Assembly: GCA_016218825.1 (NCBI GenBank)
Contig: JACRCV010000006.1
Coordinates: 70,797 to 134,796, forward strand
Direction: 5' to 3'
DNA from: Deltaproteobacteria bacterium
GTDB lineage: Bacteria; Myxococcota; XYA12-FULL-58-9
DNA length: 64,000 nucleotides
Shown here: piece by piece, positions 1 through 64,000 of the stretch
Position numbering within the stretch: position 1 is the stretch's first letter
Layout of the letters: the number at the start of each line of letters is the position of its first letter
The notes under the pieces: generated by a model
What the model saw: the letters and a program-made list of their open reading frames with translations, nothing else
Databases searched by the model: none
Told to the model about the DNA's origin: nothing
Program-made: the position numbers and the translations under genes

Positions 1-1
1 G

Positions 2-1072
2 TCGCGAACCCTCAAGGACGGCGGCTTCGACGTCCGCACCCCACCCCTCGACCCCAAGGCCTATCAGGCCGCGGTGGAGACCGCGATCGACGACGCCATC
101 GCGGTGAAGCGCAACGGCAACCGCCGCATCGTCGTCCTCGACGACGGCGGCCTGGTCGCGAGCATCTTGCACGAGCGCCTCGCGAAGGACCCGAAGCGCT
201 GGGGGCCGATCGTCGCCCGCTTCAAGATCGTCGAGCAGACCTCCTCGGGCATCAACCTCGCCGAGCTCCACGGACTGCAGGTGCCCCTGATCGCGGTGGC
301 CCGCAGCATGTCCAAAGAGGCCGAGGGCGAGTACATCGGCAAGGTCGTCGCCGCCAAGGTCATCCAGGCGCTGCGGCGCGCCGGCCGCGACCTCAAGGGA
401 ATGAAGGCGGTGGTCGGCGGCTACGGCTTCATCGGCCGCCACATCGCCGCGGAGCTTGCCGCCGCGGGCGCCGAGGTGACGATCGTCGAACGCGACGCGC
501 ATCGCCGCGCCGAGGTGCCGTCGCGTTTCCGGGTGGGCACCAAGGCGGAGGCTTTGAAGCGCGCCGACCTGGTGATCGGCGCGACCGGCGACCCCGACGA
601 GCCATTCATGACCGTGGCCGACTTCCGCCTGCTCAAGGACGGCGCGGTGTTCGCGTCGGCGTCGTCCAAGCGGAAAGAGGGCGACATGGAGGGGCTCGAG
701 AAGGAAGCGAGCGCGCGCCACGAGCTCGCCCAAGACAACCCTCTCGTCACCTTGCCGAGCGCCGCCTACAAGCTCGGCAAGAAGACGATCACCGTGCTCG
801 GTGACGGCTGGCCGGTCAACTTCGACGGCGGGGTCGAGAGCGTGCCGCCGGAGCTCATCGCGCTGACCGACGCCGCGCTGCTCGCCGGCATCGTCCAGGT
901 CTGCGCCGACACCGGCGCCGGCGGCATCAAGACGCTCGACGCCGAGGTCGATCGACAGATCCTCGCGCGGCACCGCACGCACGTGAAGAAGGGCGGCGCC
1001 GCGCCCAAGATCTACGATCCGGCGGAGTGGCGTAAGGACGTGCAGGCCCTGCTGCAGCGCCTGGGCGCTTGA
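2..1072 (+). CDS. S-adenosylhomocysteinase-like NAD-binding protein, 5' partial
   Basis: The reading frame is open from the left edge, so the N-terminus is missing and 356 residues are visible. An in-frame GTG at 74 exists but is probably internal. A Rossmann motif G-G-Y-G-F-I-G lies near visible residue 140. An upstream V-E-Q-T-S-S-G-I segment corresponds to the E-E-T-T-T-G-V segment of adenosylhomocysteinase. That family converts S-adenosylhomocysteine to adenosine and homocysteine in the cytoplasm using bound NAD. This copy is divergent: the usual C-terminal signature is not obvious and the segment around G-W-P-V-N-F-D-G differs from the classical enzyme. It could be a paralogue with another substrate. 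Fold assignment is fairly safe; the exact activity is uncertain. Confidence 0.55.
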   Translation, partial: SRTLKDGGFDVRTPPLDPKAYQAAVETAIDDAIAVKRNGNRRIVVLDDGGLVASILHERLAKDPKRWGPIVARFKIVEQTSSGINLAELHGLQVPLIAVARSMSKEAEGEYIGKVVAAKVIQALRRAGRDLKGMKAVVGGYGFIGRHIAAELAAAGAEVTIVERDAHRRAEVPSRFRVGTKAEALKRADLVIGATGDPDEPFMTVADFRLLKDGAVFASASSKRKEGDMEGLEKEASARHELAQDNPLVTLPSAAYKLGKKTITVLGDGWPVNFDGGVESVPPELIALTDAALLAGIVQVCADTGAGGIKTLDAEVDRQILARHRTHVKKGGAAPKIYDPAEWRKDVQALLQRLGA

Positions 1073-1117
1073 GCGCGCGACCCATCGGTTCATCCGGCCG
1101 CGGGCGCGATCGCGGTC

Positions 1118-1783
1118 CTACATCCAGCTGCAGCCGGCCTGGGCCAGGCACGCCGTCTTGACGCTCAGGGTGTTGCACGGCTTCGGCGCGCCGCCACAGG
1201 TGCCGCTGTACTTCCAGCCGCATCCGGGCTGGGCGCCGCATGCGCTCGACGTCGCATACGATCCACAGCTGTCGGCGGCCCCGGAGCAGCCCTCGGACCA
1301 ATAGCAGCCGTTGGTGGTGGCGCAGGCGTAGCTCGAGCTCCGCGAGTAACAGGAGTACGAGCTGCCGGTGCACGAATCCGAGTACGTCGACCAGTAGCAC
1401 CCCGGCTGATCGCTGCACGAATACGAGCTGTAATACGAGTAGCACGAGGTGCTCGCCCCCGAGCACCACTCATCCCAGCTGCAACCGCCGGTCGCCTCGC
1501 ACTCGGTCTGGGTGTCGAGCGTGCCACAGGCGCCGGTGGTGCCGGCGCAGGCGTAGGCGGGCGCGCAGCCGGTTTGCGCCTTGCAGCTGCTCTCCGAGGC
1601 GTCGACGCTGGAGCAGGATCGCGGCGTGCCGCTGCACGAGGCGCCGGCCGAGGTGGTGCCGCCGCCGTCGTTGATGGACTCATCCGGCAGGATGTCCTCT
1701 TCGGTCCCGCAGCCGATACCGAGGCTGCTCGCGATCAGCCCCCCGACCACCGCCGCCAATGACGCCCTGCCTCGCCGAGTCAT
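1118..1783 (-). CDS. Cysteine-rich repeat lipoprotein
   Basis: This 221-residue protein starts with two Arg residues, a hydrophobic stretch and a lipobox ending L-G-I-G-C near residue 25, so it is predicted to be exported and lipidated. The rest is about six degenerate repeats with a C-x(5-9)-C-x(4)-G-C-x-W core, for example G-C-S-W, G-C-Y-W (twice) and G-C-G-W. The middle is rich in Ser and Tyr. The even spacing of cysteines suggests disulfide-stabilised small modules outside the cytoplasm. Similar Cys-repeat lipoproteins are common in Myxococcota genomes. No enzymatic motif is visible and the function is unknown. It is convergent with the gene to the left and codirectional with the ceramidase-like gene upstream. 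Confidence 0.8.
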   Translation of the reverse strand: MTRRGRASLAAVVGGLIASSLGIGCGTEEDILPDESINDGGGTTSAGASCSGTPRSCSSVDASESSCKAQTGCAPAYACAGTTGACGTLDTQTECEATGGCSWDEWCSGASTSCYSYYSSYSCSDQPGCYWSTYSDSCTGSSYSCYSRSSSYACATTNGCYWSEGCSGAADSCGSYATSSACGAQPGCGWKYSGTCGGAPKPCNTLSVKTACLAQAGCSWM

Positions 1784-1919
1784 GCTGGCCTCCCTGGAGC
1801 CGTGGACGGGCTCCCGTTGGGTTGATGCAGGGTTGTCGTCACGCGGTGGTTTTCGTCGCCGGAAGGAAGCACGGCGCGCGTCCGGCGGCGGACATCTGTC
1901 CGGTCGGCAGGGTGTCGGC

Positions 1920-3341
1920 TCAGCCGCCCCAGGTGGCGAACATCGACGTCAGGGTGGTCTCGAGGTCGCTGCCGATCTCGGGGCCGGCCGACAGGCTCTT
2001 GAAGTAGAGGTAGGCGAGGGCGCCGTACTGGTCGGGGGTCATGATGTAGCCCAGCCAGTCGTTGCCGAGGCCGACGAGGACCGTCGGGGCGCCGCCGATG
2101 GCGGTGCGCAGGCGGACGCCGATGGTCGGCACCAGCTCGCCCGGGATCGTGGCGAAGCGCATCGCGCCGACCGAGTAGCCGGTGACGCCGAAGGTCACCG
2201 GCTCGCCGACCTTCGGGACGTCGATCGGGATCAGGCCGGTGTCGCTCGCCCACACGAAGAGCTGGTTGCCGACCGGTGTCGTGAAGGTGGCGCGCGCCAC
2301 GCGCACCGGCCCGACGGCCACCGGCACGGTCGCGGGCAACAGCGCCGCCGCCGCGCTCGCCAGCGCCTCGCCGAAGCGGACCATGTCCGCGGCCGTGCCC
2401 TGCTCGCTCTCGAAGGGGTGGCTCGGGTTTTGCGGGTGCAAGGTCGCGCCGAGATCGGCGTTGACGAAGACGTGCTCGCCACCGAGCGCCGCGTGCATCG
2501 CGCTCGCGTAGGCGCCCGGGAAGTCCGCCGAGATCAGGGTGTTGGCGGTGCCGAGCACCATCGGGTGACACGGCCAGCTCATCACCGTGCCGACCAGGGC
2601 GCCGGTCGGGTCGCGTACGACGATGAGCGTCAGGGTGTCGTCGGTGACCGCGTCAGGATCGAGGTAGATCTTGTGCTGCGGGTTGAAGTGCAGGTCGGCG
2701 AAGGTCGTGGCGGCGGTGGCGATCTGGACCGGCGCCACCGCGGCGTACGCCGCCACCCCGGCCGCCGCGGCGCCCTCGATGAGCTTGGCGATGAACGCCG
2801 GATCGCGGCCGCTTTCCTGTGTGGAGCCGGCGCCCCAGATCCCCACGGTGTCCGGCGAGGCGTGCGAGTGGCTGGCGGCGACGACGACCGCCTGCGCCTC
2901 GAGACCGGTGGCGCGCGCCACCGCCTCTTGGATCGGCGTCACGTCCACGTTCAGCAGGCCGATGACGTCGAGCTGGACGTGGACCACGGCGCGGCCCTCC
3001 GGATCTTCCCAGGCGACGGCGCGCGCGAACAACGGGTCGTGCACCCCGGTGGACCAGCGGGCGATGTTGGTCGTGAGGTCGAGGGCGCTGCCGAGCTTGA
3101 AGAAGCCGCCCATCACGACGTCGTGATCGGGCGTGATGTCGCGCTTCGCGAAGCCGACCTTGAATCGGGGCACGGTCACCGGGTCGCCGCCGTTCGGATC
3201 TCCGTGCTCGACGTCCGCGCCGGCGCCGGGGTCCGCGCCGTCGGGCCCGGGGTCACCACCGCCCGCGAGTCCGGAACGGTCGCTGCAGCCGAGCGCCGCC
3301 GACACCGCGACCGCCAGGAGGCACTTGCGTGGACGCCGCAT
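1920..3341 (-). CDS. Neutral/alkaline ceramidase-like lipoprotein
   Basis: The 473-residue product begins with a Lys/Arg-rich segment, a short hydrophobic helix and a lipobox-like A-A-L-G-C near residue 19, then a Gly/Asp/Pro-rich linker to about residue 55. The following part has features of the neutral ceramidase N-terminal fold: V-G-F-A-K-R-D-I-T-P near the start, and later A-S-H-S-H-A-S-P, matching the zinc-binding S-H-(T/S)-H region of that family. Neutral ceramidases hydrolyse ceramide to sphingosine and fatty acid outside the cell. The protein is shorter than full-length ceramidases (about 650-750 residues) and seems to lack the C-terminal Ig-like domain, so it may belong to the broader ceramidase-like alkaline hydrolase group. 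The first ATG is used. Confidence 0.7.
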   Translation of the reverse strand: MRRPRKCLLAVAVSAALGCSDRSGLAGGGDPGPDGADPGAGADVEHGDPNGGDPVTVPRFKVGFAKRDITPDHDVVMGGFFKLGSALDLTTNIARWSTGVHDPLFARAVAWEDPEGRAVVHVQLDVIGLLNVDVTPIQEAVARATGLEAQAVVVAASHSHASPDTVGIWGAGSTQESGRDPAFIAKLIEGAAAAGVAAYAAVAPVQIATAATTFADLHFNPQHKIYLDPDAVTDDTLTLIVVRDPTGALVGTVMSWPCHPMVLGTANTLISADFPGAYASAMHAALGGEHVFVNADLGATLHPQNPSHPFESEQGTAADMVRFGEALASAAAALLPATVPVAVGPVRVARATFTTPVGNQLFVWASDTGLIPIDVPKVGEPVTFGVTGYSVGAMRFATIPGELVPTIGVRLRTAIGGAPTVLVGLGNDWLGYIMTPDQYGALAYLYFKSLSAGPEIGSDLETTLTSMFATWGG

Positions 3342-3409
3342 CGGGGTGGCACCTTAGCCGCCCGGGACGCGGTTGGGAAGTGTCCGCGGGCGTCGCGGGC
3401 GTCGCGGTC

Positions 3410-3850
3410 CTACATCTCTTCGCACTCCCGGAGGCCGGCGATGGTGCGCGCGTGCCGGGCCTCGCTCTCTGCTATCTCGCGGAAGAAGGCTTGCGCCGCC
3501 GGGCTCGTCGCGGTGCCGGCGAGCGCCTCGTAGAACAGCTCGGTGTGCTCCTCGGCCTGCTGCGCCACCTGCAGTGCCTGGGCGTAGCTGACGTTATCCG
3601 CGCAGCTCCACTGCGGCACCGTCTCCATTCCTTCGATGTCGAAGTTGGCGGCCTCCGGGATCTCGGCGCCGCACAGCTCGTAGCTCCTCTCCGCGAGGGC
3701 GTTGGCGTGTCGGATCTCCTCGTCGGCTATCCACAGCAGGAACTCGCAGGCCTGGGTGTCGGCGGCCTTCGGCGCCAGCCTCTCGTAGAACCGCGACGCG
3801 GCCCACTCCACCTCGATAGCGTTGCGCAGCGCCTGTTTCAGGTCGTGCAT
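3410..3850 (-). CDS. Rubrerythrin-like ferritin-fold protein
   Basis: The 146-residue product is a four-helix protein with the diiron ligands of the rubrerythrin/ferritin-like family: E-V-E-W near residue 13, an E-E-I-R-H motif at 44-48, Q-A-E-E-H at 98-102 and E-S-E-A-R-H at 128-133. Such domains reduce hydrogen peroxide or store iron in the cytoplasm. The C-terminal rubredoxin Cys4 domain of classical rubrerythrin is absent, so electrons would have to come from a partner. The start was chosen because AGGAGG lies eight bases before the ATG; the frame stays open further upstream, but only across the promoter region and the neighbouring gene. A peroxide-scavenging protein makes sense beside the oxygen-sensitive ferredoxin oxidoreductase genes, but that link is inference. 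Confidence 0.8.
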   Translation of the reverse strand: MHDLKQALRNAIEVEWAASRFYERLAPKAADTQACEFLLWIADEEIRHANALAERSYELCGAEIPEAANFDIEGMETVPQWSCADNVSYAQALQVAQQAEEHTELFYEALAGTATSPAAQAFFREIAESEARHARTIAGLRECEEM

Positions 3851-3931
3851 CGTCGTCCCCTCCTCGGTGAGTGATCTCTGGCCCCGGGTCGGGCTGATTC
3901 GGTTCGAGTTCACGACCTCTCCCTGCAGCGA

Positions 3932-3959
3932 AGTATGGGTCGTCTGCGGCCGAGTGCAA
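3932..3959 (-). promoter_or_regulatory. Possible sigma-70-type promoter for the rubrerythrin-like gene
   Basis: Reading leftwards on the minus strand, TTGCAC (3959-3954) is followed after 16 bases by CATACT (3937-3932), each matching four of six consensus bases. It lies about 80 bases before the gene start. Support is by eye only. Confidence 0.3.
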
Positions 3960-4080
3960 GGCGTGGGCCCGGCACACCGGTTGCGGCCACAGGTACACTT
4001 GGCCGCATGGGTCGCGCCGCGACCACGAACATGACCAACGCGTGTCGGGCGCGGTGGGCGCTGAGCGGCGGCTCGGCGCG

Positions 4081-4109
4081 TTGACATTCCGCGGCGACGA
4101 TCGGATGCT
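4081..4109 (+). promoter_or_regulatory. Possible promoter of the oxidoreductase operon
   Basis: A perfect TTGACA (4081-4086) is followed after 17 bases by GATGCT (4104-4109), a weak match to TATAAT. It lies about 45 bases before the first gene of the ferredoxin oxidoreductase operon. TTGACA is rare in such GC-rich DNA, which is the main support. Confidence 0.35.
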
Positions 4110-4153
4110 CGCCGGAGCTCTGCAGCCTGGGTGGGGGCGCAAAGGATGGTCGG

Positions 4154-4900
4154 ATGGCCCGGACATCGTGGTCGCGCGTTACGGCGCTCATCGGGCCGGC
4201 GGGCTCCGGCAAGAGCGAGCTCGCGATTGCTCTCGCTACCGATGCGGTCGTGGCGCGAAAAGGCGGCACGCCGCACGTCGCCCTCGTCGATCTCGACGTC
4301 CTGAAACCCTACTTCCGCGCGCGCGAGGCCGCGCAGATCCTTCGCGCCGCCGGCGTCGAGCTGCTGGCGCCGGAGGGGGTGCTCGCGGTCGCCGATCTGC
4401 CGATCATTCCGCCGACGGTGCGCGGCGCCATCAGCCGCGCCGACATGCGGGTGGTGATCGACGTCGGCGGCGATCCGGTCGGGGCGCGGGCGCTCGGCTC
4501 TCTCGCCGACGTGATGACCGCGGCGCCGCACGACCTGCTGCTGATCATCAGCCGCCACCGGCCCTTCGCCGGCAGCTTCGACGAGATCATGGCGACCGCG
4601 GCCGGGCTCGCGGGCGCGTCGGGGTTGAAGATCACCGGCGTGGTCGCGAACACCCACATGATGGAGGCGACGACCGTCGAAGACGTCAGATGGGGCTTGG
4701 ATTTGTCTCGCCAAGTTGCTACGGCATTGGCGGTCGAGCTGCGCTTGGTGATGATCCCGGAGGGTTTGGCGGAAGCCGAAGAGCTGCCGTTGGATCTGCC
4801 GCCGATCGTCATCGTCAAGCGCCGCATGACGCCGGTCTTCATGGGCGGCGTGGTGCTGAAGAGCTCGCCGCGAGGTATGCGTCAGGTTCCAGGGAGCTAG
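4154..4900 (+). CDS. P-loop ATPase linked to 2-oxoacid:ferredoxin oxidoreductase
   Basis: The 248-residue cytoplasmic protein has a Walker A motif G-P-A-G-S-G-K-S at 14-21. A V-D-L-D followed by P-Y-F-R-A-R-E comes about 30 residues later, and R-V-V-I-D-V-G-G-D forms the Walker B/switch region. This places it among the SIMIBI-type CobQ/MinD/ParA-like ATPases. It has no membrane helix and no DNA-binding domain. The next gene, a ferredoxin subunit, starts two bases after its stop, so it is the leading gene of the oxidoreductase operon. A role in assembling or switching the oxidoreductase is possible, by analogy with other ATPases of this class that mature metalloenzymes, but nothing in the sequence proves it. 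Confidence 0.75.
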   Translation: MARTSWSRVTALIGPAGSGKSELAIALATDAVVARKGGTPHVALVDLDVLKPYFRAREAAQILRAAGVELLAPEGVLAVADLPIIPPTVRGAISRADMRVVIDVGGDPVGARALGSLADVMTAAPHDLLLIISRHRPFAGSFDEIMATAAGLAGASGLKITGVVANTHMMEATTVEDVRWGLDLSRQVATALAVELRLVMIPEGLAEAEELPLDLPPIVIVKRRMTPVFMGGVVLKSSPRGMRQVPGS

Positions 4901-4901
4901 T

Positions 4902-5129
4902 ATGAACCGAATTGTCATCGACGAAGACCGCTGCAAGGCGTGCGGGCTGTGCATTCCGGCCTGCAACCGCGACCTGTTGGCGTTGGCCGCCAAGCTCAAC
5001 GCCAAGGGCTATCACCCGATCTCGATCCACGACATGGACGAGTGCACCGCGTGCGCGATGTGCGCCATCGTCTGTCCCGAGGTCACGATCTTCGTCTACA
5101 AGCAGGCCAAGCTGAAGAAGGCCGGCTGA
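4902..5129 (+). CDS. 2-oxoacid:ferredoxin oxidoreductase, delta (2x[4Fe-4S] ferredoxin) subunit
   Basis: This 75-residue ferredoxin has two complete C-x2-C-x2-C-x3-C motifs, at Cys 11/14/17/21 and Cys 48/51/54/58, so it should bind two [4Fe-4S] clusters. The first motif ends in C-N rather than C-P. In the 2-oxoacid oxidoreductase family the delta subunit carries electrons from the thiamine-diphosphate site to free ferredoxin. It starts two bases after the ATPase stop and lies 52 bases before the alpha subunit. The size is typical for a stand-alone KorD/VorD-type subunit. Confidence 0.9.
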   Translation: MNRIVIDEDRCKACGLCIPACNRDLLALAAKLNAKGYHPISIHDMDECTACAMCAIVCPEVTIFVYKQAKLKKAG

Positions 5130-5181
5130 GCGCGACTGCTAGCCGCGGCGGGTGTGCGCGCCCGCGCGCTGAGGAGCCACC

Positions 5182-6243
5182 ATGGCGACGGCACAACGTC
5201 TATTGATGAAGGGCACCGAGGCGATCGCCGAGGCCGCGATCCGCGCCGGCTGCCGCCACTTCTTCGGCTATCCGATCACGCCGCAGAACGAGATCCCGGA
5301 GTACATGTCGAAGCGCCTGCCGCAGGTGGGCGGCGTCTACCTGCAAGCGGAGAGCGAGGTGTCGGCGTCGAACATGCTCTACGGCGCCGGCGGCTCGGGC
5401 GTGCGGGTGATGACCTCGTCGTCGTCGCCCGGCATCGCGCTGATGGCCGAGGGCTTCAGCTACCTGTGCGGCTCCGAGATCCCGGCGGTGGTGGTGAACA
5501 TCATGCGCGGCGGGCCGGGCCTCGGTGACATCCAGCCGTCGCAGGGCGACTACGCGATGTGCACCAAGGGCTTCGGCCACGGCGACAAGCACGCGATTGT
5601 CTTGGCGCCGTCGACGGTGCAAGAGGCGGTCGACCTGATGGCGCTGGCCTTCGACCTCGCCGACCAATACCGCAACCCTTGCGTGGTGATGGGCGACGGC
5701 CTCATCGGTCAGATGATGGAGCCGGTGACCTTCCCCGAGGCGCCGGTGAAGGTCTACGACAAGCCCTGGGCGGCGACCGGCAAGCCGCCGACCCGCAAGC
5801 ACAACATCATCAACTCCCTCTACCTCGATCCCGAGGAGCTCGAGCGCCACGTCTATCATCTGTTCGAGAAGTACGAGCGGATGCGCGCCGACGAGCAGCG
5901 CCACGAGACCTTCATGCTCGACGACGCGCCGCCGGTGGTGATCTGCGCCTACGGCACGATGGCGCGCATCGCCAAGACCGCGATCCGCGAGCTGCGCAAG
6001 ACCGGGGTGAAGATCGGGCTGTTCCGTCCGATCACCGCCTGGCCGTTCCCGGTCGAGGCGCTGAGCGGCGTCGTCCAGTCGACCAAAGTGTTCTTGGCGG
6101 TGGAGATGAGCATGGGGCAGATGATCGAGGACGTGCGGATGGTCGTCGGCCGCGACCGGCCGGTGAAGTTCTTCGGCCGCCCCGGCGGGGTGATCCCGAC
6201 CGTCGAAGAGATCATCCACCAGGTCAAGCTGTTGTCGAACTAG
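5182..6243 (+). CDS. vorB: 2-oxoacid:ferredoxin oxidoreductase, alpha subunit (VorB-type)
   Basis: The 353-residue protein matches the alpha subunit that carries the pyrimidine-binding and transketolase C-terminal domains. Diagnostic segments are M-K-G-T-E-A-I-A-E-A-A near the start, F-G-Y-P-I-T-P-Q-N-E-I-P-E-Y, Q-A-E-S-E-V, S-S-S-S-P-G-I and M-R-G-G-P-G-L-G. The enzyme oxidatively decarboxylates a 2-oxoacid (2-oxoglutarate, 2-oxoisovalerate or similar) to the acyl-CoA and reduced ferredoxin. The pattern is closest to proteins usually labelled 3-methyl-2-oxobutanoate:ferredoxin oxidoreductase VorB, but substrate cannot be fixed from sequence. The ATG is preceded by GAGGAG. The beta subunit follows after nine bases. 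Confidence 0.9.
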   Translation: MATAQRLLMKGTEAIAEAAIRAGCRHFFGYPITPQNEIPEYMSKRLPQVGGVYLQAESEVSASNMLYGAGGSGVRVMTSSSSPGIALMAEGFSYLCGSEIPAVVVNIMRGGPGLGDIQPSQGDYAMCTKGFGHGDKHAIVLAPSTVQEAVDLMALAFDLADQYRNPCVVMGDGLIGQMMEPVTFPEAPVKVYDKPWAATGKPPTRKHNIINSLYLDPEELERHVYHLFEKYERMRADEQRHETFMLDDAPPVVICAYGTMARIAKTAIRELRKTGVKIGLFRPITAWPFPVEALSGVVQSTKVFLAVEMSMGQMIEDVRMVVGRDRPVKFFGRPGGVIPTVEEIIHQVKLLSN

Positions 6244-6252
6244 GAGTCACCC

Positions 6253-7059
<807 letters not shown>

Positions 7060-7077
7060 CGCAGGGGGTACGAGATC

Positions 7078-7626
7078 ATGGCATCCGAAGACGTGGTGAT
7101 GGCAGGGTTCGGCGGTCAAGGGTTGATGGCGATCGGCAAGATCTTGGCGAAGGCGGCGATGCAAGAGGGCCGGCACGTGACCTGGCTGCCGTCGTACGGG
7201 CCGGAGATGCGCGGCGGCACCGCCAACTGCGTCGTGATCATCGACGACGACGCCATCGGCTCGCCGGTGGTCAAGGAGCCGCGCGCCGCGATCGTGATGA
7301 ACAAGCAGTCGATCGACAAGTTCGAGCCGACGGTGAAGAAGGGCGGGCTCCTCATCGTCAACAAGTCGCTCATCGACCGCAAGGCGGCGCGCAGTGATCT
7401 GCGGGTGATCTACGTCGACGCCAACGCCATCGCCGAGAACGAAGGCTCGGGCAAGTCCGCCAACATGGTGGCGCTCGGCGCCTACGTCGGCGCGGTCAAG
7501 ACCACCACCCCCAAGGCGGTGGAGCACGCCATCGCGGAGAACTTCAAGGACAAGCGCGGCAGCGTCGGCGACATCAATGTTCGCGCCTTCCTGCGCGGCC
7601 TCGAGATCGGCAGCGCCGCGAAGTAG
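7078..7626 (+). CDS. 2-oxoacid:ferredoxin oxidoreductase, gamma subunit
   Basis: The 182-residue product is a standard gamma subunit: it starts with D-V-V-M-A-G-F-G-G-Q-G and carries S-Y-G-P-E-M-R-G-G-T-A-N-C in the first third. In this family the gamma subunit helps bind CoA. It completes the set delta, alpha, beta, gamma, all codirectional and closely spaced. The enzyme should be cytoplasmic and oxygen-sensitive. Its presence suggests that the organism can move reducing power through low-potential ferredoxin, though Myxococcota that grow in air also carry such enzymes. Confidence 0.92.
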   Translation: MASEDVVMAGFGGQGLMAIGKILAKAAMQEGRHVTWLPSYGPEMRGGTANCVVIIDDDAIGSPVVKEPRAAIVMNKQSIDKFEPTVKKGGLLIVNKSLIDRKAARSDLRVIYVDANAIAENEGSGKSANMVALGAYVGAVKTTTPKAVEHAIAENFKDKRGSVGDINVRAFLRGLEIGSAAK

Positions 7627-7637
7627 CCGCGGTCCCT

Positions 7638-9266
7638 TTGCCACCCCTTCGGGCCCGACTCGCCGCTCTTTGCACCGACCACGACGGCGCGATCCGGCGC
7701 GCTTGCCCGGCGCTGTTGGTCGCGACCCTGCTCTACGCGGTCGACTGCGACAAGGCCTACAGCATCGACGACAGCCTGTTTCTCACGCAGGCGGCGCAAG
7801 TGCTCGCCGATCCGTGGCAGCCGCTGGCCGGCGAGGTGGTCTGGGACTACAGGGTCGGCCGGGCCTCGGAGCTCTCGCCCTCCGGCGTCGCGATGGCCTA
7901 CCTCCTGGCGCCGGTCGTCCTTCTCGGCGCCGAGGAGTGGCTGGCGCATCTGCTCGTGACCCTGCTGCTGATGGCCGCGGCGATCGCGGTGGCCTGCATC
8001 ACTGTGCGTCTGGGGCTCGAGGCCCTGGAGGCGGCGGTCGCCACCCTGCTCGTGGTCTCGATGCCGACGGTGCTCGGGATGGCGTCGACGGTGATGCCGG
8101 ACATCGCGGCCCTGACCTTCGGCGCGTGGGGCGTCGAGCGGGCGTTGGCGTTTCGGACTCGGCGCCGACTCGGTGCCGGGGTCGCGAGCGCCGTCCTCGT
8201 AGGGCTCGCGGCGCACTGTCGGCCGCACGCGTTGTTGCTCGCGCTCGTGGTCGCGGCCTTCACCGTCGACGACGGCTGGGCCGGCGGTTGGCGGGGGGTC
8301 GCGTGGCGGCGCGCCTGGCCGGCGGTCGGCGGCATCGTGGCGTTCGGGCTCGGGATCTTGGTGACGCGCGACGAGCACGCCGCGGGCGGCAACCTGGCCG
8401 CGGTCGCGGCGTTTGCCAACCTCGAGCGGGTGCCGAAGAACCTGGTGGGCTTCTTCGCGCACTTGGTGTTCGCGCTGCCGCTGACGCTGCCCTATCTGGC
8501 GGTGCGCTGGCGCCGGCTGCCCTGGGGCGTCGTCGGCGCCGCGGTCGGGCTCGGCCTCGCGGCGCTGTGGCAGTTCGGGCGCCTGCGGTGGTGGTACGCG
8601 GCGGGGATGGCCGGGCTGTCGGTGGGGGTGTTGGCCGACGTGATGCTCGAGGGGCTGCGGCGCCGCGACCGCCTGCAGCTCATCCTCGGCGGCTGGTTGC
8701 TCGTCGCGCTGCCGGTCGCGATCTACGTCCACCTGCCGTCGAAGTTCCTGATGATCTCGGCGCCGGCCGTGAGCCTCGTCGTCGTCCGCGTCGCCGGCGA
8801 ATGGCGCCCGGGGCCGCGCCGCGGGCTCTGGCTCGTGACCTGGGCGTCGTCCTGCCTCTTGGGCCTCGCGATCGTGCGCGCCGACGCCGCGGACGCCGAG
8901 AGCGGGCGCAGGGCGGCCGAGGTCTTGATCCGACCGCGCACCGAGCGCGGCGAGCCGGTGTGGTACTTCGGTCATTGGGGCTACCAGTTCTACGCCGAGC
9001 AGGCCGGCGCCCGCCCGATCTTGCCGACCCCGCCCTACGCGGCGAAGGGCGACGTGATCGTCGGCAGTGGCGGCGCCGGTCACCCGTGGCTGAAGCGCTA
9101 CGCTCGGCGTCTGTTGGCGACCTCGAGGCTGCCCCGGGCGCCCGGCGGTCGGGTGATGGGCGGGGCCTGGGGCGCCGGGTTCTACTCCGACGCCTGGGGC
9201 TACTTGCCGTGGTCGTACGGCGACGAGCCGCTGCCGACTTTCTCGGCCTGGCGAGTTGAGCGATGA
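7638..9266 (+). CDS. Polytopic membrane protein, glycosyltransferase-39/ArnT-like
   Basis: The 542-residue product has many hydrophobic segments spread over residues 20-420, then a soluble C-terminal part. Near residue 45 the sequence Y-S-I-D-D-S resembles the first periplasmic loop of GT39/ArnT-type glycosyltransferases, where an acidic pair follows the first helix. Such enzymes move sugars from polyprenyl-phosphate donors to acceptors outside the inner membrane. The C-terminal region contains W-Y-F-G-H-W-G-Y-Q-F-Y-A, a pattern seen in this type of protein. The start is a TTG just after the gamma-subunit stop, so it could be cotranscribed with the oxidoreductase. Specific substrate is unknown. 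Confidence 0.6.
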   Translation: MPPLRARLAALCTDHDGAIRRACPALLVATLLYAVDCDKAYSIDDSLFLTQAAQVLADPWQPLAGEVVWDYRVGRASELSPSGVAMAYLLAPVVLLGAEEWLAHLLVTLLLMAAAIAVACITVRLGLEALEAAVATLLVVSMPTVLGMASTVMPDIAALTFGAWGVERALAFRTRRRLGAGVASAVLVGLAAHCRPHALLLALVVAAFTVDDGWAGGWRGVAWRRAWPAVGGIVAFGLGILVTRDEHAAGGNLAAVAAFANLERVPKNLVGFFAHLVFALPLTLPYLAVRWRRLPWGVVGAAVGLGLAALWQFGRLRWWYAAGMAGLSVGVLADVMLEGLRRRDRLQLILGGWLLVALPVAIYVHLPSKFLMISAPAVSLVVVRVAGEWRPGPRRGLWLVTWASSCLLGLAIVRADAADAESGRRAAEVLIRPRTERGEPVWYFGHWGYQFYAEQAGARPILPTPPYAAKGDVIVGSGGAGHPWLKRYARRLLATSRLPRAPGGRVMGGAWGAGFYSDAWGYLPWSYGDEPLPTFSAWRVER

Positions 9267-9288
9267 TGGCGTGGACGGGAGGATGATC

Positions 9289-10623
9289 ATGAGAGCGCTT
9301 CTCGTTGCGATGAGCCTGGCGCTGCTGTGCGCGGCGGCGGGCTGCAAGAGCCCGACGTCGTACTGCGAGACCGGCAGGACCCTGTGCGACGGCCTCTGTG
9401 TCGACGCCTCCCGCGATCCGAACAACTGCGGCGCCTGTGGCCAGGAGTGCGGCCTCGGGAGCTGCACCAACGGCGCCTGTGTGTGCGCCGCGAGCCCGAG
9501 CACGGTCACGACCTGCGGTGGCTCCCCGGCGTGCGTCGACATCGCCACGGACCCGAACCACTGCGGCGGCTGCGGGCGGCCCTGCGCGCTGGCGGGCGAG
9601 GCGTGCAGCGATCAGACGTGCGCCTGTCCGGCGTCGACCCCCGACCACTGTCCGGACACCAATCCCACCGCGTGCGTCGACAAACAGAGCGATCGCGACA
9701 ACTGCGGCACCTGCGGCAACCGCTGCCTCACGAACCACGTCTGCGAGGGTGGCGAGTGCGTTTGTCCGGCGATCGCGCCCGACCTGTGCAACGGGATCTG
9801 CGTCAACCTGACGAGCGACGCGCGCAACTGCGACACCTGCGGCCACGCGTGCAGCACCAACCACGTGTGCGTGAGCCGCGCCTGTGTCTGCCCGACGACG
9901 CTGCCGGACGACTGCACCGGGACCTGCGTCAACCTGGCGACCGACGCCGCGAACTGCAACAGCTGCGGTCGCCTCTGCCTCACGAACCACGTCTGTCAGA
10001 GCCGCGCCTGCGTTTGTCCCGCGGCGCTGCCGGACGAGTGCAGCGGCAGCTGCGTCGACCTGGCGACGGATCGAGCGCACTGCGGTGACTGTGCCAATGC
10101 TTGCACCACCAACCACCTGTGCAGCAACCGTAGCTGCGCCTGCCCGGCGACCCTGGCCACCGACTGTTCCGGAACTTGCGTCGACACCACGACCGACCCG
10201 GATCACTGCGGCGGCTGCGCCAACCCGTGCCCGGCGGTCGCGAGCTGCACCGCCAGTGACTGCGTCTGCCCGCGGGGCTCTGCTGCCTGCGGCGGGGAGT
10301 GTTGCGAGGGGGGCTCGAGCTGTTGCGCCGATTCGAGCTGCCCGATCACTCACGACAACGGCCTGGGCGGGCACTTCTTCGCCTGCGTGCCGCTCGCCAC
10401 CTACGACGAGAGCACCGCCACCGCGGCCGCGATCTCCTGGAGCCCCGGCGGTCAGCCGGGCGCCTCGACCTGCACCGGCTGCGTGGCGTGGCAAAACGGC
10501 GCCGAGTGCGTCGTCTGGTGCTACGCCCCGCCGCTCGCCGGCTTGGCGCGCGTCAACCCGAACGGCATCGATTGCATCTGCCCCACCGTCGCCGGCGGCC
10601 CCCAGACCTACGTCTGGAACTGA
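9289..10623 (+). CDS. Large cysteine-rich repeat lipoprotein
   Basis: The ATG was chosen because GGAGG lies five bases upstream and it gives a clean signal peptide with lipobox A-A-A-G-C at residue 19; in-frame TTG and ATG codons slightly upstream are alternatives. The 444-residue protein consists of seven repeats of about 42 residues, each with an (N/H)-C-x-x-C-(G/A) core followed by a C-x-x-x-x-C-x-C-P segment and often T-N-H-V-C, and a C-terminal domain of about 120 residues with extra Cys pairs and no repeat. It is predicted to sit on the outer membrane or cell surface as a rigid, disulfide-rich rod. Function is unknown; such proteins are frequent in Myxococcota. Confidence 0.8.
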   Translation: MRALLVAMSLALLCAAAGCKSPTSYCETGRTLCDGLCVDASRDPNNCGACGQECGLGSCTNGACVCAASPSTVTTCGGSPACVDIATDPNHCGGCGRPCALAGEACSDQTCACPASTPDHCPDTNPTACVDKQSDRDNCGTCGNRCLTNHVCEGGECVCPAIAPDLCNGICVNLTSDARNCDTCGHACSTNHVCVSRACVCPTTLPDDCTGTCVNLATDAANCNSCGRLCLTNHVCQSRACVCPAALPDECSGSCVDLATDRAHCGDCANACTTNHLCSNRSCACPATLATDCSGTCVDTTTDPDHCGGCANPCPAVASCTASDCVCPRGSAACGGECCEGGSSCCADSSCPITHDNGLGGHFFACVPLATYDESTATAAAISWSPGGQPGASTCTGCVAWQNGAECVVWCYAPPLAGLARVNPNGIDCICPTVAGGPQTYVWN

Positions 10624-10661
10624 GCCGGCATCGGCGTCCGGCGGCGGCGGCAGAGGCCCGA

Positions 10662-12608
10662 TCAGCTGCCGGTGTAGCGCACCACGCCGTCGGTGGTCGC
10701 GAACCACTTCACGCCCTGGGCGTCGATGTAGATCGCGCGCACGTCGTTGGTGGCGCCGCCGAAGTCGGCGTTGGTGAAGTTGGTGATATTGCCGGTGTCG
10801 GGATCGAGGCGCGAGACCCCGTTGTTGGTCGCCACCCAGACGATGCCGTTCGCGTCGACCACGACGTCGCGGACCTCGTTGGCGGCGAGCCCGGTGTCGC
10901 GGTCGTAGAGGATCATGCCGCCGGTGGCGGGGTCGTAGCCCACGAGCCCCTCCGACGTCCCGATCCAGAGCATGCCGCCGCTGTAGGCGAGCGCGGTGAT
11001 CTCGTCGGTGGGCAAGATGGAGTTGTCTTGGTCGAGCACCGTAGCGCACAGCTCGTTCGCCGGGGTCGCGAGCGACGCCGCGGCGTCGGTGACCACGCAC
11101 AGGCCGCCGCGGGTGGCGACGTAGAGGGTGCTGCCGACGAAGAGCACGTCGCGGACGTTGTTGCTCGGCAGGTTGGAGTTGTTGTCGTCGAAGACCTGCT
11201 GCGGATCCAGCGTCGTGCCGTTCGCCATCCCCAACAGCAAGCCGCTGTCGGAAGCCGCTGCCGCCAAGGTGCCGGTCGCGTCCACCGCGGGGTACTGGTT
11301 GCCGGTCACCTGGGCGCAGTTGCTGAGGAGGCCGGCGGCGTAGTCGCACCGGCTCAGGCCGTCGGCGGTGGCGATCACCGCCTCACTGCCGAGCACCGCG
11401 ACGTCGAGGACCGAGACGTTGCCGCCGCCCGAGCCGAGGTCGTTGCCGTCGTAGCTCGCCGTGACCTGGAGGTTGGCGTCCAAGATCGTGAGGCCGTCCG
11501 CGGTGCCGATGAAGGTGTAGCCGCTGCCGTCGCTGCCGATGAAGCGCAGGTTGGTGTTCGGCAGGACGTCGTTTATCGCCTGCGAGCTCGGGAACAGGTC
11601 GGCGCTACTGCCGCCGGGCCCGACGACGTAGACGTCGCAGATCTCGGTCGCGGTGGCGCCGCGGGTGTCGGTGGCCGAGAAGCGGAGCGCGTGCTTGCCG
11701 AGCGCCAACGTGCCGGACAACGTCGCGCTGTCGCCGCTCGTGGTCTCGCCGGTGAGCAAGTCGGTCCACTGGCCGGCAAGACCGGCGTCCCAGGTATCGG
11801 GGTCGGTGACCGTGGCGGTGAGCGTCAGGCTGCCGCCCTGCTCGAGGGTCGCGGGGCAGGTCGCGGGCGTGGTGATCTGCACCGTCGGCCGGGTGTTCGG
11901 CGGCGCCACGGTGATGCTGACCGCCGCGGTCCCGGCGCGACCGTCGCCGCCGGCGAGGTTGTCGGTGACCGTCAGCGTGATCTGATGGGTGCCGGCCGCG
12001 AGGCTGTTGATGGCGAAGGAGTCGGCGCCGTTGCCGATGGCGCCCGCGAGGCTCGAGGTCCACGCGAAGGTGGCGGTGCGCTGTCCGGCGCCGGCGTTGC
12101 CGGACACCAGGCGCACCGGCGTCGCGATGTCCAAGGTCGACGCCGTCCCTTGGAAGCTGAGGTTCTGGCCGACGGTCTCTTGGCTGCCGTCGGTCGGGCG
12201 GCTGATCTGGACCGCGAAGTCCGAGAGCGTCACCTGCACCGAGTCGGACGCCGATCGACCGTTGAAGGTCGCGGTGACGGTCACCAGATGCACGCCGTCG
12301 GCGAGCACCTGGTTCTGCAGCGGGTTGGTGTCGCCCAGGAAGCCCTTGAGCGAAGAGCTCCAGCTGACGGTGCCCGGCGCGACCCGGCGGTCGTTGTCGA
12401 AGAACTCGGCCTCGAAGGTCACCGTCGTTCCCGACAGATAGGAGCTCGTGCCGTTCGGGCGGATGATGGTCGCCACGAAGGTGCCGCCCCCGACCTGGTC
12501 GGAGTCGCCGCCGCTGCCGTCGCCGCTCGCGGTCGTGGTCGCGACGCTTTGACCGCCGCAACTACTCAGGAACAAACCCAAACCGAGCACCAGAGTGAGC
12601 TTTTGCAT
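10662..12608 (-). CDS. Lipoprotein with Ig/PKD-like domains and beta-propeller
   Basis: AGGAGG four bases before the ATG fixes the start, giving a 648-residue lipoprotein with lipobox L-S-S-C at residue 18. Residues of roughly 50-340 form three tandem Ig/PKD-like beta domains with Q-I-T-L-T-V-T-D-type strands. The rest is a series of seven or so short repeats resembling the two-component-regulator propeller, for example G-V-S-R-L-D-P-D-T-G and T-S-E-G-L-V-G-Y-D-P. Such propellers are normally the sensor part of hybrid kinases; here no kinase follows. A surface-exposed binding or adhesive role is likely but not shown. It follows the sigma/caspase operon after 58 bases and may be part of it. 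Confidence 0.75.
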   Translation of the reverse strand: MQKLTLVLGLGLFLSSCGGQSVATTTASGDGSGGDSDQVGGGTFVATIIRPNGTSSYLSGTTVTFEAEFFDNDRRVAPGTVSWSSSLKGFLGDTNPLQNQVLADGVHLVTVTATFNGRSASDSVQVTLSDFAVQISRPTDGSQETVGQNLSFQGTASTLDIATPVRLVSGNAGAGQRTATFAWTSSLAGAIGNGADSFAINSLAAGTHQITLTVTDNLAGGDGRAGTAAVSITVAPPNTRPTVQITTPATCPATLEQGGSLTLTATVTDPDTWDAGLAGQWTDLLTGETTSGDSATLSGTLALGKHALRFSATDTRGATATEICDVYVVGPGGSSADLFPSSQAINDVLPNTNLRFIGSDGSGYTFIGTADGLTILDANLQVTASYDGNDLGSGGGNVSVLDVAVLGSEAVIATADGLSRCDYAAGLLSNCAQVTGNQYPAVDATGTLAAAASDSGLLLGMANGTTLDPQQVFDDNNSNLPSNNVRDVLFVGSTLYVATRGGLCVVTDAAASLATPANELCATVLDQDNSILPTDEITALAYSGGMLWIGTSEGLVGYDPATGGMILYDRDTGLAANEVRDVVVDANGIVWVATNNGVSRLDPDTGNITNFTNADFGGATNDVRAIYIDAQGVKWFATTDGVVRYTGS

Positions 12609-12666
12609 ACCGCCTCCTGACAGTCCTGGGATCTGGTCGCGGGACGCGCCTGCCCCGTATCTACCG

Positions 12667-13389
12667 TCACCGGCCGGCGTCCAGCGAAACAACTGTGCTC
12701 CCGGTCGGGGTCGTGGGCTTGTCACCCACATGCGCGGACACCGACGCCCGGATGTTGGCCTCGATGCCGAGGGCGACGGCGTCGTTGTGCTCGTCATCGA
12801 GCCGGTACTCACCGACCTCGTCGGGCTCGAGCCCTTCGCTGTCGACGTCCTTGAACCACTGGGTGAGGTCGAAGAGGACGGCGACGACGACCGGGGCGGC
12901 GCCGAGCTCCGCCTCGAGCTCGACGTCGACGGCGTCCATCGTCTGGTCCCGGTAGGTAAACGCCACCTTGTTCATGACCCCGGCGGCGAACACGCTCACC
13001 GACTCACCCCGCCGGACCCCGTCTCCGGAAGGCGGTGGCACCTCGACCGTGAGGTTGCGAAGCGCCGTCGCGCCGACTTCGGCCTCGAACAGCGTCGTGG
13101 TCGCGAGCAGGTTCACGTTCACCGCGGCGCCGCTCGCGACTGGATCGCCGTCCGTGTGGAGCGTCACCTTGCCGAGACGCAACAGCGCTTCGTACACCGA
13201 GGTGTCGTGGCCGAGCGGAACGTCGTCGTCCGCGTCGTCGGGCTCGGTTGCGGCCTCGGTCGTCATCCCGGTCACCGTGACGCGCACCGCGGTGCCGGGC
13301 GACGCGCCGCACGCCGTCGCCAACGACAGCGCCACGGTGCCCACCGGGCCCAGCGACCACGCGCGTCTTCGTTTGCCACCCACGCTCAT
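12667..13389 (-). CDS. Putative lipoprotein of the sigma/caspase operon
   Basis: GAGGTG just before the ATG sets the start; upstream in-frame codons lie in the intergenic sequence and the end of the previous gene. The 240-residue product has an Arg-rich N-terminus, a hydrophobic helix and lipobox L-A-T-A-C near residue 27. The mature part is rich in Val, Asp and Glu and looks all-beta, without a recognised motif. It begins only seven bases after the stop of the thrombospondin-type-3 lipoprotein gene, so it should be made with it. Unknown function; probably an outer-membrane partner of that protein. Confidence 0.7.
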   Translation of the reverse strand: MSVGGKRRRAWSLGPVGTVALSLATACGASPGTAVRVTVTGMTTEAATEPDDADDDVPLGHDTSVYEALLRLGKVTLHTDGDPVASGAAVNVNLLATTTLFEAEVGATALRNLTVEVPPPSGDGVRRGESVSVFAAGVMNKVAFTYRDQTMDAVDVELEAELGAAPVVVAVLFDLTQWFKDVDSEGLEPDEVGEYRLDDEHNDAVALGIEANIRASVSAHVGDKPTTPTGSTVVSLDAGR

Positions 13390-13396
13390 TGGCACC

Positions 13397-14230
13397 TCAC
13401 GGCGGCAGCGGCGGCGAGACGCACTGCGTCGGATCTTTGACGCAGGCGTCCCCCACACCGTCCAAGTTCAAGTCCAGTTGTTCGGGGTCGTAGGCGAAGG
13501 GGCAGTCGTCGACGGCATTCGGGATCCGGTCGCCGTCGATGTCGAGATCGCAGGCGTCGCCGATCTCGTTGTGGCTGCAGTCCGCCTGGTTCGGGTTCGC
13601 GATGCCGAGGCAGTTGTCGTGCGAGTCACAGGCGCCGTCGACGTCGGCATCGATGCTCCCGGTCGGGTCGCGCCGGCACTGGTCGAAGACGTCGAGGACC
13701 CCGTCGCCGTCGGTGTCGGCGTCACAGGCGTCACCGTAGGAGTCGCCGTCCAGGTTGTCCTGGCGCGGGTTGACGTGCGCCACGCAGTCGTCGCAGGCGT
13801 CGCCGATGCCGTCGCGGTCGCCGTCCTCGCCGCCCGGGTTTGCGACCCACGGGCAGTTGTCATCGCGGTTGCCGACGCCGTCGCCGTCCGGGTCGGCGTT
13901 CGGGTCGTCGGTGAGGCTCAGGCCGACCTCGAGGCGCTCGCCGGCGAACACCGTGATCGGTAGATGATTGCTCCACGAGGGCGATGGACCCTGCACCGAC
14001 GCGACCACGGTATTGTCGCCGGCCGGCACCGACTCGACGACGGGGTCGGGGAGCGCCGCGTAGCGCAGGCGCGAGCTGTGGTCGTGGTGCTGCACGCGCA
14101 CCTCGACCGCCGCCGCTCCTTCGGGGAAGCGCAACAGGTAGAGGGCCACCGATCCGGCGTCGCGGCTCAGGTCCAGGCCGCAGCCGCCGATGCAGAGCGG
14201 CAACGCGGCCAAGGTCAGGGATCGAGCCAA
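13397..14230 (-). CDS. Lipoprotein with thrombospondin type 3 (Ca-binding) repeats
   Basis: The 277-residue protein has a signal peptide and lipobox I-G-G-C at about residue 16, a beta-rich domain to about residue 105, and then tandem thrombospondin-type-3 repeats with D-x-D-x-D-G-x-x-(D/N) calcium loops, such as D-P-D-G-D-G-V-G-N and D-T-D-G-D-G-V-L-D, ending in a short tail. Such repeats bind many calcium ions and form stalks at the cell surface. The start is a TTG inside the 3' end of the caspase-like gene (16-base overlap), implying translational coupling. A later start would remove the signal peptide, so the TTG is preferred. Confidence 0.8.
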   Translation of the reverse strand: MARSLTLAALPLCIGGCGLDLSRDAGSVALYLLRFPEGAAAVEVRVQHHDHSSRLRYAALPDPVVESVPAGDNTVVASVQGPSPSWSNHLPITVFAGERLEVGLSLTDDPNADPDGDGVGNRDDNCPWVANPGGEDGDRDGIGDACDDCVAHVNPRQDNLDGDSYGDACDADTDGDGVLDVFDQCRRDPTGSIDADVDGACDSHDNCLGIANPNQADCSHNEIGDACDLDIDGDRIPNAVDDCPFAYDPEQLDLNLDGVGDACVKDPTQCVSPPLPP

Positions 14231-15696
14231 GACAGCACCGCCGCCGCCCCGAGGGAAATCACGCTCACGCCGCCGGAGAGCATCGCCAGCGTGTGCATCG
14301 CCTCGGCCCGGGCGCGCTTGTCGGCGAGCTGGTCCGGCGAGCCGGCGGCGTCGCGGTAGTCGGCGGCCGCGACGCGCGCCCAGAGCTCGAGGACGCCGCT
14401 CGCGACCGCCAGGGTCCCGCCCGCCGCCAAGGTCCCGTAGCGCCACGGCCGCAGCGCCGACCCCGGCACCATGACCTCGACGACCGCGGGGGACAGGGTG
14501 GCCGACAGCTGCGCCTGGCGGAAGCCGGTCACGAACTCCGGTCCGAAGGGGATCGCGAACAAGTAGCGCTCGAAGGCGTCGTTGGCGCTGCCACGGGCCG
14601 CGAGCGTCGGGCTGCGGCCGGCGAGCGATCCGGCCGCGATGACGCTGCCGTCGGCGGCCGGGTCGACCCGGTATTCGACCGCGTCGCTCCTCAAGAAGTA
14701 GTGCGGTCGCGGCACCAGGGTCAGCGCCAGCGGTGTCTGGTGCTGTTTGTTGAAGTCGGCGAAGCGCCGGCCACGGTCGTCCTCGAGGTAGTAGCGTCCG
14801 GCCCAGGCCTTCGGCACCTCGAGCCGGGCGCCGCGGCCGGGCGCCGCGAACACCGGCTCGGCGAGGTTCTGGGCCGGGGCGGCGGCGAACACCGTCAGCC
14901 GGGTCTTGGGGTCGGGGAGCGCGCCGTTGGCGGCGGCGATGAACGCCGCCACTTCGCCATAGTCGATCTGGCCGTCGCCGTTGGCGTCGGCGGCCCCGGC
15001 GAGGGCCGAGCGCAGCTCGTGGGAGAAGATCCCGGCCTCGATCCGGCCCCACTCGTGCACCTCGGCGGCGCTGGAGGTGGAGAGGATGACGCCGGTGTTG
15101 GGGTAGGCGGCGAGCTGCTGTTTGCCGACCAGCTCGCGGATCAGGCTCGAGTAGTCCCCCGCCGGCCGCGCCTGGGCGCCGCGGGCGGCGACCATGACGT
15201 AGGCGTTGCAGGCGTCGATGATCAGATGGTTCACCGTCGCCGGCGACGCCGCCACCACCTGCTCGAACAAGTCGCGGCGGCTGAAGGGCGCGTCCAGGAA
15301 GTGGACGTAGCCCTCGCCGTCCTCGCCGACGTCGCCGTGGCCGGAGAACACGAAGTAGAACACCACCCGGATCCCCGCGACCACGTCGGCGCGCATCGCG
15401 GCGAACAGAGACCGCGCGCCGTCGAGCACGGCGGCCTTCCGTGGCGGCTCGGTCTCGGCCGCGAGCTCGGGGTAGAGCCCTTGGGTGTCGCGGTCGAGGA
15501 CGGTGTAGAGCTTGACGCTGTCGGCCTCGAGGCCGAAGAGCTCGGCGTAGCGGACGCCGTCGTCGTCGGCGAACTGCAGCGCCGGCCGGCTTGCCATCAG
15601 GCTGGTGTTGTTGGCGACGATGAGCGCGTAGGTCTTGGCCGGCGCCGCGGGGGGAGCCGCGGCCAGCAGCACGCCGATGGTGACGATGCTCGTCAT
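14215..15696 (-). CDS. Secreted caspase-like protein (peptidase C14 fold)
   Basis: The 493-residue protein has a signal peptide (cut near residue 20) and a caspase-fold domain starting T-Y-A-L-I-V-A-N-N. The catalytic pair is His120 in F-S-G-H-G-D and Cys163 in I-D-A-C-N-A. An EF-hand-like loop D-A-N-G-D-G-Q-I-D-Y-G-E spans 237-248. Residues of about 285-340 form a small beta domain with D-D-R-G-R at 306-310. Two hydrophobic helices lie near residues 430-450 and at the C-terminus, so it is probably anchored in the membrane with the caspase domain outside the cytoplasm. It overlaps the anti-sigma gene by four bases (ATGA). Substrates are unknown; the family includes metacaspase-like Arg/Lys-specific proteases. 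Confidence 0.85.
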   Translation of the reverse strand: MTSIVTIGVLLAAAPPAAPAKTYALIVANNTSLMASRPALQFADDDGVRYAELFGLEADSVKLYTVLDRDTQGLYPELAAETEPPRKAAVLDGARSLFAAMRADVVAGIRVVFYFVFSGHGDVGEDGEGYVHFLDAPFSRRDLFEQVVAASPATVNHLIIDACNAYVMVAARGAQARPAGDYSSLIRELVGKQQLAAYPNTGVILSTSSAAEVHEWGRIEAGIFSHELRSALAGAADANGDGQIDYGEVAAFIAAANGALPDPKTRLTVFAAAPAQNLAEPVFAAPGRGARLEVPKAWAGRYYLEDDRGRRFADFNKQHQTPLALTLVPRPHYFLRSDAVEYRVDPAADGSVIAAGSLAGRSPTLAARGSANDAFERYLFAIPFGPEFVTGFRQAQLSATLSPAVVEVMVPGSALRPWRYGTLAAGGTLAVASGVLELWARVAAADYRDAAGSPDQLADKRARAEAMHTLAMLSGGVSVISLGAAAVLSWLDP

Positions 15697-16490
15697 GGTT
15701 GGATGTCTAGGAGCATGGTGTCCTGGGCCCGGCCGACGTCGGGCAGCTCGACGAGCTCGCGGAGGTCACTGCCGGCGGCGCGCTGCCACGCCGCTTCGAC
15801 GCGGGCGCGCTCGAGCGGTTGATCGTCGAAGATCGCGAACAGACGCAACGGCCCGGGCGCCGCGTCGATCTCCCAGGCGTGTCCCACCGGTTCTTCGCTG
15901 ACGTTCGTTTGCAGCACTTCGTGTCCAGCGGAGGAATGATACCAATGGAGCGAGCCGCTCGCATCGATCCCGACCACCGCCAAGTGACGGAAATCGCTGT
16001 TGGAATAGGTCACCTGCACGACCGCGCCGCGCTTCAGCGGCGTACCGGCGAGCGCGCGGCTGACCTGTGACACCCGGGTGGGGCTCGCCTCGACGGTGAA
16101 CAGGCTGATGCGCACCGCCTGCGGCGCGGTCGCGACGCCGCGGGCGCGGAGCTGCTCCTCGGGCTCGCGCTTCACCGTCAGCACCAGGATCGTGAGCGCC
16201 GCCGCCATCGCCAACGCCGGCGCCCAGGTTTTCAGGCCGGGCGGCGCGCGCCGCGCCCGGCCGCCGTCGTTCAGCACCAGCTCAGAGAGGCGGGCGCTCG
16301 CGGCGGGGGCGAGTCCCGCGGGTGAGAACAGCGCGTCTTCGAGCCCCCGCACCTGTTCGTAGTAGCCGCGGCACGAGTCGCAGCTCTTGAGGTGGGTGCG
16401 CAGCCGCGCGTGGCGAGCGCGTGACAGACCGGAGACGAACAGCCGGTCGATGGCGTACAAGTGACGGCGGTGCCAGAGCTCCCTGATCAT
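15693..16490 (-). CDS. Zinc-finger anti-sigma factor with extracytoplasmic sensor-like domain
   Basis: The 265-residue protein has a cytoplasmic H-x3-C-x2-C zinc finger (His33, Cys37, Cys40), the hallmark of ECF anti-sigma factors. One membrane helix follows at about 90-106 and then an outside domain. The segment around 150-240 (K-R-G-A-V-V-Q-V followed by G-I-D-A-S-G-S-L) resembles the DUF4384-type domain often found next to caspase-like genes. It should hold the adjacent sigma factor inactive and release it on an extracytoplasmic signal. Start and stop overlap the sigma gene and the caspase gene by four bases each. Confidence 0.82.
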   Translation of the reverse strand: MIRELWHRRHLYAIDRLFVSGLSRARHARLRTHLKSCDSCRGYYEQVRGLEDALFSPAGLAPAASARLSELVLNDGGRARRAPPGLKTWAPALAMAAALTILVLTVKREPEEQLRARGVATAPQAVRISLFTVEASPTRVSQVSRALAGTPLKRGAVVQVTYSNSDFRHLAVVGIDASGSLHWYHSSAGHEVLQTNVSEEPVGHAWEIDAAPGPLRLFAIFDDQPLERARVEAAWQRAAGSDLRELVELPDVGRAQDTMLLDIQP

Positions 16491-17203
16491 GACCCCTCCG
16501 AGCCCACGGCCGGTCCCACCTGGCCGGGGAGCTTGTGCTTCCGGCCTCTGAAGTAGCCGTGGCGGTGCATGAAGCGCAGCAGACCTTTGCGGATCCGTTC
16601 TTCGGTCGTCTTGATCTTCGACGCCGACAGCCCGAGACGCAGGGTGATGTCGCTGTGCGACAGGCCTTCGGCGTAGCGGAGGTCGAACACCTGCGCCTCG
16701 CGCGCCGCCAGGCCCCTGCGGTACTCGGTCACCAGGGCGCGCAGCTCCCGGCTCTGCAGGTCGCGCTCCGGGTTGCCGGTCGTGACCTCGGCGGCGGCCT
16801 CGAGGGGATTGTCGGCCGCCGAGTAGTCCTCGCCGCCCGGCACGTCGCGCATCTCCTCGAAGCCCACTTGATCCAGCTGGCGGCGGCGGGCGTGGAACTC
16901 GTTGATGACGGCGTTCTTGGCGATCGTCAGCAGGTAGGCGCGAAACGGGCGCAGGCCGTCGTAGCTCGAGCGGGCGTTGTCGGAGAACGCGCGGCGAAAC
17001 ACCTCCTGCAGCGCGTCCTCGACCGCGAACACTTCCCGATAGCCCGCGAACCGCACCTGCCGCTCTCCCACCCGGAAGGTGAAGCCCCGCCGCAAGAACT
17101 GCGCTACTTCCGGGGCGTAACGCAGAAACACCTCTCGCAACGCCGCCGGCGCGCCGGTGCGAAAGTCACGAAGGAGGCCTCGGTTCTCGACCAACAAGGT
17201 CAT
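16487..17203 (-). CDS. ECF-type RNA polymerase sigma factor
   Basis: The 238-residue protein has a sigma region 2 (F-A-V-E-D-A-L-Q-E-V-F-R-R-A-F and R-P-F-R-A-Y-L-L-T-I-A-K-N-A-V-I-N) and a region 4 helix-turn-helix (R-E-A-Q-V-F-D-L-R-Y-A-E-G-L-S-H-S-D-I). It directs RNA polymerase to the promoter of its own regulon. Compared with typical ECF factors of about 180 residues it is longer, with an extra Arg/Lys-rich C-terminal tail after region 4. It heads the operon and overlaps its anti-sigma gene. An AT-rich TATATT sits about 50 bases upstream (17256-17251) and may be part of its promoter, but no -35 element is clear. Confidence 0.88.
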   Translation of the reverse strand: MTLLVENRGLLRDFRTGAPAALREVFLRYAPEVAQFLRRGFTFRVGERQVRFAGYREVFAVEDALQEVFRRAFSDNARSSYDGLRPFRAYLLTIAKNAVINEFHARRRQLDQVGFEEMRDVPGGEDYSAADNPLEAAAEVTTGNPERDLQSRELRALVTEYRRGLAAREAQVFDLRYAEGLSHSDITLRLGLSASKIKTTEERIRKGLLRFMHRHGYFRGRKHKLPGQVGPAVGSEGS

Positions 17204-17319
17204 GAACGGTCGCTCGCCAAGAGCTGCCGGTGATAGTTCCGGCCGCCTTCAATATAGTGACTACCGGGGCCTGGGCCTTTCGAGCGATGGAATTCCCGCG
17301 CCGCCTTGCCGCGGTGCGC

Positions 17320-18516
17320 TCAGAACAAGGTCGGCAGGATCTCGGCGGCGGCGGCGATCTGCTCGGTGGGGCACGAAAAGGCAAAGCGGACGTGGCCGGC
17401 CCCCGCCGGTCCGAAGACGTCGCCCGGGGCGCTGCCCACCCCGCCCTTGTCGATCAGGTAGTTGGTCATCGCCCAGCCGTCCCTCTTGCCCTGGTAGCCC
17501 TGCCAATCGGCGCCGATCTTCACCCAGGCGTAGAACGCCCCCGCGGGCTTGAAGGGCTTGAAGCACTTGATCTTCTCCAGGCTGGCGAAGAGCAGGTCGC
17601 GCCGCTCGCGGTACACCGCGGCCATCTTGCGGGTCGCGTCCGCCGGGCCCTTCAACGCCGCGACGCCGGCGTGCTGGGTCGCGGAGTTGACGCCGTTGAC
17701 GGTGCAGCGCAACAGCTTGGTCATGCGCTCGATCAGCCGGTCGTCGTTGGCCGTCAGGTAGCCCAAGCGCAGGCCGCTCATCGCGAAGCTCTTCGACATC
17801 GAATAGATGCTGACCACCCGGTCTTCGGCGCCCGGCAGCGAGCCGATGCTGACGTGCGGCAGGTCGTCATAGATCACGTGCTCGTAGGCCTCGTCGGCGA
17901 GCACGTAGAGGTCGTGGGCGTGGGCGAGCTGCAAGATCGCGCCCAGGGTCTCGCGTTTCAACACCGCGCCGGTGGGGTTGTGCGGGGTGTTCAACACGAT
18001 CAGGCGGGTGCGCTTGGTGATCACCTTCTCGATCGCCGCGGCGTCATAGAGGTAGCCGCGCTCCGGGTCGAGCCGGGCGCGCACCACCTTGGCGCCCGCC
18101 AGGGTGATGTTGTCGGCGGTCTCGGTCCAGGTGGGGTCGGGGATGATGGCCTCGTCGCCGGGGCCGAGGATGGCGCGGAACGCCACGTACAGGCCGTGCA
18201 TCGCGCCGCTCGTCACCAGCACCTGCCCCGGCCCTTTGACCGGCAGCTTGTTCTGCTGCCGCATCTTCTCGCACGCCGCCTCGCGCAGCTGCGGGATGCC
18301 GGCGCCGGCGGTGTAGTGGGTGTGGCCGTCCCGGAGCGCTTTCTCCAGCGCCTCGCGGACGTGCTCCGGGATCCCGAACGACGGGTCGCCGGACTCGAGG
18401 CGCAGGATCTTCTTGCCCTGCGCCTGCATCTCCAGCAGCCGGTCGCGAACCGTGACGATGCCCCCGAGCGGGATGGCGTCGATGAGGTGGTGGTGCGTCT
18501 TCTTCGCGGCGGTCAT
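17320..18516 (-). CDS. Class I/II pyridoxal-phosphate aminotransferase
   Basis: The 398-residue protein is a fold type I aminotransferase. The motif N-T-P-H-N-P-T-G lies near the middle. S-M-S-K-S-F-A-M-S-G-L-R-L-G-Y contains the Schiff-base Lys and the phosphate-binding Arg. A-D-E-A-Y-E-H supplies the conserved Asp and Tyr. Such enzymes transfer amino groups between amino acids and 2-oxoacids in the cytoplasm; specificity cannot be read from the sequence. The ATG is preceded by GAGGGG at seven bases and matches family length; an upstream extension of 34 residues would run into the neighbouring gene. A small Cys protein gene lies 10 bases upstream. Confidence 0.85.
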   Translation of the reverse strand: MTAAKKTHHHLIDAIPLGGIVTVRDRLLEMQAQGKKILRLESGDPSFGIPEHVREALEKALRDGHTHYTAGAGIPQLREAACEKMRQQNKLPVKGPGQVLVTSGAMHGLYVAFRAILGPGDEAIIPDPTWTETADNITLAGAKVVRARLDPERGYLYDAAAIEKVITKRTRLIVLNTPHNPTGAVLKRETLGAILQLAHAHDLYVLADEAYEHVIYDDLPHVSIGSLPGAEDRVVSIYSMSKSFAMSGLRLGYLTANDDRLIERMTKLLRCTVNGVNSATQHAGVAALKGPADATRKMAAVYRERRDLLFASLEKIKCFKPFKPAGAFYAWVKIGADWQGYQGKRDGWAMTNYLIDKGGVGSAPGDVFGPAGAGHVRFAFSCPTEQIAAAAEILPTLF

Positions 18517-18526
18517 GTCGGTCCCC

Positions 18527-18724
18527 TCAGCGCAGGAAGGTGATCTCGGCCTTGTCGCACTCTTCACACTTGCGGCCCTGCTCGCTGCACGGCACGCCGT
18601 CGGCCTGTGCCTGCGCACACAAGCCGCTCGCGTGCCACGAGACGCCGGTCGCCGGCGCGAGCTTCACCGCCCGCGCCTTCTTCTTCCCGGGCTTCGCCCC
18701 CTTCGACTTCGTCGCCGCCATCAT
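18527..18724 (-). CDS. Small basic cysteine-containing protein
   Basis: An ATG-ATG pair preceded by GAGGAG gives a 65-residue protein. Its first third is Lys-rich (K-S-K-G-A-K-P-G-K-K-K), and the C-terminal part has four cysteines in a C-x9-C-x6-C-x2-C pattern, which could hold a zinc ion or a disulfide. No signal peptide is present. It starts 19 bases after the amino-acid permease gene and ends 10 bases before the aminotransferase, so it is likely cotranscribed with both. I do not recognise the family. The strong ribosome-binding site and the conserved-looking spacing support it being a real gene. Confidence 0.55.
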   Translation of the reverse strand: MMAATKSKGAKPGKKKARAVKLAPATGVSWHASGLCAQAQADGVPCSEQGRKCEECDKAEITFLR

Positions 18725-18743
18725 CGCACTCCTCGCGGTTGCC

Positions 18744-20108
18744 TCAAGATAGTCCTCTTGCCGTGCCGCGGTAGTGGCGCCAGACGACATACACCGGGGC
18801 GGCGGCGACGAGCATTGCGAGGCCGATGAGCGAGCGCTCCGGCGACTGCCACAACAGGCCGCCGGTCATCGCCAACGCGGTGAGGATGACCACGAGCGGC
18901 GGTAGCGGTCCGAAGGGAGCTTGCCAACTGAGCGGCTCGCCGGTCTTCTTCTGGCGCAAGATGAAGAGCGCCACCGCGGTGGCGCCGTAGAACAGCCAGA
19001 CGTTGAAGGAGAAGAAACCCATCAGGTCGCGAAAGTCGGACACGAACACGTACGCCAGGCTCGCGGCGATGAGCGCCCCGGTAGAGCGGGCCGGGGTCCC
19101 GAAGCGTTGGTGCACCGCGCCGAACCAGGACACGAAGGCGCCGTCGCGGCTCATCGCGAACGCCAGGCGGGACGCCGCGAGGACGATGCCGTTCAGCGAC
19201 CCGAAAGTGCTGATGACGACGAGCAGCGCCACGGCCCGGCCCATGCCGATGCCCAGGCCGGCGCTGACCGCGTCGGCGACCACCTGCTTCGAGGCGCCGG
19301 CCGCGGTCGGGCCGAGCAGCGACAGGGTCGCGAGCTGCACCCCGACGTAGGTGACCGCGAGCACCAGGACGCCGAAGCCGACGGCGCGGCCGAAGTCGCG
19401 GCTCGGGTCTTTGAGCTCGCCGCCGATGAGGGTCACGTCCGACCAGCCGTCGTAGGTCCACAACAAGATCACCATCGCGCCGACGAGCCCCAACAGCCCC
19501 GAGGGCAGAAGCGGCAACGCCGGCCCCGTGACCTCGGCGGGGGCGGCGGCGGGCGCGACGACGGCGGCGACGCACAGGGCCAAGAGCGCCAGCACCTTTA
19601 TGGTGGTGAGCAGGCGTTGGACGTTGGCGCCGACCTTGACCCCGACGATGTTGAACAGCGCCGCGAGCACCAGCGCCAGGGCACCGGCGAGCGCGGTGTC
19701 GAGGTCGGTCACCAGGACGCCCGGCAGGATCTCACCGAGGTAGTGCGCGAAGATCAGCGCGATCGCGGCCAAGGACGCCGGGTAGGTGACGACGAGCGCC
19801 GAGAAGCCGGCGACGAAGGCTGTGCCCGGGCCGTAGACCTCGCGGTAGAACACGTAGAAGCCCCCGGTCTTCGGGAGGCGGGCGCCGCACTCGGCGTAGC
19901 AGAACGCGCCGCACAGCGCGACCGCGGCGCCGGCGAGCCACAACAGGCTCGCGATCCAGGGCGAGGAGGTGGCGGCGGCGACCTCGGCGGGGGCGACGAA
20001 GATCCCGGAGCCGATGATGATACCGACGAAGATGGCCGCGGCGTCGAGCCACGAGAGCTGGCGCTTCAGCTCTCCGGCCTCTGGCCCGATGGACTTCAGC
20101 TCGGCCAT
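18744..20108 (-). CDS. APC-superfamily amino acid permease
   Basis: The 454-residue protein has about twelve hydrophobic segments and the family start pattern L-S-W-L-D-A-A-A-I-F-V-G-I-I-I-G-S-G-I-F, in which G-S-G-I-F is the substrate-binding first helix of APC transporters. A-L-C-G-A-F-C-Y-A-E-C-G-A-R-L-P-K-T-G-G follows in helix 3, as in LAT-like and y+ system exchangers. It should take up or exchange amino acids across the inner membrane. The chosen ATG gives a normal N-terminus; a longer frame upstream is only open sequence. The small Cys protein and the aminotransferase follow on the same strand, consistent with amino acid uptake and use. Confidence 0.88.
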   Translation of the reverse strand: MAELKSIGPEAGELKRQLSWLDAAAIFVGIIIGSGIFVAPAEVAAATSSPWIASLLWLAGAAVALCGAFCYAECGARLPKTGGFYVFYREVYGPGTAFVAGFSALVVTYPASLAAIALIFAHYLGEILPGVLVTDLDTALAGALALVLAALFNIVGVKVGANVQRLLTTIKVLALLALCVAAVVAPAAAPAEVTGPALPLLPSGLLGLVGAMVILLWTYDGWSDVTLIGGELKDPSRDFGRAVGFGVLVLAVTYVGVQLATLSLLGPTAAGASKQVVADAVSAGLGIGMGRAVALLVVISTFGSLNGIVLAASRLAFAMSRDGAFVSWFGAVHQRFGTPARSTGALIAASLAYVFVSDFRDLMGFFSFNVWLFYGATAVALFILRQKKTGEPLSWQAPFGPLPPLVVILTALAMTGGLLWQSPERSLIGLAMLVAAAPVYVVWRHYRGTARGLS

Positions 20109-20247
20109 GGTCGGGACTTGTCGCCGATCTGGACCGCTAGCGCAACACGAGACCGGCGCGGCCCCGGCGCGCCGCGGTCGGCGCTCGAGCGACGCGGGCC
20201 GGTGAATCCTGCCTTCCGAGCCGGTGGCCGGTGTGGTAGTCGCCGAG

Positions 20248-20276
20248 CTGTCACCGGTCTGCCACCACGGCGTCAC
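20248..20276 (+). promoter_or_regulatory. Triple PHO box upstream of phoB
   Basis: Three 7-base units spaced exactly 11 bases apart are present: CTGTCAC (20248-20254), CTGCCAC (20259-20265) and GCGTCAC (20270-20276). The PhoB-binding site is built of CTGTCAT-like direct repeats with 11-base period. The site lies about 40 bases before the GTG start of phoB, as expected for autoregulation of the phosphate regulon. Confidence 0.6.
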
Positions 20277-20317
20277 GCGCGCGTGGCAGGGTCCGGTGCG
20301 GGGCCACAGGAGGGGCG

Positions 20318-21016
20318 GTGCCACACATCCTGGTGATCGAGGACGAGCGGGATCTCCAGAAGATCTTGGCGTTCAACCTGCGCCAAGCGGGCCACGAGGT
20401 CTCGTCGGTGCTGCGCGGCCAGGACGGTTTGCGGTTGGCGCGCGACAAGCACCCGGACCTCGTGCTGCTCGATCTCATGCTCCCCGACATCGCCGGCACC
20501 GAGGTCTGCAAGGCGTTGAAGCACGATGCGGCGACGCGCGGCATCGCGGTCATCATGCTCACCGCGAAGGGCGAGGAGGTCGACCGGGTGGTCGGCTTCG
20601 AGCTCGGCGCCGATGACTACGTGGTGAAGCCCTTCAGCGTCCGCGAGCTCCTGCTCCGCATCGACGCCGTCTTGCGCCGCAAAGACCAGGGCGGGAAGAG
20701 CGCCGGCACCGCGGTCTTTGGTCGTCTGCGAATCGACCGGGACGCGCATCGGATCTTCGTCGACAACCAGGAGGTCGTGCTCACCGCGCTCGAGCTCCGG
20801 CTGCTCGTGACCCTGCACGACCGCAAGAACCGGGTGCAGAGCCGCTCGACGCTGCTCGACGATGTCTGGGGCATTGCCGCGGAGATCACCACCCGCACCG
20901 TCGACACCCACGTGAAGCGCCTGCGCGCCAAGCTCGGTCCGGCAGGCTACTACATCGAGACGGTGCGCGGCGTCGGCTACCGTTTCTGTGAGGCGCCGGA
21001 GGGCGCCGGTCGGTGA
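20318..21016 (+). CDS. phoB: Phosphate response regulator PhoB
   Basis: The 232-residue protein has an N-terminal receiver (Asp52 in V-L-L-D-L-M-L-P as the phosphorylation site, acidic E8-D9 pair, T-A-K and K-P-F at the usual places). The C-terminal domain is an OmpR/PhoB winged-helix DNA-binding domain with R-T-V-D-T-H-V-K-R-L-R and G-Y-R-F. It activates phosphate-starvation genes. The start is GTG, with AGGAGG at the right distance. It overlaps phoR by four bases. A triple PHO-box array upstream suggests that it controls its own transcription, and the same kind of array precedes pstS. Confidence 0.92.
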   Translation: MPHILVIEDERDLQKILAFNLRQAGHEVSSVLRGQDGLRLARDKHPDLVLLDLMLPDIAGTEVCKALKHDAATRGIAVIMLTAKGEEVDRVVGFELGADDYVVKPFSVRELLLRIDAVLRRKDQGGKSAGTAVFGRLRIDRDAHRIFVDNQEVVLTALELRLLVTLHDRKNRVQSRSTLLDDVWGIAAEITTRTVDTHVKRLRAKLGPAGYYIETVRGVGYRFCEAPEGAGR

Positions 21017-22785
21017 GGCTGGGGATCCGCAGCAAGCTCTTCCTGGTCTCTCTCGGGCTCATCGTCGCGACCGTGGTGCCGGCCGACGCCATCCTCACCC
21101 ACGGCCTCGAGGCCGATCTCCTGGCTCGGATCCGCGACGACTTGGCGGTGCGGTTGGCGCTCGCCGAGAAGATCGTGAGCGCGGCGGTCGCGGCCGTCGA
21201 CGACCTCGCCGCGTGGGATGCCCTCGCCGACGAGCTCGGCCGGCGCTCGGGTTGCCGCGTGACGCTGGTGCGCAAAGACGGCGTCGTGGTCGGCGACTCC
21301 GAGGTGGAGCTTGAGAGAGTCGCAGCGCTGGACAACCACGCTGACCGTCCCGAGATCGCCGGCGCGCTCGTCGTCGGCCACGGCGCGAGCGTGCGCTGGA
21401 GCAAGACCCTCGCCGCGCGTTTGATGTACGTCGCCGTGCCCTTCGTCCGCTCGGGCACGGTCGCCGGCACCGTCCGGTTGGCGATGCCGCTCGCCGCGGC
21501 CGACGCCGCCATCTCGGCGCAGCGCCGGGTCGTCTACGGCGGCTCGGTATTGGCGCTGCTCTTGGCGCTGGTGCTGGCGAGCTTCGCGGCCGGGCAGACG
21601 GCTCGAGGGGTGCGCGCCGTCGCCGGCTTCGCGCAGCGGATCGCGGCCGGGGAGCTGGTGGCTCGGTCCAAGGCTCGCGGCCACGACGAGGTCGCCGATC
21701 TCTCTCGCGCCCTCGACCAGCTCGCCGACAACCTGGCGCGCGCCATCGCCTCGGTCCAGGCGGAGCGCGACTTATTGACCGGCGTGCTGCGCGGCATGCG
21801 CGAGGGCGTGCTGGTGCTCGACGCGCGTCGCCGGGTGACCCTCGCCAACGCCGCCCTGCGGGAGATGCTGCTCCTCGGCAACGACCTCGTCGCCCGGTCC
21901 GCGGTCGAGATCATCCGCAACGCCGAGCTTCTCCGGCTGTTGGACGAGGTCGCCGCCGCCGGCGCGGTGCTGTCGCGCGAGATCGAGCTCGGCGACCTCA
22001 AGCCCCGCCGGATCCTGATCCACGCCGGGCCGCTCGCCGGCACGCCCGGCGAGCTGTTGGCGGTCTTCGTTGACGTCACCGAGCTCCGGCGGCTCGAGAC
22101 CTTGCGCCGCGACTTCGTGGCCAACGTCTCCCACGAGCTGCGCACCCCGATCGCCGCGGTCGGCTCGGCGGCCGAGACCTTGCGTCGGGCCATCGAGACC
22201 CAGCCGGAGGCGGCCGGGGAGTTCGTCGAGATCATCGAGCGCCAGGCCGAGCGGCTGCGCCGCCTCGTCGACGATCTGATGGACCTGTCGCGCATCGAGT
22301 CGCGGCAGCTGAAGCTCGCCCCCGAGCCGATCTTGCTGCGGCCCTTCGTCGAGCGGGCGTTGCAGGCGGTCATCGAGCGGGCCCGGGCGCGCGGCATCGA
22401 GCTCAAGAACCTCATCGCCGCCGACTTGCCGGCATTGGCCGCCGACCGCCGGGCCCTCGAGCAGGTGTTGACGAACCTCGTCGACAACGCGGTCAAGTAC
22501 GCGAGCCAGGGAGCAACGGTCACCATCGGCGCCTCGCTCGCGGCCGGGCGGATGCGCCTCACCGTGAGCGACACCGGCCCCGGCATCGAGGCCCGGCACC
22601 TGCCGCGGCTCTTCGAGCGCTTCTACCGGGTCGACCCGGGGCGGTCGCGCGATCTCGGCGGCACCGGCCTCGGGCTGTCGATCGTCAAGCACCTCGTCGA
22701 GGCGATGCGGGGCACGGTCGAGGTCGAGAGCGTCGTCGGCGAGGGCTCGACCTTCGTCGTCGAGCTGCCGGCGATGGCGGCCTGA
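21013..22785 (+). CDS. phoR: Phosphate-sensing histidine kinase PhoR
   Basis: The 590-residue membrane kinase has a first membrane helix at about 8-28, an outside domain to about residue 170, and a second helix at about 173-195. HAMP and PAS-like regions come next, then the dimerisation domain with the phosphorylated His374 in N-V-S-H-E-L-R-T-P. The ATPase domain has an N-box (N-L-V-D-N-A-V-K-Y) and G-boxes (D-T-G-P-G-I and G-T-G-L-G-L-S-I-V). It phosphorylates PhoB when phosphate is low, through contact with PhoU and the Pst transporter. Unlike E. coli PhoR, which has almost no periplasmic part, this one has a large extracytoplasmic loop, so it may also sense a ligand directly. It uses GTG and overlaps phoB by four bases. 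Confidence 0.9.
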   Translation: MRLGIRSKLFLVSLGLIVATVVPADAILTHGLEADLLARIRDDLAVRLALAEKIVSAAVAAVDDLAAWDALADELGRRSGCRVTLVRKDGVVVGDSEVELERVAALDNHADRPEIAGALVVGHGASVRWSKTLAARLMYVAVPFVRSGTVAGTVRLAMPLAAADAAISAQRRVVYGGSVLALLLALVLASFAAGQTARGVRAVAGFAQRIAAGELVARSKARGHDEVADLSRALDQLADNLARAIASVQAERDLLTGVLRGMREGVLVLDARRRVTLANAALREMLLLGNDLVARSAVEIIRNAELLRLLDEVAAAGAVLSREIELGDLKPRRILIHAGPLAGTPGELLAVFVDVTELRRLETLRRDFVANVSHELRTPIAAVGSAAETLRRAIETQPEAAGEFVEIIERQAERLRRLVDDLMDLSRIESRQLKLAPEPILLRPFVERALQAVIERARARGIELKNLIAADLPALAADRRALEQVLTNLVDNAVKYASQGATVTIGASLAAGRMRLTVSDTGPGIEARHLPRLFERFYRVDPGRSRDLGGTGLGLSIVKHLVEAMRGTVEVESVVGEGSTFVVELPAMAA

Positions 22786-22862
22786 GCGCCGGGCTCAGTG
22801 CGTCACTCGCTTCTTGCCATGACACGCGGCGCGTGTCCGGCTCCGAGATCTGCACCGCGAGA

Positions 22863-22891
22863 TTGTCGCCCGGCTGTCACACGTTCGTCAC
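22863..22891 (+). promoter_or_regulatory. Triple PHO box upstream of pstS
   Basis: Three units 11 bases apart are seen: TTGTCGC (22863-22869), CTGTCAC (22874-22880) and TCGTCAC (22885-22891). A TATCCA-like -10 element starts about ten bases after the last unit (22902-22907), the geometry of PhoB-activated promoters in which the box replaces the -35 element. The site lies about 40 bases before pstS. Confidence 0.7.
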
Positions 22892-22932
22892 ACCGCCGCT
22901 GTATCCAAACCGGAGAGCGAAGGAGACTCACG

Positions 22933-23988
22933 ATGCACAAGAGCGTCCGCCTTTCCCTGGTCGTCATCGCGGTCTCGATGGGCTGCCGGAGCTCGCCGCC
23001 GGCGACGGTTTCTGGCGCCCCTATTTCACTCCAAGGAGCGGGCGCGACTTTCCCGTACCCCCTCTATTCGAAGTGGGTCGCCGAGTACCAGAAACGCGAT
23101 CCGCGGGTGCGCATCAACTACCAGTCCATCGGTTCTGGCGGCGGCATTCGGCAAATCACCGAACGAACGGTCGACTTCGGCGCCAGTGACGCACCGATGA
23201 ACGACGACGAGCTCGGCCGTGCCCCGGCGAAGCTCATCCATGTTCCGACGGCGCTCGGCGCGGTGGTCGTGACCTACAACCTCCCGGGCGTCTCCGGGCT
23301 GAAGCTTTCCGCCGAGCTCATCGCTGCGGTGTTTCTGGGCGAGATCTCGTCGTGGGCCGATCCGATGATCGCGGCCGCGAACCCGGGGCTGAAGCTGCCG
23401 GCGGGCCCGCTGATGGTGACCTACCGCTCGGACGGCAGCGGCACCACCGCGGTGTTCACTGAATACCTCGCGAAGGTCAGCCCCGCCTGGAAAGAGAAGG
23501 TCGGCAGCGGCAAGAGCGTGAAGTTTCCGGTGGGCCTCGGCGCCAAGGGCAATGAGGGGGTGGCCGGCCAGATCAAGGCGACCCCCGGGAGCCTCGGCTA
23601 TGTCGAGCTCGCCTACGCCAAGCAAGCGGGGCTCGCCTTTGCTCTGGTGCAGAACCGGGCCAAGGCTTTCGTCGCGCCGTCGGTCGACAGCGTCAAGGCC
23701 GCGGCGGCGGCGGTGGCCGATACGATCCCCGACGACCTCCGGGTCTCGATCGTCGATCCCCCGGGCGCCGACGCCTACCCGATCGCGTCGTTCACCTACA
23801 TCCTCGCCTACGCCGCGCAGCCCGACGCCGTCAAAGGCAAGGCGCTGGCGCAGTTCCTGTGGTGGGCGATCCATGACGGCCAGCTCCTGGCCCCCGGGCT
23901 CGACTACGCTCCGCTCCCGGCGGCCCTCGCCCTGCGGATCGAAGCCAAGCTCAAGCTCCTCGAGGCCAACGGTGCGCCGCTGCTGTAG
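22933..23988 (+). CDS. pstS: Phosphate-binding lipoprotein PstS
   Basis: The 351-residue protein has a signal peptide with lipobox S-M-G-C at about residue 18, then the phosphate-binding fold. G-A-G-A-T-F-P-Y-P-L-Y is the start of the mature domain. G-S-G-G-G-I-R-Q-I-T and F-G-A-S-D-A-P-M supply phosphate ligands, and R-S-D-G-S-G-T-T is the second phosphate loop. It captures phosphate outside the inner membrane and delivers it to PstCA. AAGGAG lies seven bases before the chosen ATG; the frame open further upstream crosses the PHO box and is not coding. Length is typical. Confidence 0.95.
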   Translation: MHKSVRLSLVVIAVSMGCRSSPPATVSGAPISLQGAGATFPYPLYSKWVAEYQKRDPRVRINYQSIGSGGGIRQITERTVDFGASDAPMNDDELGRAPAKLIHVPTALGAVVVTYNLPGVSGLKLSAELIAAVFLGEISSWADPMIAAANPGLKLPAGPLMVTYRSDGSGTTAVFTEYLAKVSPAWKEKVGSGKSVKFPVGLGAKGNEGVAGQIKATPGSLGYVELAYAKQAGLAFALVQNRAKAFVAPSVDSVKAAAAAVADTIPDDLRVSIVDPPGADAYPIASFTYILAYAAQPDAVKGKALAQFLWWAIHDGQLLAPGLDYAPLPAALALRIEAKLKLLEANGAPLL

Positions 23989-24003
23989 GCGGCAAGGTCT
24001 GCG

Positions 24004-25002
24004 ATGCAGCGCCCGAACGCCCTCGACCTCCGTCGGGCGCTGACTCCGAGCGCGAGCTTCTGGGCGTGGACCGGGACCGAGGCCAATCTCGGCGATCGTT
24101 TGTTCCATGGCGCCGCGGCGCTTTGCGCCTTCGGAGTGGTCGCCGCCCTCGCAGGGATGGGCGTCGAGATGATCCGGGCCTCGCTGTCGAGCATCGAGCG
24201 CTTCGGGCTCGGTTTCGTGACCGAGGTCACCTGGGATCCGGTGCGCGAGCTCTTTGGCGCCGCGCCCTTCATCTTCGGCACGATCGTCTCGTCGTTGTTG
24301 GCGCTCGCGATCGCGGTGCCGGTGGCGGTCGGCGTCGCGATCTTCCTCGCCGAGCTCGCGCCCGCGTGGCTGCGCACCCCGGCGAGCTTCGTCGTCGAGC
24401 TGCTGGCGGCGATCCCGAGCGTGGTCTACGGCCTCTGGGGCGTCTTCGTGCTCGCGCCCTGGCTGCGCGACACGGTGCAGCCGGCGCTCGCGGCGGCCCT
24501 GGGCTTTCTCCCGTTCTTCGGCGGCCCGGCGCGCGGCTTCGGCATGCTCGCCGGTGGGCTCATCCTGGCGATCATGATCTTGCCGACCATCGCCTCGGTG
24601 AGCCGCGACGTGATGGTCGCGGTGCCGACCTCGTATCGTGAGGCGGCGCTGGCGCTCGGCGCGACGCGCTTCGAGACGGTGCAGGTCGCGGTGTTGCCGC
24701 ACGCCAAGGCCGGGATCGTCGGCGCCGTCATCCTCGGCCTCGGGCGGGCGCTCGGCGAGACGATGGCGGTCACCATGGTGATCGGCAACCGCGCTGAGAT
24801 CTCGGCGTCGCTGTTCGCGCCGGCGGCGACACTCGCGAGCGTCATCGCCAACGAGTACGCCGAGGCGACGAGCGACCTCTACCTCGCGGCCCTCTCCGAG
24901 CTCGGGCTGATGCTGTTCGCCGTGACCCTGATCCTCAACATCGGCGCCCGGCTGCTGGTCGGCAAGGTCGGCCGGGCGGCGCCGGGCGTCAGGGGAGGCT
25001 GA
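24004..25002 (+). CDS. pstC: Phosphate ABC transporter permease PstC
   Basis: The 332-residue inner-membrane protein has about six to seven hydrophobic helices and the permease EAA-type loop (Y-R-E-A-A-L-A-L-G-A-T-R-F-E-T) that contacts PstB, followed by G-R-A-L-G-E-T-M-A-V. It forms the phosphate channel with PstA. It starts 15 bases after pstS. Phosphate importers are normally made at low level until PhoB activation, which fits the PHO box before pstS as the promoter of the whole transport operon. Confidence 0.94.
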   Translation: MQRPNALDLRRALTPSASFWAWTGTEANLGDRLFHGAAALCAFGVVAALAGMGVEMIRASLSSIERFGLGFVTEVTWDPVRELFGAAPFIFGTIVSSLLALAIAVPVAVGVAIFLAELAPAWLRTPASFVVELLAAIPSVVYGLWGVFVLAPWLRDTVQPALAAALGFLPFFGGPARGFGMLAGGLILAIMILPTIASVSRDVMVAVPTSYREAALALGATRFETVQVAVLPHAKAGIVGAVILGLGRALGETMAVTMVIGNRAEISASLFAPAATLASVIANEYAEATSDLYLAALSELGLMLFAVTLILNIGARLLVGKVGRAAPGVRGG

Positions 25003-25003
25003 C

Positions 25004-25846
25004 GTGGACGCGTATCGGAGGCGCAAGGTCATCGATGTCGGGGCGCGGGCCGCGTGTGTCGCGGCGACGCTCCTCGCCGTCGTGCCTCTCGTCAGCGTGC
25101 TCGCCTACGTGGTGGTGCGCGGCGCGGCGGGACTGAGCTGGAGCTTCTTTACCGCTCTGCCGCAGCCGGTGGGAGAGGCGGGCGGCGGGGTCGCGAACGC
25201 CATCCTCGGGTCGCTGCAGCTCGTCGGCATCGCCTGCGTCCTTGGGGTGCCGGTCGGGGTCTTGGCCGGGATCTATCTCGCCGAGTACGGTCGGGGACGG
25301 TTCGCGACCGCGGTTCGTTACGCCGCCGACGTTATGTCGGGGATCCCGTCGATCGCCGTCGGCATCTTCGTCTACACCCTGCTGGTGCTGTCGATGCGCC
25401 ACTTCTCCGCCCTGGCGGGTGGCGTCGCGCTGGCGGTGCTGATGCTGCCGACGGTGACCCGCACGACCGAGGAGCTCTTGAAGCTGGTGCCCGACTCGTT
25501 GCGGGAGGCGGGGCTCGCGCTCGGGGTGCCGCGCTGGCGGGTCGTCCTGAAGGTCGTGCTGCGCACCGGCGCCCCTGGGATCGCGACCGGGATCATGCTG
25601 GCCGTGGCCCGTGCCGCCGGCGAGACCGCGCCGCTGTTGTTCACGGCGTTCAATAACCGCTTCTGGTCGGCGAGCCTCGTCGAGCCGATCGCGTCCTTGC
25701 CGGTGCAGATCTTCACCTACGCCGTGTCACCCTACGAGGAGTGGCACCGACAGGCCTGGGCCGCAGCGCTCGTGCTGGTCGTGCTGGTCTTGTTGATGAA
25801 CGCGGGCGCCCGGGTCCTGACCCGCGCCCGAGGGAGGTCGCGATGA
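25004..25846 (+). CDS. pstA: Phosphate ABC transporter permease PstA
   Basis: The 280-residue protein has six membrane helices and the EAA-type loop [15 protein letters not shown], and a conserved R-A-A-G-E-T-A-P-L segment near the end. It pairs with PstC. The start is GTG with GGGGAGG upstream, one base after the pstC stop. Its stop overlaps the pstB start (ATGA), so translation of the two is coupled. Confidence 0.94.
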
Positions 25847-26694
25847 TGGCCGTCGAAGCGAGCCGCGAGGCGGCACCCACCCCGGGTTCTGCCGGCGACA
25901 CCGCCAGGTCGGCCGAGGCGCGCGCCGCGGCAACGGCGCCGGCGGTAAAGATGCAGACCGAAGCGTTGCGGGCCTGGTTCGGCGCGCACGAGGTCTTGAA
26001 GGCGGTCTCGCTGAGCATTCCGGAGCGACGGGTGACGGCGGTGATCGGTCCGTCCGGCTGCGGCAAGTCGACCTTCATCCGTTGCCTGAACCGCATGCAC
26101 GAGGTCGTCCCCGGGGCGCGCTCCGCAGGCGCGGTGCTGCTCGACGGCGTCGACATCTTCGAGCGCGGCGTCGACCCGGTGCTGGTCCGCCGGCGCGTCG
26201 GCATGGTCTTTCAACGCGCCAACCCCTTCCCGGCGATGTCGATCGCCGACAACGTCCTCGCCGGCCTGCGGCTGAACGGCGTCCGACCGCGACACCCGGA
26301 GGAGGTCGTCGAGCGGGCCCTCGCGCAGGCGGCGCTCTGGGACGAGGTCAAGGACATCCTGTCGCGCTCCGGCGCCAGCCTCTCGGGGGGCCAGCAGCAG
26401 CGCTTGTGCATCGCGCGCACCCTGGCGCTCGAGCCCGAGGTCGTGCTGATGGACGAGCCCTGCTCGGCGCTCGATCCGATTGCCACCGCTCGGATAGAGG
26501 AGTTGATTCACGAGCTCAAGGACCGCTACACCATCGTCATCGTCACCCACAACATGCAGCAAGCGGCGCGGGTCTCGGACTTCACGGCCTTCTTCTACAT
26601 CGGCGAGCTCGTCGAGCACGGCGAGACCGACGCGCTCTTCACTCGGCCGCAGAAGGCCCGCACCGAGGACTACATCACCGGCCGATTCGGCTGA
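25843..26694 (+). CDS. pstB: Phosphate ABC transporter ATPase PstB
   Basis: The 283-residue ATPase has Walker A G-P-S-G-C-G-K-S at 69-76, the signature L-S-G-G-Q at 180-184, Walker B V-V-L-M-D-E-P and the switch His in V-T-H-N-M-Q-Q. It energises phosphate import by PstSCA. An N-terminal extension of about 35 residues rich in Ala and Glu precedes the usual start of the family, and a later in-frame ATG at residue 37 is possible; the first ATG was taken because it overlaps pstA and has GGGAGG upstream. Confidence 0.95.
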
Positions 26695-26704
26695 CGAGGA
26701 GCAC

Positions 26705-27829
26705 ATGCCGGTCAAACACACCGATCGGGAGTACGAGGCCGAGCTCGGCCGGCTGCGCGAGCAGCTGTTGTCGATGGGCGCCAGCGTCGAGGAGATGATC
26801 TCCAAGAGCGTCAAGGCCCTGGTCGAGCGCGACACGCCGCTCGCGCACCAGATGATCGAGTTCGACCAGGAGATCAACCGGCTCGAGGTCGACACCGACG
26901 AGCTTTGTCTCAAGGTCCTGGCGCGCCGGCAGCCGGTGGCCTCGGATCTACGCTTCATTACCTTGACGATGAAGATGGTGACCGACCTGGAGCGCATCGG
27001 CGACCTCGGCGTGAACATCTGCGAGCGGGTCATCGAGCTCAACCAGGAGCCGCCGTTGAAACCCTACGTGGATCTGCCGACCATGGCGGAGACGGCGCGC
27101 AGCATGGTCCGCGAGGCGCTCGACGCCTTCGTGGGCCGGGACGCCGACCGGGCACAGCTGGTGATCGAGCGCGACCGGATCGTCGACGCCTATTACGGCC
27201 AGACCTTCCGCGAGCTCTTGACCTACATGATGGAGGATCCGCGCAACATCTATCGTGCGACCCGGGTGCAGGCGATCGCGAAGCACCTGGAGCGCATCGG
27301 CGACCACGCCACCAACCTGGCGGAGATGGTGGTCTTCATGGTCAAGGGCCAGGACATCCGCCACGTCGGGCGTCGCGACACCTCGGCCGCCTCGCGCGTG
27401 CCCCACGGGGTGCTGTTCTTGTGCGTGCACAACGCCGCGCGCAGCCAGATGGCCGAAGGGCTGGCGCAACGACTGTTCCCGCCGGGCGTCCGGGTCTGGA
27501 GCGCCGGCTCCGTTCCTGCTGCCGTCGTCGACCCGCGCGCCGTCGAGGCGATGCGGGAGATTGGCATCGACATCACCAAGCAGCGGCCGAAGGCCATGAG
27601 CGACGTGCCGCTCGGGGACATCGACACCGTGATCACCCTGTGCGCCGAGGAGGTCTGCCCGGCGTTCTCGATGCCGCTTTGCAGGGAGAGCTGGGCGCTG
27701 CCCGATCCGGCCGACGTCAAGGGCGGCGATGAGGAGGTTCGGAAGAGCTTCCGTCAGGTGCGGGACGCCCTGCGGCGTCGCATCGAGGCCTTCGTGAACG
27801 AGCGGCGGGGACCAGAGCCGGTGTCGTGA
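26705..27829 (+). CDS. phoU: PhoU fused to a low-molecular-weight phosphatase/arsenate reductase domain
   Basis: The 374-residue protein has two parts. Residues of about 1-222 are a complete PhoU with its two repeats, each marked by L-E-R-I-G-D (95-100 and 195-200). PhoU links PstSCAB to PhoR and shuts off the regulon when phosphate is plentiful. After a short linker, residues 236-370 form an ArsC/LMW-phosphatase domain: V-L-F-L-C-V-H-N-A-A-R-S with nucleophile Cys240 and Arg246 in the C-x5-R loop, Cys313 and Cys318 in place of the redox pair of thioredoxin-coupled arsenate reductases, and the general-acid Asp334 in L-P-D-P. There is one continuous frame with no sign of a frameshift. The domain should either reduce arsenate to arsenite or remove phosphate from a protein. 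The gene starts ten bases after pstB, closing the operon. Confidence 0.9.
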   Translation: MPVKHTDREYEAELGRLREQLLSMGASVEEMISKSVKALVERDTPLAHQMIEFDQEINRLEVDTDELCLKVLARRQPVASDLRFITLTMKMVTDLERIGDLGVNICERVIELNQEPPLKPYVDLPTMAETARSMVREALDAFVGRDADRAQLVIERDRIVDAYYGQTFRELLTYMMEDPRNIYRATRVQAIAKHLERIGDHATNLAEMVVFMVKGQDIRHVGRRDTSAASRVPHGVLFLCVHNAARSQMAEGLAQRLFPPGVRVWSAGSVPAAVVDPRAVEAMREIGIDITKQRPKAMSDVPLGDIDTVITLCAEEVCPAFSMPLCRESWALPDPADVKGGDEEVRKSFRQVRDALRRRIEAFVNERRGPEPVS

Positions 27830-27848
27830 GTGCCACGGCGATAGCAGT

Positions 27849-27877
27849 GCGCCGCGAACCGATCGTCACCGCGGCGC
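27849..27877. terminator. Hairpin between convergent genes
   Basis: A perfect 8-base stem GCGCCGCG (27849-27856) / CGCGGCGC (27870-27877) with a 13-base loop lies between the phoU fusion and the leftward aminotransferase. It could end transcription from both sides, but no T-run follows. Confidence 0.35.
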
Positions 27878-27906
27878 GCCACACAGGAGAGCAAGGGAGG
27901 CGGTTG

Positions 27907-29067
27907 TTAGCGTAGCGCCCGCAGCCGCGCCGCTGCGGCCTCCAGGGTCTCGAGGCGCTTACAAAACGCGAAGCGCAGCAGCCGTCGACCCTCCTCGGGG
28001 TGCGCGGCGTAGAACGCGCCCGGCGGGATGGTGGCGACGCCGTGCTCGGTCACCAGGCGGCGGGCGAACGTCTGATCGTCCTCGCTACTGAGGCGCGAGA
28101 AGTCGGCGACGATGAAATAGGTGCCGGCGGGGATCGCGACCGCGAAGCCCGCATTCGTGAGGGCGCGCACCAGGAAGTCACGACGCGCCGCGTACTGGCG
28201 CTGAAAATCCGCGAGGTAGTCGCCGCCGAGGATGAAGCGCCGCAGCGCCGTGGCCATCGCCACCTGGAACGGGGTCGCGGTGGCGAAGGTCACGAACTGA
28301 TGCGCGGCCTGCGCCGCGTCGACCAAGCGCTGGGGTCCCGTCGCCCACCCGACCTTCCAGCCGGTCAGCGAGAAGGTCTTGCCGGTCGACGACAGGGTCA
28401 GGGTGCGCTCGCGCATCCCCGGCACGGTTGCGATCGGCAGGTGACGGCGGCCGTCGAAGGTCAGGTGCTCGTAGACCTCGTCGGCCAAGACGACGAGGTC
28501 GTGGCGCACGCACAGATCGGCGACCGCCCCGAGCTCGGCGGGGGTGAACACCTTGCCGGTCGGGTTGTGCGGGGTGTTGAGGACGAGGACGCGGGTGCGC
28601 TTCGTGATCTGGCGCTCGAGCTCGGCGACGTCGAGGGCGAAGTCGGGGAACTTGAGCGTGACATAGCGGGGCACGGCGCCGGCGAGGGTCACGCACACCG
28701 GGTAGCTGTCGTAGAACGGCTCGATCAGGATCACCTCGTCGCCGGGGTTGAGCAGGCCCAAGAGCGACGACAGGATCCCCTCGGTGGCGCCGGAGAACAC
28801 CACCACCTCGGTCTCCGGGTCGTAGCTGAGACCATAGAGCTGGGCGCGGGTCTCGCTGATGGCACGAACGAGCTCGAGGTGGCCGCGGGAGCGCGCGTAT
28901 TGGTTGGCGCCGGCGCGCATCGCCGCGAGCGCGGCGTCGAAGATCTCGGCGGGGCCGTCGAAGTCCGGGAACCCCTGCGACAAGTTGATGGCCTGGTGGC
29001 GGTTGGCGAGCTCCGTCATCTCTGCGAAGACGCTGGCGCCGAAAGGTCTCAGTCGAGTGGCGACCAT
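27907..29067 (-). CDS. Pyridoxal-phosphate aminotransferase (methionine/kynurenine aminotransferase-like)
   Basis: The 386-residue enzyme opens with R-L-R-P-F-G-A-S-V-F-A-E-M, followed by N-L-S-Q-G-F-P-D-F, a start typical of the kynurenine/methionine aminotransferase group. It has N-T-P-H-N-P-T-G-K, A-D-E-V-Y-E-H and S-S-T-G-K-T-F-S-L-T-G-W-K-V-G with the Schiff-base Lys. It should act in the cytoplasm on amino acids such as methionine, glutamine or aromatic ones. The ATG was chosen because GAGG is seven bases upstream; a GTG two codons earlier overlaps the stop of the transporter gene and is an alternative. It is the last gene of a leftward group with two transporters. Confidence 0.85.
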   Translation of the reverse strand: MVATRLRPFGASVFAEMTELANRHQAINLSQGFPDFDGPAEIFDAALAAMRAGANQYARSRGHLELVRAISETRAQLYGLSYDPETEVVVFSGATEGILSSLLGLLNPGDEVILIEPFYDSYPVCVTLAGAVPRYVTLKFPDFALDVAELERQITKRTRVLVLNTPHNPTGKVFTPAELGAVADLCVRHDLVVLADEVYEHLTFDGRRHLPIATVPGMRERTLTLSSTGKTFSLTGWKVGWATGPQRLVDAAQAAHQFVTFATATPFQVAMATALRRFILGGDYLADFQRQYAARRDFLVRALTNAGFAVAIPAGTYFIVADFSRLSSEDDQTFARRLVTEHGVATIPPGAFYAAHPEEGRRLLRFAFCKRLETLEAAAARLRALR

Positions 29068-29069
29068 CC

Positions 29070-30350
29070 TCACACCTCGGGAACGACGACAACGCCAGAC
29101 GCCGCCCCGGCCGTCAAGCGGCGGTAGCGGCGGCCGATGACGACCGCGAGCCCCATCCAGCCGACCACCGCGACCAGCGTCAGCCAGGAGGCGAACCCGG
29201 ACAAAGACAGCGCCGCGAGCGCCAAGAGCAGCACCGACACCAAGCCCTTGGTGACGCGATAGGTCAGGACGTCGACGACGGTCTTGCCCTCGGTCTTCTC
29301 GCGGTAGCCGAGCGGGATGTAGAGCATCTCCTTGGCGGCGCGGAACAGCGAATAGTCGAAGCTCTTCGACGCGATCTTCGCCGCCGCCACCAGCGCGAAC
29401 GCCGGCGTGACCACGAAGGCGAGGACGCTGACAAACAACAACAGCGGCAGCGCCAGCAAGGTGCGCGGCACGCCGACCTTCTTCAAGACCACGCCGGTGG
29501 CGAGCTGCAGCACCAGGGCCACGAACGCCGTGCCGCTGTAGATGATGCCGATGACCCGCGTCCGTTCGTCGACGACCGGATAGGCCGCGGCGACGGTGCC
29601 GTTGAACACGTAGTCGATCAAGGTGATCGAGAGCTGGGTGCAGGTGACGAGGAGGATCATCAGGCCGACGTAGGCGCTCCGGCGGACCAGGCGGACCGTG
29701 CTCGGCAGGGTGGCGGCGACGTTGGTTGCCGGCGGGGCAACGCCGAGATCACGTCCGAAGCCGGTCGCCGCGACCCCGATGATCAGCAGCAAGCCCACCA
29801 CCGCCCAGAGCGTCGAGGCGGTGCCGACGCGGGCGGCGAGCGGGCCCACCACCAGGCCGCCGACGATCGCGCCGAGGGAGCCGGCGGCGCAGAACAGGCC
29901 GTAGCTCCAGCGCGCGGTCGCGGTGTGGAAGTGGAGGTTGGCCATGCTCCAGAACGCCTCGACCAGCACCACGACGTAGAGATCCTTGAACACGTAGAGC
30001 GCGAACGGCGCCCAAGGCACCGCCGCGAGCTCGAGGGTCAAGAGGACGGTGAGCAGCACCACGCTGGTCGCGGCCGCACCGACGAGCATCGTCAGGATCG
30101 GGAGGCGTGAGGCCAGCCGGTTGTAAACGCCGACGACGACGAGCGCGGCGCACGCGACGCACAACCACACCCACGGCAGGCCCTCCTGGCCGTAGGCGCC
30201 CAAGAACAGCGACTCGGCGGCGGGTCGGGCGAGCTCGTAGCTGCCGATGGTGAGGAACGCCAAGCCGCACAGCCCGGCGAGCTGTGCCCCGCGACCGTAA
30301 AGCGCGGCGCGGGCCTCGCCGAGCGCGGTCTGAGCTTCCGGCAGGGTCAT
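29070..30350 (-). CDS. Nucleotide-transporter-like (Npt1/Npt2, ADP/ATP translocase) membrane protein
   Basis: The 426-residue protein has about twelve hydrophobic segments. The motif Y-E-L-A-R-P-A-A-E-S-L-F near residue 40 and the later E-A-F-W-S-M-A-N-L-H-F resemble the Npt/Tlc family of ADP/ATP translocases, where F-W-x-x-x-N precedes the middle of the protein. A general MFS relative cannot be excluded. The ATG overlaps the stop of the upstream MFS gene (ATGA). In intracellular bacteria this family exchanges host ATP; in free-living bacteria the substrates are unclear. Start further upstream would add residues that overlap the neighbour. Confidence 0.55.
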   Translation of the reverse strand: MTLPEAQTALGEARAALYGRGAQLAGLCGLAFLTIGSYELARPAAESLFLGAYGQEGLPWVWLCVACAALVVVGVYNRLASRLPILTMLVGAAATSVVLLTVLLTLELAAVPWAPFALYVFKDLYVVVLVEAFWSMANLHFHTATARWSYGLFCAAGSLGAIVGGLVVGPLAARVGTASTLWAVVGLLLIIGVAATGFGRDLGVAPPATNVAATLPSTVRLVRRSAYVGLMILLVTCTQLSITLIDYVFNGTVAAAYPVVDERTRVIGIIYSGTAFVALVLQLATGVVLKKVGVPRTLLALPLLLFVSVLAFVVTPAFALVAAAKIASKSFDYSLFRAAKEMLYIPLGYREKTEGKTVVDVLTYRVTKGLVSVLLLALAALSLSGFASWLTLVAVVGWMGLAVVIGRRYRRLTAGAASGVVVVPEV

Positions 30351-31561
30351 GGGGTGGCCGGCGTCGGGCGGCGGAGGCTGACGGCCCACAGGGCCGACGC
30401 CAGGAGGAACACCGCCGGGATCGCGAGCATCCCGACTTGAAGATCAGTCCGATCGGAGATGCTGCCAATCAACGTCGGCGAGATCGCGTCACCGAGCAGG
30501 TGGGTGACGAAGATCGACGCTGCCATCGCGGTGGCGCGGATCTGGGGTCGGACGCTGTCGAGGATCAGGGCGTTGATCGGGCCGGTGTTCAAGAACAGCA
30601 GCAACTCGGCCACCGCGAGCCAAGCCACGAAGGCCGGCGTGAAGGGTGCCACCAGCGCCAAGACCGTCGCCCCGGCGCCGAGGCCGACGGCGACGACGCC
30701 GAGCCAGGTGTAGCCCTTCGGGGTCCAGGCGAGCAGGCGATCGCCGAGGTAGCCGCCCAACAGCGTGCCGACGAAGCCGGTGACCACGGTGAGGCCGCCG
30801 AAGAGCATCATGCCGTCGGCCTGGTCGAAGCCGCGCACCCGCATCATGTAGCTCGGGATCCAGAACGACAGGCCGCCGATCGCGAAGGTGTACGCGGTGT
30901 AGCCGAGCACGGTCCAGACATAGAGGGGGTTGGTCGCGAGCAACCGATACGCGGTCGCGAGTCGGGGTGGGGGTGCAGCGTCGGGCGCGTCGTGGGCGCC
31001 GCGCACCGGTTCGTGGAGGAGCAGCACCGCGAGCGCCAAGAGCAGGCCGGGGAAGCCGACCACGAAGAACGCCGGGCGCCACCCGAGGTGCTTGCCGAGG
31101 ACGCCGCCCAACAGGTAGCCGAGGGCGCTGCCGACCGGGATCGCGAGGAAGAACACCGCCAGCATCCGGCCGCGGCGGGCCTTCGGGAAGTAGTCGGCGA
31201 TGAGCGACGGCGAGATCGAGCCGTACGCGGCCTCGCCGACGCCGACCAACGAGCGCGCGGCGACGAGGGTCACGAAGCGCTGCGCGAAGCCGCCGAGCGC
31301 CGTCGCCAGCGACCACAAGCCGACGCCGAACGCCAGCCAGCGCTTGCGCCGGCCGCGGTCGCCGAAGAAGCCGAAGATCGGGCTGGTGACGAAGTAGACC
31401 AGCATGAACGCGGTGCCGAGCAGTCCGGCGCGCGTATCATCGAGGCCGAGCTCGCGCTGGATGTCGGGGAGGATGGCGGTGATGACATAGCGGTCGACGT
31501 AGTTCAGGACGTTGACGGCAGTCAGCACCGCCAACGCGGCGCGCGCTCGGGCGTCCACCAT
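30347..31561 (-). CDS. Major facilitator superfamily transporter (Spinster-like)
   Basis: The 404-residue protein has twelve hydrophobic helices and typical MFS loops, notably F-G-D-R-G-R-R-K-R after helix 2 and N-Y-V-D-R-Y in helix 1, the latter characteristic of the Spinster-type family, which includes putative sphingolipid or phospholipid exporters. The second half begins after a Pro/Ala-rich linker near residue 190. The substrate is unknown. It heads a leftward group: transporter, nucleotide-transporter-like protein (overlap of four bases) and aminotransferase. Confidence 0.85.
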   Translation of the reverse strand: MVDARARAALAVLTAVNVLNYVDRYVITAILPDIQRELGLDDTRAGLLGTAFMLVYFVTSPIFGFFGDRGRRKRWLAFGVGLWSLATALGGFAQRFVTLVAARSLVGVGEAAYGSISPSLIADYFPKARRGRMLAVFFLAIPVGSALGYLLGGVLGKHLGWRPAFFVVGFPGLLLALAVLLLHEPVRGAHDAPDAAPPPRLATAYRLLATNPLYVWTVLGYTAYTFAIGGLSFWIPSYMMRVRGFDQADGMMLFGGLTVVTGFVGTLLGGYLGDRLLAWTPKGYTWLGVVAVGLGAGATVLALVAPFTPAFVAWLAVAELLLFLNTGPINALILDSVRPQIRATAMAASIFVTHLLGDAISPTLIGSISDRTDLQVGMLAIPAVFLLASALWAVSLRRPTPATP

Positions 31562-31619
31562 GGGGGCTCGAATCCGGCGGACTCGAGGCGGTCGCTACGC
31601 CCCGAGGTCCGAGTCGTGC

Positions 31620-33647
31620 CTAGCCGGCGTTCAGCCAGGCGGCGAAGGCATCGAAGGAGTAGTCGCGGCCGAGGAACTTCTTCACCAGCGCCGCGGCGTC
31701 CTCCGAGCCCCCGGGCTCGAGGACCATCTGCCGGTAGCGGGTCGCCGGATCCGGGTTCAACAGGCCCTGCTTCTGGAACACGCTGAACAGATCCTTCGCG
31801 ATCACCAGCGACCACATGTAGGTGTAGTACATCGCGGTGTAGCCGTTCAGGTGCCCGAAGCTGTACTGCATGAAGGTGTCGTCGACGTAGGCGAAGGGGC
31901 TGTACTTCTGCTGCAGCTCCTTCAGGATCGCGGTCGTGTCTTTGCCGGCGGGATCGCCGTCGTAGTAGGCGAGCGACAGCATGGCGTAGAACATCTGGTG
32001 GCGCGCCTGCAGGCCTTTGCCGAAGTCACGGGCGGCGCGCATCTTCTTGACCAACGCCTCGGGGATCGGCTCGCCACCGGCGTCTTTGGCGAAGGTGCGC
32101 AACACCGCGCTGTCCCATGCCCACTCTTCCAAGAGCTGCGACGGCGTCTCGACGAAGTCCCACTCGACGTTGAAGCCCGAGATCCCGATCCAGCGCTGCC
32201 GGCCGCCGAGGATGTGGTGGAGCAGGTGCCCGAACTCGTGGAAGAAGGTCTCGACGTCGTCGTGCTCCATGAGCCCGGGGGTGCCGTCGCCGCCCGGGAA
32301 GTTGCAGACCAGGGCGCCGACCGGGGTCTGCTTGCCGGCGACACCGGTGCGCATCGGGAAGGCGGCGGCGTGCTTGTACTTGCCTTGGCGCGGATGCATG
32401 TCGAGGAAGAAGGTGCCGTAGAGGGTGTCGCCGACCATCACCTCGTAGGCCTCGACGCTCGGATCCCAGACCGGCAGCTCGACGCGCTTGTAGCTCAGGC
32501 CGAAGAGCTTGGCGCTGATGTCGAGGATCCCCTGCTTCACCGCGTCGTAGGGGAAGTAGGGTCTGAGCGCCTGGGAGTCGACCTTGTACTTGTCGCGTTT
32601 CAGCTGCTCCTCGATGAAGGTCTTCTGCCAGTCGCCGACGCTCTTGGCCCCGGGCAGAGTCTTCTTCAGCTCCGCGAGCAGCTCGTCGTAGTCCTTCTTG
32701 GCGCGCGGCAAGGCGACGTTCGCCACCTTGTCGATGAAGGTGCGCGCCGCCTTGTCGGTGCGGATCATCTTGTCTTCGGTGATGTAGGCCGCCCAGTTGT
32801 CGTAGCCGAGCAGCCGCGACAGCTCGTAGCGCTTGCCGAGCAAGGCGTTCAACACCTCGATGTTCTTGGGGTAGCCGCGGCGGCGGAACTCCTTGTAGAG
32901 GGCGAGGCGCAGCGGGTCGCTCTTGGCGTAGCTCATGAACGGGATGTAGTCCGGGTAGTCGGTGGTGACCGTGATCTTGCCGTCGGCCCCCGGCTTGTGG
33001 CCGTCGATGTAGTCCTGCGGCAGGCCGCCGAGCTCGGTCGCGGCCGCCAGCTTGATGCTGCGCACGTCTTCGCGGATGTTCTTTTCGAACTCCTGGCCGA
33101 GCTTGACGATCTCCTCGTTGATCGCCCGGATCTTGTCGCGCGTCGTTTGATCCTTGTCGACGCCGGCGCGGCGGAAGTCGCGCAGCAGCTTCACCAAGTA
33201 CCGAGTGGTGACCGCGTCCTCCTTGGCGGGAGCGATGGCGCTGATGGCGTCGAACACCGGCCGTGACAGCGACAGCTCGGTGCTGAGCTTGTTGAAGTCT
33301 TGCTCGCAGGTCTCGGCGACGGCGCGCAGGCTCGCGTCGGGGTGCACCTCGCGCATCAGCCCGGAGACGTTCAAGCCCTTGTCGAGGATGATGCCGAGCG
33401 CGTTCAACGGTTCGAGGGCGGTGGCGACCGTCTTGTCGCCGCCGAGCTTCTCGAGGCTCGCGAACAGGGCCTTGGCGTCCTCGAGGTCCGCCTCGCACTC
33501 CTTCTGATAGGCGAGCGCGGCGGCGCTGGTCTCGGGCTTGGTCACGGCTCCTCCTTGAGGGCTTGGGGCGGGCGCCGGCGTCGGGGCGCTTTGGGTCGAG
33601 CACGCGGACAATGCGACGAGCACGACGCCGGGCAGGACTTGCTTCAT
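31620..33647 (-). CDS. M3-family oligopeptidase, lipoprotein
   Basis: The 675-residue zinc peptidase has the M3 motif H-E-F-G-H at 470-474 and the third zinc ligand in D-F-V-E-T-P-S-Q near Glu500. The C-terminal Y-T-Y-M-W-S-L-V segment is also typical of thimet-type oligopeptidases. It cleaves short peptides (up to about 20 residues). Unusually for this mostly cytoplasmic family, it starts with a signal peptide and lipobox L-S-A-C at about residue 16, followed by a Pro-rich linker, so it should sit on a cell membrane facing outwards. The ATG has GGGAG seven bases upstream; a GTG two codons earlier is less likely. It could feed the peptide transporters encoded nearby. Confidence 0.9.
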   Translation of the reverse strand: MKQVLPGVVLVALSACSTQSAPTPAPAPSPQGGAVTKPETSAAALAYQKECEADLEDAKALFASLEKLGGDKTVATALEPLNALGIILDKGLNVSGLMREVHPDASLRAVAETCEQDFNKLSTELSLSRPVFDAISAIAPAKEDAVTTRYLVKLLRDFRRAGVDKDQTTRDKIRAINEEIVKLGQEFEKNIREDVRSIKLAAATELGGLPQDYIDGHKPGADGKITVTTDYPDYIPFMSYAKSDPLRLALYKEFRRRGYPKNIEVLNALLGKRYELSRLLGYDNWAAYITEDKMIRTDKAARTFIDKVANVALPRAKKDYDELLAELKKTLPGAKSVGDWQKTFIEEQLKRDKYKVDSQALRPYFPYDAVKQGILDISAKLFGLSYKRVELPVWDPSVEAYEVMVGDTLYGTFFLDMHPRQGKYKHAAAFPMRTGVAGKQTPVGALVCNFPGGDGTPGLMEHDDVETFFHEFGHLLHHILGGRQRWIGISGFNVEWDFVETPSQLLEEWAWDSAVLRTFAKDAGGEPIPEALVKKMRAARDFGKGLQARHQMFYAMLSLAYYDGDPAGKDTTAILKELQQKYSPFAYVDDTFMQYSFGHLNGYTAMYYTYMWSLVIAKDLFSVFQKQGLLNPDPATRYRQMVLEPGGSEDAAALVKKFLGRDYSFDAFAAWLNAG

Positions 33648-33761
33648 TGGCACGCTCCCATGTGGCTGGTCTCAAAGCGCAATCGTCGCGCGGAGTCAAT
33701 TGCCTCCGGGGGTTGCGGCGGGGCGCTGGTCACGCGGCCGCGTCCTCGTTATGCTCGCCGG

Positions 33762-34646
33762 ATGTCGGGCAAGGCCGAGCGCTACTTCTCCGGTGCGCCA
33801 CGCGATCCGTCGCGGCCGCTGCCGGGCGAGGTGAGCCCCGGTCGGCGGCAGCTGTTCGTCAACCTGGTCGCTGCGGTGATCCTCGTGGGCGTCGGTCTGG
33901 TGATCGGCATCATGCTGTCACCGGACTCTCCGAAGACTCTCGAGGCGCGGGTGCGGCAGCTGACCGCCGCGGTCGAGGCCCGGGACCTGAAGATCAACGA
34001 GCTGCAGCGCGCCGCGAAGCTGCAGCCGGTCGCCACCCCGACCTTGGGCGGCAAGCTCAAGCCCGACGATCGCAAGCGCCACGAAGCGATGGCGAAGAAG
34101 TACGCCGACACCCTGCGCGCCGTGAAAGCGCAGTCGGCGGCGGAGCTGGTCGAGTGGTTCGTCGGCCGTTGGGACGAGCTCCTCGACAACCCCCTGCAAG
34201 ACGATCGCGTCGGCAGGCGCGCGGCGCTGCTCGCGCAGCTCGTCACCGGGATGAGCCACGACCTCCACCCCGACGACTTCGTGCCGTGGCAGGCGGAGTT
34301 CCTGTTCAACCACAAGTGGCTGGGCGAGCTGCACTTCGATCAGGACGGCGACGGTCTGCCGCGCAAGCGCGCCGGGATGAACCCCAAGGACGGCTTCGCC
34401 ACGACCTCGGTGTGTCAGATCGCGATGGCGATGAACCAGGCGACCCTGGACGCCGAGGTGCTGGTCACCCCGGAGATGGAGTGCGACAAGCCGGAGAACA
34501 AGATGTCGGTGTTCCTGCAGGGGGATACCCTCGACGACGCGTTGAACGAGTTCATCCGCGCCTGCAAGCGCGAGCGCTTCGTGGTGGTCGAGAAGAACAA
34601 GCAGGGCGTGCGCCTCATCCTGGTCGGCAAGAAGATCAACCCCTGA
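33762..34646 (+). CDS. Single-pass membrane protein of unknown function
   Basis: The 294-residue protein has a short cytoplasmic N-terminus, one membrane helix at about 31-52 and then a coiled-coil-prone segment (E-A-R-V-R-Q-L-T-A-A-V-E-A-R) before an outside domain. The C-terminal half contains a D-Q-D-G-D-G calcium-loop-like stretch and conserved-looking cysteines. I do not recognise the family. It is on its own, and its stop overlaps the 3' end of the leftward ATPase gene by 11 bases, so the two genes are convergent and share terminal sequence. The ATG has no strong ribosome-binding site; an upstream start is possible but would reach into the peptidase promoter. Confidence 0.6.
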   Translation: MSGKAERYFSGAPRDPSRPLPGEVSPGRRQLFVNLVAAVILVGVGLVIGIMLSPDSPKTLEARVRQLTAAVEARDLKINELQRAAKLQPVATPTLGGKLKPDDRKRHEAMAKKYADTLRAVKAQSAAELVEWFVGRWDELLDNPLQDDRVGRRAALLAQLVTGMSHDLHPDDFVPWQAEFLFNHKWLGELHFDQDGDGLPRKRAGMNPKDGFATTSVCQIAMAMNQATLDAEVLVTPEMECDKPENKMSVFLQGDTLDDALNEFIRACKRERFVVVEKNKQGVRLILVGKKINP

Positions 34647-35595
34647 GCGGAGTCGGGCGCGCCGACCAGTGGCACGCGACCGCGGCCTCAGCCCCGGTCG
34701 CGGTCAACGCCGGCTCTTCGGCGGCACAACGGTCGAAGGCGTGCGGACAGCGATCGCGGTAGCTGCAACCCGGGGTCGGTGCCGGCGTGGCGCCGACGAC
34801 CACGTTCAAAGCGGCGGCGCGCGGCCCGGGCGCGGCCGCGAGCAGCGCCTGGGTGTAAGGGTGCGCCGGGGTCTCGAAGAGCGCGGCGGTGGGCGCCACT
34901 TCGACGATGCGGCCGGCGAACATCACCGCGACCCGGTGGCTCAAGTAACGGACCACGGCGAGATCGTGGCTGATGAACAAGTAGGCGAGGGCACGGCTCT
35001 CGGCGAGGTCCAAGAGCAGGTTCAGCACCTGGGCCTGGACCGAGACGTCGAGAGCGCTCGCCGGCTCGTCGGCGACGATGAGCTCCGGTTGCAGCGTCAA
35101 GGCGCGGGCGATCCCCACCCGCTGTCGCTCTCCACCCGAGAGCTCGTGCGGATAGCGATCGAGGCGATCCGGAGACAAGCCGACCGCTCGCAGCAGCTCG
35201 TCGAGGCGACGGCGGGCCGCGTCCCCGGTCGCGAGGCGATGCACCGTGAGCGGCTCGAGGAGGGCGGCGCGAACCGTCAGGCGGGGATTCAAGGCGCCGA
35301 CCGAGTCTTGAAATACCACCTGCATTCGGCGTCGGAGCGGCCGCAGTTGCCGCGGTGACCAGTCGGTGATGTCGGCGCCGTCGAAGCGCACCCGACCGCG
35401 GTCGGGGACGAGCAAGCGCAGCAGGATCCGGCCGAGGGTGCTCTTGCCACAGCCCGATTCCCCCACCAGGCCGAGGGTCTCGCCGCGCGCGATCGTCAGG
35501 CTCACGCCGCACAGCGCCCGGATCGGCGCGCCGCCGCCGCGTCGTGGCGCAAACGCCTTGGCGATGTCGCAAAGCTCGACGAGCGCCGTGCTCAT
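34636..35595 (-). CDS. Peptide ABC transporter ATPase (OppF/DppF-type)
   Basis: The 319-residue ATPase has Walker A G-E-S-G-C-G-K-S, signature L-S-G-G-E-R-Q-R and Walker B L-I-V-A-D-E-P. The C-terminal oligopeptide-transporter extension has clustered Cys and H-P-Y-T-Q-A-L-L, as in OppF/DppF proteins. It energises import of peptides or nickel-like substrates with a paired ATPase. It overlaps the OppD-type gene by four bases (ATGA). The matching permeases and binding protein are not next to it; a candidate set lies about 9 kb to the right. The start was set by the overlap; a longer frame upstream has no support. Confidence 0.9.
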   Translation of the reverse strand: MSTALVELCDIAKAFAPRRGGGAPIRALCGVSLTIARGETLGLVGESGCGKSTLGRILLRLLVPDRGRVRFDGADITDWSPRQLRPLRRRMQVVFQDSVGALNPRLTVRAALLEPLTVHRLATGDAARRRLDELLRAVGLSPDRLDRYPHELSGGERQRVGIARALTLQPELIVADEPASALDVSVQAQVLNLLLDLAESRALAYLFISHDLAVVRYLSHRVAVMFAGRIVEVAPTAALFETPAHPYTQALLAAAPGPRAAALNVVVGATPAPTPGCSYRDRCPHAFDRCAAEEPALTATGAEAAVACHWSARPTPLRG

Positions 35596-36572
35596 TGCTT
35601 GTCCCGGAGGTCGTCGGGCGCCGGCAGCGGGTAGAAGCAAGCGACGCCGTCGTCGAGGCGCGGCGCTTCGACGGTGCAGCGCGCGGCGCGGCGGGGGCAG
35701 CGGGGCGCGAACGGACAACCGCGTTGATCGGGCTCGCCGACCGGAGCCTGGATCGGGACCAGGCGCCCGGCCGCGAGGCGGGCGCTGCTCTTCCAGAGCG
35801 CGGCGGTGTACGGATGGCGTGGCTGGCGGCAAACGGATCGGGCCGCGCCTGTCTCGACGATCCGACCGCCGTACATCACGGCGACGTCGTCGGCGACCGC
35901 GGCCACCAGCGCCAAGTCGTGGGTGACGAACAGCATCGCCATCTGATGTCGCCGCTGCACCGCGGTGAGGAGCTGCAGGATCTGCGCTTGGACCGTGGTG
36001 TCGAGGGCGGTCGTCGGCTCGTCGGCGATGAGGACCTCGGGCTCACCGGCGAGGGCCATCGCGATCATGACCCGCTGCGCCAGCCCCCCGGAGAGCTCGT
36101 GCGCGAAGGTGTGCCGATCACAATAGCTCGTGCTCAAACCGACCTCGTCGAACAGCCGCCGGACCTGCAACCGCGCTTGCCGCCAGGTGAGGCCGCGGTG
36201 CGTCACGAGCGGCTCCGCCACCTGGCTGGCGACGTCCATCACCGGGTTGAGCGCCGCCTGCGGCGCCTGGAAGATCATGCCCAGGTGGCGCCCGCGGAGC
36301 TCGCAGAGCCGCTCCGGGCTCGCCCCCAGGATCTCTTCGTCGTGAAACCTCAGGCTGCCGTTGGTGATGCGAGCCGCGGCACCGGTGAGCTGCAGCAACG
36401 CCAGCGCCGTCAGGGTCTTGCCCGAGCCCGATTCGCCGACCACGGCCAAGGTCTGGGCGCGGCGCAGGTCCAGGCTGACGTCCTCGAGCACGCGGCGGCG
36501 GCTGCCGCGGCCGACGACCTCGAGGGTCAGACCGCGAAGCGAAAGAATCGGCGGCGCCGGCGTCAGAACCAT
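35592..36572 (-). CDS. Peptide ABC transporter ATPase (OppD/DppD-type)
   Basis: The 326-residue ATPase has Walker A G-E-S-G-S-G-K-T, signature L-S-G-G-L-A-Q-R and Walker B V-L-I-A-D-E-P, and the OppD-type C-terminal region R-H-P-Y-T-A-A-L and G-C-P-F-A-P-R-C-P. The signature has L-A in place of the usual E/M-R-Q context (S-G-G-L-A-Q-R), a minor variation seen in some OppD proteins. It pairs with the OppF-type subunit encoded directly downstream. The upstream gene lies about 22 bases away. Confidence 0.9.
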   Translation of the reverse strand: MVLTPAPPILSLRGLTLEVVGRGSRRRVLEDVSLDLRRAQTLAVVGESGSGKTLTALALLQLTGAAARITNGSLRFHDEEILGASPERLCELRGRHLGMIFQAPQAALNPVMDVASQVAEPLVTHRGLTWRQARLQVRRLFDEVGLSTSYCDRHTFAHELSGGLAQRVMIAMALAGEPEVLIADEPTTALDTTVQAQILQLLTAVQRRHQMAMLFVTHDLALVAAVADDVAVMYGGRIVETGAARSVCRQPRHPYTAALWKSSARLAAGRLVPIQAPVGEPDQRGCPFAPRCPRRAARCTVEAPRLDDGVACFYPLPAPDDLRDKQ

Positions 36573-36594
36573 TCGCCGCCTCCGGTTGTCGGCC

Positions 36595-37605
36595 TCAGTC
36601 CTTCAGGAGGGTCGCCATCACCGCGTCCACCAGGCGTTCGACCGCCATGCCGTCTTCGACCAGCGCTCGCGCCAGGCCGACGACCATCTCCCGTGAATCG
36701 GGGAGCATGCGGACGTCGAGCGCCTCGCCGGAGAAGGCCGCGGTCAGGGCGGCGCGGGTGCGCTCCGGATCGAATGTCGGGCCGGCGATCTTCTCGAGGG
36801 TGGCAATGGTCTGTTGCGGGGTCGGGAAATCGGCGGTCGACAAGGCGGAGCGCGCCGCGGGCTCGTCCGCCAAGAGCGGCAACGGCGGCGGTGCGTCGGC
36901 GTGTGGGGTCTCGACGTCCATCGCCGGGAACGCCGGCAACTGCGGCGTCGCGGTCTGTGCATCGACGTCGGCGGCGGGCACGGCCGCGGCTGCCGCCGGG
37001 ATCTCGGCGGTCGTGGTCTGGGCCGCGGCCGCGGCCGCGGCGCTCTCGGTCAGCTCGATCTCGGTGTCGGCAGGGGCAGCGACCTCGGGGATCTCCATGT
37101 CGGACAGCAAGGCATCGAGGTCGAGCCCGGAGGCAGGCTTGGTCGCCGCCGGGCTCGCGGGCGGCGGTGGCGGGGTGCGGCGTGCGAGCGGCGCCGCGGG
37201 CTCGAGGTCCGGCTCGAGCATCGGCTCGTCTGCGGGCGCCACGTCGACGGTGTGCTGCACGGCGCCTTGCGGTGCCAAGTCGACGTCGAGATCGAAGCCG
37301 ACGTCGGCGTCGAGGCTCGCCGTCGCCGGGACCGCCGCCGTCGGTCGCGAAGCCGGCCTCGGGCTCGGCGTCGGGGCCGACGCACGCGGCGAGCGCGGCG
37401 CCACCGGGGCGCGCGGCGTAGCCTCGCCGACGGTCACCGGGACCGCAGGCATGTCGTCGCTGGCGCCGAAGTCGAAGTCGATATCGATCTCGCCGGGGGC
37501 GTGCGCCGCGTCCCGGCGCGTCGCCGGCGTCGCGGGGGTAGCGCCTCGTTCGTCCAGGATCTCGTCGAGGGCGATCTCGGGAAGATCTTCGTGGGGTTCA
37601 GTCAC
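36595..37605 (-). CDS. Ala/Pro-rich acidic protein of unknown function
   Basis: The 336-residue protein starts with an acidic E-D-L-P-E-I-A-L-D-E segment and has a long middle rich in Ala, Pro, Thr and Asp (residues of about 20-250), which should be disordered. Acidic D-I-D-F-D-F and L-D-L-D-A-L-L motifs repeat. Only the last 75 residues look folded, with helices such as A-L-T-A-A-F-S-G-E-A-L-D-V-R-M-L-P. No signal peptide or membrane helix is present. Disordered acidic linkers with a small folded end are common in myxobacterial regulators, but I do not recognise this family. It precedes the peptide ATPases on the same strand. Confidence 0.55.
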   Translation of the reverse strand: MTEPHEDLPEIALDEILDERGATPATPATRRDAAHAPGEIDIDFDFGASDDMPAVPVTVGEATPRAPVAPRSPRASAPTPSPRPASRPTAAVPATASLDADVGFDLDVDLAPQGAVQHTVDVAPADEPMLEPDLEPAAPLARRTPPPPPASPAATKPASGLDLDALLSDMEIPEVAAPADTEIELTESAAAAAAAQTTTAEIPAAAAAVPAADVDAQTATPQLPAFPAMDVETPHADAPPPLPLLADEPAARSALSTADFPTPQQTIATLEKIAGPTFDPERTRAALTAAFSGEALDVRMLPDSREMVVGLARALVEDGMAVERLVDAVMATLLKD

Positions 37606-37653
37606 TTTGGAACGCTACCAGGGCTCTCCGGCGTTGCCAATATCCAGGCCGGC

Positions 37654-38439
37654 CTAGTCTTTCTCCGCCGCGCCGCGTCGGATCGTCACCCAGCGCTGCT
37701 GCACGGCAGCCGGCAGGCCGAGCAAGCGCTCGTCCTTCGGGGGCCCGTTGGCGAAGCTCCGCCGGCCGGCGGCGCGCACCGTCTCGAGCGCGAGCGGCTC
37801 GGGGCTGAACAAAGCGACGAGGTACTCGGTGGCGGCAGAGTCATCCAGGACCAGACTGCCGGGGAGCGCCTGGTCGGCCCCGGCTTCGAGGCGCTCGCTC
37901 TTGCTGCCGGCAAACGGATAGTAGGCCGACACCGCGCCGTCGGGCGCGATGCCCAAGAGCAGCAGGTAGCAGGGCGAGTCCACCGAGACCACGAAGCGCA
38001 GCGCGTCCCCGACTTGGAAACGATCTCCGGAGACGCCGGGCGTGATCGCTGTGCGGCGTTGCACCATGAAACGCATCGACGCGCCTTTGAAGCGCACGCC
38101 GTCGTCACGCTGCGCCGGCCAAGCCAACACCAGCACCAGCACCACGGTCGCCGCGGCCATCGCGGTCGCGCCGAGCCACCAGGCGCGCCGGCGGCGAGCG
38201 GCGGCGGGTGACACCCCGGCGGTCGCGGCGGCGGCCACCAGGCGCGCCACCCGCCCGGCGCTGGTCTCCTGGGCGGCGACGAACAGCTGTCGACGCTCTT
38301 GGCAGCGGCGGCAGGTCGCGAGGTGCGCCGCCGCGGCGGCGGCGAGCGCGTCGCCACCGACGTGACGGTCCAAGGCCAGGTCCGACAGGCAGCCGAGCGC
38401 CGGGGGCGAGGTCGCGGGCATGGGATCTTCGACACTCAT
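37654..38439 (-). CDS. Zinc-finger anti-sigma factor with extracytoplasmic sensor-like domain (second module)
   Basis: The 261-residue protein has the zinc-finger pattern H-x3-C-x2-C (His39, Cys43, Cys46), a membrane helix at about 87-107 and an outside domain. In the latter, residues of about 143-215 (V-G-D-A-L-R-F-V-V-S-V-D-S and L-L-G-I-A-P-D-G-A-V-S) match in pattern the outside domain of the first anti-sigma factor of this window, including the G-I-x-x-D/S-G turn. The protein should bind and inhibit the sigma factor encoded just upstream; the ATG overlaps the sigma stop by four bases. The start was chosen from that overlap. Confidence 0.8.
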   Translation of the reverse strand: MSVEDPMPATSPPALGCLSDLALDRHVGGDALAAAAAAHLATCRRCQERRQLFVAAQETSAGRVARLVAAAATAGVSPAAARRRRAWWLGATAMAAATVVLVLVLAWPAQRDDGVRFKGASMRFMVQRRTAITPGVSGDRFQVGDALRFVVSVDSPCYLLLLGIAPDGAVSAYYPFAGSKSERLEAGADQALPGSLVLDDSAATEYLVALFSPEPLALETVRAAGRRSFANGPPKDERLLGLPAAVQQRWVTIRRGAAEKD

Positions 38440-38933
38440 GGGGCCGACTCCAACACGGTGATCAGCTGCTCGATCGCCTTGAGGCGTTTGGCGACGGTCC
38501 GGCGGGAGGTGCCGGTGGTCGAGGCGATCTCCTCGAGCGTCATGCCGTCGACATAGCGGTACACGAAGATCGCTTGGCTCTCGGCGTCCAGGTCCCGGGC
38601 GACGCGGGTCAGCAAGGACTTGTGGCGGTAGTGCTGGTAGGGGTCGACCGGGGTCAGGCTGCCCCACTCGAGCACCGGATCCGGCACCTCACGGGCACGG
38701 CGGCGCTTGGCCGACCGCAGGCGGTTCAGACAGACGTTGGTGGTCACCCGATAGAGCCAGGTGGTGACCGCGGCGTCGTGGCGAAACTGATGGCCCTTGG
38801 TCATCACGGTGAGGAACACCTCCTGGGCGGCGTCCTCCGCCTCGGCGCGATCGCCGACGATCGCCTGGCAACGACGCAAGACGCTGCTGCCGTACTGGCG
38901 GCAGAGCATCGCGGTATCGAGGGCATCGGCCAC
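38436..38933 (-). CDS. ECF sigma factor (second module)
   Basis: The 165-residue protein has region 2 motifs (D-A-A-Q-E-V-F-L-T-V-M and T-W-L-Y-R-V-T-T-N-V-C-L-N-R-L-R) and a region 4 helix-turn-helix (M-T-L-E-E-I-A-S-T-T-G-T-S-R-R-T-V-A-K-R-L). This is the normal length of an ECF sigma factor. The start is GTG; a ribosome-binding-like AGGAG lies 13 bases upstream, somewhat far, so the start is not certain. It is cotranscribed with its anti-sigma gene. A divergent region of about 190 bases separates it from the VIT-VWA, caspase and PKD genes, which may be its targets. Confidence 0.85.
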   Translation of the reverse strand: MADALDTAMLCRQYGSSVLRRCQAIVGDRAEAEDAAQEVFLTVMTKGHQFRHDAAVTTWLYRVTTNVCLNRLRSAKRRRAREVPDPVLEWGSLTPVDPYQHYRHKSLLTRVARDLDAESQAIFVYRYVDGMTLEEIASTTGTSRRTVAKRLKAIEQLITVLESAP

Positions 38934-39126
38934 GCGGGTCGCTCGTCTCCTGTCCCCTTCCGAAGAGTAGGTACCACCGCAGCCGAGCTATCGCCAAACG
39001 CCGCGTGCACTCCCCTTCGACACCGCAGCGGCGCCGGCGCGGGCCACCGTCGCGCCCGGGGCGCAAATAGTCGCGGTGGCGGTGTCGAACGCCGGCAGAC
39101 TCGAGCTGCGCGAAAAGGAGATCTCC

Positions 39127-41181
39127 ATGCGTTTGGTGTTCACTCTCTGTGTGGTGTTGTCCTGCTGCGGTTGCGACGAGCTCTTCTGTGGAGGACCATG
39201 CGGCATGGGCGGCTGGGAGGCCGGCACCGTCCGGGTCGAACAGCTGACCTACTCGCTGACCGAGGCGAACGAGGTCGTCAGCGGCGACATGGAGATCGCG
39301 TTCGCTGCCGACGTCGGGAGCTTCAACGACGGGAGCTACGAGTTCCACCTGCCGCCGGGCGCCGTGATCCACACCGCCGAGCTCTACTTGCCGAACGAAG
39401 AGCGCTGGGAGCGCGCCGAGACGCTCGGGCGGCGAGAGGGTCAGACCGCCTATGACGAGATCGTAGAGCCCCGGCCCGACAAGGACCCGCTTCTATTGCA
39501 GCGCGTCGGCCCCGACAGCTATCGCGTCCGCGTCTACCCGGTCGTGGAACACCGGGCGCTTCGCGTGCGGATCCGCTACGCCCACCCCCTCGCCAGCGGT
39601 GACCGCGGTCGAATCCTGTGGGTGCCGCTTGCCCAGGCGCGCGGCGCGCTGCAGCCGAGCGTGCGCCACACGCGGGTGACGGTGACCACCGGCCAAGGTT
39701 GGCAAGGCGCAAGCTGGCAGCAGACCGGCGACCTCGGCGGCCTCGAACAGGTCGACGAGTGGAGCGACAACACCACGAGCGTGACCTTCGTCGGCGGCGA
39801 CATCGATCACGACATCGGCCTGGCGCTCTTCGCGCCGGTGAGCCCGGCGGTGCTGACCGCGCTCCAGTACGAATCACCGGCGGCCGGCGTCCCGCGGCAC
39901 CTCTTCGTCGGCTGGACGCCGGACTTCTCGGCCTATCCGAGCGTCGCCGCGGGCGCGCGCAACGTGGTGTTCGTCGTCGACCTCTCCGGGTCGATGGTCG
40001 GGCAGAAGATCGCCGAGGCCGAGACCGCGGTCATCGCCGCGCTCGAGACGCTGGCGCCCGCCGACTGGTATGGCCTGGTGGCGTTCAGCGGCGCGACCGA
40101 GCTGTTTCGCGAGGAGATGGTCGGCGGCGCGGACACCGCCGCCGCGATCGCCTGGGTGCGCACCTGGCGGCCGCAAGACTACACCGATATCGGCGCCGGC
40201 CTCGCGGCGGGGGCGAAGCTCGGGGCCCGATCGCCGGCGGCCGACGTCCCGGTGGACCTGGTGCTGGTGACCGACGGCCGGCCCACCGCCGGACCGACGA
40301 CCACCGACGCCATCCTCGGCGCGGTGCAAGCGGTGGCGGCCGAGAGCGGCCGGACCATTCGAATCTTCGGCTGCGGCATCGGCAGCGACGTCGACCAGAG
40401 CCTGCTCGTGGATTTGGCGACCGCGACCGGCGGCGAGACCACGTTCGCGCTCGCCGACCAGAAGATCGGTGAGCAGCTCGCCGCGCTCTTCGACCGGGTG
40501 CGCTCCGGTGGCGCGTCTCAGGTCGAGGTGCGCCTCGAGTCCGAGGCCGGCGCCACGACGCAGGTGTTCTCTTGGCCGCGGGTGTTTCCCGGCACGCCGC
40601 TCTATCTCGGGGCCACCGACGTTCACGCGGATGCCGTCACCGTGAGCCTCGCCGCGACCACCCCGGACGGCGTTGCCATCACGATGCACGCCGCCCTCGA
40701 TCTCGCCGGCACCGCGACCAACACCGTCAACCTCGCGCCGCCACTCTACGCCAGGGCGTTGGCCGACCAACTGGAGCGCGACATCGACCAGACCCTGGAA
40801 TCTCCGGAGCGGGTCAGCGCCGCGGTGCGGCTCGCGAAGACCTACGGCGTCTTGAGCCGGTACTCGTCGATGCTGGCGCTCGAGAGCGCGGCGATGTACG
40901 GCCGCGCCGGGGTCGACCGGATCGAACGGGATCCGGCGGGGATCGCGCTGTCCCCGGTGTCGGCCTCGGCGATCGACGAGGCCCAGATCGGTGTCGCCGA
41001 CTTCGGTGCGCCCAGCGACGTCGCCGTCGGTACGGAGCCGGCGACCGGGTGCGCCTGCGCCGCGGCTTCTCTGCCCAGCCTCGCCACGCTCGCCGGCGTC
41101 GGCGTGCTCCGACGCCAGTGGCGGAAGCGCCGTGCGGGTACGAACGACAGCGGCGGGGGGGCGGGGGGGGGCCGCGCTTGA
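39127..41181 (+). CDS. VIT/VWA-domain surface protein with MYXO-CTERM-type tail
   Basis: The 684-residue protein has a lipoprotein signal peptide, with clustered Cys near residues 14-17. A VIT domain follows in the first third (inter-alpha-trypsin inhibitor type; Y-E-F-H-L-P-P-G-A-V and A-Y-D-E-I-V-E-P). The VWA domain carries an intact metal-ion adhesion motif D-L-S-G-S at 285-289. The C-terminus has a Cys-Ala-Cys, a hydrophobic helix and an Arg-rich stretch, the layout of the MYXO-CTERM sorting signal. It should be exported and anchored on the surface, where VWA domains bind protein ligands. The ATG was chosen for AAGGAG at six bases and the signal peptide. It leads a group with the caspase and PKD genes. 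Confidence 0.85.
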   Translation: MRLVFTLCVVLSCCGCDELFCGGPCGMGGWEAGTVRVEQLTYSLTEANEVVSGDMEIAFAADVGSFNDGSYEFHLPPGAVIHTAELYLPNEERWERAETLGRREGQTAYDEIVEPRPDKDPLLLQRVGPDSYRVRVYPVVEHRALRVRIRYAHPLASGDRGRILWVPLAQARGALQPSVRHTRVTVTTGQGWQGASWQQTGDLGGLEQVDEWSDNTTSVTFVGGDIDHDIGLALFAPVSPAVLTALQYESPAAGVPRHLFVGWTPDFSAYPSVAAGARNVVFVVDLSGSMVGQKIAEAETAVIAALETLAPADWYGLVAFSGATELFREEMVGGADTAAAIAWVRTWRPQDYTDIGAGLAAGAKLGARSPAADVPVDLVLVTDGRPTAGPTTTDAILGAVQAVAAESGRTIRIFGCGIGSDVDQSLLVDLATATGGETTFALADQKIGEQLAALFDRVRSGGASQVEVRLESEAGATTQVFSWPRVFPGTPLYLGATDVHADAVTVSLAATTPDGVAITMHAALDLAGTATNTVNLAPPLYARALADQLERDIDQTLESPERVSAAVRLAKTYGVLSRYSSMLALESAAMYGRAGVDRIERDPAGIALSPVSASAIDEAQIGVADFGAPSDVAVGTEPATGCACAAASLPSLATLAGVGVLRRQWRKRRAGTNDSGGGAGGGRA
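41155..41171 (+). repeat. Homopolymeric G tracts at the 3' end of the VIT/VWA gene
   Basis: A run of seven G, one C and nine G falls in the last codons of the VIT/VWA gene, after its Arg-rich tail. It could be a slippage-prone site or a place where sequencing errors concentrate. Confidence 0.7.
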
Positions 41182-41220
41182 CGGCAGCGGCTCCGGCCGT
41201 CATCTAATGGCGCCACTCCC

Positions 41221-42840
41221 ATGAATGCGTGTGGCCATCGGGGTTGGGGCGGTCGGGCGGTAGGCGGCGCGCTGGCGGCGTCATGTCTACTGCTCTGTGC
41301 GCCGGCGGCGGCCACCGAGCGCTTCGGGCTGTTCGCCGGCAACAACCGCGGCGGCGAAGACGAGGCCGGGCTGCGGTGGGCGGAACAGGACGCCGGGCGC
41401 ATGCGTGACCTCTTCGTCGGCCTCGGGGGGGTGCGGGCCGCGGATGCGATCCTGCTCCTCGGTGGTGGCGCCCGCGACCTGCGGGCGGCGTTGGCGTCGC
41501 TCGCCGTCCGCGTGGCGGCGCAGAAGACCAAAGGCGAGCGCGTCGAGCTGTTCCTGTATTTCTCCGGTCACGGCGATGACGCCGGGCTGCACTTGAACGG
41601 GGCGCGCCTGGCGTTCGTCGCCATCGACGACCTGGTGTCGCAGATCGGCGCCGACACCGTGATCACCATCGTCGACGCCTGTCGCGGCGCCGGCCACGGC
41701 GCGAAGCGCAACAAGGGCGCGACGCCGGGACCCGAGTTCGACGTGCGCCTGACCCGCAACCCCGGTCCGACGGGCCACGTGCTCATCACGTCGGCGGGGC
41801 CCGACGAGGTGGCGCAGGAGTCCGATGCGCTCGGCGGGTCGTTCTTCACCCATCATCTGCTCTCGGGCTTGCGGGGCGCGGCGGACGCCGACCAGGACGC
41901 GCAAGTGTCGCTCGCCGAGGCCTATCGCTACAGCTATCACCACACCCTGTTCGGCTCGCACCGAACGGCGGCGGCGGTTCAGCACCCGGAGATGGAGCTG
42001 ACGCTCGGCGGCGAGGGCGAGGTGATCCTCACGTCGCTTGGCGGCGCCGCGACCAGCCTGCTCTTGCCGGGCGCGGTCTACGGCGACGTCCTCGTGGTGG
42101 ACGACCGCAGCGGCCGGGTGCTGGCGGAGGTCGACAAGGACCAGGGGAGCGTCGCGCGCTTGGCGCTGCCACCCGGGCGGTTGCGGGTCCAGGTGCGGCA
42201 GCACGGCCGGATCTACGCCGCCGAGCTGAGCTCCGACTGGGGTGGCGAAGTCGAGCTCGACGCGAGCACGCTCATCGAGCAGCCACGCCTGGCGGCGCTC
42301 GGCAAAGGCGCGGCGCTCGACCCGGCGCCGTGGGCGATGACCGGGGCGTTCGCGCTGCGCTCGGCCGCGGCGCTCGGTCGGGCCTTGTCGACCGGGGTGG
42401 CGATGAGCTTGGCGCGGCCGCTTCACGGGGCGCGCTGGTTCGGCCGCGCGGTGCTGCAGGCGGCACAGGCGACGGCGACGAATGACTCGCTCGCCTATCG
42501 TCACTTCGAGGGCCGGGTCGGCCTCGGCGCCGGCTACGGCGCTGATCTCGGCTTGCTGCAGCTCGAGGCGGCGGCGACGCTGTCGGCGCTCGGGGTCTGG
42601 GAACAGCGCCGGCGGCGGGAGGCGGAGCGGTTGGCGCAGACCGGGTTGGTGCGACCCCTCGCCGGCGGCTACACCGTTGGCCCGGAGCTCGGCGTCGAGG
42701 CCGGGCTCGGGCTGCCGCTCGTCGCTGATTGGGGTGTCGTCGTGGTGGCCGGGCCGTCGGCCGCGCTGCTCAAGGTCGACGGCGACGTCGCCCTCGTTAC
42801 CGGAGTGAGTGGCCGTGTCGGCGCGCTCTATCACTTCTAG
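41221..42840 (+). CDS. Secreted caspase-like protein with beta-barrel-like C-terminus
   Basis: The 539-residue protein has a signal peptide (to about residue 31). A caspase-fold domain follows, with His117 in F-S-G-H-G-D and Cys154 in V-D-A-C-R-G. An EF-hand-like loop D-A-D-Q-D-A-Q-V-S-L-A-E spans 222-233, where the Gly of the classical loop is Ala. A small beta domain at about 270-330 carries D-D-R-S-G-R (294-299). Residues of about 365-539 alternate hydrophobic and polar residues and end in Phe, which is typical of outer-membrane beta-barrels. This suggests a caspase-type protease carried by an outer-membrane barrel. The first ATG fits the signal peptide; the gene follows the VIT/VWA gene after 39 bases. 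Confidence 0.82.
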   Translation: MNACGHRGWGGRAVGGALAASCLLLCAPAAATERFGLFAGNNRGGEDEAGLRWAEQDAGRMRDLFVGLGGVRAADAILLLGGGARDLRAALASLAVRVAAQKTKGERVELFLYFSGHGDDAGLHLNGARLAFVAIDDLVSQIGADTVITIVDACRGAGHGAKRNKGATPGPEFDVRLTRNPGPTGHVLITSAGPDEVAQESDALGGSFFTHHLLSGLRGAADADQDAQVSLAEAYRYSYHHTLFGSHRTAAAVQHPEMELTLGGEGEVILTSLGGAATSLLLPGAVYGDVLVVDDRSGRVLAEVDKDQGSVARLALPPGRLRVQVRQHGRIYAAELSSDWGGEVELDASTLIEQPRLAALGKGAALDPAPWAMTGAFALRSAAALGRALSTGVAMSLARPLHGARWFGRAVLQAAQATATNDSLAYRHFEGRVGLGAGYGADLGLLQLEAAATLSALGVWEQRRRREAERLAQTGLVRPLAGGYTVGPELGVEAGLGLPLVADWGVVVVAGPSAALLKVDGDVALVTGVSGRVGALYHF

Positions 42841-45001
42841 GGCCGGCGTCGCGCTGGCGCTGCTTGGCGGCGCGCCGCTCGGACCGGCGTGCGGCGCCGG
42901 CGTGCATCGAAAGGACGATCGCGGGCCGCCGCTCTTTGCCTTTCAGGCCGTGCTCGAGGCCCCGGTCGTTGACGCCCGCCAAAGCCCGCTCGGCGCGGCG
43001 ATCGTCTGGGGAGCGGCGCCGAGCGCCGATGACGCTTGCCTGGCCGAGCTCGGGGTCGCGAGCCCCGACTACCGCTGCTTGCCGGCCTTCGACTTCGAGC
43101 CGCGGGCGGTGTCGAACGACGTCGCGGTGCGCTCCACGCTGCCGGGGATCCTCGAGATCCCGGTCTACGGCCTGCCGCCGGCGGCGCTCCTCGCGGGGGA
43201 TGCAGGCGGCAGGTTCGGTTACGGGGCGCTCGTGCTCTACGAGGACGCCAACCACGACGGCGTCCTCGGGCTCGGCGGCGACGATGCGGATCGGGTGGTG
43301 GCGACCTCGATCGCCGGGCCCGATGCGGTGGCGACCTTCGTGGCCTACCAAGAGGGTGAACCGTCGTCGTGGTGGCAGCTGTTCGCGGCCCTGGGTTGCC
43401 CGGCCCCCGGGCCCGGGTTTTCGCTGCTCCAGGTCCATTCCAATTGGCGCGGCGGCTTTGCCTGCGAGCGGGTCGCGGCGACCACCGTGTTGCGCCTCGC
43501 GAACGCGAGCGGCTGTGGTCTGACCGAGGCCGACGATTGCTTTACGTGTGCGGCGGGGTGTCCGCAGGTGCCGCGGGCCCAGAGGATCTGCGTCGCGGGC
43601 CAGTGCGGCTTCAGTTGTGACGCCGGGTTCGCCGACTGCAACCTTCAACCGGCCGACGGCTGCGAGGCAGGATCACCGTCGCCAAGCTGCCGGCGCCGCG
43701 GGCCGTGGGGCACCGACCTGACCGCGATCCTCGACGTGCTCGAGATCCCGAATGACGTGACGAGCTTCGCGTTCGACGCCAGTCGCAGCATCGCGCGCGC
43801 CGGGTACGCGTTGGCGCGCTACGAGTTTGATTTCGGCGATGGCTCGAGACCGGGGGGCGGGCCCGAGTTTGCCAGCCCGACGGCGACCCATACCTACGGC
43901 AGCCCGGGTGGCTACAACGCCCGCGTCGTGGTCGTGGATTCGGACGGACGAAAGAGCGAGGACCGGCAAGGGGTGCGCGTGGTCTCGGCGACCGCGCCGG
44001 GTATGCGGCCGCCGTTGGTGCGGGCCCGCGCAATACTCGGCGCCGAGGCGAGCGGTGCGGCCCCGACCCTCGGCGTTCAGCTCGAGGCCGACGTCGAGCT
44101 CGGCGCGGTCCCGGTCGGCGGCGTCTGGTGGGACTTCGGCGACGGCGCCGCTGCGCTCGGCGCTCTCGCCACCCACACCTTCGCGACGCCGGGCGTCTAT
44201 CAGGTGCAGGTGGGCGTCGTGGACGACAACGGCCTCGAGGGCACCGACCGGCTCTCCCTCGTCGTCGGTGCGACCGACCCGCGTCCGGCGTTCACCGCCA
44301 GCGCTTTCGCCGAGGTGCCGGCGGGCGAGGTGCCGCACGCCACGACCCTGGTCTGCGAGGCCGCCGGGGCGGCAGCGGCGGGCTATCGCTGGCGCGCGGC
44401 GGGCGTGGCCGGGGTCGTCGAGGCTCAGAGCGTCTGGTATCAATGGGACGCGCCGGGGTTGTTCACCGCGACCTGCACCTCGTGGAGCGCCGACGGGCAG
44501 ATCGCCGAGGCGAAGGTCGAGGTCCGGGTGACGCACGCGGGGCGCTTGCCGCCGCGGCTGCTCCTCGGGGACGGCGTGCCGGCAACCACCGCCTGCGTCG
44601 GCGCCGCCTACGCGTACGGCGACGACGACCGCGTGGCCGCTCGAGGCAGCAGACCGCTCGGCTTTGCGCTCGCCGCCGACACCGCAGGTACGGCGCCGCC
44701 TGCCGGTGCGAGCATCGACGCGGTCAGCGGCCGGTTGGTGTGGGTGCCGACCAAGGCGCAGGTGGGCCGCCACAACCTGCGCGTGGAGGCGACGAACGAC
44801 GTCGGCACCGATGCGCTCGAGCTCGAGGTGCTGGTCGCCGACTGTGGCGTGGAGAGCACGCCCGAGCTCGACGCGGCGGCGGGTGGCTGCGGGTGCGGTC
44901 TTGCTGCCGCGCCGTCTGCGCTCGGGGTTCTCGGCGCGGTCGCGCTGGTGCTGTGGGCGGGGCGGCGGCGGCTCTCTGCCAATGGTGGCAGGGGCCGCTG
45001 A
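42809..45001 (+). CDS. PKD-domain surface protein with MYXO-CTERM-type tail
   Basis: The 730-residue protein overlaps the caspase gene by 32 bases and starts with GTG; a second GTG two codons later is also possible. After an N-terminal signal segment it has a Cys-rich region at about 225-290. At least two PKD/Ig-like domains follow (F-D-F-G-D-G-S and W-D-F-G-D-G-A) with a further cadherin-like one. The tail has Cys-Gly-Cys, a hydrophobic helix and A-G-R-R-R, the MYXO-CTERM layout. PKD domains bind proteins or polysaccharides outside the cell. It is the third gene in line after the VIT/VWA and caspase genes. Confidence 0.82.
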   Translation: MAVSARSITSRAGVALALLGGAPLGPACGAGVHRKDDRGPPLFAFQAVLEAPVVDARQSPLGAAIVWGAAPSADDACLAELGVASPDYRCLPAFDFEPRAVSNDVAVRSTLPGILEIPVYGLPPAALLAGDAGGRFGYGALVLYEDANHDGVLGLGGDDADRVVATSIAGPDAVATFVAYQEGEPSSWWQLFAALGCPAPGPGFSLLQVHSNWRGGFACERVAATTVLRLANASGCGLTEADDCFTCAAGCPQVPRAQRICVAGQCGFSCDAGFADCNLQPADGCEAGSPSPSCRRRGPWGTDLTAILDVLEIPNDVTSFAFDASRSIARAGYALARYEFDFGDGSRPGGGPEFASPTATHTYGSPGGYNARVVVVDSDGRKSEDRQGVRVVSATAPGMRPPLVRARAILGAEASGAAPTLGVQLEADVELGAVPVGGVWWDFGDGAAALGALATHTFATPGVYQVQVGVVDDNGLEGTDRLSLVVGATDPRPAFTASAFAEVPAGEVPHATTLVCEAAGAAAAGYRWRAAGVAGVVEAQSVWYQWDAPGLFTATCTSWSADGQIAEAKVEVRVTHAGRLPPRLLLGDGVPATTACVGAAYAYGDDDRVAARGSRPLGFALAADTAGTAPPAGASIDAVSGRLVWVPTKAQVGRHNLRVEATNDVGTDALELEVLVADCGVESTPELDAAAGGCGCGLAAAPSALGVLGAVALVLWAGRRRLSANGGRGR

Positions 45002-45008
45002 GCGCGGC

Positions 45009-46019
45009 TCACTCGTGCCGCAGGCGGGGATCGAGGATGTCGCGCAGCGCATCGCCGGTGAGGTTGTAGGCCATCACCGTGGCGAAGATCGCCGCCCCCG
45101 GGAAGATCACCAGCCACCAGGCATGGAAGCTGCCCATCGCGCCGTGCAACAGGCCGCCCCAGCTGGCGTGGGAGTCAGGGGTGCCGAAGCCGAGGAATGA
45201 CAACGACGCCTCCATCAAGATCGCCGACGCCATGCCGAAGGTCGCCGACACCAGGATCGGGGCCATCGCGTTCGGCAAGATGTGATGAAAGAGAATGCGT
45301 CGGGTCGAGAACCCGAGCGCGACCGCGGCGGTCACGAACTCCATCTCTCGGAGGCGCAGGGTTTCGGCGCGGACCAGGCGGGCCACCCGGGCCCACGACA
45401 CCAGGGCGATCACCAGGATGGTGGCGCCGACACCGGCCTGCTCGACGACCCCCATCACCGCGAGGACCAGGAACAGGGCCGGGACGGCGATCATCGTCTC
45501 GCTGGCGCGGGAGATCACGGCGTCGATCGGCCCGCCGACGAAGCCGGCGGTGAGGCCGAGGACGGTGCCGAGGGTGATGGTGATCAGGACCGAGAGCAGG
45601 CCGACGGCGAGCGAGATCCGGGAGCCGTGGATCAGGCGCGCCAGCACGTCGCGACGGGCGCCGTCGGTGCCGAGGAGATGCCGCGTCGACGGCGGCGACA
45701 GCGGCAGCTCGTCCTTGTCCTGCTCGTTCATGCCGAAGGGGACGAGCGGCGCCACGAGCCAATCGCCTGCCGCCATGGTCCGGAACAAGGATTGGTTGCT
45801 GTGCGCCGTCAGGGCCACCGGGTCGAACAGGTTCGGGAGGACGTAGAGGTGGCCGCCGAGGCTCAGCAGCAGGGGCTTGTCCGACGCCAGGAAATCGGCG
45901 CTCGTCGCGATCAGCACCAGCAGCACCACGCCCGGCAGGCCAGCGCGACCGCCGCGGCGCTGCAGCAACAGGCGGAACACGTCCGTGGTCGAGATCGCGA
46001 CGGTGCGGATCGTGCTCAT
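45009..46019 (-). CDS. Peptide ABC transporter permease (OppC/DppC-type)
   Basis: The 336-residue protein has five to six membrane helices. It carries the permease loop (E-F-V-T-A-A-V-A-L-G-F-S-T-R-R-I-L-F-H-H-I-L-P-N) that contacts the ATPases, and L-G-T-D-G-A-R-R-D-V-L-A-R-L near the start of the conserved part, which marks the OppC type. The first 130 residues are longer than usual and include a large loop. It imports peptides or related compounds with the OppB-type permease and a binding protein; the paired genes overlap by four bases. No ATPase gene is adjacent. Confidence 0.9.
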   Translation of the reverse strand: MSTIRTVAISTTDVFRLLLQRRGGRAGLPGVVLLVLIATSADFLASDKPLLLSLGGHLYVLPNLFDPVALTAHSNQSLFRTMAAGDWLVAPLVPFGMNEQDKDELPLSPPSTRHLLGTDGARRDVLARLIHGSRISLAVGLLSVLITITLGTVLGLTAGFVGGPIDAVISRASETMIAVPALFLVLAVMGVVEQAGVGATILVIALVSWARVARLVRAETLRLREMEFVTAAVALGFSTRRILFHHILPNAMAPILVSATFGMASAILMEASLSFLGFGTPDSHASWGGLLHGAMGSFHAWWLVIFPGAAIFATVMAYNLTGDALRDILDPRLRHE

Positions 46020-47005
46020 CGCGGCCTCGCGGGGTAGCGGATGCGCGGATCGGCCCACGCCAACGCCAGGTCGCCCACCAGCATGCCGACCATCGTGGTC
46101 ATCGCGACCAGCGCCGTGACCCCCAAGATCACCGGGTAGTCGCGCCGCAGGATGGCCTCGAAGGTGAGCAGGCCCATACCGCGGATCGTGAACACCCGCT
46201 CGACGATGACGCTGCCGCCCACGAGCCACGGCAGATCGACGCTGAGCAGCGCCAGCACCGGCACCAGCGCGTTCGGCCAGGCGTGGCGCCAGATCACGCG
46301 GCGCTCCGAGAGGCCCTTGGCGCGGGCGGTGCGAACGAAGTCCTGGCTCAAGACCTCGAGCATCGCCGCCCGCTGGTAGCGGGAGGTGCGCGCCAGCCCC
46401 GGGTAGGTCAGGCAGCAGACCGGCAGCACCAGGTGCCAGATGAAGTCCAGGCCGCGCACGACGAGCGCGGCGTCCTCGAGGCCATCGGTGCTGAGGCCGC
46501 GCACCGGGAAGATGTGCCAGAACTGGCCGCCGCCGAACAGCACCAGCAGCACCAGGGCCACCCAGAACGTCGGCAACGAGTACAGCACGAACACCAGGGT
46601 GCTGAGCACGGTGTCGGTCTTGGTGCCGCGCGCCGCGGCGGAGTGAACGCCGAGAGGGATCGCGAGCGCGTAGGTGCAGACGAGCGCCAGGCTGGTGAGC
46701 AGCAAGGTGCGTGGCAGGGCCTCGAGGATCAGCACCCGCACCGGGCGCTCGTCGAAGAGCGAGGTGCCGAAGTCGAAGCTGACGCAGCTCCACAGCCAGC
46801 GCAGGTATTGGGTGTAGAGCGGCTGGTCCATGCCCTTCAGGTGTCGCCATTCGGCCAGGCTCGCGGCGGTCGGCATCAGGCTCAGATCGCCCTCCGCGGT
46901 GGCGGGATCGCCGGGCGCCAGTCGCAGCAGCAGGAAGACCAACAGGGTCACGCCGACGAAGGTCGGCACGAACTGCAGCGCGCGGCGCGCGGCGTAGCGG
47001 AGCAT
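46016..47005 (-). CDS. Peptide ABC transporter permease (OppB/DppB-type)
   Basis: The 329-residue protein has about six membrane helices and the conserved loop D-F-V-R-T-A-R-A-K-G-L-S-E-R-R, as in OppB/DppB. The N-terminal helix is followed by a short outside segment with R-L-A-P-G-D-P, typical of the family. It forms the channel with the OppC-type protein. A binding-protein gene precedes it by only three bases, so the three are made together. Confidence 0.9.
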   Translation of the reverse strand: MLRYAARRALQFVPTFVGVTLLVFLLLRLAPGDPATAEGDLSLMPTAASLAEWRHLKGMDQPLYTQYLRWLWSCVSFDFGTSLFDERPVRVLILEALPRTLLLTSLALVCTYALAIPLGVHSAAARGTKTDTVLSTLVFVLYSLPTFWVALVLLVLFGGGQFWHIFPVRGLSTDGLEDAALVVRGLDFIWHLVLPVCCLTYPGLARTSRYQRAAMLEVLSQDFVRTARAKGLSERRVIWRHAWPNALVPVLALLSVDLPWLVGGSVIVERVFTIRGMGLLTFEAILRRDYPVILGVTALVAMTTMVGMLVGDLALAWADPRIRYPARPR

Positions 47006-47008
47006 CGG

Positions 47009-48709
47009 TTAGCGTGGCGCGCCGACGGGTCGGGCGTCGGGCTTGCGGGCGTAGACGTCCGCGTAGCTCAGCACCCCGTACGGCGTCGAGATGATGCCGC
47101 CGAAGCGCTTGCTGACGAACGACAGGTTGTAACGGTAGAACAGCATGGTGTAGGGCTGTTCGTCGACCAGGATCTGATTGAAGCGCTGGTAGAGGCGCAG
47201 GCGTGCGGCGGCGTCGAACTCCGAGCGCGCCTCCTCCAAGAGCTGGTCGGCCTCGGCGTTGTTGAACGAGATGAAGTTCGAGCCGCCGTTCATCCCGGAG
47301 GAGTGCCAGACCTGGTACGGATCGTTCTTCGGCGCCAACTCCCAGAGCAGCGAGCAGGCGTCGAACTCGTGCTTGCGCAGCCGCTCGGTGTAGACCGCCC
47401 ACTCGACCCGCGTCGCGGTGACGCTGATGCCGACCTTCTTCAGATCGGTCGCGATCAGGCTCGCGAGTTGCTCGTAGAACGGATGGCCGGCCGGGTACAG
47501 GAACACAAAGGCGAAGTCGCGGCCGTCTTTCTCGCGCACCCCGTCACCGTTCTGGTCCCGCCAGCCGGCCTCGTCGAGCAGGTCGGCGGCGGCCTCCGGG
47601 TCGTAGGGGAGGGGCGCGAGGGTGGCGTCGAACTCCTTGGTGCCGGGGTAGAACCAGGCGGCGGCCGGCGCGTCGAGCCCGAGGCGAAACTTCGAGATGA
47701 TGTCGTCGCGATCGATGAGCATCGTCAGCGCTCGTCGCACGCGGCGATCGGCGAACAGCGGCCGGGCTTCGTTCCAGCCGATCCATTGCACGCTGGAGGG
47801 GACGTGGCGCAGGCGCCAGAAGCGGGCGAGCAGCTCGGGGTCTTCGGTGAGGCTCTTCCACTCGTCGGGGGTCAGCTTCTCGACGACGTCGACGTCGCCG
47901 CGGCGCAACAGCTGGGTTCGCACCGTGGGATCGGGCGCGTACTTGAAGACGACGCGGTCGAGCGCCGCCCTGGCGCCGAAGTAGGTCGGGTTGCGCTTCA
48001 ACACGATCTCGTCGCCGGTCGTCCAGTGGGCGAAGCGGTAGGCGCCGGTGCCCACCGGGGCGCGGTTGGCGGGGTGGGTGTTGAAGTCGCCCTTGGCGTA
48101 GACGTGCTTCGGGTAGATGAAGATCTCGGCGATGGCGTCGAAGGCGTGCCAGTAGGGGCGCTTGAGGTGGAAGGCGACGGTGTGGTCGTCGACCTTCTCG
48201 TAGCTCTGCAGCGGCTCGAGGTAGGAGCGGATCGCCATCGTCTTCGAGGTCGGGTCGAGGAGCTTGTCGAAGGTGAAGATCACGTCGTCGGCGGAGAACG
48301 GCTTGCCGTCGTGCCAGCGCACCCCGGGGCGGAGATAGAAGACCAGGGTGAGGCGATCAGCGGACACCTGCCAGCGCTCGGCGAGGCGCGGTTGCGGTTC
48401 CCAGGTCTGCGGATCCGGACGGCTCAAGCTCTCCATGATCAGGTCGTCGATCTTCTTGCCCCAGGCGTCGAGAGGATCGAGCTGATAGTTCAACGACGGC
48501 GGCTCGGCGCCCATCGCGACCCGCAGCGTGCCGCCCTCTTGTGGCTCGCCTTGGGCCGCCAAGCTCGGGAGGGAGTCACCGGCGTAGGCGCGCGGGCCCG
48601 TCACCCGTGGGGTCTGGTGATGCTCGCCGCCGCGGGTGCACGCCGCGAGAGTGGCCGCGACCCCGAGCGCCGCGAGCGCCAGGAAGCCTGTGGCGCGCCT
48701 CGCGGTCAC
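47009..48709 (-). CDS. Peptide-binding lipoprotein (SBP family 5)
   Basis: The 566-residue protein has a signal peptide with lipobox L-A-A-C near residue 25 and a mature part of the family-5 substrate-binding type. Q-E-G-G-T-L-R-V-A opens the domain, and L-T-L-V-F-Y-L-R-P-G-V-R-W-H-D-G-K-P-F-S-A-D-D-V is the strongest family signature. It captures peptides outside the membrane for the permease pair downstream. The GTG start overlaps the stop of the upstream unknown gene (GTGA). An extension of 65 residues upstream would destroy the signal peptide and is not used. Confidence 0.9.
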   Translation of the reverse strand: MTARRATGFLALAALGVAATLAACTRGGEHHQTPRVTGPRAYAGDSLPSLAAQGEPQEGGTLRVAMGAEPPSLNYQLDPLDAWGKKIDDLIMESLSRPDPQTWEPQPRLAERWQVSADRLTLVFYLRPGVRWHDGKPFSADDVIFTFDKLLDPTSKTMAIRSYLEPLQSYEKVDDHTVAFHLKRPYWHAFDAIAEIFIYPKHVYAKGDFNTHPANRAPVGTGAYRFAHWTTGDEIVLKRNPTYFGARAALDRVVFKYAPDPTVRTQLLRRGDVDVVEKLTPDEWKSLTEDPELLARFWRLRHVPSSVQWIGWNEARPLFADRRVRRALTMLIDRDDIISKFRLGLDAPAAAWFYPGTKEFDATLAPLPYDPEAAADLLDEAGWRDQNGDGVREKDGRDFAFVFLYPAGHPFYEQLASLIATDLKKVGISVTATRVEWAVYTERLRKHEFDACSLLWELAPKNDPYQVWHSSGMNGGSNFISFNNAEADQLLEEARSEFDAAARLRLYQRFNQILVDEQPYTMLFYRYNLSFVSKRFGGIISTPYGVLSYADVYARKPDARPVGAPR

Positions 48710-50163
48710 GCACGCCCCGAGCTCAAGTCGGCCTCGATCGCTTGTGGAATGATGGCGCCCGAGTCGGGGTCGATGCAGACGTACATTCGCCGCATCGACT
48801 GCGGCAGCGTCGGATCGGTGTTGAAGTCGGTGATCCAGAAGCACACCAGGTGGTCCTGGCGGCCGTCGTCGTGCTCGAGCTCGGGGATCATGTCGTCGAT
48901 CCACTCCGGGTCATCGTCGTCGCCGCCGTTCCCTTGGCCGCGGCGGTCGCGGCGCTCGTCGCGCTCGTCCCGCGACACCTTCTTGATGAGGTGCTCCTCC
49001 TCCTGGCGTTGGCGGCGGGCGTACGCCAGCTGCTCGTAGAGCAGGTTCTCCATGTACCATGCTTGGATCAGCTCCTGGGCGTCGCCGCTCGAGAGCTTCG
49101 GGCCGCGCTCCTCGATGTCGGGCAAGAGGATGTCGCTCGCCTTGCGTCCCGCGGCGCGCGCCCAGTGGATCAGGTCGCGCTTGACGGGTGGCCGGCCGCC
49201 CTTGACCGCCTTCGCGAAGCCGCCGCTCGCGGTCCGCAGCTTGCCGTAGATGTAGGCGAGCTCCTCGCGGCTCAGGCTGCGCAGGATGCCGAGGGTGCCG
49301 AGCATCACCAACCCCGCGTGCCGTAGCGGCGCCAACAGCTCGGGGTTGATGCCGAGCTCGCCGTTTCTACCCGGGCCCACCTTCAAGAGCTCGGCCCGCA
49401 TCAGCAGGCCGAGGAGGTGGGCGCGCGACAGGTTCAGGGCCCCCGCGAGCTCGGCGCGGCCCTCGGGCAGCGCCCCGGCCTTGACGAAGCCGAGCGGATC
49501 CTGGACCCCGAGGCGGTTGAGCTCGCCGGCGAGCTTCTCGCCGAAGGTGGCCTTCATCAACAGCGCCCGCTGGCCCGGGCTCAGATCGGCGAGGCCGCGC
49601 TCGACCAGCTTCGGGGAGCGCAGGCCGGCGGCGGTGACCATGCCGCCCTTCTGTCCCAGCATCTCCAAGAGCTTGGCGGTCTCGCCCTTCGGGGTCGCGG
49701 TGCCGGCGCGGCCTTGAACCGTGCCGCCGGGCACGTGCAGGACCTTCTGCACGAACTGGGTCCAGCGCAGCGCCTGTTGCGGGACCGAGCGATCGGTGGC
49801 GAGCTCGCGCGCCGCCTCCGGGGTCGTGGCGCGTCCGAGCCTGACGTTGGGATCGGCGCTGCTGCTGTTCGCCAAGCGCTGCATCAGCTGGTCGAGGACG
49901 TCGGTGGCGACGTTGCCGGCGGCGAGCTGTTTGGCGAGCTGCGCCGGGATCTGGCCCTTCAGCTGTTGGCCGATGAGCAGCGCCAGGTGCTGCTGGGTGT
50001 CGGGCGCCGCCTGGCGGATGTCGACCCGTGACAGCTCCACGGCCCGGGCCCGGTCCTTCTGGATCGACTTGATGAGGTCGAGGATCTGATTGTCGGCGCG
50101 CGCCCGATCACGATAGACGTCGTGCGCTTGCTCGCCGAGACCCTTGTCGCGAATTTGCGCCAT
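48706..50163 (-). CDS. Unknown protein translationally linked to a peptide-binding protein
   Basis: The 485-residue protein has no signal peptide or membrane helix. Its first two-thirds look mostly helical, with repeated short helix pairs such as L-S-P-G-Q-R-A-L-L-M-K-A and L-S-R-A-H-L-L-G-L-L, which could be a helix-hairpin-helix-rich DUF4332-like region. A highly charged stretch (about residues 395-415, R-D-E-R-D-E-R-R-D-R-R and D-D-D-D) is followed by a short C-terminal domain. I do not recognise the family. Its stop overlaps the start of the binding-protein gene (GTGA), suggesting a role linked to peptide uptake or at least joint expression. Confidence 0.55.
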   Translation of the reverse strand: MAQIRDKGLGEQAHDVYRDRARADNQILDLIKSIQKDRARAVELSRVDIRQAAPDTQQHLALLIGQQLKGQIPAQLAKQLAAGNVATDVLDQLMQRLANSSSADPNVRLGRATTPEAARELATDRSVPQQALRWTQFVQKVLHVPGGTVQGRAGTATPKGETAKLLEMLGQKGGMVTAAGLRSPKLVERGLADLSPGQRALLMKATFGEKLAGELNRLGVQDPLGFVKAGALPEGRAELAGALNLSRAHLLGLLMRAELLKVGPGRNGELGINPELLAPLRHAGLVMLGTLGILRSLSREELAYIYGKLRTASGGFAKAVKGGRPPVKRDLIHWARAAGRKASDILLPDIEERGPKLSSGDAQELIQAWYMENLLYEQLAYARRQRQEEEHLIKKVSRDERDERRDRRGQGNGGDDDDPEWIDDMIPELEHDDGRQDHLVCFWITDFNTDPTLPQSMRRMYVCIDPDSGAIIPQAIEADLSSGRA

Positions 50164-50289
50164 CGACGTGGAACCCCGGGCCGGGATTATCCGGCGTTCG
50201 CCGAGGGATGTCCACGGCCGGGTGGCGATTTCGGCGCCGGCGGCGGCGCTTTCCGAGAGGCGCGGCGCGGGTGTAGGCTCGCGGCAGCG

Positions 50290-50637
50290 ATGCGCCCGGG
50301 TCTCGAGCTCCCAGACTGCCAGCGCTGCGGCGCCTGCTGCGTCAACCCGAAGTCGAACCGGGAGACCGGCTACGCCGACTACGTCACGGTCGACGACGAC
50401 GACGCGATCTTGCGGCAGCCGGAGCTGGTGCGGCGCTACGTCGTGCGAGCCAAAGACGGCAAGCCCAATCTCCGTCTGACTCCGGACGGTCGCTGCAAGG
50501 CGCTTCGGGGCGGCATCGGCGCCCGGGTGCGCTGTGAGATCTACTACTATCGTCCGCGCCCGTGTCGTATGGTCGAGTGCGGCAGCGAGCTGTGCCTGGT
50601 CTATCGCCGCGACCACGATCTGGAGTCGTCCGACTGA
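50290..50637 (+). CDS. YkgJ-type cysteine-cluster protein
   Basis: The 115-residue protein has the pattern C-x2-C-G-A-C-C at 10-15 and further Cys near residues 70-100 (G-R-C-K, V-R-C-E, P-C-R-M-V-E-C, L-C), as in the YkgJ family, which is thought to hold a zinc or iron-sulfur centre. The ATG follows a short gap after the divergent unknown gene and is the only start giving a normal length; a longer frame upstream lacks support. It lies 21 bases before a YjbQ gene and is probably cotranscribed. The function of this family is not known. Confidence 0.75.
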   Translation: MRPGLELPDCQRCGACCVNPKSNRETGYADYVTVDDDDAILRQPELVRRYVVRAKDGKPNLRLTPDGRCKALRGGIGARVRCEIYYYRPRPCRMVECGSELCLVYRRDHDLESSD

Positions 50638-50658
50638 CGACGAACGAGGGGGAGGGCA

Positions 50659-51078
50659 ATGAAGAGCTTTCGCCAAGAGCTGTGGTTCAAGACCGAGGGG
50701 CGCCGCGAGTTCGTTCACATCACGCCCGAGGTGCAAAAGGCGGTCAAAGACAGCGGTGTGCAACACGGCCTGTGTCTGGTGAACGCGATGCACATCACCG
50801 CCAGCGTCTTCATCAACGACAACGAGTCCGGGCTGCACGCCGACTACGAGGCGTGGCTCGAGCGCCTGGCGCCGCACGCGCCGGTGGGCCAGTACCACCA
50901 CAACGACACCGGCGAGGACAACGCCGACGCGCATTTGAAGCGCCAGGTGATGGGACGGGAGGTCGTGGTCGCGATCACCGACGGCGCCCTCGATCTCGGG
51001 CCGTGGGAGGCGATCTTCTACGGCGAGTTCGACGGCCGGCGGAAGAAACGGGTGTTGATCAAGATCATCGGCGAGTGA
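50659..51078 (+). CDS. yjbQ: YjbQ/UPF0047 family protein
   Basis: The 139-residue protein matches the YjbQ family along its whole length: F-V-H-I-T-P near the start, [32 protein letters not shown] and [14 protein letters not shown] near the end. The conserved His and Asp residues would bind a metal. YjbQ proteins have been reported to have weak thiamine-phosphate-synthase activity and are widespread in bacteria and archaea; the true role is unclear. GGGGGAG lies seven bases before the ATG. Confidence 0.92.
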
Positions 51079-51099
51079 GCCGGTGGCCGGGCGCGCGGC

Positions 51100-52122
51100 C
51101 TAGAACGCCAGCCGCACGCCGCCGCCGACGCCGATCGAGAGCTTGGTCGCCCAGCCGTAGGTGACCATCGCGCCGACGTGAAACCAATAGAAGCGCAGGT
51201 CGGTGCGCGACAACAGCCCGACCTCGCCCTTCTCGCCGAGCGCCGCGAAGCCGCCGCCGCCGAAGTCGACGCTCAAGCGCTCGGTGCCGAGGCCGACGAG
51301 CTTGTCGTCGCCCTCCCAGAACGAGCGGTGCACGCTTTGGACGGCGTGCATCATGCCGTTCAGCTCGCGGCGATTCTCGCTGATGTCGGTGCTCGCCTGG
51401 GTGACGCTGGTCAGGAGCGCGAGGCTGATGCCTATCTCGAAGAACAGGCCGGTCTTGCCGTACCAGCGCTCGTTGAGCTGGGCGCGCGCCATGAAGAAGG
51501 CGTCGGTGTAGGCGACGCGCTTGGCCTCGTTGCCGAGCTCGTCGAGAGACGTCGGCAGCCGTTGGGAGCGCACCATCTTGTAGGCGTGCAGGCTCAGGTT
51601 GATGTTCGGCGGCCCGAGGGGCGCGCCCGGCTCGGGCTTTGCCGCGACCGGCGTCACGGTCATCACCGGCGGCGCCTGGACGGTGAATAGCCGCTTGATC
51701 AACGGATCGATGCCGGCCAAGAGCTGCGCCGAATCGCCGCTGACGAAGTCGGTGACCCGGTTCTCGACCCGGGCCTCGCCGGTGTTCACCAGCTTGGCGG
51801 TGATCGCCCACTTGCTGTCGGCGAGCGCCACCTTGACGATCACCAGCTTCTCGACCCCGAGCGCGCCGCCGAGGCTCGCGAAGCACGCCGCGTCGTCACA
51901 GCCCATCAGCTGCTTCTGCTGCTCGAAGCCGATCACTGCGGTGATGTCGTCGCTGCCGACGGTCTCCATGCCGCCGACGTTCTGGACCGCGGTGAGCACG
52001 TACTCGTCGATGACCCCCGGGACCTTGCCTTCGGCGCTGGCGTCGACGTGGCTGGGGACGACCGCGATCTTGGTCGCGGCCAACAGGACGGCGCTAAGAG
52101 AGGTGCACGGCACGATGAGCAT
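51100..52122 (-). CDS. Exported protein with C-terminal Phe, possibly outer-membrane
   Basis: The 340-residue protein begins with a signal peptide (L-I-V-P-C-T-S-L-S-A-V-L-L-A-A-T) and has a beta-rich first domain with two near-adjacent Cys (G-C-D-D-A-A-C) around residue 75, as in TolB-like or regulatory sensor proteins of this group. From about residue 185 the sequence alternates hydrophobic and polar residues and ends in Leu-Ala-Phe, suggesting a small beta-barrel or a surface domain. No family is recognised. The start ATG gives a normal signal peptide; longer starts upstream exist but overlap intergenic sequence. Confidence 0.6.
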   Translation of the reverse strand: MLIVPCTSLSAVLLAATKIAVVPSHVDASAEGKVPGVIDEYVLTAVQNVGGMETVGSDDITAVIGFEQQKQLMGCDDAACFASLGGALGVEKLVIVKVALADSKWAITAKLVNTGEARVENRVTDFVSGDSAQLLAGIDPLIKRLFTVQAPPVMTVTPVAAKPEPGAPLGPPNINLSLHAYKMVRSQRLPTSLDELGNEAKRVAYTDAFFMARAQLNERWYGKTGLFFEIGISLALLTSVTQASTDISENRRELNGMMHAVQSVHRSFWEGDDKLVGLGTERLSVDFGGGGFAALGEKGEVGLLSRTDLRFYWFHVGAMVTYGWATKLSIGVGGGVRLAF

Positions 52123-52207
52123 GATGGCGCATCCAACACCGAGCCTCGCGGAAACGCAACCACAAGGCGCGCTTGAGGGACCCAAGCGAGGATGCTAACG
52201 GTGCGGC

Positions 52208-52879
52208 GTGGAGGCCACCGTACCGCCCGTGAGCAAGCGCGCCTATTCCCGCGGCGAGGAGATCGCCAACGCCACCATTCACGGGATCGGCATCGCGCTG
52301 TCGGCCGCCGGTCTCGCGACGATGGTGGTGTTCGCGTCGCTGTACGGCGACGCCTGGCACGTCGTCAGCACCGCGGTCTACGGCGCGACCCTGGTGCTGC
52401 TCTACACCGCGTCGACGCTCTACCACAGCCTGACCGGGGCGCGGGCCAAGGAGATCTTCAAGCTCCTCGACCACTCCGGCATCTACCTCTTGATCGCCGG
52501 CACCTACACGCCCTTCACCCTGGTGACGCTGCGCGGTGTCTGGGGCTGGTGGCTGTTCGGCGTGGTCTGGGCGTTGGCGGTCATCGGCGTCGCCCTCGAG
52601 GCGTTCTGGCTCTACCGGCCGAGCTGGCTGTCGGCGCTGGTGTACGTCTTCATGGGTTGGATCGTGGTCGTCGCGACGCGGCCGCTCTTGGCGGCGCTGC
52701 CGGCGCCGGGGATCTGGCTGCTCGCCGCCGGGGGGTTCGCCTACACCGGCGGCACCGCGTTCTACGTCATCAAGAGGGTGCGTTACATGCACGCCATCTG
52801 GCACCTCTGGGTGCTTTGCGGCAGCATCTGCCACTTCCTCGCGATCGTGCTCTACGTCGTGCCCGACCAAGCCCGCTGA
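52208..52879 (+). CDS. trhA: Hemolysin III family membrane protein (TrhA-type)
   Basis: The 223-residue protein has seven hydrophobic helices. The conserved residues of the PAQR/hemolysin III family are present: E-E-I-A-N-A-T-I-H-G-I-G near the start, S-x-x-Y-H-S (T-L-Y-H-S-L) and D-H-S-G-I-Y-L-L-I-A-G-T-Y-T-P in the middle, and H-A-I-W-H-L-W-V near the end. The histidines form a metal site. Family members have been described as maintaining membrane energetics and fluidity. The start is GTG, and length is typical. Confidence 0.92.
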   Translation: MEATVPPVSKRAYSRGEEIANATIHGIGIALSAAGLATMVVFASLYGDAWHVVSTAVYGATLVLLYTASTLYHSLTGARAKEIFKLLDHSGIYLLIAGTYTPFTLVTLRGVWGWWLFGVVWALAVIGVALEAFWLYRPSWLSALVYVFMGWIVVVATRPLLAALPAPGIWLLAAGGFAYTGGTAFYVIKRVRYMHAIWHLWVLCGSICHFLAIVLYVVPDQAR

Positions 52880-52952
52880 CTCTTGCCCGCCCTTGGCGGC
52901 CGCCGATCCTCGAGACCTCCCCCAGCGGCGCGAAGCGCGGCGCGCGGCGGTC

Positions 52953-53708
52953 TCAGAGCTCGAAGGCGAGGTCGAGCGACGGATAGGTCGCGAACGACGT
53001 CGCGCCGTTCGCGAGTCGCAGGGTCGCGACGTTCACCTGCGGCACCACCTTGACGCTCGCCCACTCGAGGAGCAGTCCGCAGCCGACGCCGGCGATTGGC
53101 TGTCGCTGTTGCTTGTCGACCCGGAGGGACGCGAACGAAAGGTCGGCGGCCTCGTAGGTCTGTCGTCCTTGTAGCACCAGGAAGGCGCCGCGCACCGCGG
53201 CGAACAGCGTCAGCCAGCGGACGGTGCGCCGACTGACGACGAGCGGTAGGTCGACGACCACGCCGCCATACTCGCGAAAGAAGCAGCCGTCGACCTCGCA
53301 GAGGAGCTTGGTGCGGGTGCGGTAGAAGCCGTCGATCCCGAGGCCCACCGCGAGCCCGATGACGTCGCCGCGCGGGTCCAACAGCTGCAGCTGGTATTCG
53401 AGCTTCGCGCCCCGGGCCAGCGGCCGGAGGCGCAACCCCAGGTCCATGTGCTTGGCGATGCCGTAGTGCGCCGAGAGCTCCGCGAGCGGCGCCCAGGTGT
53501 AGCGGCTGCGGGTCTCGGTGCTCGGCGCGGCGCGCGCGAAGTCCTGGGCCACGTCGCGGCTGACGCCGGCCGCGGTCCCGAGTCGGAGGTCGCCCTCGTC
53601 GACGACCCGGGGCCTGACGTTTTGACTCACGCTCATGCAACCGGCGACCGCGAGCGCCAACGGACTCGCGGTGCCGACGAAGCTCCAGGTTGGACGTCGG
53701 GCGCTCAC
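52953..53708 (-). CDS. Putative outer-membrane lipoprotein
   Basis: The 251-residue protein starts with GTG overlapping the stop of the DUF2330-type gene (GTGA). It has a signal peptide with lipobox V-A-G-C near residue 24. The mature part alternates beta-strand-like hydrophobic and polar residues (G-L-A-V-G-L-G-I-D-G-F-Y-R-T and similar) and ends D-L-A-F-E-L. It looks like an outer-membrane or surface beta protein, but no family is recognised. It should be made together with the DUF2330-type protein. Confidence 0.65.
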   Translation of the reverse strand: MSARRPTWSFVGTASPLALAVAGCMSVSQNVRPRVVDEGDLRLGTAAGVSRDVAQDFARAAPSTETRSRYTWAPLAELSAHYGIAKHMDLGLRLRPLARGAKLEYQLQLLDPRGDVIGLAVGLGIDGFYRTRTKLLCEVDGCFFREYGGVVVDLPLVVSRRTVRWLTLFAAVRGAFLVLQGRQTYEAADLSFASLRVDKQQRQPIAGVGCGLLLEWASVKVVPQVNVATLRLANGATSFATYPSLDLAFEL

Positions 53709-54892
53709 CGGCGCCTCTCGAGCGTTCGGGCGCGGCCGCGGCGTTTCGCCAGCAGGCCGAGCGCCACGACCAGCGTCAGGTCCCACGGGACGCGGGCCGC
53801 GACCTCGGGCGCACCACCGTGCAGCACTCGGATCTGATGCCGGCGGCTGGCGGCCTCGCCCTCTTCAGGCACCAACGCCAGGTCCGCGGTCATCGCCTCG
53901 GGGCCGAGGCGGGCGTGAAGTCGGGTCACGAACCAGCGCACCGACGCCGGGGCGGCGGCCTCCGGCTCGCGCCCCAACGCCGCGGCGAGCTCGTACTCGT
54001 CGAGCTCGGCCGCGAACTCGACCAGGAAGGCGCCGGCGCCGAGCTCGGTGACGGCCTGCGCGAAGCGCGCGTCGTACCAAGCGGTGAAGTCTCCACCCGG
54101 AAAGGCCTCGGTCACCATCATCTCGGCGGTCGCGGCGTCGCGCACCGTGTAGCGGGTCGCGGCGACGGTGTAGAGCACGAGGTCGACCTCGGAGGCGGTA
54201 GACAACGACGAGATCAGGAGGGGCAACGTCGTCACGGTGCCCAACAGGCGGAGCTGCAACGGGCGCGCGGCGCCGTCGGCAAAGGCCGTGCTGTCATTGC
54301 CGGCGCCGGTGGTCGTCGGGTCTTCGGCGGCGCCGGTGTACTTGACGGCGACGAAGTAGAAGCCGCGGCTGGTGTAGTCGGTGAAGACCGTGCCGGCGTC
54401 GGCGGGCGCGCCGTAGCCGTTGCGGCTCAGCCAGCCGCCGAGGCCCGCCGAGTCAGCGGCGCCGAGCACCGCGATCTCGTAGCCGCTCACCTTGAAGCTG
54501 TCGAAGACGCGGACCACGGTTTCATGGCCGGCGCTGGAGACGGTATCGTCGGCGCAGCCGAACGCGCCGCAGCCCTGCTCGAAGGCGACCAGGGTGGGCG
54601 CGGTGATCGCGTGCAGTCGTTCGAACACCGGCACCTCCGCGACGCTGACGTCGGCGGCGGTGAGCCGCTGCGGCGTCGGGATGACCCAGCTGAATCCGGA
54701 CGCGGTGCCGCGGTAGCCGGTTTGCAGCACCAGGGTCGTGGCGCCGTTGGCGTAGACGAAGAGGGCGCGCTGGTCGGTGCTGGCTGCGGCCGCGCTCGCG
54801 GTCGCGGTGCTCGGGAAGAAAGCGCCGTCGGCGTGCGTGGTGGCCGGGAGCAGCGAGGTCGCGAAGGCGACGGCGAGTGAGGTCCTGGGCAT
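53705..54892 (-). CDS. DUF2330-type exported protein with C-terminal membrane tail
   Basis: The 395-residue protein has a signal peptide (cut near residue 22, after T-H-A-D-G). The next part, with D-Q-R-A-L-F-V-Y-A-N-G and F-S-W-V-I-P-T-P, fits the DUF2330 family of exported proteins. The C-terminus has a short hydrophobic helix flanked by Arg-rich stretches (K-R-R-G-R-A-R and E-R-R-R), which may be a membrane or sorting tail. Two Cys near residue 107-112 could form a disulfide. Function of the family is unknown. It is cotranscribed with the lipoprotein gene downstream. Confidence 0.75.
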   Translation of the reverse strand: MPRTSLAVAFATSLLPATTHADGAFFPSTATASAAAASTDQRALFVYANGATTLVLQTGYRGTASGFSWVIPTPQRLTAADVSVAEVPVFERLHAITAPTLVAFEQGCGAFGCADDTVSSAGHETVVRVFDSFKVSGYEIAVLGAADSAGLGGWLSRNGYGAPADAGTVFTDYTSRGFYFVAVKYTGAAEDPTTTGAGNDSTAFADGAARPLQLRLLGTVTTLPLLISSLSTASEVDLVLYTVAATRYTVRDAATAEMMVTEAFPGGDFTAWYDARFAQAVTELGAGAFLVEFAAELDEYELAAALGREPEAAAPASVRWFVTRLHARLGPEAMTADLALVPEEGEAASRRHQIRVLHGGAPEVAARVPWDLTLVVALGLLAKRRGRARTLERRR

Positions 54893-54907
54893 CGCGAGGT
54901 TTCCGGC

Positions 54908-56556
<1,649 letters not shown>

Positions 56557-56560
<4 letters not shown>

Positions 56561-57555
56561 GGCGCCCCTTCCTCCTCCAGTTGCCAGAGTTGCTCGTTCA
56601 GATCTGCGAGCTGGGCCTCCCAGTAGTTGTCGGTTCCCCAGTGTGGGAAGGCGCGCGGGAACGACGGGTCATCCCAGCGCGCCGCCACCCAGCCGGCATA
56701 ACGCAGATAGCGCAAGCCGCGAAGGGCCTCTACCAGGTTCAGCGTCGCCCACGGGAACTCCCGGAAGATCTCGTAGCCGCGCGCGAACGCCTCGAGCTCG
56801 TTCGGACAGTCCTTGGGGCGCGCCGGGAGCAACAGCCAAAGGTCCTGCACCGCCGGCCCGGTGGCGGCGTCGTCGAAGTCGAGGAACAGGAAACCCTGCG
56901 CGCCGTAGAGCAGGTTGCCGCGATGGCAATCGGCGTGCAGCAGCTGCGACGGCACGCCCCGGAAGCGCTCTTCGGCCTTGGCGACCAGCCGCGACGCGGT
57001 CTCCTGATAGCGGTTCTTCAAGCCGTCCGGCATCCGGGTGCGCGCCAGGATGGTCTCGAGGCTCTGGCGGCCGTAGGTCTCGGGCGACAGCGCCGGCCGG
57101 TGGTGGTCGGTGAGCCGCTCCAAGACGTTGTGGATCCGGCCGAGCATCCGGCCGAGCTCCTCGTATTGTTCCAGCGTCAGGTCGTCGGGGCTGCGGCCGC
57201 CGACCCGCGGGAAGAGCGCGAACCGGATGCCGTCGGTGGTGGTGTGCAGCGTGTCGGCATCGGGGAACGGCTCGGGGGCGGCGACCGGGATCTCGGCGGC
57301 CGCGAGCGCCTGCAACAGGCGGTGCTCACCGAGGATGGTGTCACGGCCCCAGCGATTCGGGCGATAGAACTTGGCGATCACCCGCCGCCGGCCCTCGAGC
57401 TCGACCTCGTAGACCCGGTTCTCGAGGCTGTTGAGGGCGTAGCACAGCCCGGTGGTCTCCTCGCCCGCCTGCTCGACGGCGGCGAGGACCCGCTCCGGCG
57501 TCAGCGCAAAGAAGGTCCCGCGGCTATCTTGTGGCGGCGCGCTCGTCGTGTCCAC
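56557..57555 (-). CDS. srkA: Stress-response kinase A (SrkA/YihE-type)
   Basis: The 332-residue protein has the antibiotic-kinase-like fold of SrkA. E-N-R-V-Y-E-V and K-F-Y-R-P-N-R-W near the start form the nucleotide region, [10 protein letters not shown] is the catalytic loop with its Asp, and F-L-D-F-D-D binds metal. In E. coli SrkA phosphorylates Ser/Thr residues and protects against stress-induced death. The stop overlaps the pgm start, an association between a stress kinase and a sugar-phosphate enzyme that may matter. Start is an ATG. Confidence 0.9.
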
Positions 57556-57589
57556 GATGCCGGCGGTTGTAACACAAAAGCGCGAGGCG

Positions 57590-58819
57590 CTAACGCGACT
57601 TCTTCACCGGCTTGCCTGCCGGTCCCGGCGCCGGCTGGACAGCCGGGGCGTGATTGCCGCTCGCGGCGAGGAGCTTGCGCACCTGCGGCAACACGTCGGT
57701 CACCGACGCCGGCACGTAGCCGGGCGGCGCCGGTGGGCCTTCGATCTCGATGAGCTGCGAGCGCACCGGGACGCCGCGCAAGAGATAGGCCTCGCTGTAG
57801 GACTTGGCGATCGGTCGGATCGTCCGGCCGTCGTCGACGAGCATGTACTCGTTTCTGAGACAGCCGTTTTGGATCACCTTGCGGTCGCCGTAGCTCCACA
57901 GCATCGGTTGGTGTTGGTGGCCGACGACGTAGAGGGCGAAGCGGTCCTGCTCCTGCACCCGTTGGAACAGGGTCTTGTCCATCGCGACGTCGGGGACGCG
58001 GGAGCCGAAGCGCCAGATCAGCTCCTTGACCATGCTCCACGACAGCTTGCGGGTCGGGTCGTCGCGCTCGAAGTAGTCGCGCCAGTAGTCGCGGGTCCAG
58101 TAGTACCAGAAGGCGCCGATCGTCAGCTCTTTGAGATCCGGCAGGATGTCGAACACCACGTCCTTGGGCTTCAAGCGATCATGGAAGCAGAGCAGCGGAT
58201 GCAGCACCATCACGGTGTCGAGCAGCGCCGCCGAGCCCCAGCTGATGTTCAGCACCTCTTCGCCGTCGAAGTTGACGAAGGGCTGGTCCGGATCCATTTG
58301 GAACATCGCGTCCAGCTGCCCGCCGTGCTCGATGTGGACCTTGCCGAACTCGAGCTGGAAGCCGGGAAAGTGGACCCGGTCGCCGCAGTTGCAGTGCTCG
58401 CGGATGAGCTCCTGGACCTCGGGAAACAGAATCTCGGCGTCGTGGTTGCCGACGACGAAGTACACCCGGCGCTCGGCCTTGGTGTGGCCGAGGAGCTCGC
58501 GCAGGCCTTTGAAGAACAGCGGGTGGGCCGCCGCGATCCGCTTCATCTTGCCGAGCGCCACCTCGCGGTTGATGTGCCGGGGGTAGGCGCCCATGAAGCT
58601 GGTCTTCAGCAAGTCGAAGGTGTCGCCGTTGAAGATCAGGCTCAGCGGCAGGTCGGCGAACGGCGGCTCGTTGTACGACAGCACCAGCTCGGCGAGGAAG
58701 TCGGAGTGCGGGAAATCGTCGGCGACGCCGCCGGCGCCCATCTCGATGTCGCTCATCACGACCAACAGCTGATCGCAGTGCGGCGGCAGGTGCGGGCGAG
58801 CGCGGGGCGTGTCAGTCAT
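57590..58819 (-). CDS. Calcineurin-like metallophosphoesterase
   Basis: The 409-residue protein has metal-binding motifs of the calcineurin-like phosphoesterase superfamily: V-V-M-S-D-I-E (first Asp), F-N-G-D-T-F-D, V-V-G-N-H-D-A and, later, V-V-G-H-Q-H-Q-P. The first motif has D-I-E instead of the usual D-x-H, so one metal ligand may differ. There is no signal peptide. The substrate is not known. The ATG was chosen as the first codon giving the complete metal motif; a start 20 codons upstream is possible. Confidence 0.85.
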   Translation of the reverse strand: MTDTPRARPHLPPHCDQLLVVMSDIEMGAGGVADDFPHSDFLAELVLSYNEPPFADLPLSLIFNGDTFDLLKTSFMGAYPRHINREVALGKMKRIAAAHPLFFKGLRELLGHTKAERRVYFVVGNHDAEILFPEVQELIREHCNCGDRVHFPGFQLEFGKVHIEHGGQLDAMFQMDPDQPFVNFDGEEVLNISWGSAALLDTVMVLHPLLCFHDRLKPKDVVFDILPDLKELTIGAFWYYWTRDYWRDYFERDDPTRKLSWSMVKELIWRFGSRVPDVAMDKTLFQRVQEQDRFALYVVGHQHQPMLWSYGDRKVIQNGCLRNEYMLVDDGRTIRPIAKSYSEAYLLRGVPVRSQLIEIEGPPAPPGYVPASVTDVLPQVRKLLAASGNHAPAVQPAPGPAGKPVKKSR

Positions 58820-58881
58820 GGCTCGGGACCGATGTACCTCGGCGGGGCTCAGGATACCATGGCCCCACGGCGCCCCCAACT

Positions 58882-58899
58882 TCGCGGCTTCAGCCGCGA
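58882..58899 (-). terminator. Short perfect hairpin after the DUF4349-type gene
   Basis: TCGCGGC (58882-58888) and GCCGCGA (58893-58899) form a 7-base stem with a TTCA loop, about 80 bases beyond the stop of the leftward DUF4349-type gene. No T-run follows, so termination is uncertain. Confidence 0.3.
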
Positions 58900-58981
58900 C
58901 GGCGCAGCAGCTGCCACAGGCCGAAGAGGGTCTTGGTTCCCTCGACGATGACGGGGGCGGCCGGCGCTTCCAGGCGGGAGC

Positions 58982-60073
58982 TCAGAAGGCGAGGTCGAGG
59001 CTCAGGGTCGGCTCGACCGCGAGGTGGAGGGCAAAGCGGTTGGCGAGCGCCGCGGCTTTGACGCCGAGGTCGAGGACCACGTAGGTGCTCTTGTAGATCT
59101 CGACCCCGGTCATCACGCCGAGCGACGTGAAGTCGACGCCCTCGACGCGGATCCAGCCGGCGTTGAAGCCGAAGTAGGGGTTGAACCAGGTCTGCTTGCC
59201 GCGGCCCAGAAAGTCCGAGTAGGCCTCGCCGCCCAGACTGAGGTCGACGACGTCGGCGGCGAACACCTTGTCGCGCCGATCACGGAGCACCTGGACGTCG
59301 AAGTGCAGCCAGCGCGCCAGCTGCAGGCTGAAGCCCGGGCCATAGAACAGCACCGGGCCGGCGTCGGGGCGGAAGTACGCCAGGCCGGCGGCCTTGACGC
59401 CGGGGTAGAACTTGGCGTGCGGCGCGAACATCGGGGTGTTGTCCTTCGGGCTGATGCTCACCGTCACGGTGGCGAGCGCGACGCGGTCGGCGAGGAAGGT
59501 CAGCTCGCCGGTCAAGCGCTCGATCGCGGTCCGCACTCGATTGAGCTGCTCTTCGACCGCCAGCATCTCCTCGACCTTGGTCGCGGCCTTGAGGATCTCC
59601 TGGTAGCGGGCGAGGGAGCGCTGCAGGTTGTCGAGCTGGATCTCGGTGTCGCGGTACTGTTTGCTGACGTCGGCGGCGCGGATCCGGCGGTGGGTGACGT
59701 CGCCGAGGCCCATGACTTGCGCCAAGAACGACTCGAGCTTTTCGGGCGGCAGGCGGAGCACGAAGGTGGCGATGCGGGCGTCCTTCAAGACCTCGTCGCT
59801 GATGATCTTGGCCGCCGCCTGGCGCGCGAAGCCGCGCAGGCTCGCTGCGCTTTGGTCGACGTCCTGCGCCTCGAGGCTGACGTCGGCCTCCAGGGTGATC
59901 TTGTCGCCGTCGCCGCCGTCGTCGCTCAGCGTCTCGCGCGCCGCGAGGGCGCGATCTCCGGCGACGCTCGCGGTCGGCGCCAACGACGGCAGCGCCGCCA
60001 CCGCGGCGGCACGCGCGGCGCTGCAACCGACACAGACGACGAGCCCGAGCACGATCGACAGCTTCGCGGCCAT
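58982..60073 (-). CDS. DUF4349-type lipoprotein
   Basis: The 363-residue protein has a signal peptide with lipobox V-C-V-G-C near residue 17. The middle matches the DUF4349 pattern: V-L-R-L-P-P-E-K-L-E-S-F-L near 110, and a coiled coil of about 60 residues (D-T-E-I-Q-L-D-N-L-Q-R-S-L-A-R-Y, then E-E-M-L-A-V-E-E-Q-L-N-R-V-R). The C-terminal third alternates hydrophobic and polar residues and ends in Phe, as in outer-membrane barrels. GGAGG before the ATG sets the start. The role of this family is unknown. Confidence 0.75.
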   Translation of the reverse strand: MAAKLSIVLGLVVCVGCSAARAAAVAALPSLAPTASVAGDRALAARETLSDDGGDGDKITLEADVSLEAQDVDQSAASLRGFARQAAAKIISDEVLKDARIATFVLRLPPEKLESFLAQVMGLGDVTHRRIRAADVSKQYRDTEIQLDNLQRSLARYQEILKAATKVEEMLAVEEQLNRVRTAIERLTGELTFLADRVALATVTVSISPKDNTPMFAPHAKFYPGVKAAGLAYFRPDAGPVLFYGPGFSLQLARWLHFDVQVLRDRRDKVFAADVVDLSLGGEAYSDFLGRGKQTWFNPYFGFNAGWIRVEGVDFTSLGVMTGVEIYKSTYVVLDLGVKAAALANRFALHLAVEPTLSLDLAF

Positions 60074-60165
60074 GAGACCTCCAGCGAGTAGACAACTACC
60101 GTCCGCTCCGGGGCGCAACCCCCTTTGCGCTTGAGTGCCGGCGACGAACTCAAGATGATGCCCGC

Positions 60166-61197
60166 ATGAGCGCGCGGCGTCGACCGACACCGGTCGGGTG
60201 GTGGCTCGCGGCCGCCGTCGGCATTCCACCGGTCGCGGCCACGGCGGCGACACCTTCGAGGAGCGACGCCGAGATCCCGATGGCGGCGCGCGACCACAGC
60301 GCCTATCGGGTCGACAGCGACGTCTGGGGTTGGAATGCGGCCTTCACGGAGATGGCGGCGATCGCCTCGGAGGTCCGCCGCGGCAAGCAGGGCGAGCAGC
60401 GGGGTGAGCAGCTCATCCTGATCTTCCCGGTTTGGTCCCTGATCCCGAAGCAGAGCATCTCGGCGATGGTCGTGACCCAGCCGCCGCTGCCGGACAACCC
60501 GAGCGTCATCGAGGATATCCGGCAGAGCTCGTGGATCGTCGGCCACGAGTACCAGCGGCTGTGGCCGAAGCGCGCCATCCAGAAGCACTTCCCCGGCGCG
60601 ATGAAGATCGAGCCGCTCTGGGAGGCGGTGCCGAAAGGCGCGGGCCTCTGCGAGCCGCAGGTCGGCTTTCTGCTGCGTTACCAGGGGAGCGTGCGCTTTC
60701 AGGCCTATCAGCCGCTGGCGCTGCAGGCCGACTGCGCCGATCTCCGCTTCACCGACGCCCGCATCTATTGGGCGAAGCGCGATCTGGGGGCGGTGATGAT
60801 CCGCTTCGACTACTCGCCGAACGACAACGAGATGAGCTACCGCTTCCCGCTCGCCGCGGGTTGGAGCCTGGCGCGACCGCTGACGATCGAGCTCGTCGGC
60901 GCCGCGCCGAGCTCCGGCGCCAAGAAGATCCGGGACGGGCTCGCGGTCTATGGCGCCGTTCGCCTGCGGCCGGGAGGGCACGGCGCGGCCTGGCAGATCC
61001 GTCACCAGCCACAGCTGCAGCTCCTCGCAAACCGTCTGGCACGAGCGCTCGGCCTGCGCCTCGCCAAAGAGCCGCCCAAGGCCGGGGTCGACATCGAGGT
61101 GAGCGCCGCGCCGGTCGCCGCCGAGCCGCCCGCGAGCCCCAAGGCGACCGGGTCGGACCGGCCGACCTGCGGCGGGTTGTTGCGCGATTGCGACTAG
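60166..61197 (+). CDS. Exported protein of unknown function
   Basis: The 343-residue protein starts with a signal peptide (A-A-A-V-G-I-P-P-V-A-A-T-A-A) and has a mature domain rich in Arg, Trp and Tyr, with paired Cys near residues 162 and 189. The C-terminal tail contains Pro/Ala and one T-C-G-G-L-L-R-D-C-D segment. I do not recognise the family. It is separated from the DUF4349-type gene by a divergent gap of about 90 bases and precedes the sigma-54 activator on the same strand. Confidence 0.6.
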   Translation: MSARRRPTPVGWWLAAAVGIPPVAATAATPSRSDAEIPMAARDHSAYRVDSDVWGWNAAFTEMAAIASEVRRGKQGEQRGEQLILIFPVWSLIPKQSISAMVVTQPPLPDNPSVIEDIRQSSWIVGHEYQRLWPKRAIQKHFPGAMKIEPLWEAVPKGAGLCEPQVGFLLRYQGSVRFQAYQPLALQADCADLRFTDARIYWAKRDLGAVMIRFDYSPNDNEMSYRFPLAAGWSLARPLTIELVGAAPSSGAKKIRDGLAVYGAVRLRPGGHGAAWQIRHQPQLQLLANRLARALGLRLAKEPPKAGVDIEVSAAPVAAEPPASPKATGSDRPTCGGLLRDCD

Positions 61198-61277
61198 CGG
61201 CCGTGGCGCGTTGGCGCGGCGGCGAGCTTGGACATCGCACTCGCCTCACGTTAGGCTCAGCCGCGAAGGGAGCACTG

Positions 61278-62594
<1,317 letters not shown>

Positions 62595-62621
62595 ACGCTT
62601 TCGCGCCGAAGCGATCGTCGT

Positions 62622-62644
62622 CCCCGCCCCACTCGGGGGCGGGG
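62622..62644. terminator. Strong hairpin between convergent genes
   Basis: CCCCGCCCC (62622-62630) and GGGGCGGGG (62636-62644) form a perfect 9-base stem with an ACTCG loop, 28 bases after the activator stop. It is followed by a GGGGTGGGGG-rich stretch. It can act as a terminator for the activator gene, and its G-rich flank resembles a frequent intergenic repeat type in such genomes. Confidence 0.45.
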
Positions 62645-62666
62645 AGTCAGGGGTGGGGGTCACGGA

Positions 62667-62687
62667 GCGCGGCCGCCGCGGCCGCGC
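62667..62687. terminator. Second hairpin between convergent genes
   Basis: GCGCGGCCG (62667-62675) and CGGCCGCGC (62679-62687) pair perfectly around a CCG loop. It lies between the activator and the leftward lipoprotein gene and could end transcription from either side. Confidence 0.3.
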
Positions 62688-62719
62688 GGGAATCAGATGA
62701 AGACGAAAGCGGGCGAGCC

Positions 62720-63571
62720 CTACGGCACCGAGACGTAGATGCCGTTGTCGAGGCGCTTGCAGCTCATGCCGGTGGGGCAGGGCGTGACGTTCGGCAGCGG
62801 CGGACAGGGCGAGGCGCAGAACCACTCGTCGGGACCCTCGGGGGGGGTGGTGCCGGGAACGGTGTAGGTGTTGTGGACGCAGACGCCGCTGTTGCAGTCG
62901 CCGGCGCGGCCGCACTCCCAGCACCGCTCGCCGTCGGTCGCCGTGCAGCACTGTCCGCTCGCCGGCAGATCGTCGCAGGTGCCGACCTCGCAGCTGAGCA
63001 AGCCGTCGTAGCAGTCGCCGTTGTCGTTGCACTGCTTGCGACAGGGACGATTTGCCGGCGGTGCGCAGATGCCGATCACGAGGTCGGACGGACAGCGCTC
63101 GGTCGCACCGAGGTCGGCGCAGTCACACTCGGGCCGGCACTCGACCTCGACGACGAGCTCGTCGACGGCCGGGTCGGTCAAGTCGGCGGCCGGCGACATG
63201 CCCCAGAACATCAGCTCCGAGTCCAAGAGATCGTGACACGGCGGCTTGTCACCGCCGTGGTAGGCGCGCACCGCCAAGCGGACGTCGGCGCGCGCCTCCA
63301 CCTTCTCGAGGACGCTGACGACGTGGGTGGCCGCGAGCAGGTCTTGGAGGCTCGCGTAGCTGCCGCTGACCGCGGTGCACCGGCTCTCGAAGCTCTGCCC
63401 GGTCGTCGCGACCAGGCCTACCACCACGGAGTGGACGCAGCTGATGTCGTAGCTCTGGGTCGACGCCGGGCAGCTGCTGCGCAGCACCAGGTCGAGGCGG
63501 ACGTTGCGCGGCGTCTTCTGCCCGCAGCCGAAACCGGCCAAGGTCGCGAGCGCCAGGCAGAGCCGCCTCAT
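62720..63571 (-). CDS. Cysteine-rich lipoprotein
   Basis: The 283-residue protein has a signal peptide with lipobox G-F-G-C near residue 16, a first domain with Cys pairs and a second half with dense cysteines (C-R-P-E-C-D-C, C-R-K-Q-C-N-D-N-G-D-C, Q-C-C, C-W-E-C, C-N-S-G-V-C), which should form disulfide-linked modules. It ends with a C-P-T-G-M-S-C segment. Function is unknown; lipoproteins of this kind are common in Myxococcota. It overlaps the upstream gene by four bases (ATGA); a longer frame upstream is not needed. Confidence 0.75.
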   Translation of the reverse strand: MRRLCLALATLAGFGCGQKTPRNVRLDLVLRSSCPASTQSYDISCVHSVVVGLVATTGQSFESRCTAVSGSYASLQDLLAATHVVSVLEKVEARADVRLAVRAYHGGDKPPCHDLLDSELMFWGMSPAADLTDPAVDELVVEVECRPECDCADLGATERCPSDLVIGICAPPANRPCRKQCNDNGDCYDGLLSCEVGTCDDLPASGQCCTATDGERCWECGRAGDCNSGVCVHNTYTVPGTTPPEGPDEWFCASPCPPLPNVTPCPTGMSCKRLDNGIYVSVP

Positions 63572-64000
63572 CGCGCCCGCCCCAAGACGAAGGTCACTTC
63601 GTCGGCGGAGTCGTATGACAGCCAAACCCCGGTGGCCAGCGCACCGACGACGATGGCCGCGACGCCGGCGATGCTGTACCAGCGCAGGTACCAGGGGTCG
63701 AGGGTCGCCGCCGGCGGCACGGATTCGCCGAGCGGTCCGGGCGGCGCCGGTGTCAGCCCCGCCGCGGTCACGATGCGGTCGATGACCGGCTGCGCGGCGC
63801 CGGCCCGCATCGAGATCGGCGCGGGCTCCTGCAGCCGCGCGCCACCCTTGTCGAAAGGCCAGAGCGCGACCGGGTCGGCTTCGGCGCCCGGGCGGGTGAC
63901 GAGCAGGATGGCGTCGACCCCGAGCCCGGCGGCCACCTGGCGGGCGAACATGGCCTCGTCGGTCGCGCCGACCCGGGCGGCGAGATAGCGCGCGAAGTCG
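63568..64000 (-). CDS. Membrane-anchored protein, 5' end beyond window
   Basis: The frame is open to the right window edge, so the start lies outside; an internal ATG at 63951 is unlikely to be the real start. The visible 143 residues have a first part (A-G-L-G-V-D-A-I-L-L-V-T-R-P-G-A) that looks like a Rossmann-like strand-helix fold, then a Pro/Ala linker and one membrane helix (A-G-V-A-A-I-V-V-G-A-L-A-T-G-V-W-L) close to the C-terminus. The protein is probably anchored in the inner membrane by its C-terminus. It is cotranscribed with the Cys-rich lipoprotein gene. Confidence 0.6.
   Translation of the reverse strand, partial: DFARYLAARVGATDEAMFARQVAAGLGVDAILLVTRPGAEADPVALWPFDKGGARLQEPAPISMRAGAAQPVIDRIVTAAGLTPAPPGPLGESVPPAATLDPWYLRWYSIAGVAAIVVGALATGVWLSYDSADEVTFVLGRAR

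Follow-up and report, generated by a model that had tools for sequence, protein, structure and literature searches.

A basic site shared by a membrane anti-sigma factor and a secreted caspase of Myxococcota suggests that the protease turns genes on by cutting the inhibitor

A basic site in a membrane anti-sigma factor matches one in the secreted caspase-fold protease encoded beside it, and this match suggests that the caspase turns genes on by cutting the inhibitor. The sequence holds a conserved gene order, an intact protease active site, an invariant basic site in the anti-sigma and the counterpart of that site in the caspase loop. Two such modules were found in the window, a stretch of 64,000 nucleotides from a Deltaproteobacteria bacterium of the Myxococcota (Table 1). 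In module 1 the genes for sigma factor, anti-sigma factor, caspase, TSP3 lipoprotein and a second lipoprotein follow one another on the minus strand. An earlier note on this DNA had described overlaps of 4, 4 and 16 bases along the first four genes, the last between the caspase and TSP3 genes, and a lipoprotein gene following after 7, all of which the coordinates confirm. The operon it outlined stands for these five genes but missed the gene of a third lipoprotein, which lies on the same strand and is probably the last of the operon, extending it to 10662.

Table 1. Positions in the window of the genes, codons and segments discussed in the text
Feature	Positions	Strand	Evidence or remark
ECF-type sigma factor, 238 aa, first gene	16487..17203	-	TIGR02937 E=1.8e-19; Sigma70_r2/r4 above cut-off
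Anti-sigma factor, 265 aa	15693..16490	-	4-base overlap with sigma
Anti-sigma predicted TM helix, residues 87-105	16176..16232	-	AF2 model helix; hydrophobic alignment columns
Anti-sigma R117 codon, proposed P1 of site-1 cut R117-G118	16140..16142	-	R/K 159/159; linker pLDDT <50
Secreted caspase-fold protease, 493 aa	14215..15696	-	4-base overlap with anti-sigma
Asp46 codon, predicted S1 acid, helix alpha1	15559..15561	-	62/62
Catalytic His120 codon	15337..15339	-	62/62 caspases
Asp161 codon (Cys-2), predicted S1 acid, loop L4	15214..15216	-	62/62
Catalytic Cys163 codon	15208..15210	-	62/62 caspases
Arg172 codon (Cys+9), proposed self-maturation site R172-G173	15181..15183	-	starts disordered p20-p10 loop
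Glu215 codon, predicted S1 acid, loop L5	15052..15054	-	62/62
EF-hand-like 12-residue loop D237-E248 between two helices	14953..14988	-	conservation, model, EF-hand matches
TSP3 repeat lipoprotein, TTG start at 14230, cargo	13397..14230	-	PF02412 E=2.8e-23; lipobox-like IGGC
Second lipoprotein, cargo	12667..13389	-	7 bases past TSP3 gene end (13397); homologue only in L039/L169
Third lipoprotein, Ig/PKD-like and Reg_prop propeller repeats	10662..12608	-	58-base gap, same strand
Module 2 ECF sigma factor	38436..38933	-	PF04542 5.7e-16
Module 2 anti-sigma with DUF4384, site VRFK-G	37654..38421	-	PF14326 3.8e-9
Module 2 (type 2) caspase	41221..42840	+	PF00656 1.1e-9

The core of sigma factor, anti-sigma and caspase is a repeated, phylum-wide module. 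Sigma and anti-sigma genes both lie near the caspase gene at 54 of 62 caspase loci, and a reciprocal search starting from independently picked homologous anti-sigmas found a caspase nearby at 34 of 39 loci. The organism's own genome has only 41 sigma70_r2 matches in 6.5 Mb, and in it an anti-sigma accompanies all seven caspases and a sigma factor six of them, the seventh locus ending at the contig end. Anti-sigma and caspase distances are correlated (r=0.78, 0 of 2000 permutations), and a few caspases (L060, L078, L185 and L228) have neither partner nearby. The earlier note had made its reading depend on co-occurrence in other genomes, and the linkage proved to be very strong, and reciprocal, across the Myxococcota. 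The single functional unit proposed there is upheld for these three genes but not for the genes of the TSP3 lipoprotein, with its five TSP_3 repeats, and of the second lipoprotein; these were rejected as core parts since they are jointly present only in the closest relative (L039/L169), in the order sigma, anti-sigma, TSP3, lipoprotein, caspase. At other loci different exported proteins, often lipoproteins, take their place, and the operon lipoproteins are variable cargo. A search upstream of the sigma genes found no shared ECF promoter motif, the top dyads appearing lineage-driven, and a scan for sigma-70-type promoters is uninformative for ECF promoters.

The sigma factor has only sigma regions 2 and 4 (Pfam/NCBIfam). 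The anti-sigma comprises a zf-HC2-like N-terminus, one transmembrane helix, a disordered linker and a periplasmic, DUF4384-like beta-sandwich domain, the single helix and extracytoplasmic domain being indicated by both the alignment and an AF2 model (mean pLDDT 84). An H33/C37/C40 pattern is present at the N-terminus, but because the matches there are below the curated cut-off (zf-HC2, 0.006; NF052375, 5.9e-5) and zinc ligands are lost in some homologues, binding to the sigma factor is a role that we only infer. Pfam does not make the DUF4384 call of the earlier note in module 1, but makes it on the module 2 paralogue, and the two anti-sigmas can be aligned over their length. A fold search with the anti-sigma returned nothing below E=0.001, the best matches being immunoglobulin-like RhoGDI, and a comparison of its domain with the beta domain of the caspase gave no signal of homology.

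Within the linker, in a stretch predicted to be disordered (pLDDT <50) and 12-15 residues outside the membrane, alignment column 117 is Arg or Lys in every one of 159 non-redundant homologues, among which no other well-filled column is more than 57% basic. The two residues have replaced each other at least 11 times on the tree and no other residue ever occurs. Independently of any alignment, hydrophobic-x-x-[RK]-[GS] is found at most 28 aa after the transmembrane helix in 135 of the 159, against 23 (maximum 37) in the shuffled control. Only about three of the remaining zf-HC2 anti-sigmas in this genome have a transmembrane helix, too few for a useful comparison with the basic site, and this control was dropped. 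Among type 1 anti-sigmas P4 is F, W or L in 104 of 115 and P1' is G or S in 111, with P2 mostly A, P, V or S. These residues are similar to those favoured by MALT1, an Arg-specific paracaspase, which prefers Arg at P1, Gly and to some extent Ser at P1', and Ser, Ala or Pro at P2, with Leu the best natural residue at P4 (PMC6207715).

The protease itself has a signal-peptide-like N-terminus, p20 and p10 parts, a beta domain and a C-terminal helical hairpin anchor (model pLDDT 86.7). The Peptidase_C14 match in Pfam is below the curated cut-off; its identity is based on the conserved His/Cys dyad and the predicted fold, and these two lines support the caspase-fold protein of the earlier note. MALT1 and Arabidopsis metacaspase 9 (AtMCA-IIf) are among its best fold matches in the PDB. 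A genome search with PF00656 does not pick up the caspase of module 1, so profiles built for this analysis were used, that for the genome-wide scan coming from nine close sequences, the full alignment being too diverse. Cleavage after Arg or Lys is predicted from the invariant D46, D161 and E215, which fall in the regions where clan CD enzymes accommodate a basic P1 residue in S1 (PMC4357240), Asp46 matching in position the S1 Asp on alpha1 of TbMCA2 and MALT1. The EF-hand-like loop previously remarked upon was borne out, with D237 and E248 in 62 of 62 caspases and D241 in 57, so that it is a family-wide trait and not a peculiarity of this locus. It forms a helix-loop-helix in the model and follows the pattern D1, D/N3, D/N5, G6, E12 as a single loop, and binding of Ca2+ is putative.

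The loop between p20 and p10 (residues 174-180 with pLDDT <50) carries a site that is specific to the type of module, R-G in type 1 and R-x-K-G in type 2. In type 1 the loop has [RK]-[GS] in 111 of 115 caspases, with R in 109, and in type 2 it has K-[GS] in 36 of 38, mostly as R-x-K-G, as do the type 2 anti-sigmas. A homologous module of M. xanthus (L223) has GFTAR-GA as the anti-sigma site and AYSR-GP in the caspase loop. The P3 match within type 2 (Fisher p=7e-4) is inseparable from shared descent, there being too few independent pairs, and P3 co-variation was dropped as independent proof after a check on the tree.

We judge it fairly probable, from the sequences and predicted models, that the caspase matures itself at its own site and is the dedicated site-1 protease for its anti-sigma, thereby freeing the sigma factor. 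We infer the following course of events. The anti-sigma would tether its ECF sigma factor to the inner membrane, where the exported caspase would also be held by its C-terminal helices, with Ca2+ at the EF-hand-like loop probably stabilising or activating it. On a presumed signal the caspase would mature by cutting its interdomain loop after Arg172, and would then make the site-1 cut in the disordered juxtamembrane linker of the anti-sigma, after Arg117. A general site-2 protease of the RseP type, for which the genome has a generic M50 candidate (PF02163, E=2.1e-63), may complete the degradation, and the freed sigma factor would transcribe the operon together with its surface lipoprotein cargo.

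It is also possible, though unlikely, that the caspase is an output: some other site-1 protease would trigger the sigma pair, leading to production of a secreted executioner or processing protease and surface lipoproteins for, by way of example, developmental lysis, predation or surface remodelling. The caspase gene does sit downstream of the sigma and anti-sigma genes, a lipoprotein gene is the first after the caspase in 24 of 88 cases compared with 16 of 188 control genes, and a survey of 2012 suggested a role in cell death for myxobacterial metacaspases (PMC3501461); this leaves unexplained, however, both the invariant Arg/Lys with its type-specific match in the caspase loop and the near-constant caspase beside these anti-sigmas. 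The [RK]-G of the anti-sigma could alternatively serve binding or pseudo-substrate inhibition instead of cleavage. The linker would then be a tethered inhibitor with its Arg/Lys filling the S1 pocket of the caspase until a signal parts them, activating protease and sigma factor together. Motif and S1 match would be the same as for a substrate and the gingipain prodomain provides a precedent, inhibiting by an Arg inserted into S1 (PMC4357240), but the Gly/Ser at P1', the identical motif at a maturation-type loop of the caspase and the predicted disorder of the linker favour a cut site and make this improbable. A structural or export feature unrelated to the caspase, with the linkage arising only from inheritance of the operon as a block, is very improbable, for although the proteins are co-inherited and column 117 is still basic in five anti-sigmas whose fetched stretch carries no caspase, the linker is without predicted structure, the positive-inside rule does not favour a positively charged residue outside the membrane, and R and K are exchanged while P4, P2 and P1' keep protease-type preferences.

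Cleavage of the anti-sigma by its own caspase would have parallels in RIP of anti-sigmas, as carried out by DegS/RseP on RseA, by PrsW on RsiW and by signal peptidase on RsiV and RsiP, with which it shares a membrane anti-sigma, an ECF sigma factor and a proposed juxtamembrane site-1 cut. The known site-1 proteases of such systems belong, to our knowledge, to families other than the caspase fold, whereas here the candidate is a caspase-fold cysteine protease from the same operon, apparently dedicated to its own anti-sigma. In CASP/Craspase of type III-E CRISPR (Csx29-Csx30-CASP-sigma) an ECF-like sigma factor is bound by an inhibitor, and it is this inhibitor that the caspase-like CHAT protease cleaves (PMC10028731). 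A similar substrate is proposed here; that system, however, is cytoplasmic and RNA-guided, without secretion and without a zf-HC2/DUF4384 membrane anti-sigma. A cytoplasmic CHAT protease of this kind was set aside for the present family, whose N-termini resemble signal peptides, predicting export, and whose fold is the p20/p10 caspase fold. For ECF54 sigma factors, which have CHAT/peptidase genes as neighbours, control by the protease genes has been proposed (PMC8999054), but those systems lack an anti-sigma, which here is a membrane protein and the proposed substrate. Fold, His/Cys dyad, acidic S1 residues and the predicted Arg/Lys at P1 are shared with orthocaspases, metacaspases and MALT1 of clan CD; the present caspases differ in predicted secretion and membrane anchoring, the EF-hand-like loop in p10, the maturation-type site at Cys+9 and the fixed operon with an ECF pair. 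The unit had been thought unfamiliar from the literature, but operons of the same class, with sigma-70 factor and metacaspase, were reported in 2012 from Myxococcus, Anaeromyxobacter, Haliangium and Sorangium, and also Ralstonia and Fibrobacter, four of the five metacaspases of M. xanthus being found with sigma-70 factors (Asplund-Samuelsson et al. 2012, PMC3501461). That text, which points to cell death, is without the anti-sigma, a periplasmic site or a mechanism; the present analysis adds a third partner that is nearly always present, and a matching site. What is new at the level of sequence is the invariant basic site in the anti-sigma linker, its MALT1-like context and its counterpart in the loop of the caspase.

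The role of metacaspases in complex bacteria is a long-standing question, usually cast in terms of cell death, and the alternative offered here is a role in signalling, for which both the proposed substrate and the bond to be cut can be named. Whether the secreted caspases of myxobacteria are, throughout the phylum, dedicated, self-maturing, MALT1-like site-1 proteases of ECF anti-sigmas, each matched to its partner in specificity, we regard as evenly balanced. If so, the caspase fold would serve transmembrane control of transcription at the cell surface, as a new class of protease in ECF sigma control parallel to MALT1 and Craspase. The specificities R-G and R-x-K-G, matched between protease and anti-sigma, would allow several modules to operate in parallel within the same cell. 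Such a role of the caspases would also explain why a myxobacterial genome holds many of these loci, each with surface lipoproteins of its own.

The five genes that the earlier note placed in a row on the minus strand, from 17203 down to 12667, were borne out in order and coordinates; the first four overlap their neighbours by 4, 4 and 16 bases, and 7 bases separate the last two (see table). Because a same-strand lipoprotein gene starts 58 bases on, the operon (module 1) probably comprises six genes, of which this is the last.

Features of the two modules and the adjoining gene (window positions)
Feature	Position	Strand	Match or remark
Module 1 ECF sigma	16487-17203	minus	TIGR02937
Module 1 anti-sigma	15693-16490	minus	Pfam and NCBIfam matches sub-threshold
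Module 1 caspase-like protein	14215-15696	minus	Pfam and NCBIfam matches sub-threshold
Thrombospondin type 3 (TSP3) lipoprotein	13397-14230	minus	TSP_3; TTG start
Second lipoprotein	12667-13389	minus	
648-aa lipoprotein	10662-12608	minus	Ig/PKD-like and Reg_prop propeller repeats
Cysteine-rich protein adjoining the module 1 operon	9256-10623	plus	five STIG1-like repeats (PF04885)
Module 2 ECF sigma	38436-38933	minus	
Module 2 anti-sigma	37654-38421	minus	DUF4384; site VRFK-G
Module 2 caspase	41221-42840	plus	
Module 2 VWA lipoprotein	within 37654-45001		
Module 2 PKD protein	within 37654-45001	plus	

Co-occurrence of anti-sigma and caspase genes, for which the earlier note proposed a check across Myxococcota, was found in each of three samples. 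Homologues of the module 1 caspase were present in 42 of 58 genomes, and 60 neighbourhoods were compared, with partners detected by iterated profiles; the set came to 62 caspases with the window included. Both sigma and anti-sigma were close to 54 of these, six had an anti-sigma but no sigma, five of them near contig ends, and two had neither. In 46 the gene order is sigma-anti-sigma-caspase, and in 6 the regulatory pair diverges from the caspase. The window's own genome (6.5 Mb in 121 contigs, placed in Myxococcota by its relatives) has 41 sigma70_r2 matches, which gives a chance of about 4% that a sigma lies no more than 3 kb from any one gene. Stronger evidence of linkage than this caspase-started search is the reverse test, in which anti-sigma matches led to 39 places not previously seen beside a caspase and 34 carried one on the examined stretch. 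A further 80 loci were taken from a genome collection with named entries, and their titles mention solely Myxococcota, deltaproteobacteria or unassigned bacteria. They agree: both partners were found at 67, and 8 of the remainder had an anti-sigma alone, with the contig end too close for a sigma to show. Pairwise distances of the three proteins correlate, most highly for anti-sigma and caspase (r=0.78). There are also caspases of the same family with neither partner nearby (loci L060, 5022-6275; L078, 4890-6128; L185; L228), which are candidates for action in trans, and sigma/anti-sigma pairs, likewise of this family, with no caspase on the examined stretch (L130, L131, L136, L145, L147), where the aligned site is still basic.

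The earlier note had taken all five genes as one functional unit; this stands for sigma, anti-sigma and caspase but not for the TSP3 and second lipoprotein. The closest relative (L039/L169) is alone in having both of these families, and its gene order differs. Elsewhere the gene 3' of the caspase often codes for another exported protein, and a strict lipobox was more frequent in genes after the caspase (24/88) than in control genes (16/188; Fisher p=8e-5). The conserved unit is the three-gene set, and the surface proteins are exchangeable cargo. A paralogous set, module 2, occupies 37.6-45.0 kb of the window (37654-45001) and is of type 2, the class with an R-x-K-G site rather than the R-G of type 1. 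Five further caspase modules lie on contigs C99, C110, C40, C63 and C117 (L073, L094, L092, L091 and L093), all with an anti-sigma and four with a sigma on the contig, so that one genome holds at least seven; its caspase loci have an anti-sigma in 7/7 and a sigma in 6/7, a contig end interrupting the seventh.

The most telling column of the anti-sigma alignment is position 117, which is Arg in 105 and Lys in 54 of 159 non-redundant homologues sharing about 20% identity, and hence basic in all; well-filled columns elsewhere are at most 57% basic. Gly or Ser follows directly, and R and K have been exchanged at least 11 times on a tree built with the site columns excluded. The residue lies 12-15 positions past the TM helix, where the chain leading from the membrane to a beta-sandwich has pLDDT below 50. 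An alignment-free test found hydrophobic-x-x-[RK]-[GS] within 28 residues past the TM in 135/159 anti-sigmas (shuffled control: mean 23, maximum 37). Around the site, type 1 systems have [FWL]-x-[APVS]-R-[GS] and type 2 systems mostly R-[hydrophobic]-K-G. The preferences of MALT1 are Leu among natural residues for P4, Ser, Ala or Pro for P2, Arg for P1, and for P1' nearly always Gly, sometimes Ser (PMC6207715).

For the caspase AlphaFold2 model (pLDDT 86.7, core near 97), high-ranking Foldseek matches in the PDB include MALT1 paracaspase and Arabidopsis metacaspase 9. Invariant in the 62-protein alignment are His120, Cys163, Asp161, Asp46, Glu215, Asp237 and Glu248. In clan CD a preference for basic P1 residues stems from acids on alpha1, on L4 at position Cys-2, and on L5 (PMC4357240). 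Asp46 is at the beginning of helix 43-54, Asp161 is Cys-2 and Glu215 follows strand 201-206 and precedes helix 223-235, and therefore all three P1-selecting regions hold an invariant acid. There is a single EF-hand-like loop, D237-E248, flanked by two helices. N-termini are signal-peptide-like nearly throughout the family, and the proteins end either in a helical hairpin or in a beta-rich part.

The type-specific motif recurs in the caspase itself at Cys+9, at the start of the disordered p20-p10 loop (174-180 pLDDT <50); maturation cleavage of caspases takes place in this region. It is [RK][GS] in 111/115 type 1 loops (R in 109 of these) and K-G in 36/38 type 2 loops (P3 R in 26 of these). Sites can be near-identical in both partners of a single system, as in L160 (TRLKGG in each), and the module 1 pair is LRAR-G and VAAR-G. 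Given the match and the position of the loop site, caspase loop and anti-sigma resemble a pair of substrates that share one specificity. In type 2 systems the partners agree at P3 as well (Fisher p=7e-4), for which shared descent may account.

That the caspase is the dedicated site-1 protease of its own anti-sigma is the most likely reading; of its elements, the module, topology, active site and site have sequence support. Its rivals are that the caspase is an output and not part of the switch, that inhibition is tethered, or that the basic residue of the anti-sigma has a structural role. The earlier note did not recognise the unit from the literature; a sigma-metacaspase operon has been known in myxobacteria since 2012 (PMC3501461), but literature searches, limited to open-licence papers and so weak evidence of absence, turned up neither the anti-sigma partner nor a caspase acting as site-1 protease. 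A site-1 role would resemble the type III-E CRISPR system, in which a caspase-like protease cuts an inhibitor and an ECF-like sigma factor is freed (PMC10028731). Acting as site-1 protease, the caspase would mature itself, perhaps with a role for Ca2+, and cleave the anti-sigma; the subsequent cut would fall to an RseP-type protease (the genome encodes an M50 protease), and the outcome would be induction of the cargo.

Follow-up and report, generated by a model that had tools for sequence, protein, structure and literature searches.

Locus and gene context

The window, that is, the whole stretch of DNA that was analysed (64,000 nucleotides), carries a phoB-phoR-pstSCAB cluster that is followed by a single gene in which phoU is joined to an arsC-type sequence (Table 1). 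The gene starts 10 nt past the pstB stop codon, with GAGGAG just 5' of its ATG, and was thus correctly placed at the end of a pho/pst operon by the original prediction. phoU is commonly the last gene beside pstSCAB. On the 3' side the fusion gene is followed by a convergent aminotransferase gene. The longest pstB ORF overlaps pstA, and the true pstB start is probably located downstream. The window genome (G000; 6.5 Mb, 121 contigs, 96.5% complete) yielded no second match to the fusion protein, neither to its PhoU half nor to its ArsC half, and the fusion was the sole match to PF01451 in this genome.

Table 1. Features of the pho/pst cluster and of the fusion gene (window coordinates).
Feature	Position	Strand	Basis
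phoB-type response regulator	20318..21016	+	PF00072, PF00486; best NCBIfam match PhoB, under cut-off
phoR/pnpS-type histidine kinase	21013..22785	+	HAMP, PAS, HisKA, HATPase; best NCBIfam match PnpS, under cut-off
pstS (ORF, true start uncertain)	22798..23988	+	TIGR00975 over cut-off
pstC	24004..25002	+	TIGR02138 over cut-off
pstA	25004..25846	+	TIGR00974 over cut-off
pstB (longest ORF)	25741..26694	+	TIGR00972 over cut-off, residues 71-317
phoU::arsC fusion gene	26705..27829	+	374 aa plus stop, single ORF
PhoU core, residues 1-222, two PhoU repeats	26705..27370	+	PF01895, TIGR02135, Foldseek
Linker, residues 223-233	27371..27403	+	low model confidence
ArsC-type LMW-phosphatase-fold domain, residues 234-374	27404..27826	+	PF01451, Foldseek 1jl3
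Nucleophile Cys240 codon, P-loop CVHNAARS	27422..27424	+	
P-loop Arg246 codon	27440..27442	+	
Redox Cys313 codon	27641..27643	+	
Redox Cys318 codon	27656..27658	+	
Asp334 codon, general acid position	27704..27706	+	

Domain composition of the fusion protein

Both Pfam domains were found above cut-off in the one uninterrupted frame, in agreement with the claimed PhoU-ArsC fusion. PhoU (PF01895) scored 164.2 bits (cut-off 23.5) in two stretches, and LMWPc (PF01451) scored 66.1 bits (gathering cut-off 23.2) over residues 236-363. The LERIGD motif is present twice and, together with the two PF01895 stretches, fits the complete two-repeat PhoU that had been proposed. Residues 9-218 reached 241.4 bits with NCBIfam TIGR02135 (PhoU equivalog cut-off 130.25). 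With TIGR02691 (arsenate reductase, thioredoxin), residues 236-363 scored 101.3 bits, which is under the cut-off of 174.3, and the C-terminal half was therefore filed as an ArsC-type domain and not as a TIGR02691 equivalog. The claimed residues Cys240, Arg246, Cys313/Cys318 and Asp334 were all found at their positions and correspond to the catalytic residues of the ArsC proteins of B. subtilis and S. aureus. In the alignment, C313 and C318 fall on a Cys pair of 1jl3 and 2cd7, with a spacing that is two residues shorter. Third-position GC content remained high across the junction, at 0.94 (PhoU), 0.91 (linker) and 0.89 (ArsC). In-frame GTG codons are located at residues 232, 236 and 241, and an additional internal start may lie in this region.

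In an AlphaFold2 model (mean pLDDT 93) the two domains are each well defined, and residues 221-230 have a mean pLDDT of 51. As the pTM of 0.68 does not support a confident domain arrangement, the model gives no structural hint of regulation. With Foldseek, the PhoU half matched 1t72 and 4q25 (TM about 0.95 of target) and the ArsC half matched 1jl3 (TM 0.88 of target), with tyrosine phosphatases ranking lower. By sequence, the best 15 of 19 matches of the ArsC half were arsenate reductases, and phosphatase-type proteins appeared only among the last four. Judged from sequence and model, the tethered domain is derived from the arsenate-reductase branch of the LMW-phosphatase fold.

Distribution of the fusion

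Relatives of the fusion, which the original prediction had considered possible in databases, were found beyond this assembly. At least 16 uninterrupted fusion ORFs were present in at least 15 genomes, one of them (G908) cut by a contig end. G908 was counted among the 16, and was omitted from the D334 and full-set counts, the ArsC tree and the invariant-column and Pfam scans. Pfam PhoU and LMWPc were detected in 15 of 15 fusions scanned (G908 left out). Within the phylum of the window genome, 7 of 195 genomes contained a complete uninterrupted fusion (group A: G000, G002, G006, G007, G110, G151 and G152); in the class of the window genome it was present in 4 of 8. Among 339 genomes drawn from a second phylum-level group, at least eight contained a total of at least nine further uninterrupted fusions; these form group B (G875, G1038, G913 and the truncated G908) and group C (G1038, G1052, G1149, G1110 and G1175). 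A profile search of the class of G1038 (52 genomes) recovered the same six fusions in five genomes and none extra. For two other groups (395 and 251 genomes), no uninterrupted fusion was among the matches listed. In the searches of 339, 395 and 251 genomes, few candidates were scored per genome (no more than 5-7 in the latter two), so that the counts are lower bounds and divergent fusions may be missed. Of 1,148 plasmid records with a match, only a Natronomonas plasmid matched over 80% of the query at one place, and it was rejected as a fusion, since its phoU features and LMW phosphatase are separate features in two pieces.

Groups A and B have the fusion gene after pstB. Group C fusions (31-33% identity to the window protein) are located at the opposite (pstS) end of the pst cluster. 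In three of the five group C loci pstS is the next gene after the fusion (tblastn); in G1149 and G1110 the pstS query was unmatched, and the first recognised pst gene after the fusion was pstC or pstA. Each group C cluster ends with two pstB copies. Assignment of group C to PhoU_div/DUF47 was rejected, because PF01865 was matched by just 1 of 15 fusions scanned. G1038 carries one group B and one group C fusion in separate pst clusters. At locus L212 of this genome, two pst clusters are a few kb apart, each closing with a PhoB-type match.

Two further genomes were excluded from the 16 fusions. In G164, ArsC is broken off after about 41 residues by an apparent assembly inversion. In G165 (L157 / L094), an in-frame TGA splits PhoU from a diverged ArsC in which the catalytic motifs are still there; read from its sequence, this locus is a split or re-split form of the fusion. 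L011 (match to residue 251) and G563 were ruled out as truncated fusions, as a stop codon directly follows PhoU in both.

The broken versions of G164 and G165 in drafts are what an assembly or annotation artefact might leave. This explanation is hardly credible, given uninterrupted frames beside pst genes in 15 assemblies. Chance or misassembly was rejected on the same grounds: the junction recurs in independent assemblies beside pst genes, and is neither confined to the window assembly nor a misjoin.

ArsC-type genes near Pho genes

In G661, G669 and G701 (3 of 251 genomes, Thermoflexus group), pstB, phoU and arsC are separate and adjacent (pstB identified by eye), with phoU and arsC in one frame. 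In three Chloroflexota records (L043, L044, L084) and one Omnitrophota record (L065), arsC is located just before phoU; a pstB end lies just upstream in L043 and L065 (by eye). ArsC-type genes thus turn up repeatedly beside Pho genes. The 80 loci inspected were partly picked via ArsC peptides, and no frequency was drawn from them.

Several further arrangements were recorded. L193, L194 and L195 have a separate arsC-type gene directly beside phoU, and both orders (arsC-phoU and phoU-arsC) were seen in Chloroflexota-type and Omnitrophota genomes. In L160 (G173), a stand-alone arsC-type gene closes the locus phoB-phoR-Pit accessory-Pit-Pit-porin (by eye). L019:3426-5660 (JACPFE010000377) encodes a PhoR-type kinase (HAMP, PAS, HisKA, HATPase) with a C-terminally fused LMWPc domain in which all five catalytic residues are present; a separate phoU is located upstream in this locus, and the kinase fusion is a single case. 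L162:5774-8194 (G116) is an 807-residue frame in which two ArsA-like ATPase halves come after an ArsC-type domain (by eye), possibly another ArsC fusion or a read-through between genes. L137:1069-2421 (G048) is a 451-residue frame with two tandem ArsC-type domains.

Number of fusion origins

In PhoU trees, A-type fusions were intermixed with unfused relatives in one clade (support 96/90 and 99/93), and the fusion was therefore gained or lost several times. In the first PhoU tree (56 of 109 PhoU rows), a single clade of all eight fused rows from the window genome's own phylum had an AU p of 0.038. In the second (54 rows; G164 and many other PhoU rows left out, long-branch warning for G1110), p was 0.094 for A+B and 0.022 for A+B+C as one clade. 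The PhoU of group C sits on a long branch that separates with 100/99 support. In the ArsC trees, one clade was not rejected (A, p = 0.26 and 0.54; A+B, 0.33; A+B+C, 0.31), but these trees are too weak to decide; the later one omits seven loci (near-copies, the split copy of G165, and L059). A single origin with one loss is not favoured, with two AU tests on PhoU trees against it (p = 0.038 and 0.022) and the ArsC trees non-rejecting. At least two fusion events are the simplest reading, since pst position, linker length and PhoU ancestry differ, and group C probably arose separately. Unfused PhoU proteins that are up to 72% identical over the PhoU part (L014 and L012, 72%; L011, 71%) have no such domain in their ORF, which shows that PhoU can do without it.

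Catalytic residues in the fused copies

All five catalytic residues were present in 3 of 15 complete copies (G000, G007 and G002), and none of the five positions was invariant among 15 aligned fusions. In the alignment, C240 was retained in 10 of 16 fusions and replaced by Ser (G875, G1038a, G908), Asp (G1110, G1175) or Gly (G1149). R246 was present in 13 of 16, the exceptions being G151 and G152 with Gln and G1149 with Gly. For D334 the count was 13 of 15, as G151 and G152 have Asn at this position. The redox residues were retained less often (C313 in 8 of 16, C318 in 5 of 16), and the complete pair was absent from 9 of 9 group B and C copies; in G1175 a Cys sits a few columns past the C318 position. 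The P-loop Cys or Arg was gone in 8 of 16 copies. Invariant columns of the ArsC part (15 aligned) include W330, K296, D289, S266-G268 (SAG) and M249-E251 (MAE). A model of the Cys-to-Asp copy of G1175 had a pLDDT of 94.8, and its ArsC half matched 1jl3 best (TM 0.91 of target). The catalytic set was intact in 3 of 7 group A copies versus 34 of 39 other ArsC rows (Fisher p = 0.02), a comparison for illustration only, because the rows are related to one another and a Cys lies beside the aligned site in four of the five non-intact rows among the 39. By its predicted active site, the ArsC-type domain of the fusions is often a pseudoenzyme.

The original prediction had also offered a phosphotyrosine phosphatase acting on the signalling complex; on this reading, a CX5R-Asp site would dephosphorylate PhoR, PhoB or another partner. 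The LMW-PTP fold would suit this, 8 of 15 complete copies retain CX5R and Asp, and five of these (G006, G110, G913, G1038b and G1052) miss one or both redox Cys. The fusion of an ArsC-type domain to a PhoR-type kinase in L019 points the same way. ArsC and LMW-PTP are also noted to resemble each other in structure, with one protein reported to have both activities (cited part of PMC2887360). However, fold and sequence searches rank arsenate reductases ahead of tyrosine phosphatases, half of the copies (8/16) have lost the nucleophile or the Arg, and the L019 kinase fusion itself retains the redox Cys pair. The phosphatase option emerged weakened, and we regard it as quite unlikely.

Selection on the ArsC-type domain

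dN/dS was calculated by NG86; close pairs were few, dS was high, and for most pairs no YN00 estimate was obtained. For G151-G152, dN/dS was 0.13 (ArsC), 0.05 (PhoU), 0.06 (PstB) and 0.16 (PstS). dN was 0.163 for ArsC versus 0.054 for PhoU, about three times faster, and some relaxation of the fused ArsC part is possible in this pair. Because the Arg-to-Gln and Asp-to-Asn changes are common to G151 and G152, their divergence postdates the losses, unless these occurred in parallel. Three group B pairs, which share the Cys-to-Ser change, gave ArsC values of 0.14, 0.08 and 0.05 versus PhoU values of 0.11, 0.10 and 0.18; these pairs come from three genomes and are not independent, and the two with G908 cover 82 codons. 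Stand-alone ArsC ranged from 0.11 to 0.39 (66 pairs). Distant group B and C pairs (dN/dS up to 0.74) were not used, as divergence was too high for the estimator.

Where catalytic residues were lost, the codons differ synonymously between copies (Ser TCG/TCC, Gln CAG/CAA), which speaks against sequencing errors, and the change from Cys TGC to Asp GAC requires two base changes. The domain appears constrained despite its missing catalytic residues, which points to a non-catalytic function.

The domain might alternatively be a neutral passenger, joined to PhoU when a stop codon was lost between adjacent phoU and arsC genes, with a role in folding only. Adjacent genes in one frame, as in G661, G669 and G701, would make such a read-through easy, catalytic residues drift, and close unfused PhoU relatives manage without the domain. 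The fusion is, however, found both after pstB and at the opposite end of the pst cluster, in several families of its own phylum and in a second phylum-level group, and dN/dS is low in close pairs. We consider a passenger very unlikely.

Arsenic genes in genomes with the fusion

Genomes were mostly drafts, and the gene absences given below are not proofs. G000 contains one acr3, which is unlinked to the fusion locus. No LMWP-type arsC was found beside it up to the contig end, and no arsR was seen by eye. This acr3 (L163:7179-8922, contig C13) is followed by an MqsA-type antitoxin gene, and the contig ends 1.7 kb on. ArsB (PF02040) and glutaredoxin-type ArsC (PF03960) were not found in G000, and PF03960 was absent from 9 of 9 genomes searched. 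In G007, acr3 is part of an arsR-acr3-methyltransferase cluster without LMWP-type arsC. G002 has the full residue set, yet no acr3 or ArsB match, contrary to what would be expected of a reductase. In G151 and G152 the ArsC domain is retained, although both acr3 and ArsB are missing.

The fusion was the only LMWPc match in the three genomes with the full residue set. The fused copy was intact in 3 of 7 genomes without another ArsC-type match (complete in G000, G002 and G007, incomplete in G151, G152, G913 and G1052) and in 0 of 5 genomes with one (G006, G110, G875, G1038 and G908), a small contrast among related genomes that is not statistically firm. G1149, G1110 and G1175 were not in this tally, and the other ArsC matches of G875, G1038 and G908 were counted whatever their residues. 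The trend fits a reductase that is retained where needed.

One account of these data would be a plain arsenate reductase that is tethered for Pst-borne arsenate, with the degenerate copies as decaying remnants. It would explain that full sets occur where no other LMWPc protein was matched, that acr3 of G000 and G007 has no adjoining LMWP-type arsC, that the fused copy is incomplete wherever another ArsC-type match exists, and that in G165 a TGA stands ahead of a diverged ArsC. The incomplete copies are nevertheless not decay-like: dN/dS is 0.05-0.14 in four close pairs sharing a loss, the complete redox pair is lacking throughout groups B and C, and the 3/7 versus 0/5 contrast is small. We consider this account unlikely.

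The original idea that the fusion ties arsenate detoxification to Pst thus divides. It is plausible for the window copy, with a full residue set, an acr3 in the genome and no second LMWP-type or Grx-type ArsC found. It is doubtful as a family role, with complete sets in 3 of 15 copies and damaged copies that look constrained in close pairs. Arsenate detoxification is unlikely to be the function common to the family. The window domain itself is plausibly a working arsenate reductase that is expressed with Pst, as far as its sequence indicates.

Proposed function

We give an even chance to the reading that the fusion is a PhoU with a regulatory, mainly non-catalytic ArsC-type module, of which the window copy is also a reductase. 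The ArsC-type accessory domain would hang on a flexible C-terminal tether of PhoU. The PhoU half would couple PstSCAB to PhoR as ordinary PhoU does, a role suggested by its sequence, predicted fold, gene position and status as the sole PhoU-like match in the genome. Across the family the domain would act non-catalytically, with binding of an oxyanion or a partner altering the contact of PhoU with PstB or PhoR; residue losses under apparent purifying selection are the basis for this role. The window copy would probably also be a thioredoxin-coupled arsenate reductase, made when PhoB activates Pst: arsenate would enter via the Pst importer, and Acr3 from another locus would export arsenite.

In a Lactiplantibacillus strain, less As(V) was incorporated when pstC and phoU were disrupted (cited part of PMC11084836). 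In Salmonella, PhoU residues are needed for contacting the PAS and kinase domains of PhoR (PMC9239213, in the part cited). Given arsenate uptake by Pst and the contact between PhoU and PhoR, a tethered domain would be placed to meet arsenate and to alter PhoR contact. The recurrence of a conserved domain minus its catalytic residues suggests a new regulatory attachment and not just arsenic detoxification. We tentatively go one step further, with somewhat less than even confidence, and propose a new class of PhoU with an ArsC-derived pseudoenzyme that was fused at least twice independently and serves as a sensor or docking module tuning Pst-PhoR, while some lineages, that of the window genome among them, keep the ancestral arsenate reductase chemistry.

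If this is true, one protein would both sense phosphate status and detoxify the toxic analogue of phosphate. In the fusion, the control of phosphate uptake and the handling of arsenate would be physically and directly joined. To our knowledge, this link is otherwise known only as gene linkage and shared regulation. A domain that is inactivated yet retained on PhoU would also be a natural handle on PhoU control of the Pho regulon, which is said to lack a clear explanation so far (PMC9239213, same part).

Comparison with known systems

No description of a PhoU-ArsC/LMWP fusion was found in open-licence literature, judged by titles and abstract starts. With known PhoU proteins (TIGR02135, PF01895; 1t72, 4q25), the window protein shares the two repeats, the predicted fold, the pst position and a score over the curated cut-off. 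It differs by the additional ArsC-type domain of about 140 residues behind a linker, whereas the unfused ORFs scanned end at most 47 residues past PhoU.

With thioredoxin-coupled ArsC (pI258 / B. subtilis class), the domain shares the fold, the CX5R P-loop, two further Cys and the Asp, and its identity to 1jl3, 1ljl and 8p5n is 34-40% (fold alignment). The redox pair of that class is Cys82/Cys89 (S. aureus numbering), that is, C-x6-C, whereas the window domain has C-x4-C. In contrast to the class, the window domain is located outside an ars operon, is fused to PhoU and scores under the equivalog cut-off, and 12 of the 15 full-length fused copies lack part of the residue set. With respect to LMW-PTP, the closest solved relatives of the domain are arsenate reductases and not protein phosphatases.

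ArsC has been found fused to Acr3, aquaglyceroporin, ArsR and ArsN, and a suggestion that it is seemingly predestined for fusions is cited in the same review (PMC6205960, in the part cited). As in these proteins, ArsC appears here as a portable module. The partners listed in that part of the review export or channel arsenic, repress in response to As, or are ArsN, whereas the partner here is the phosphate-signalling protein PhoU, and most PhoU-fused copies are catalytically incomplete. Arsenic islands hold pst, pho and ars genes together (PMC3834237), but as separate linked genes and not as one polypeptide; the word 'fusion' occurs 0 times in that text. A further parallel is the PhoR-type kinase fusion of L019, in which an ArsC-type domain is likewise attached to a Pho signalling protein, with a different partner and with all five residues retained.
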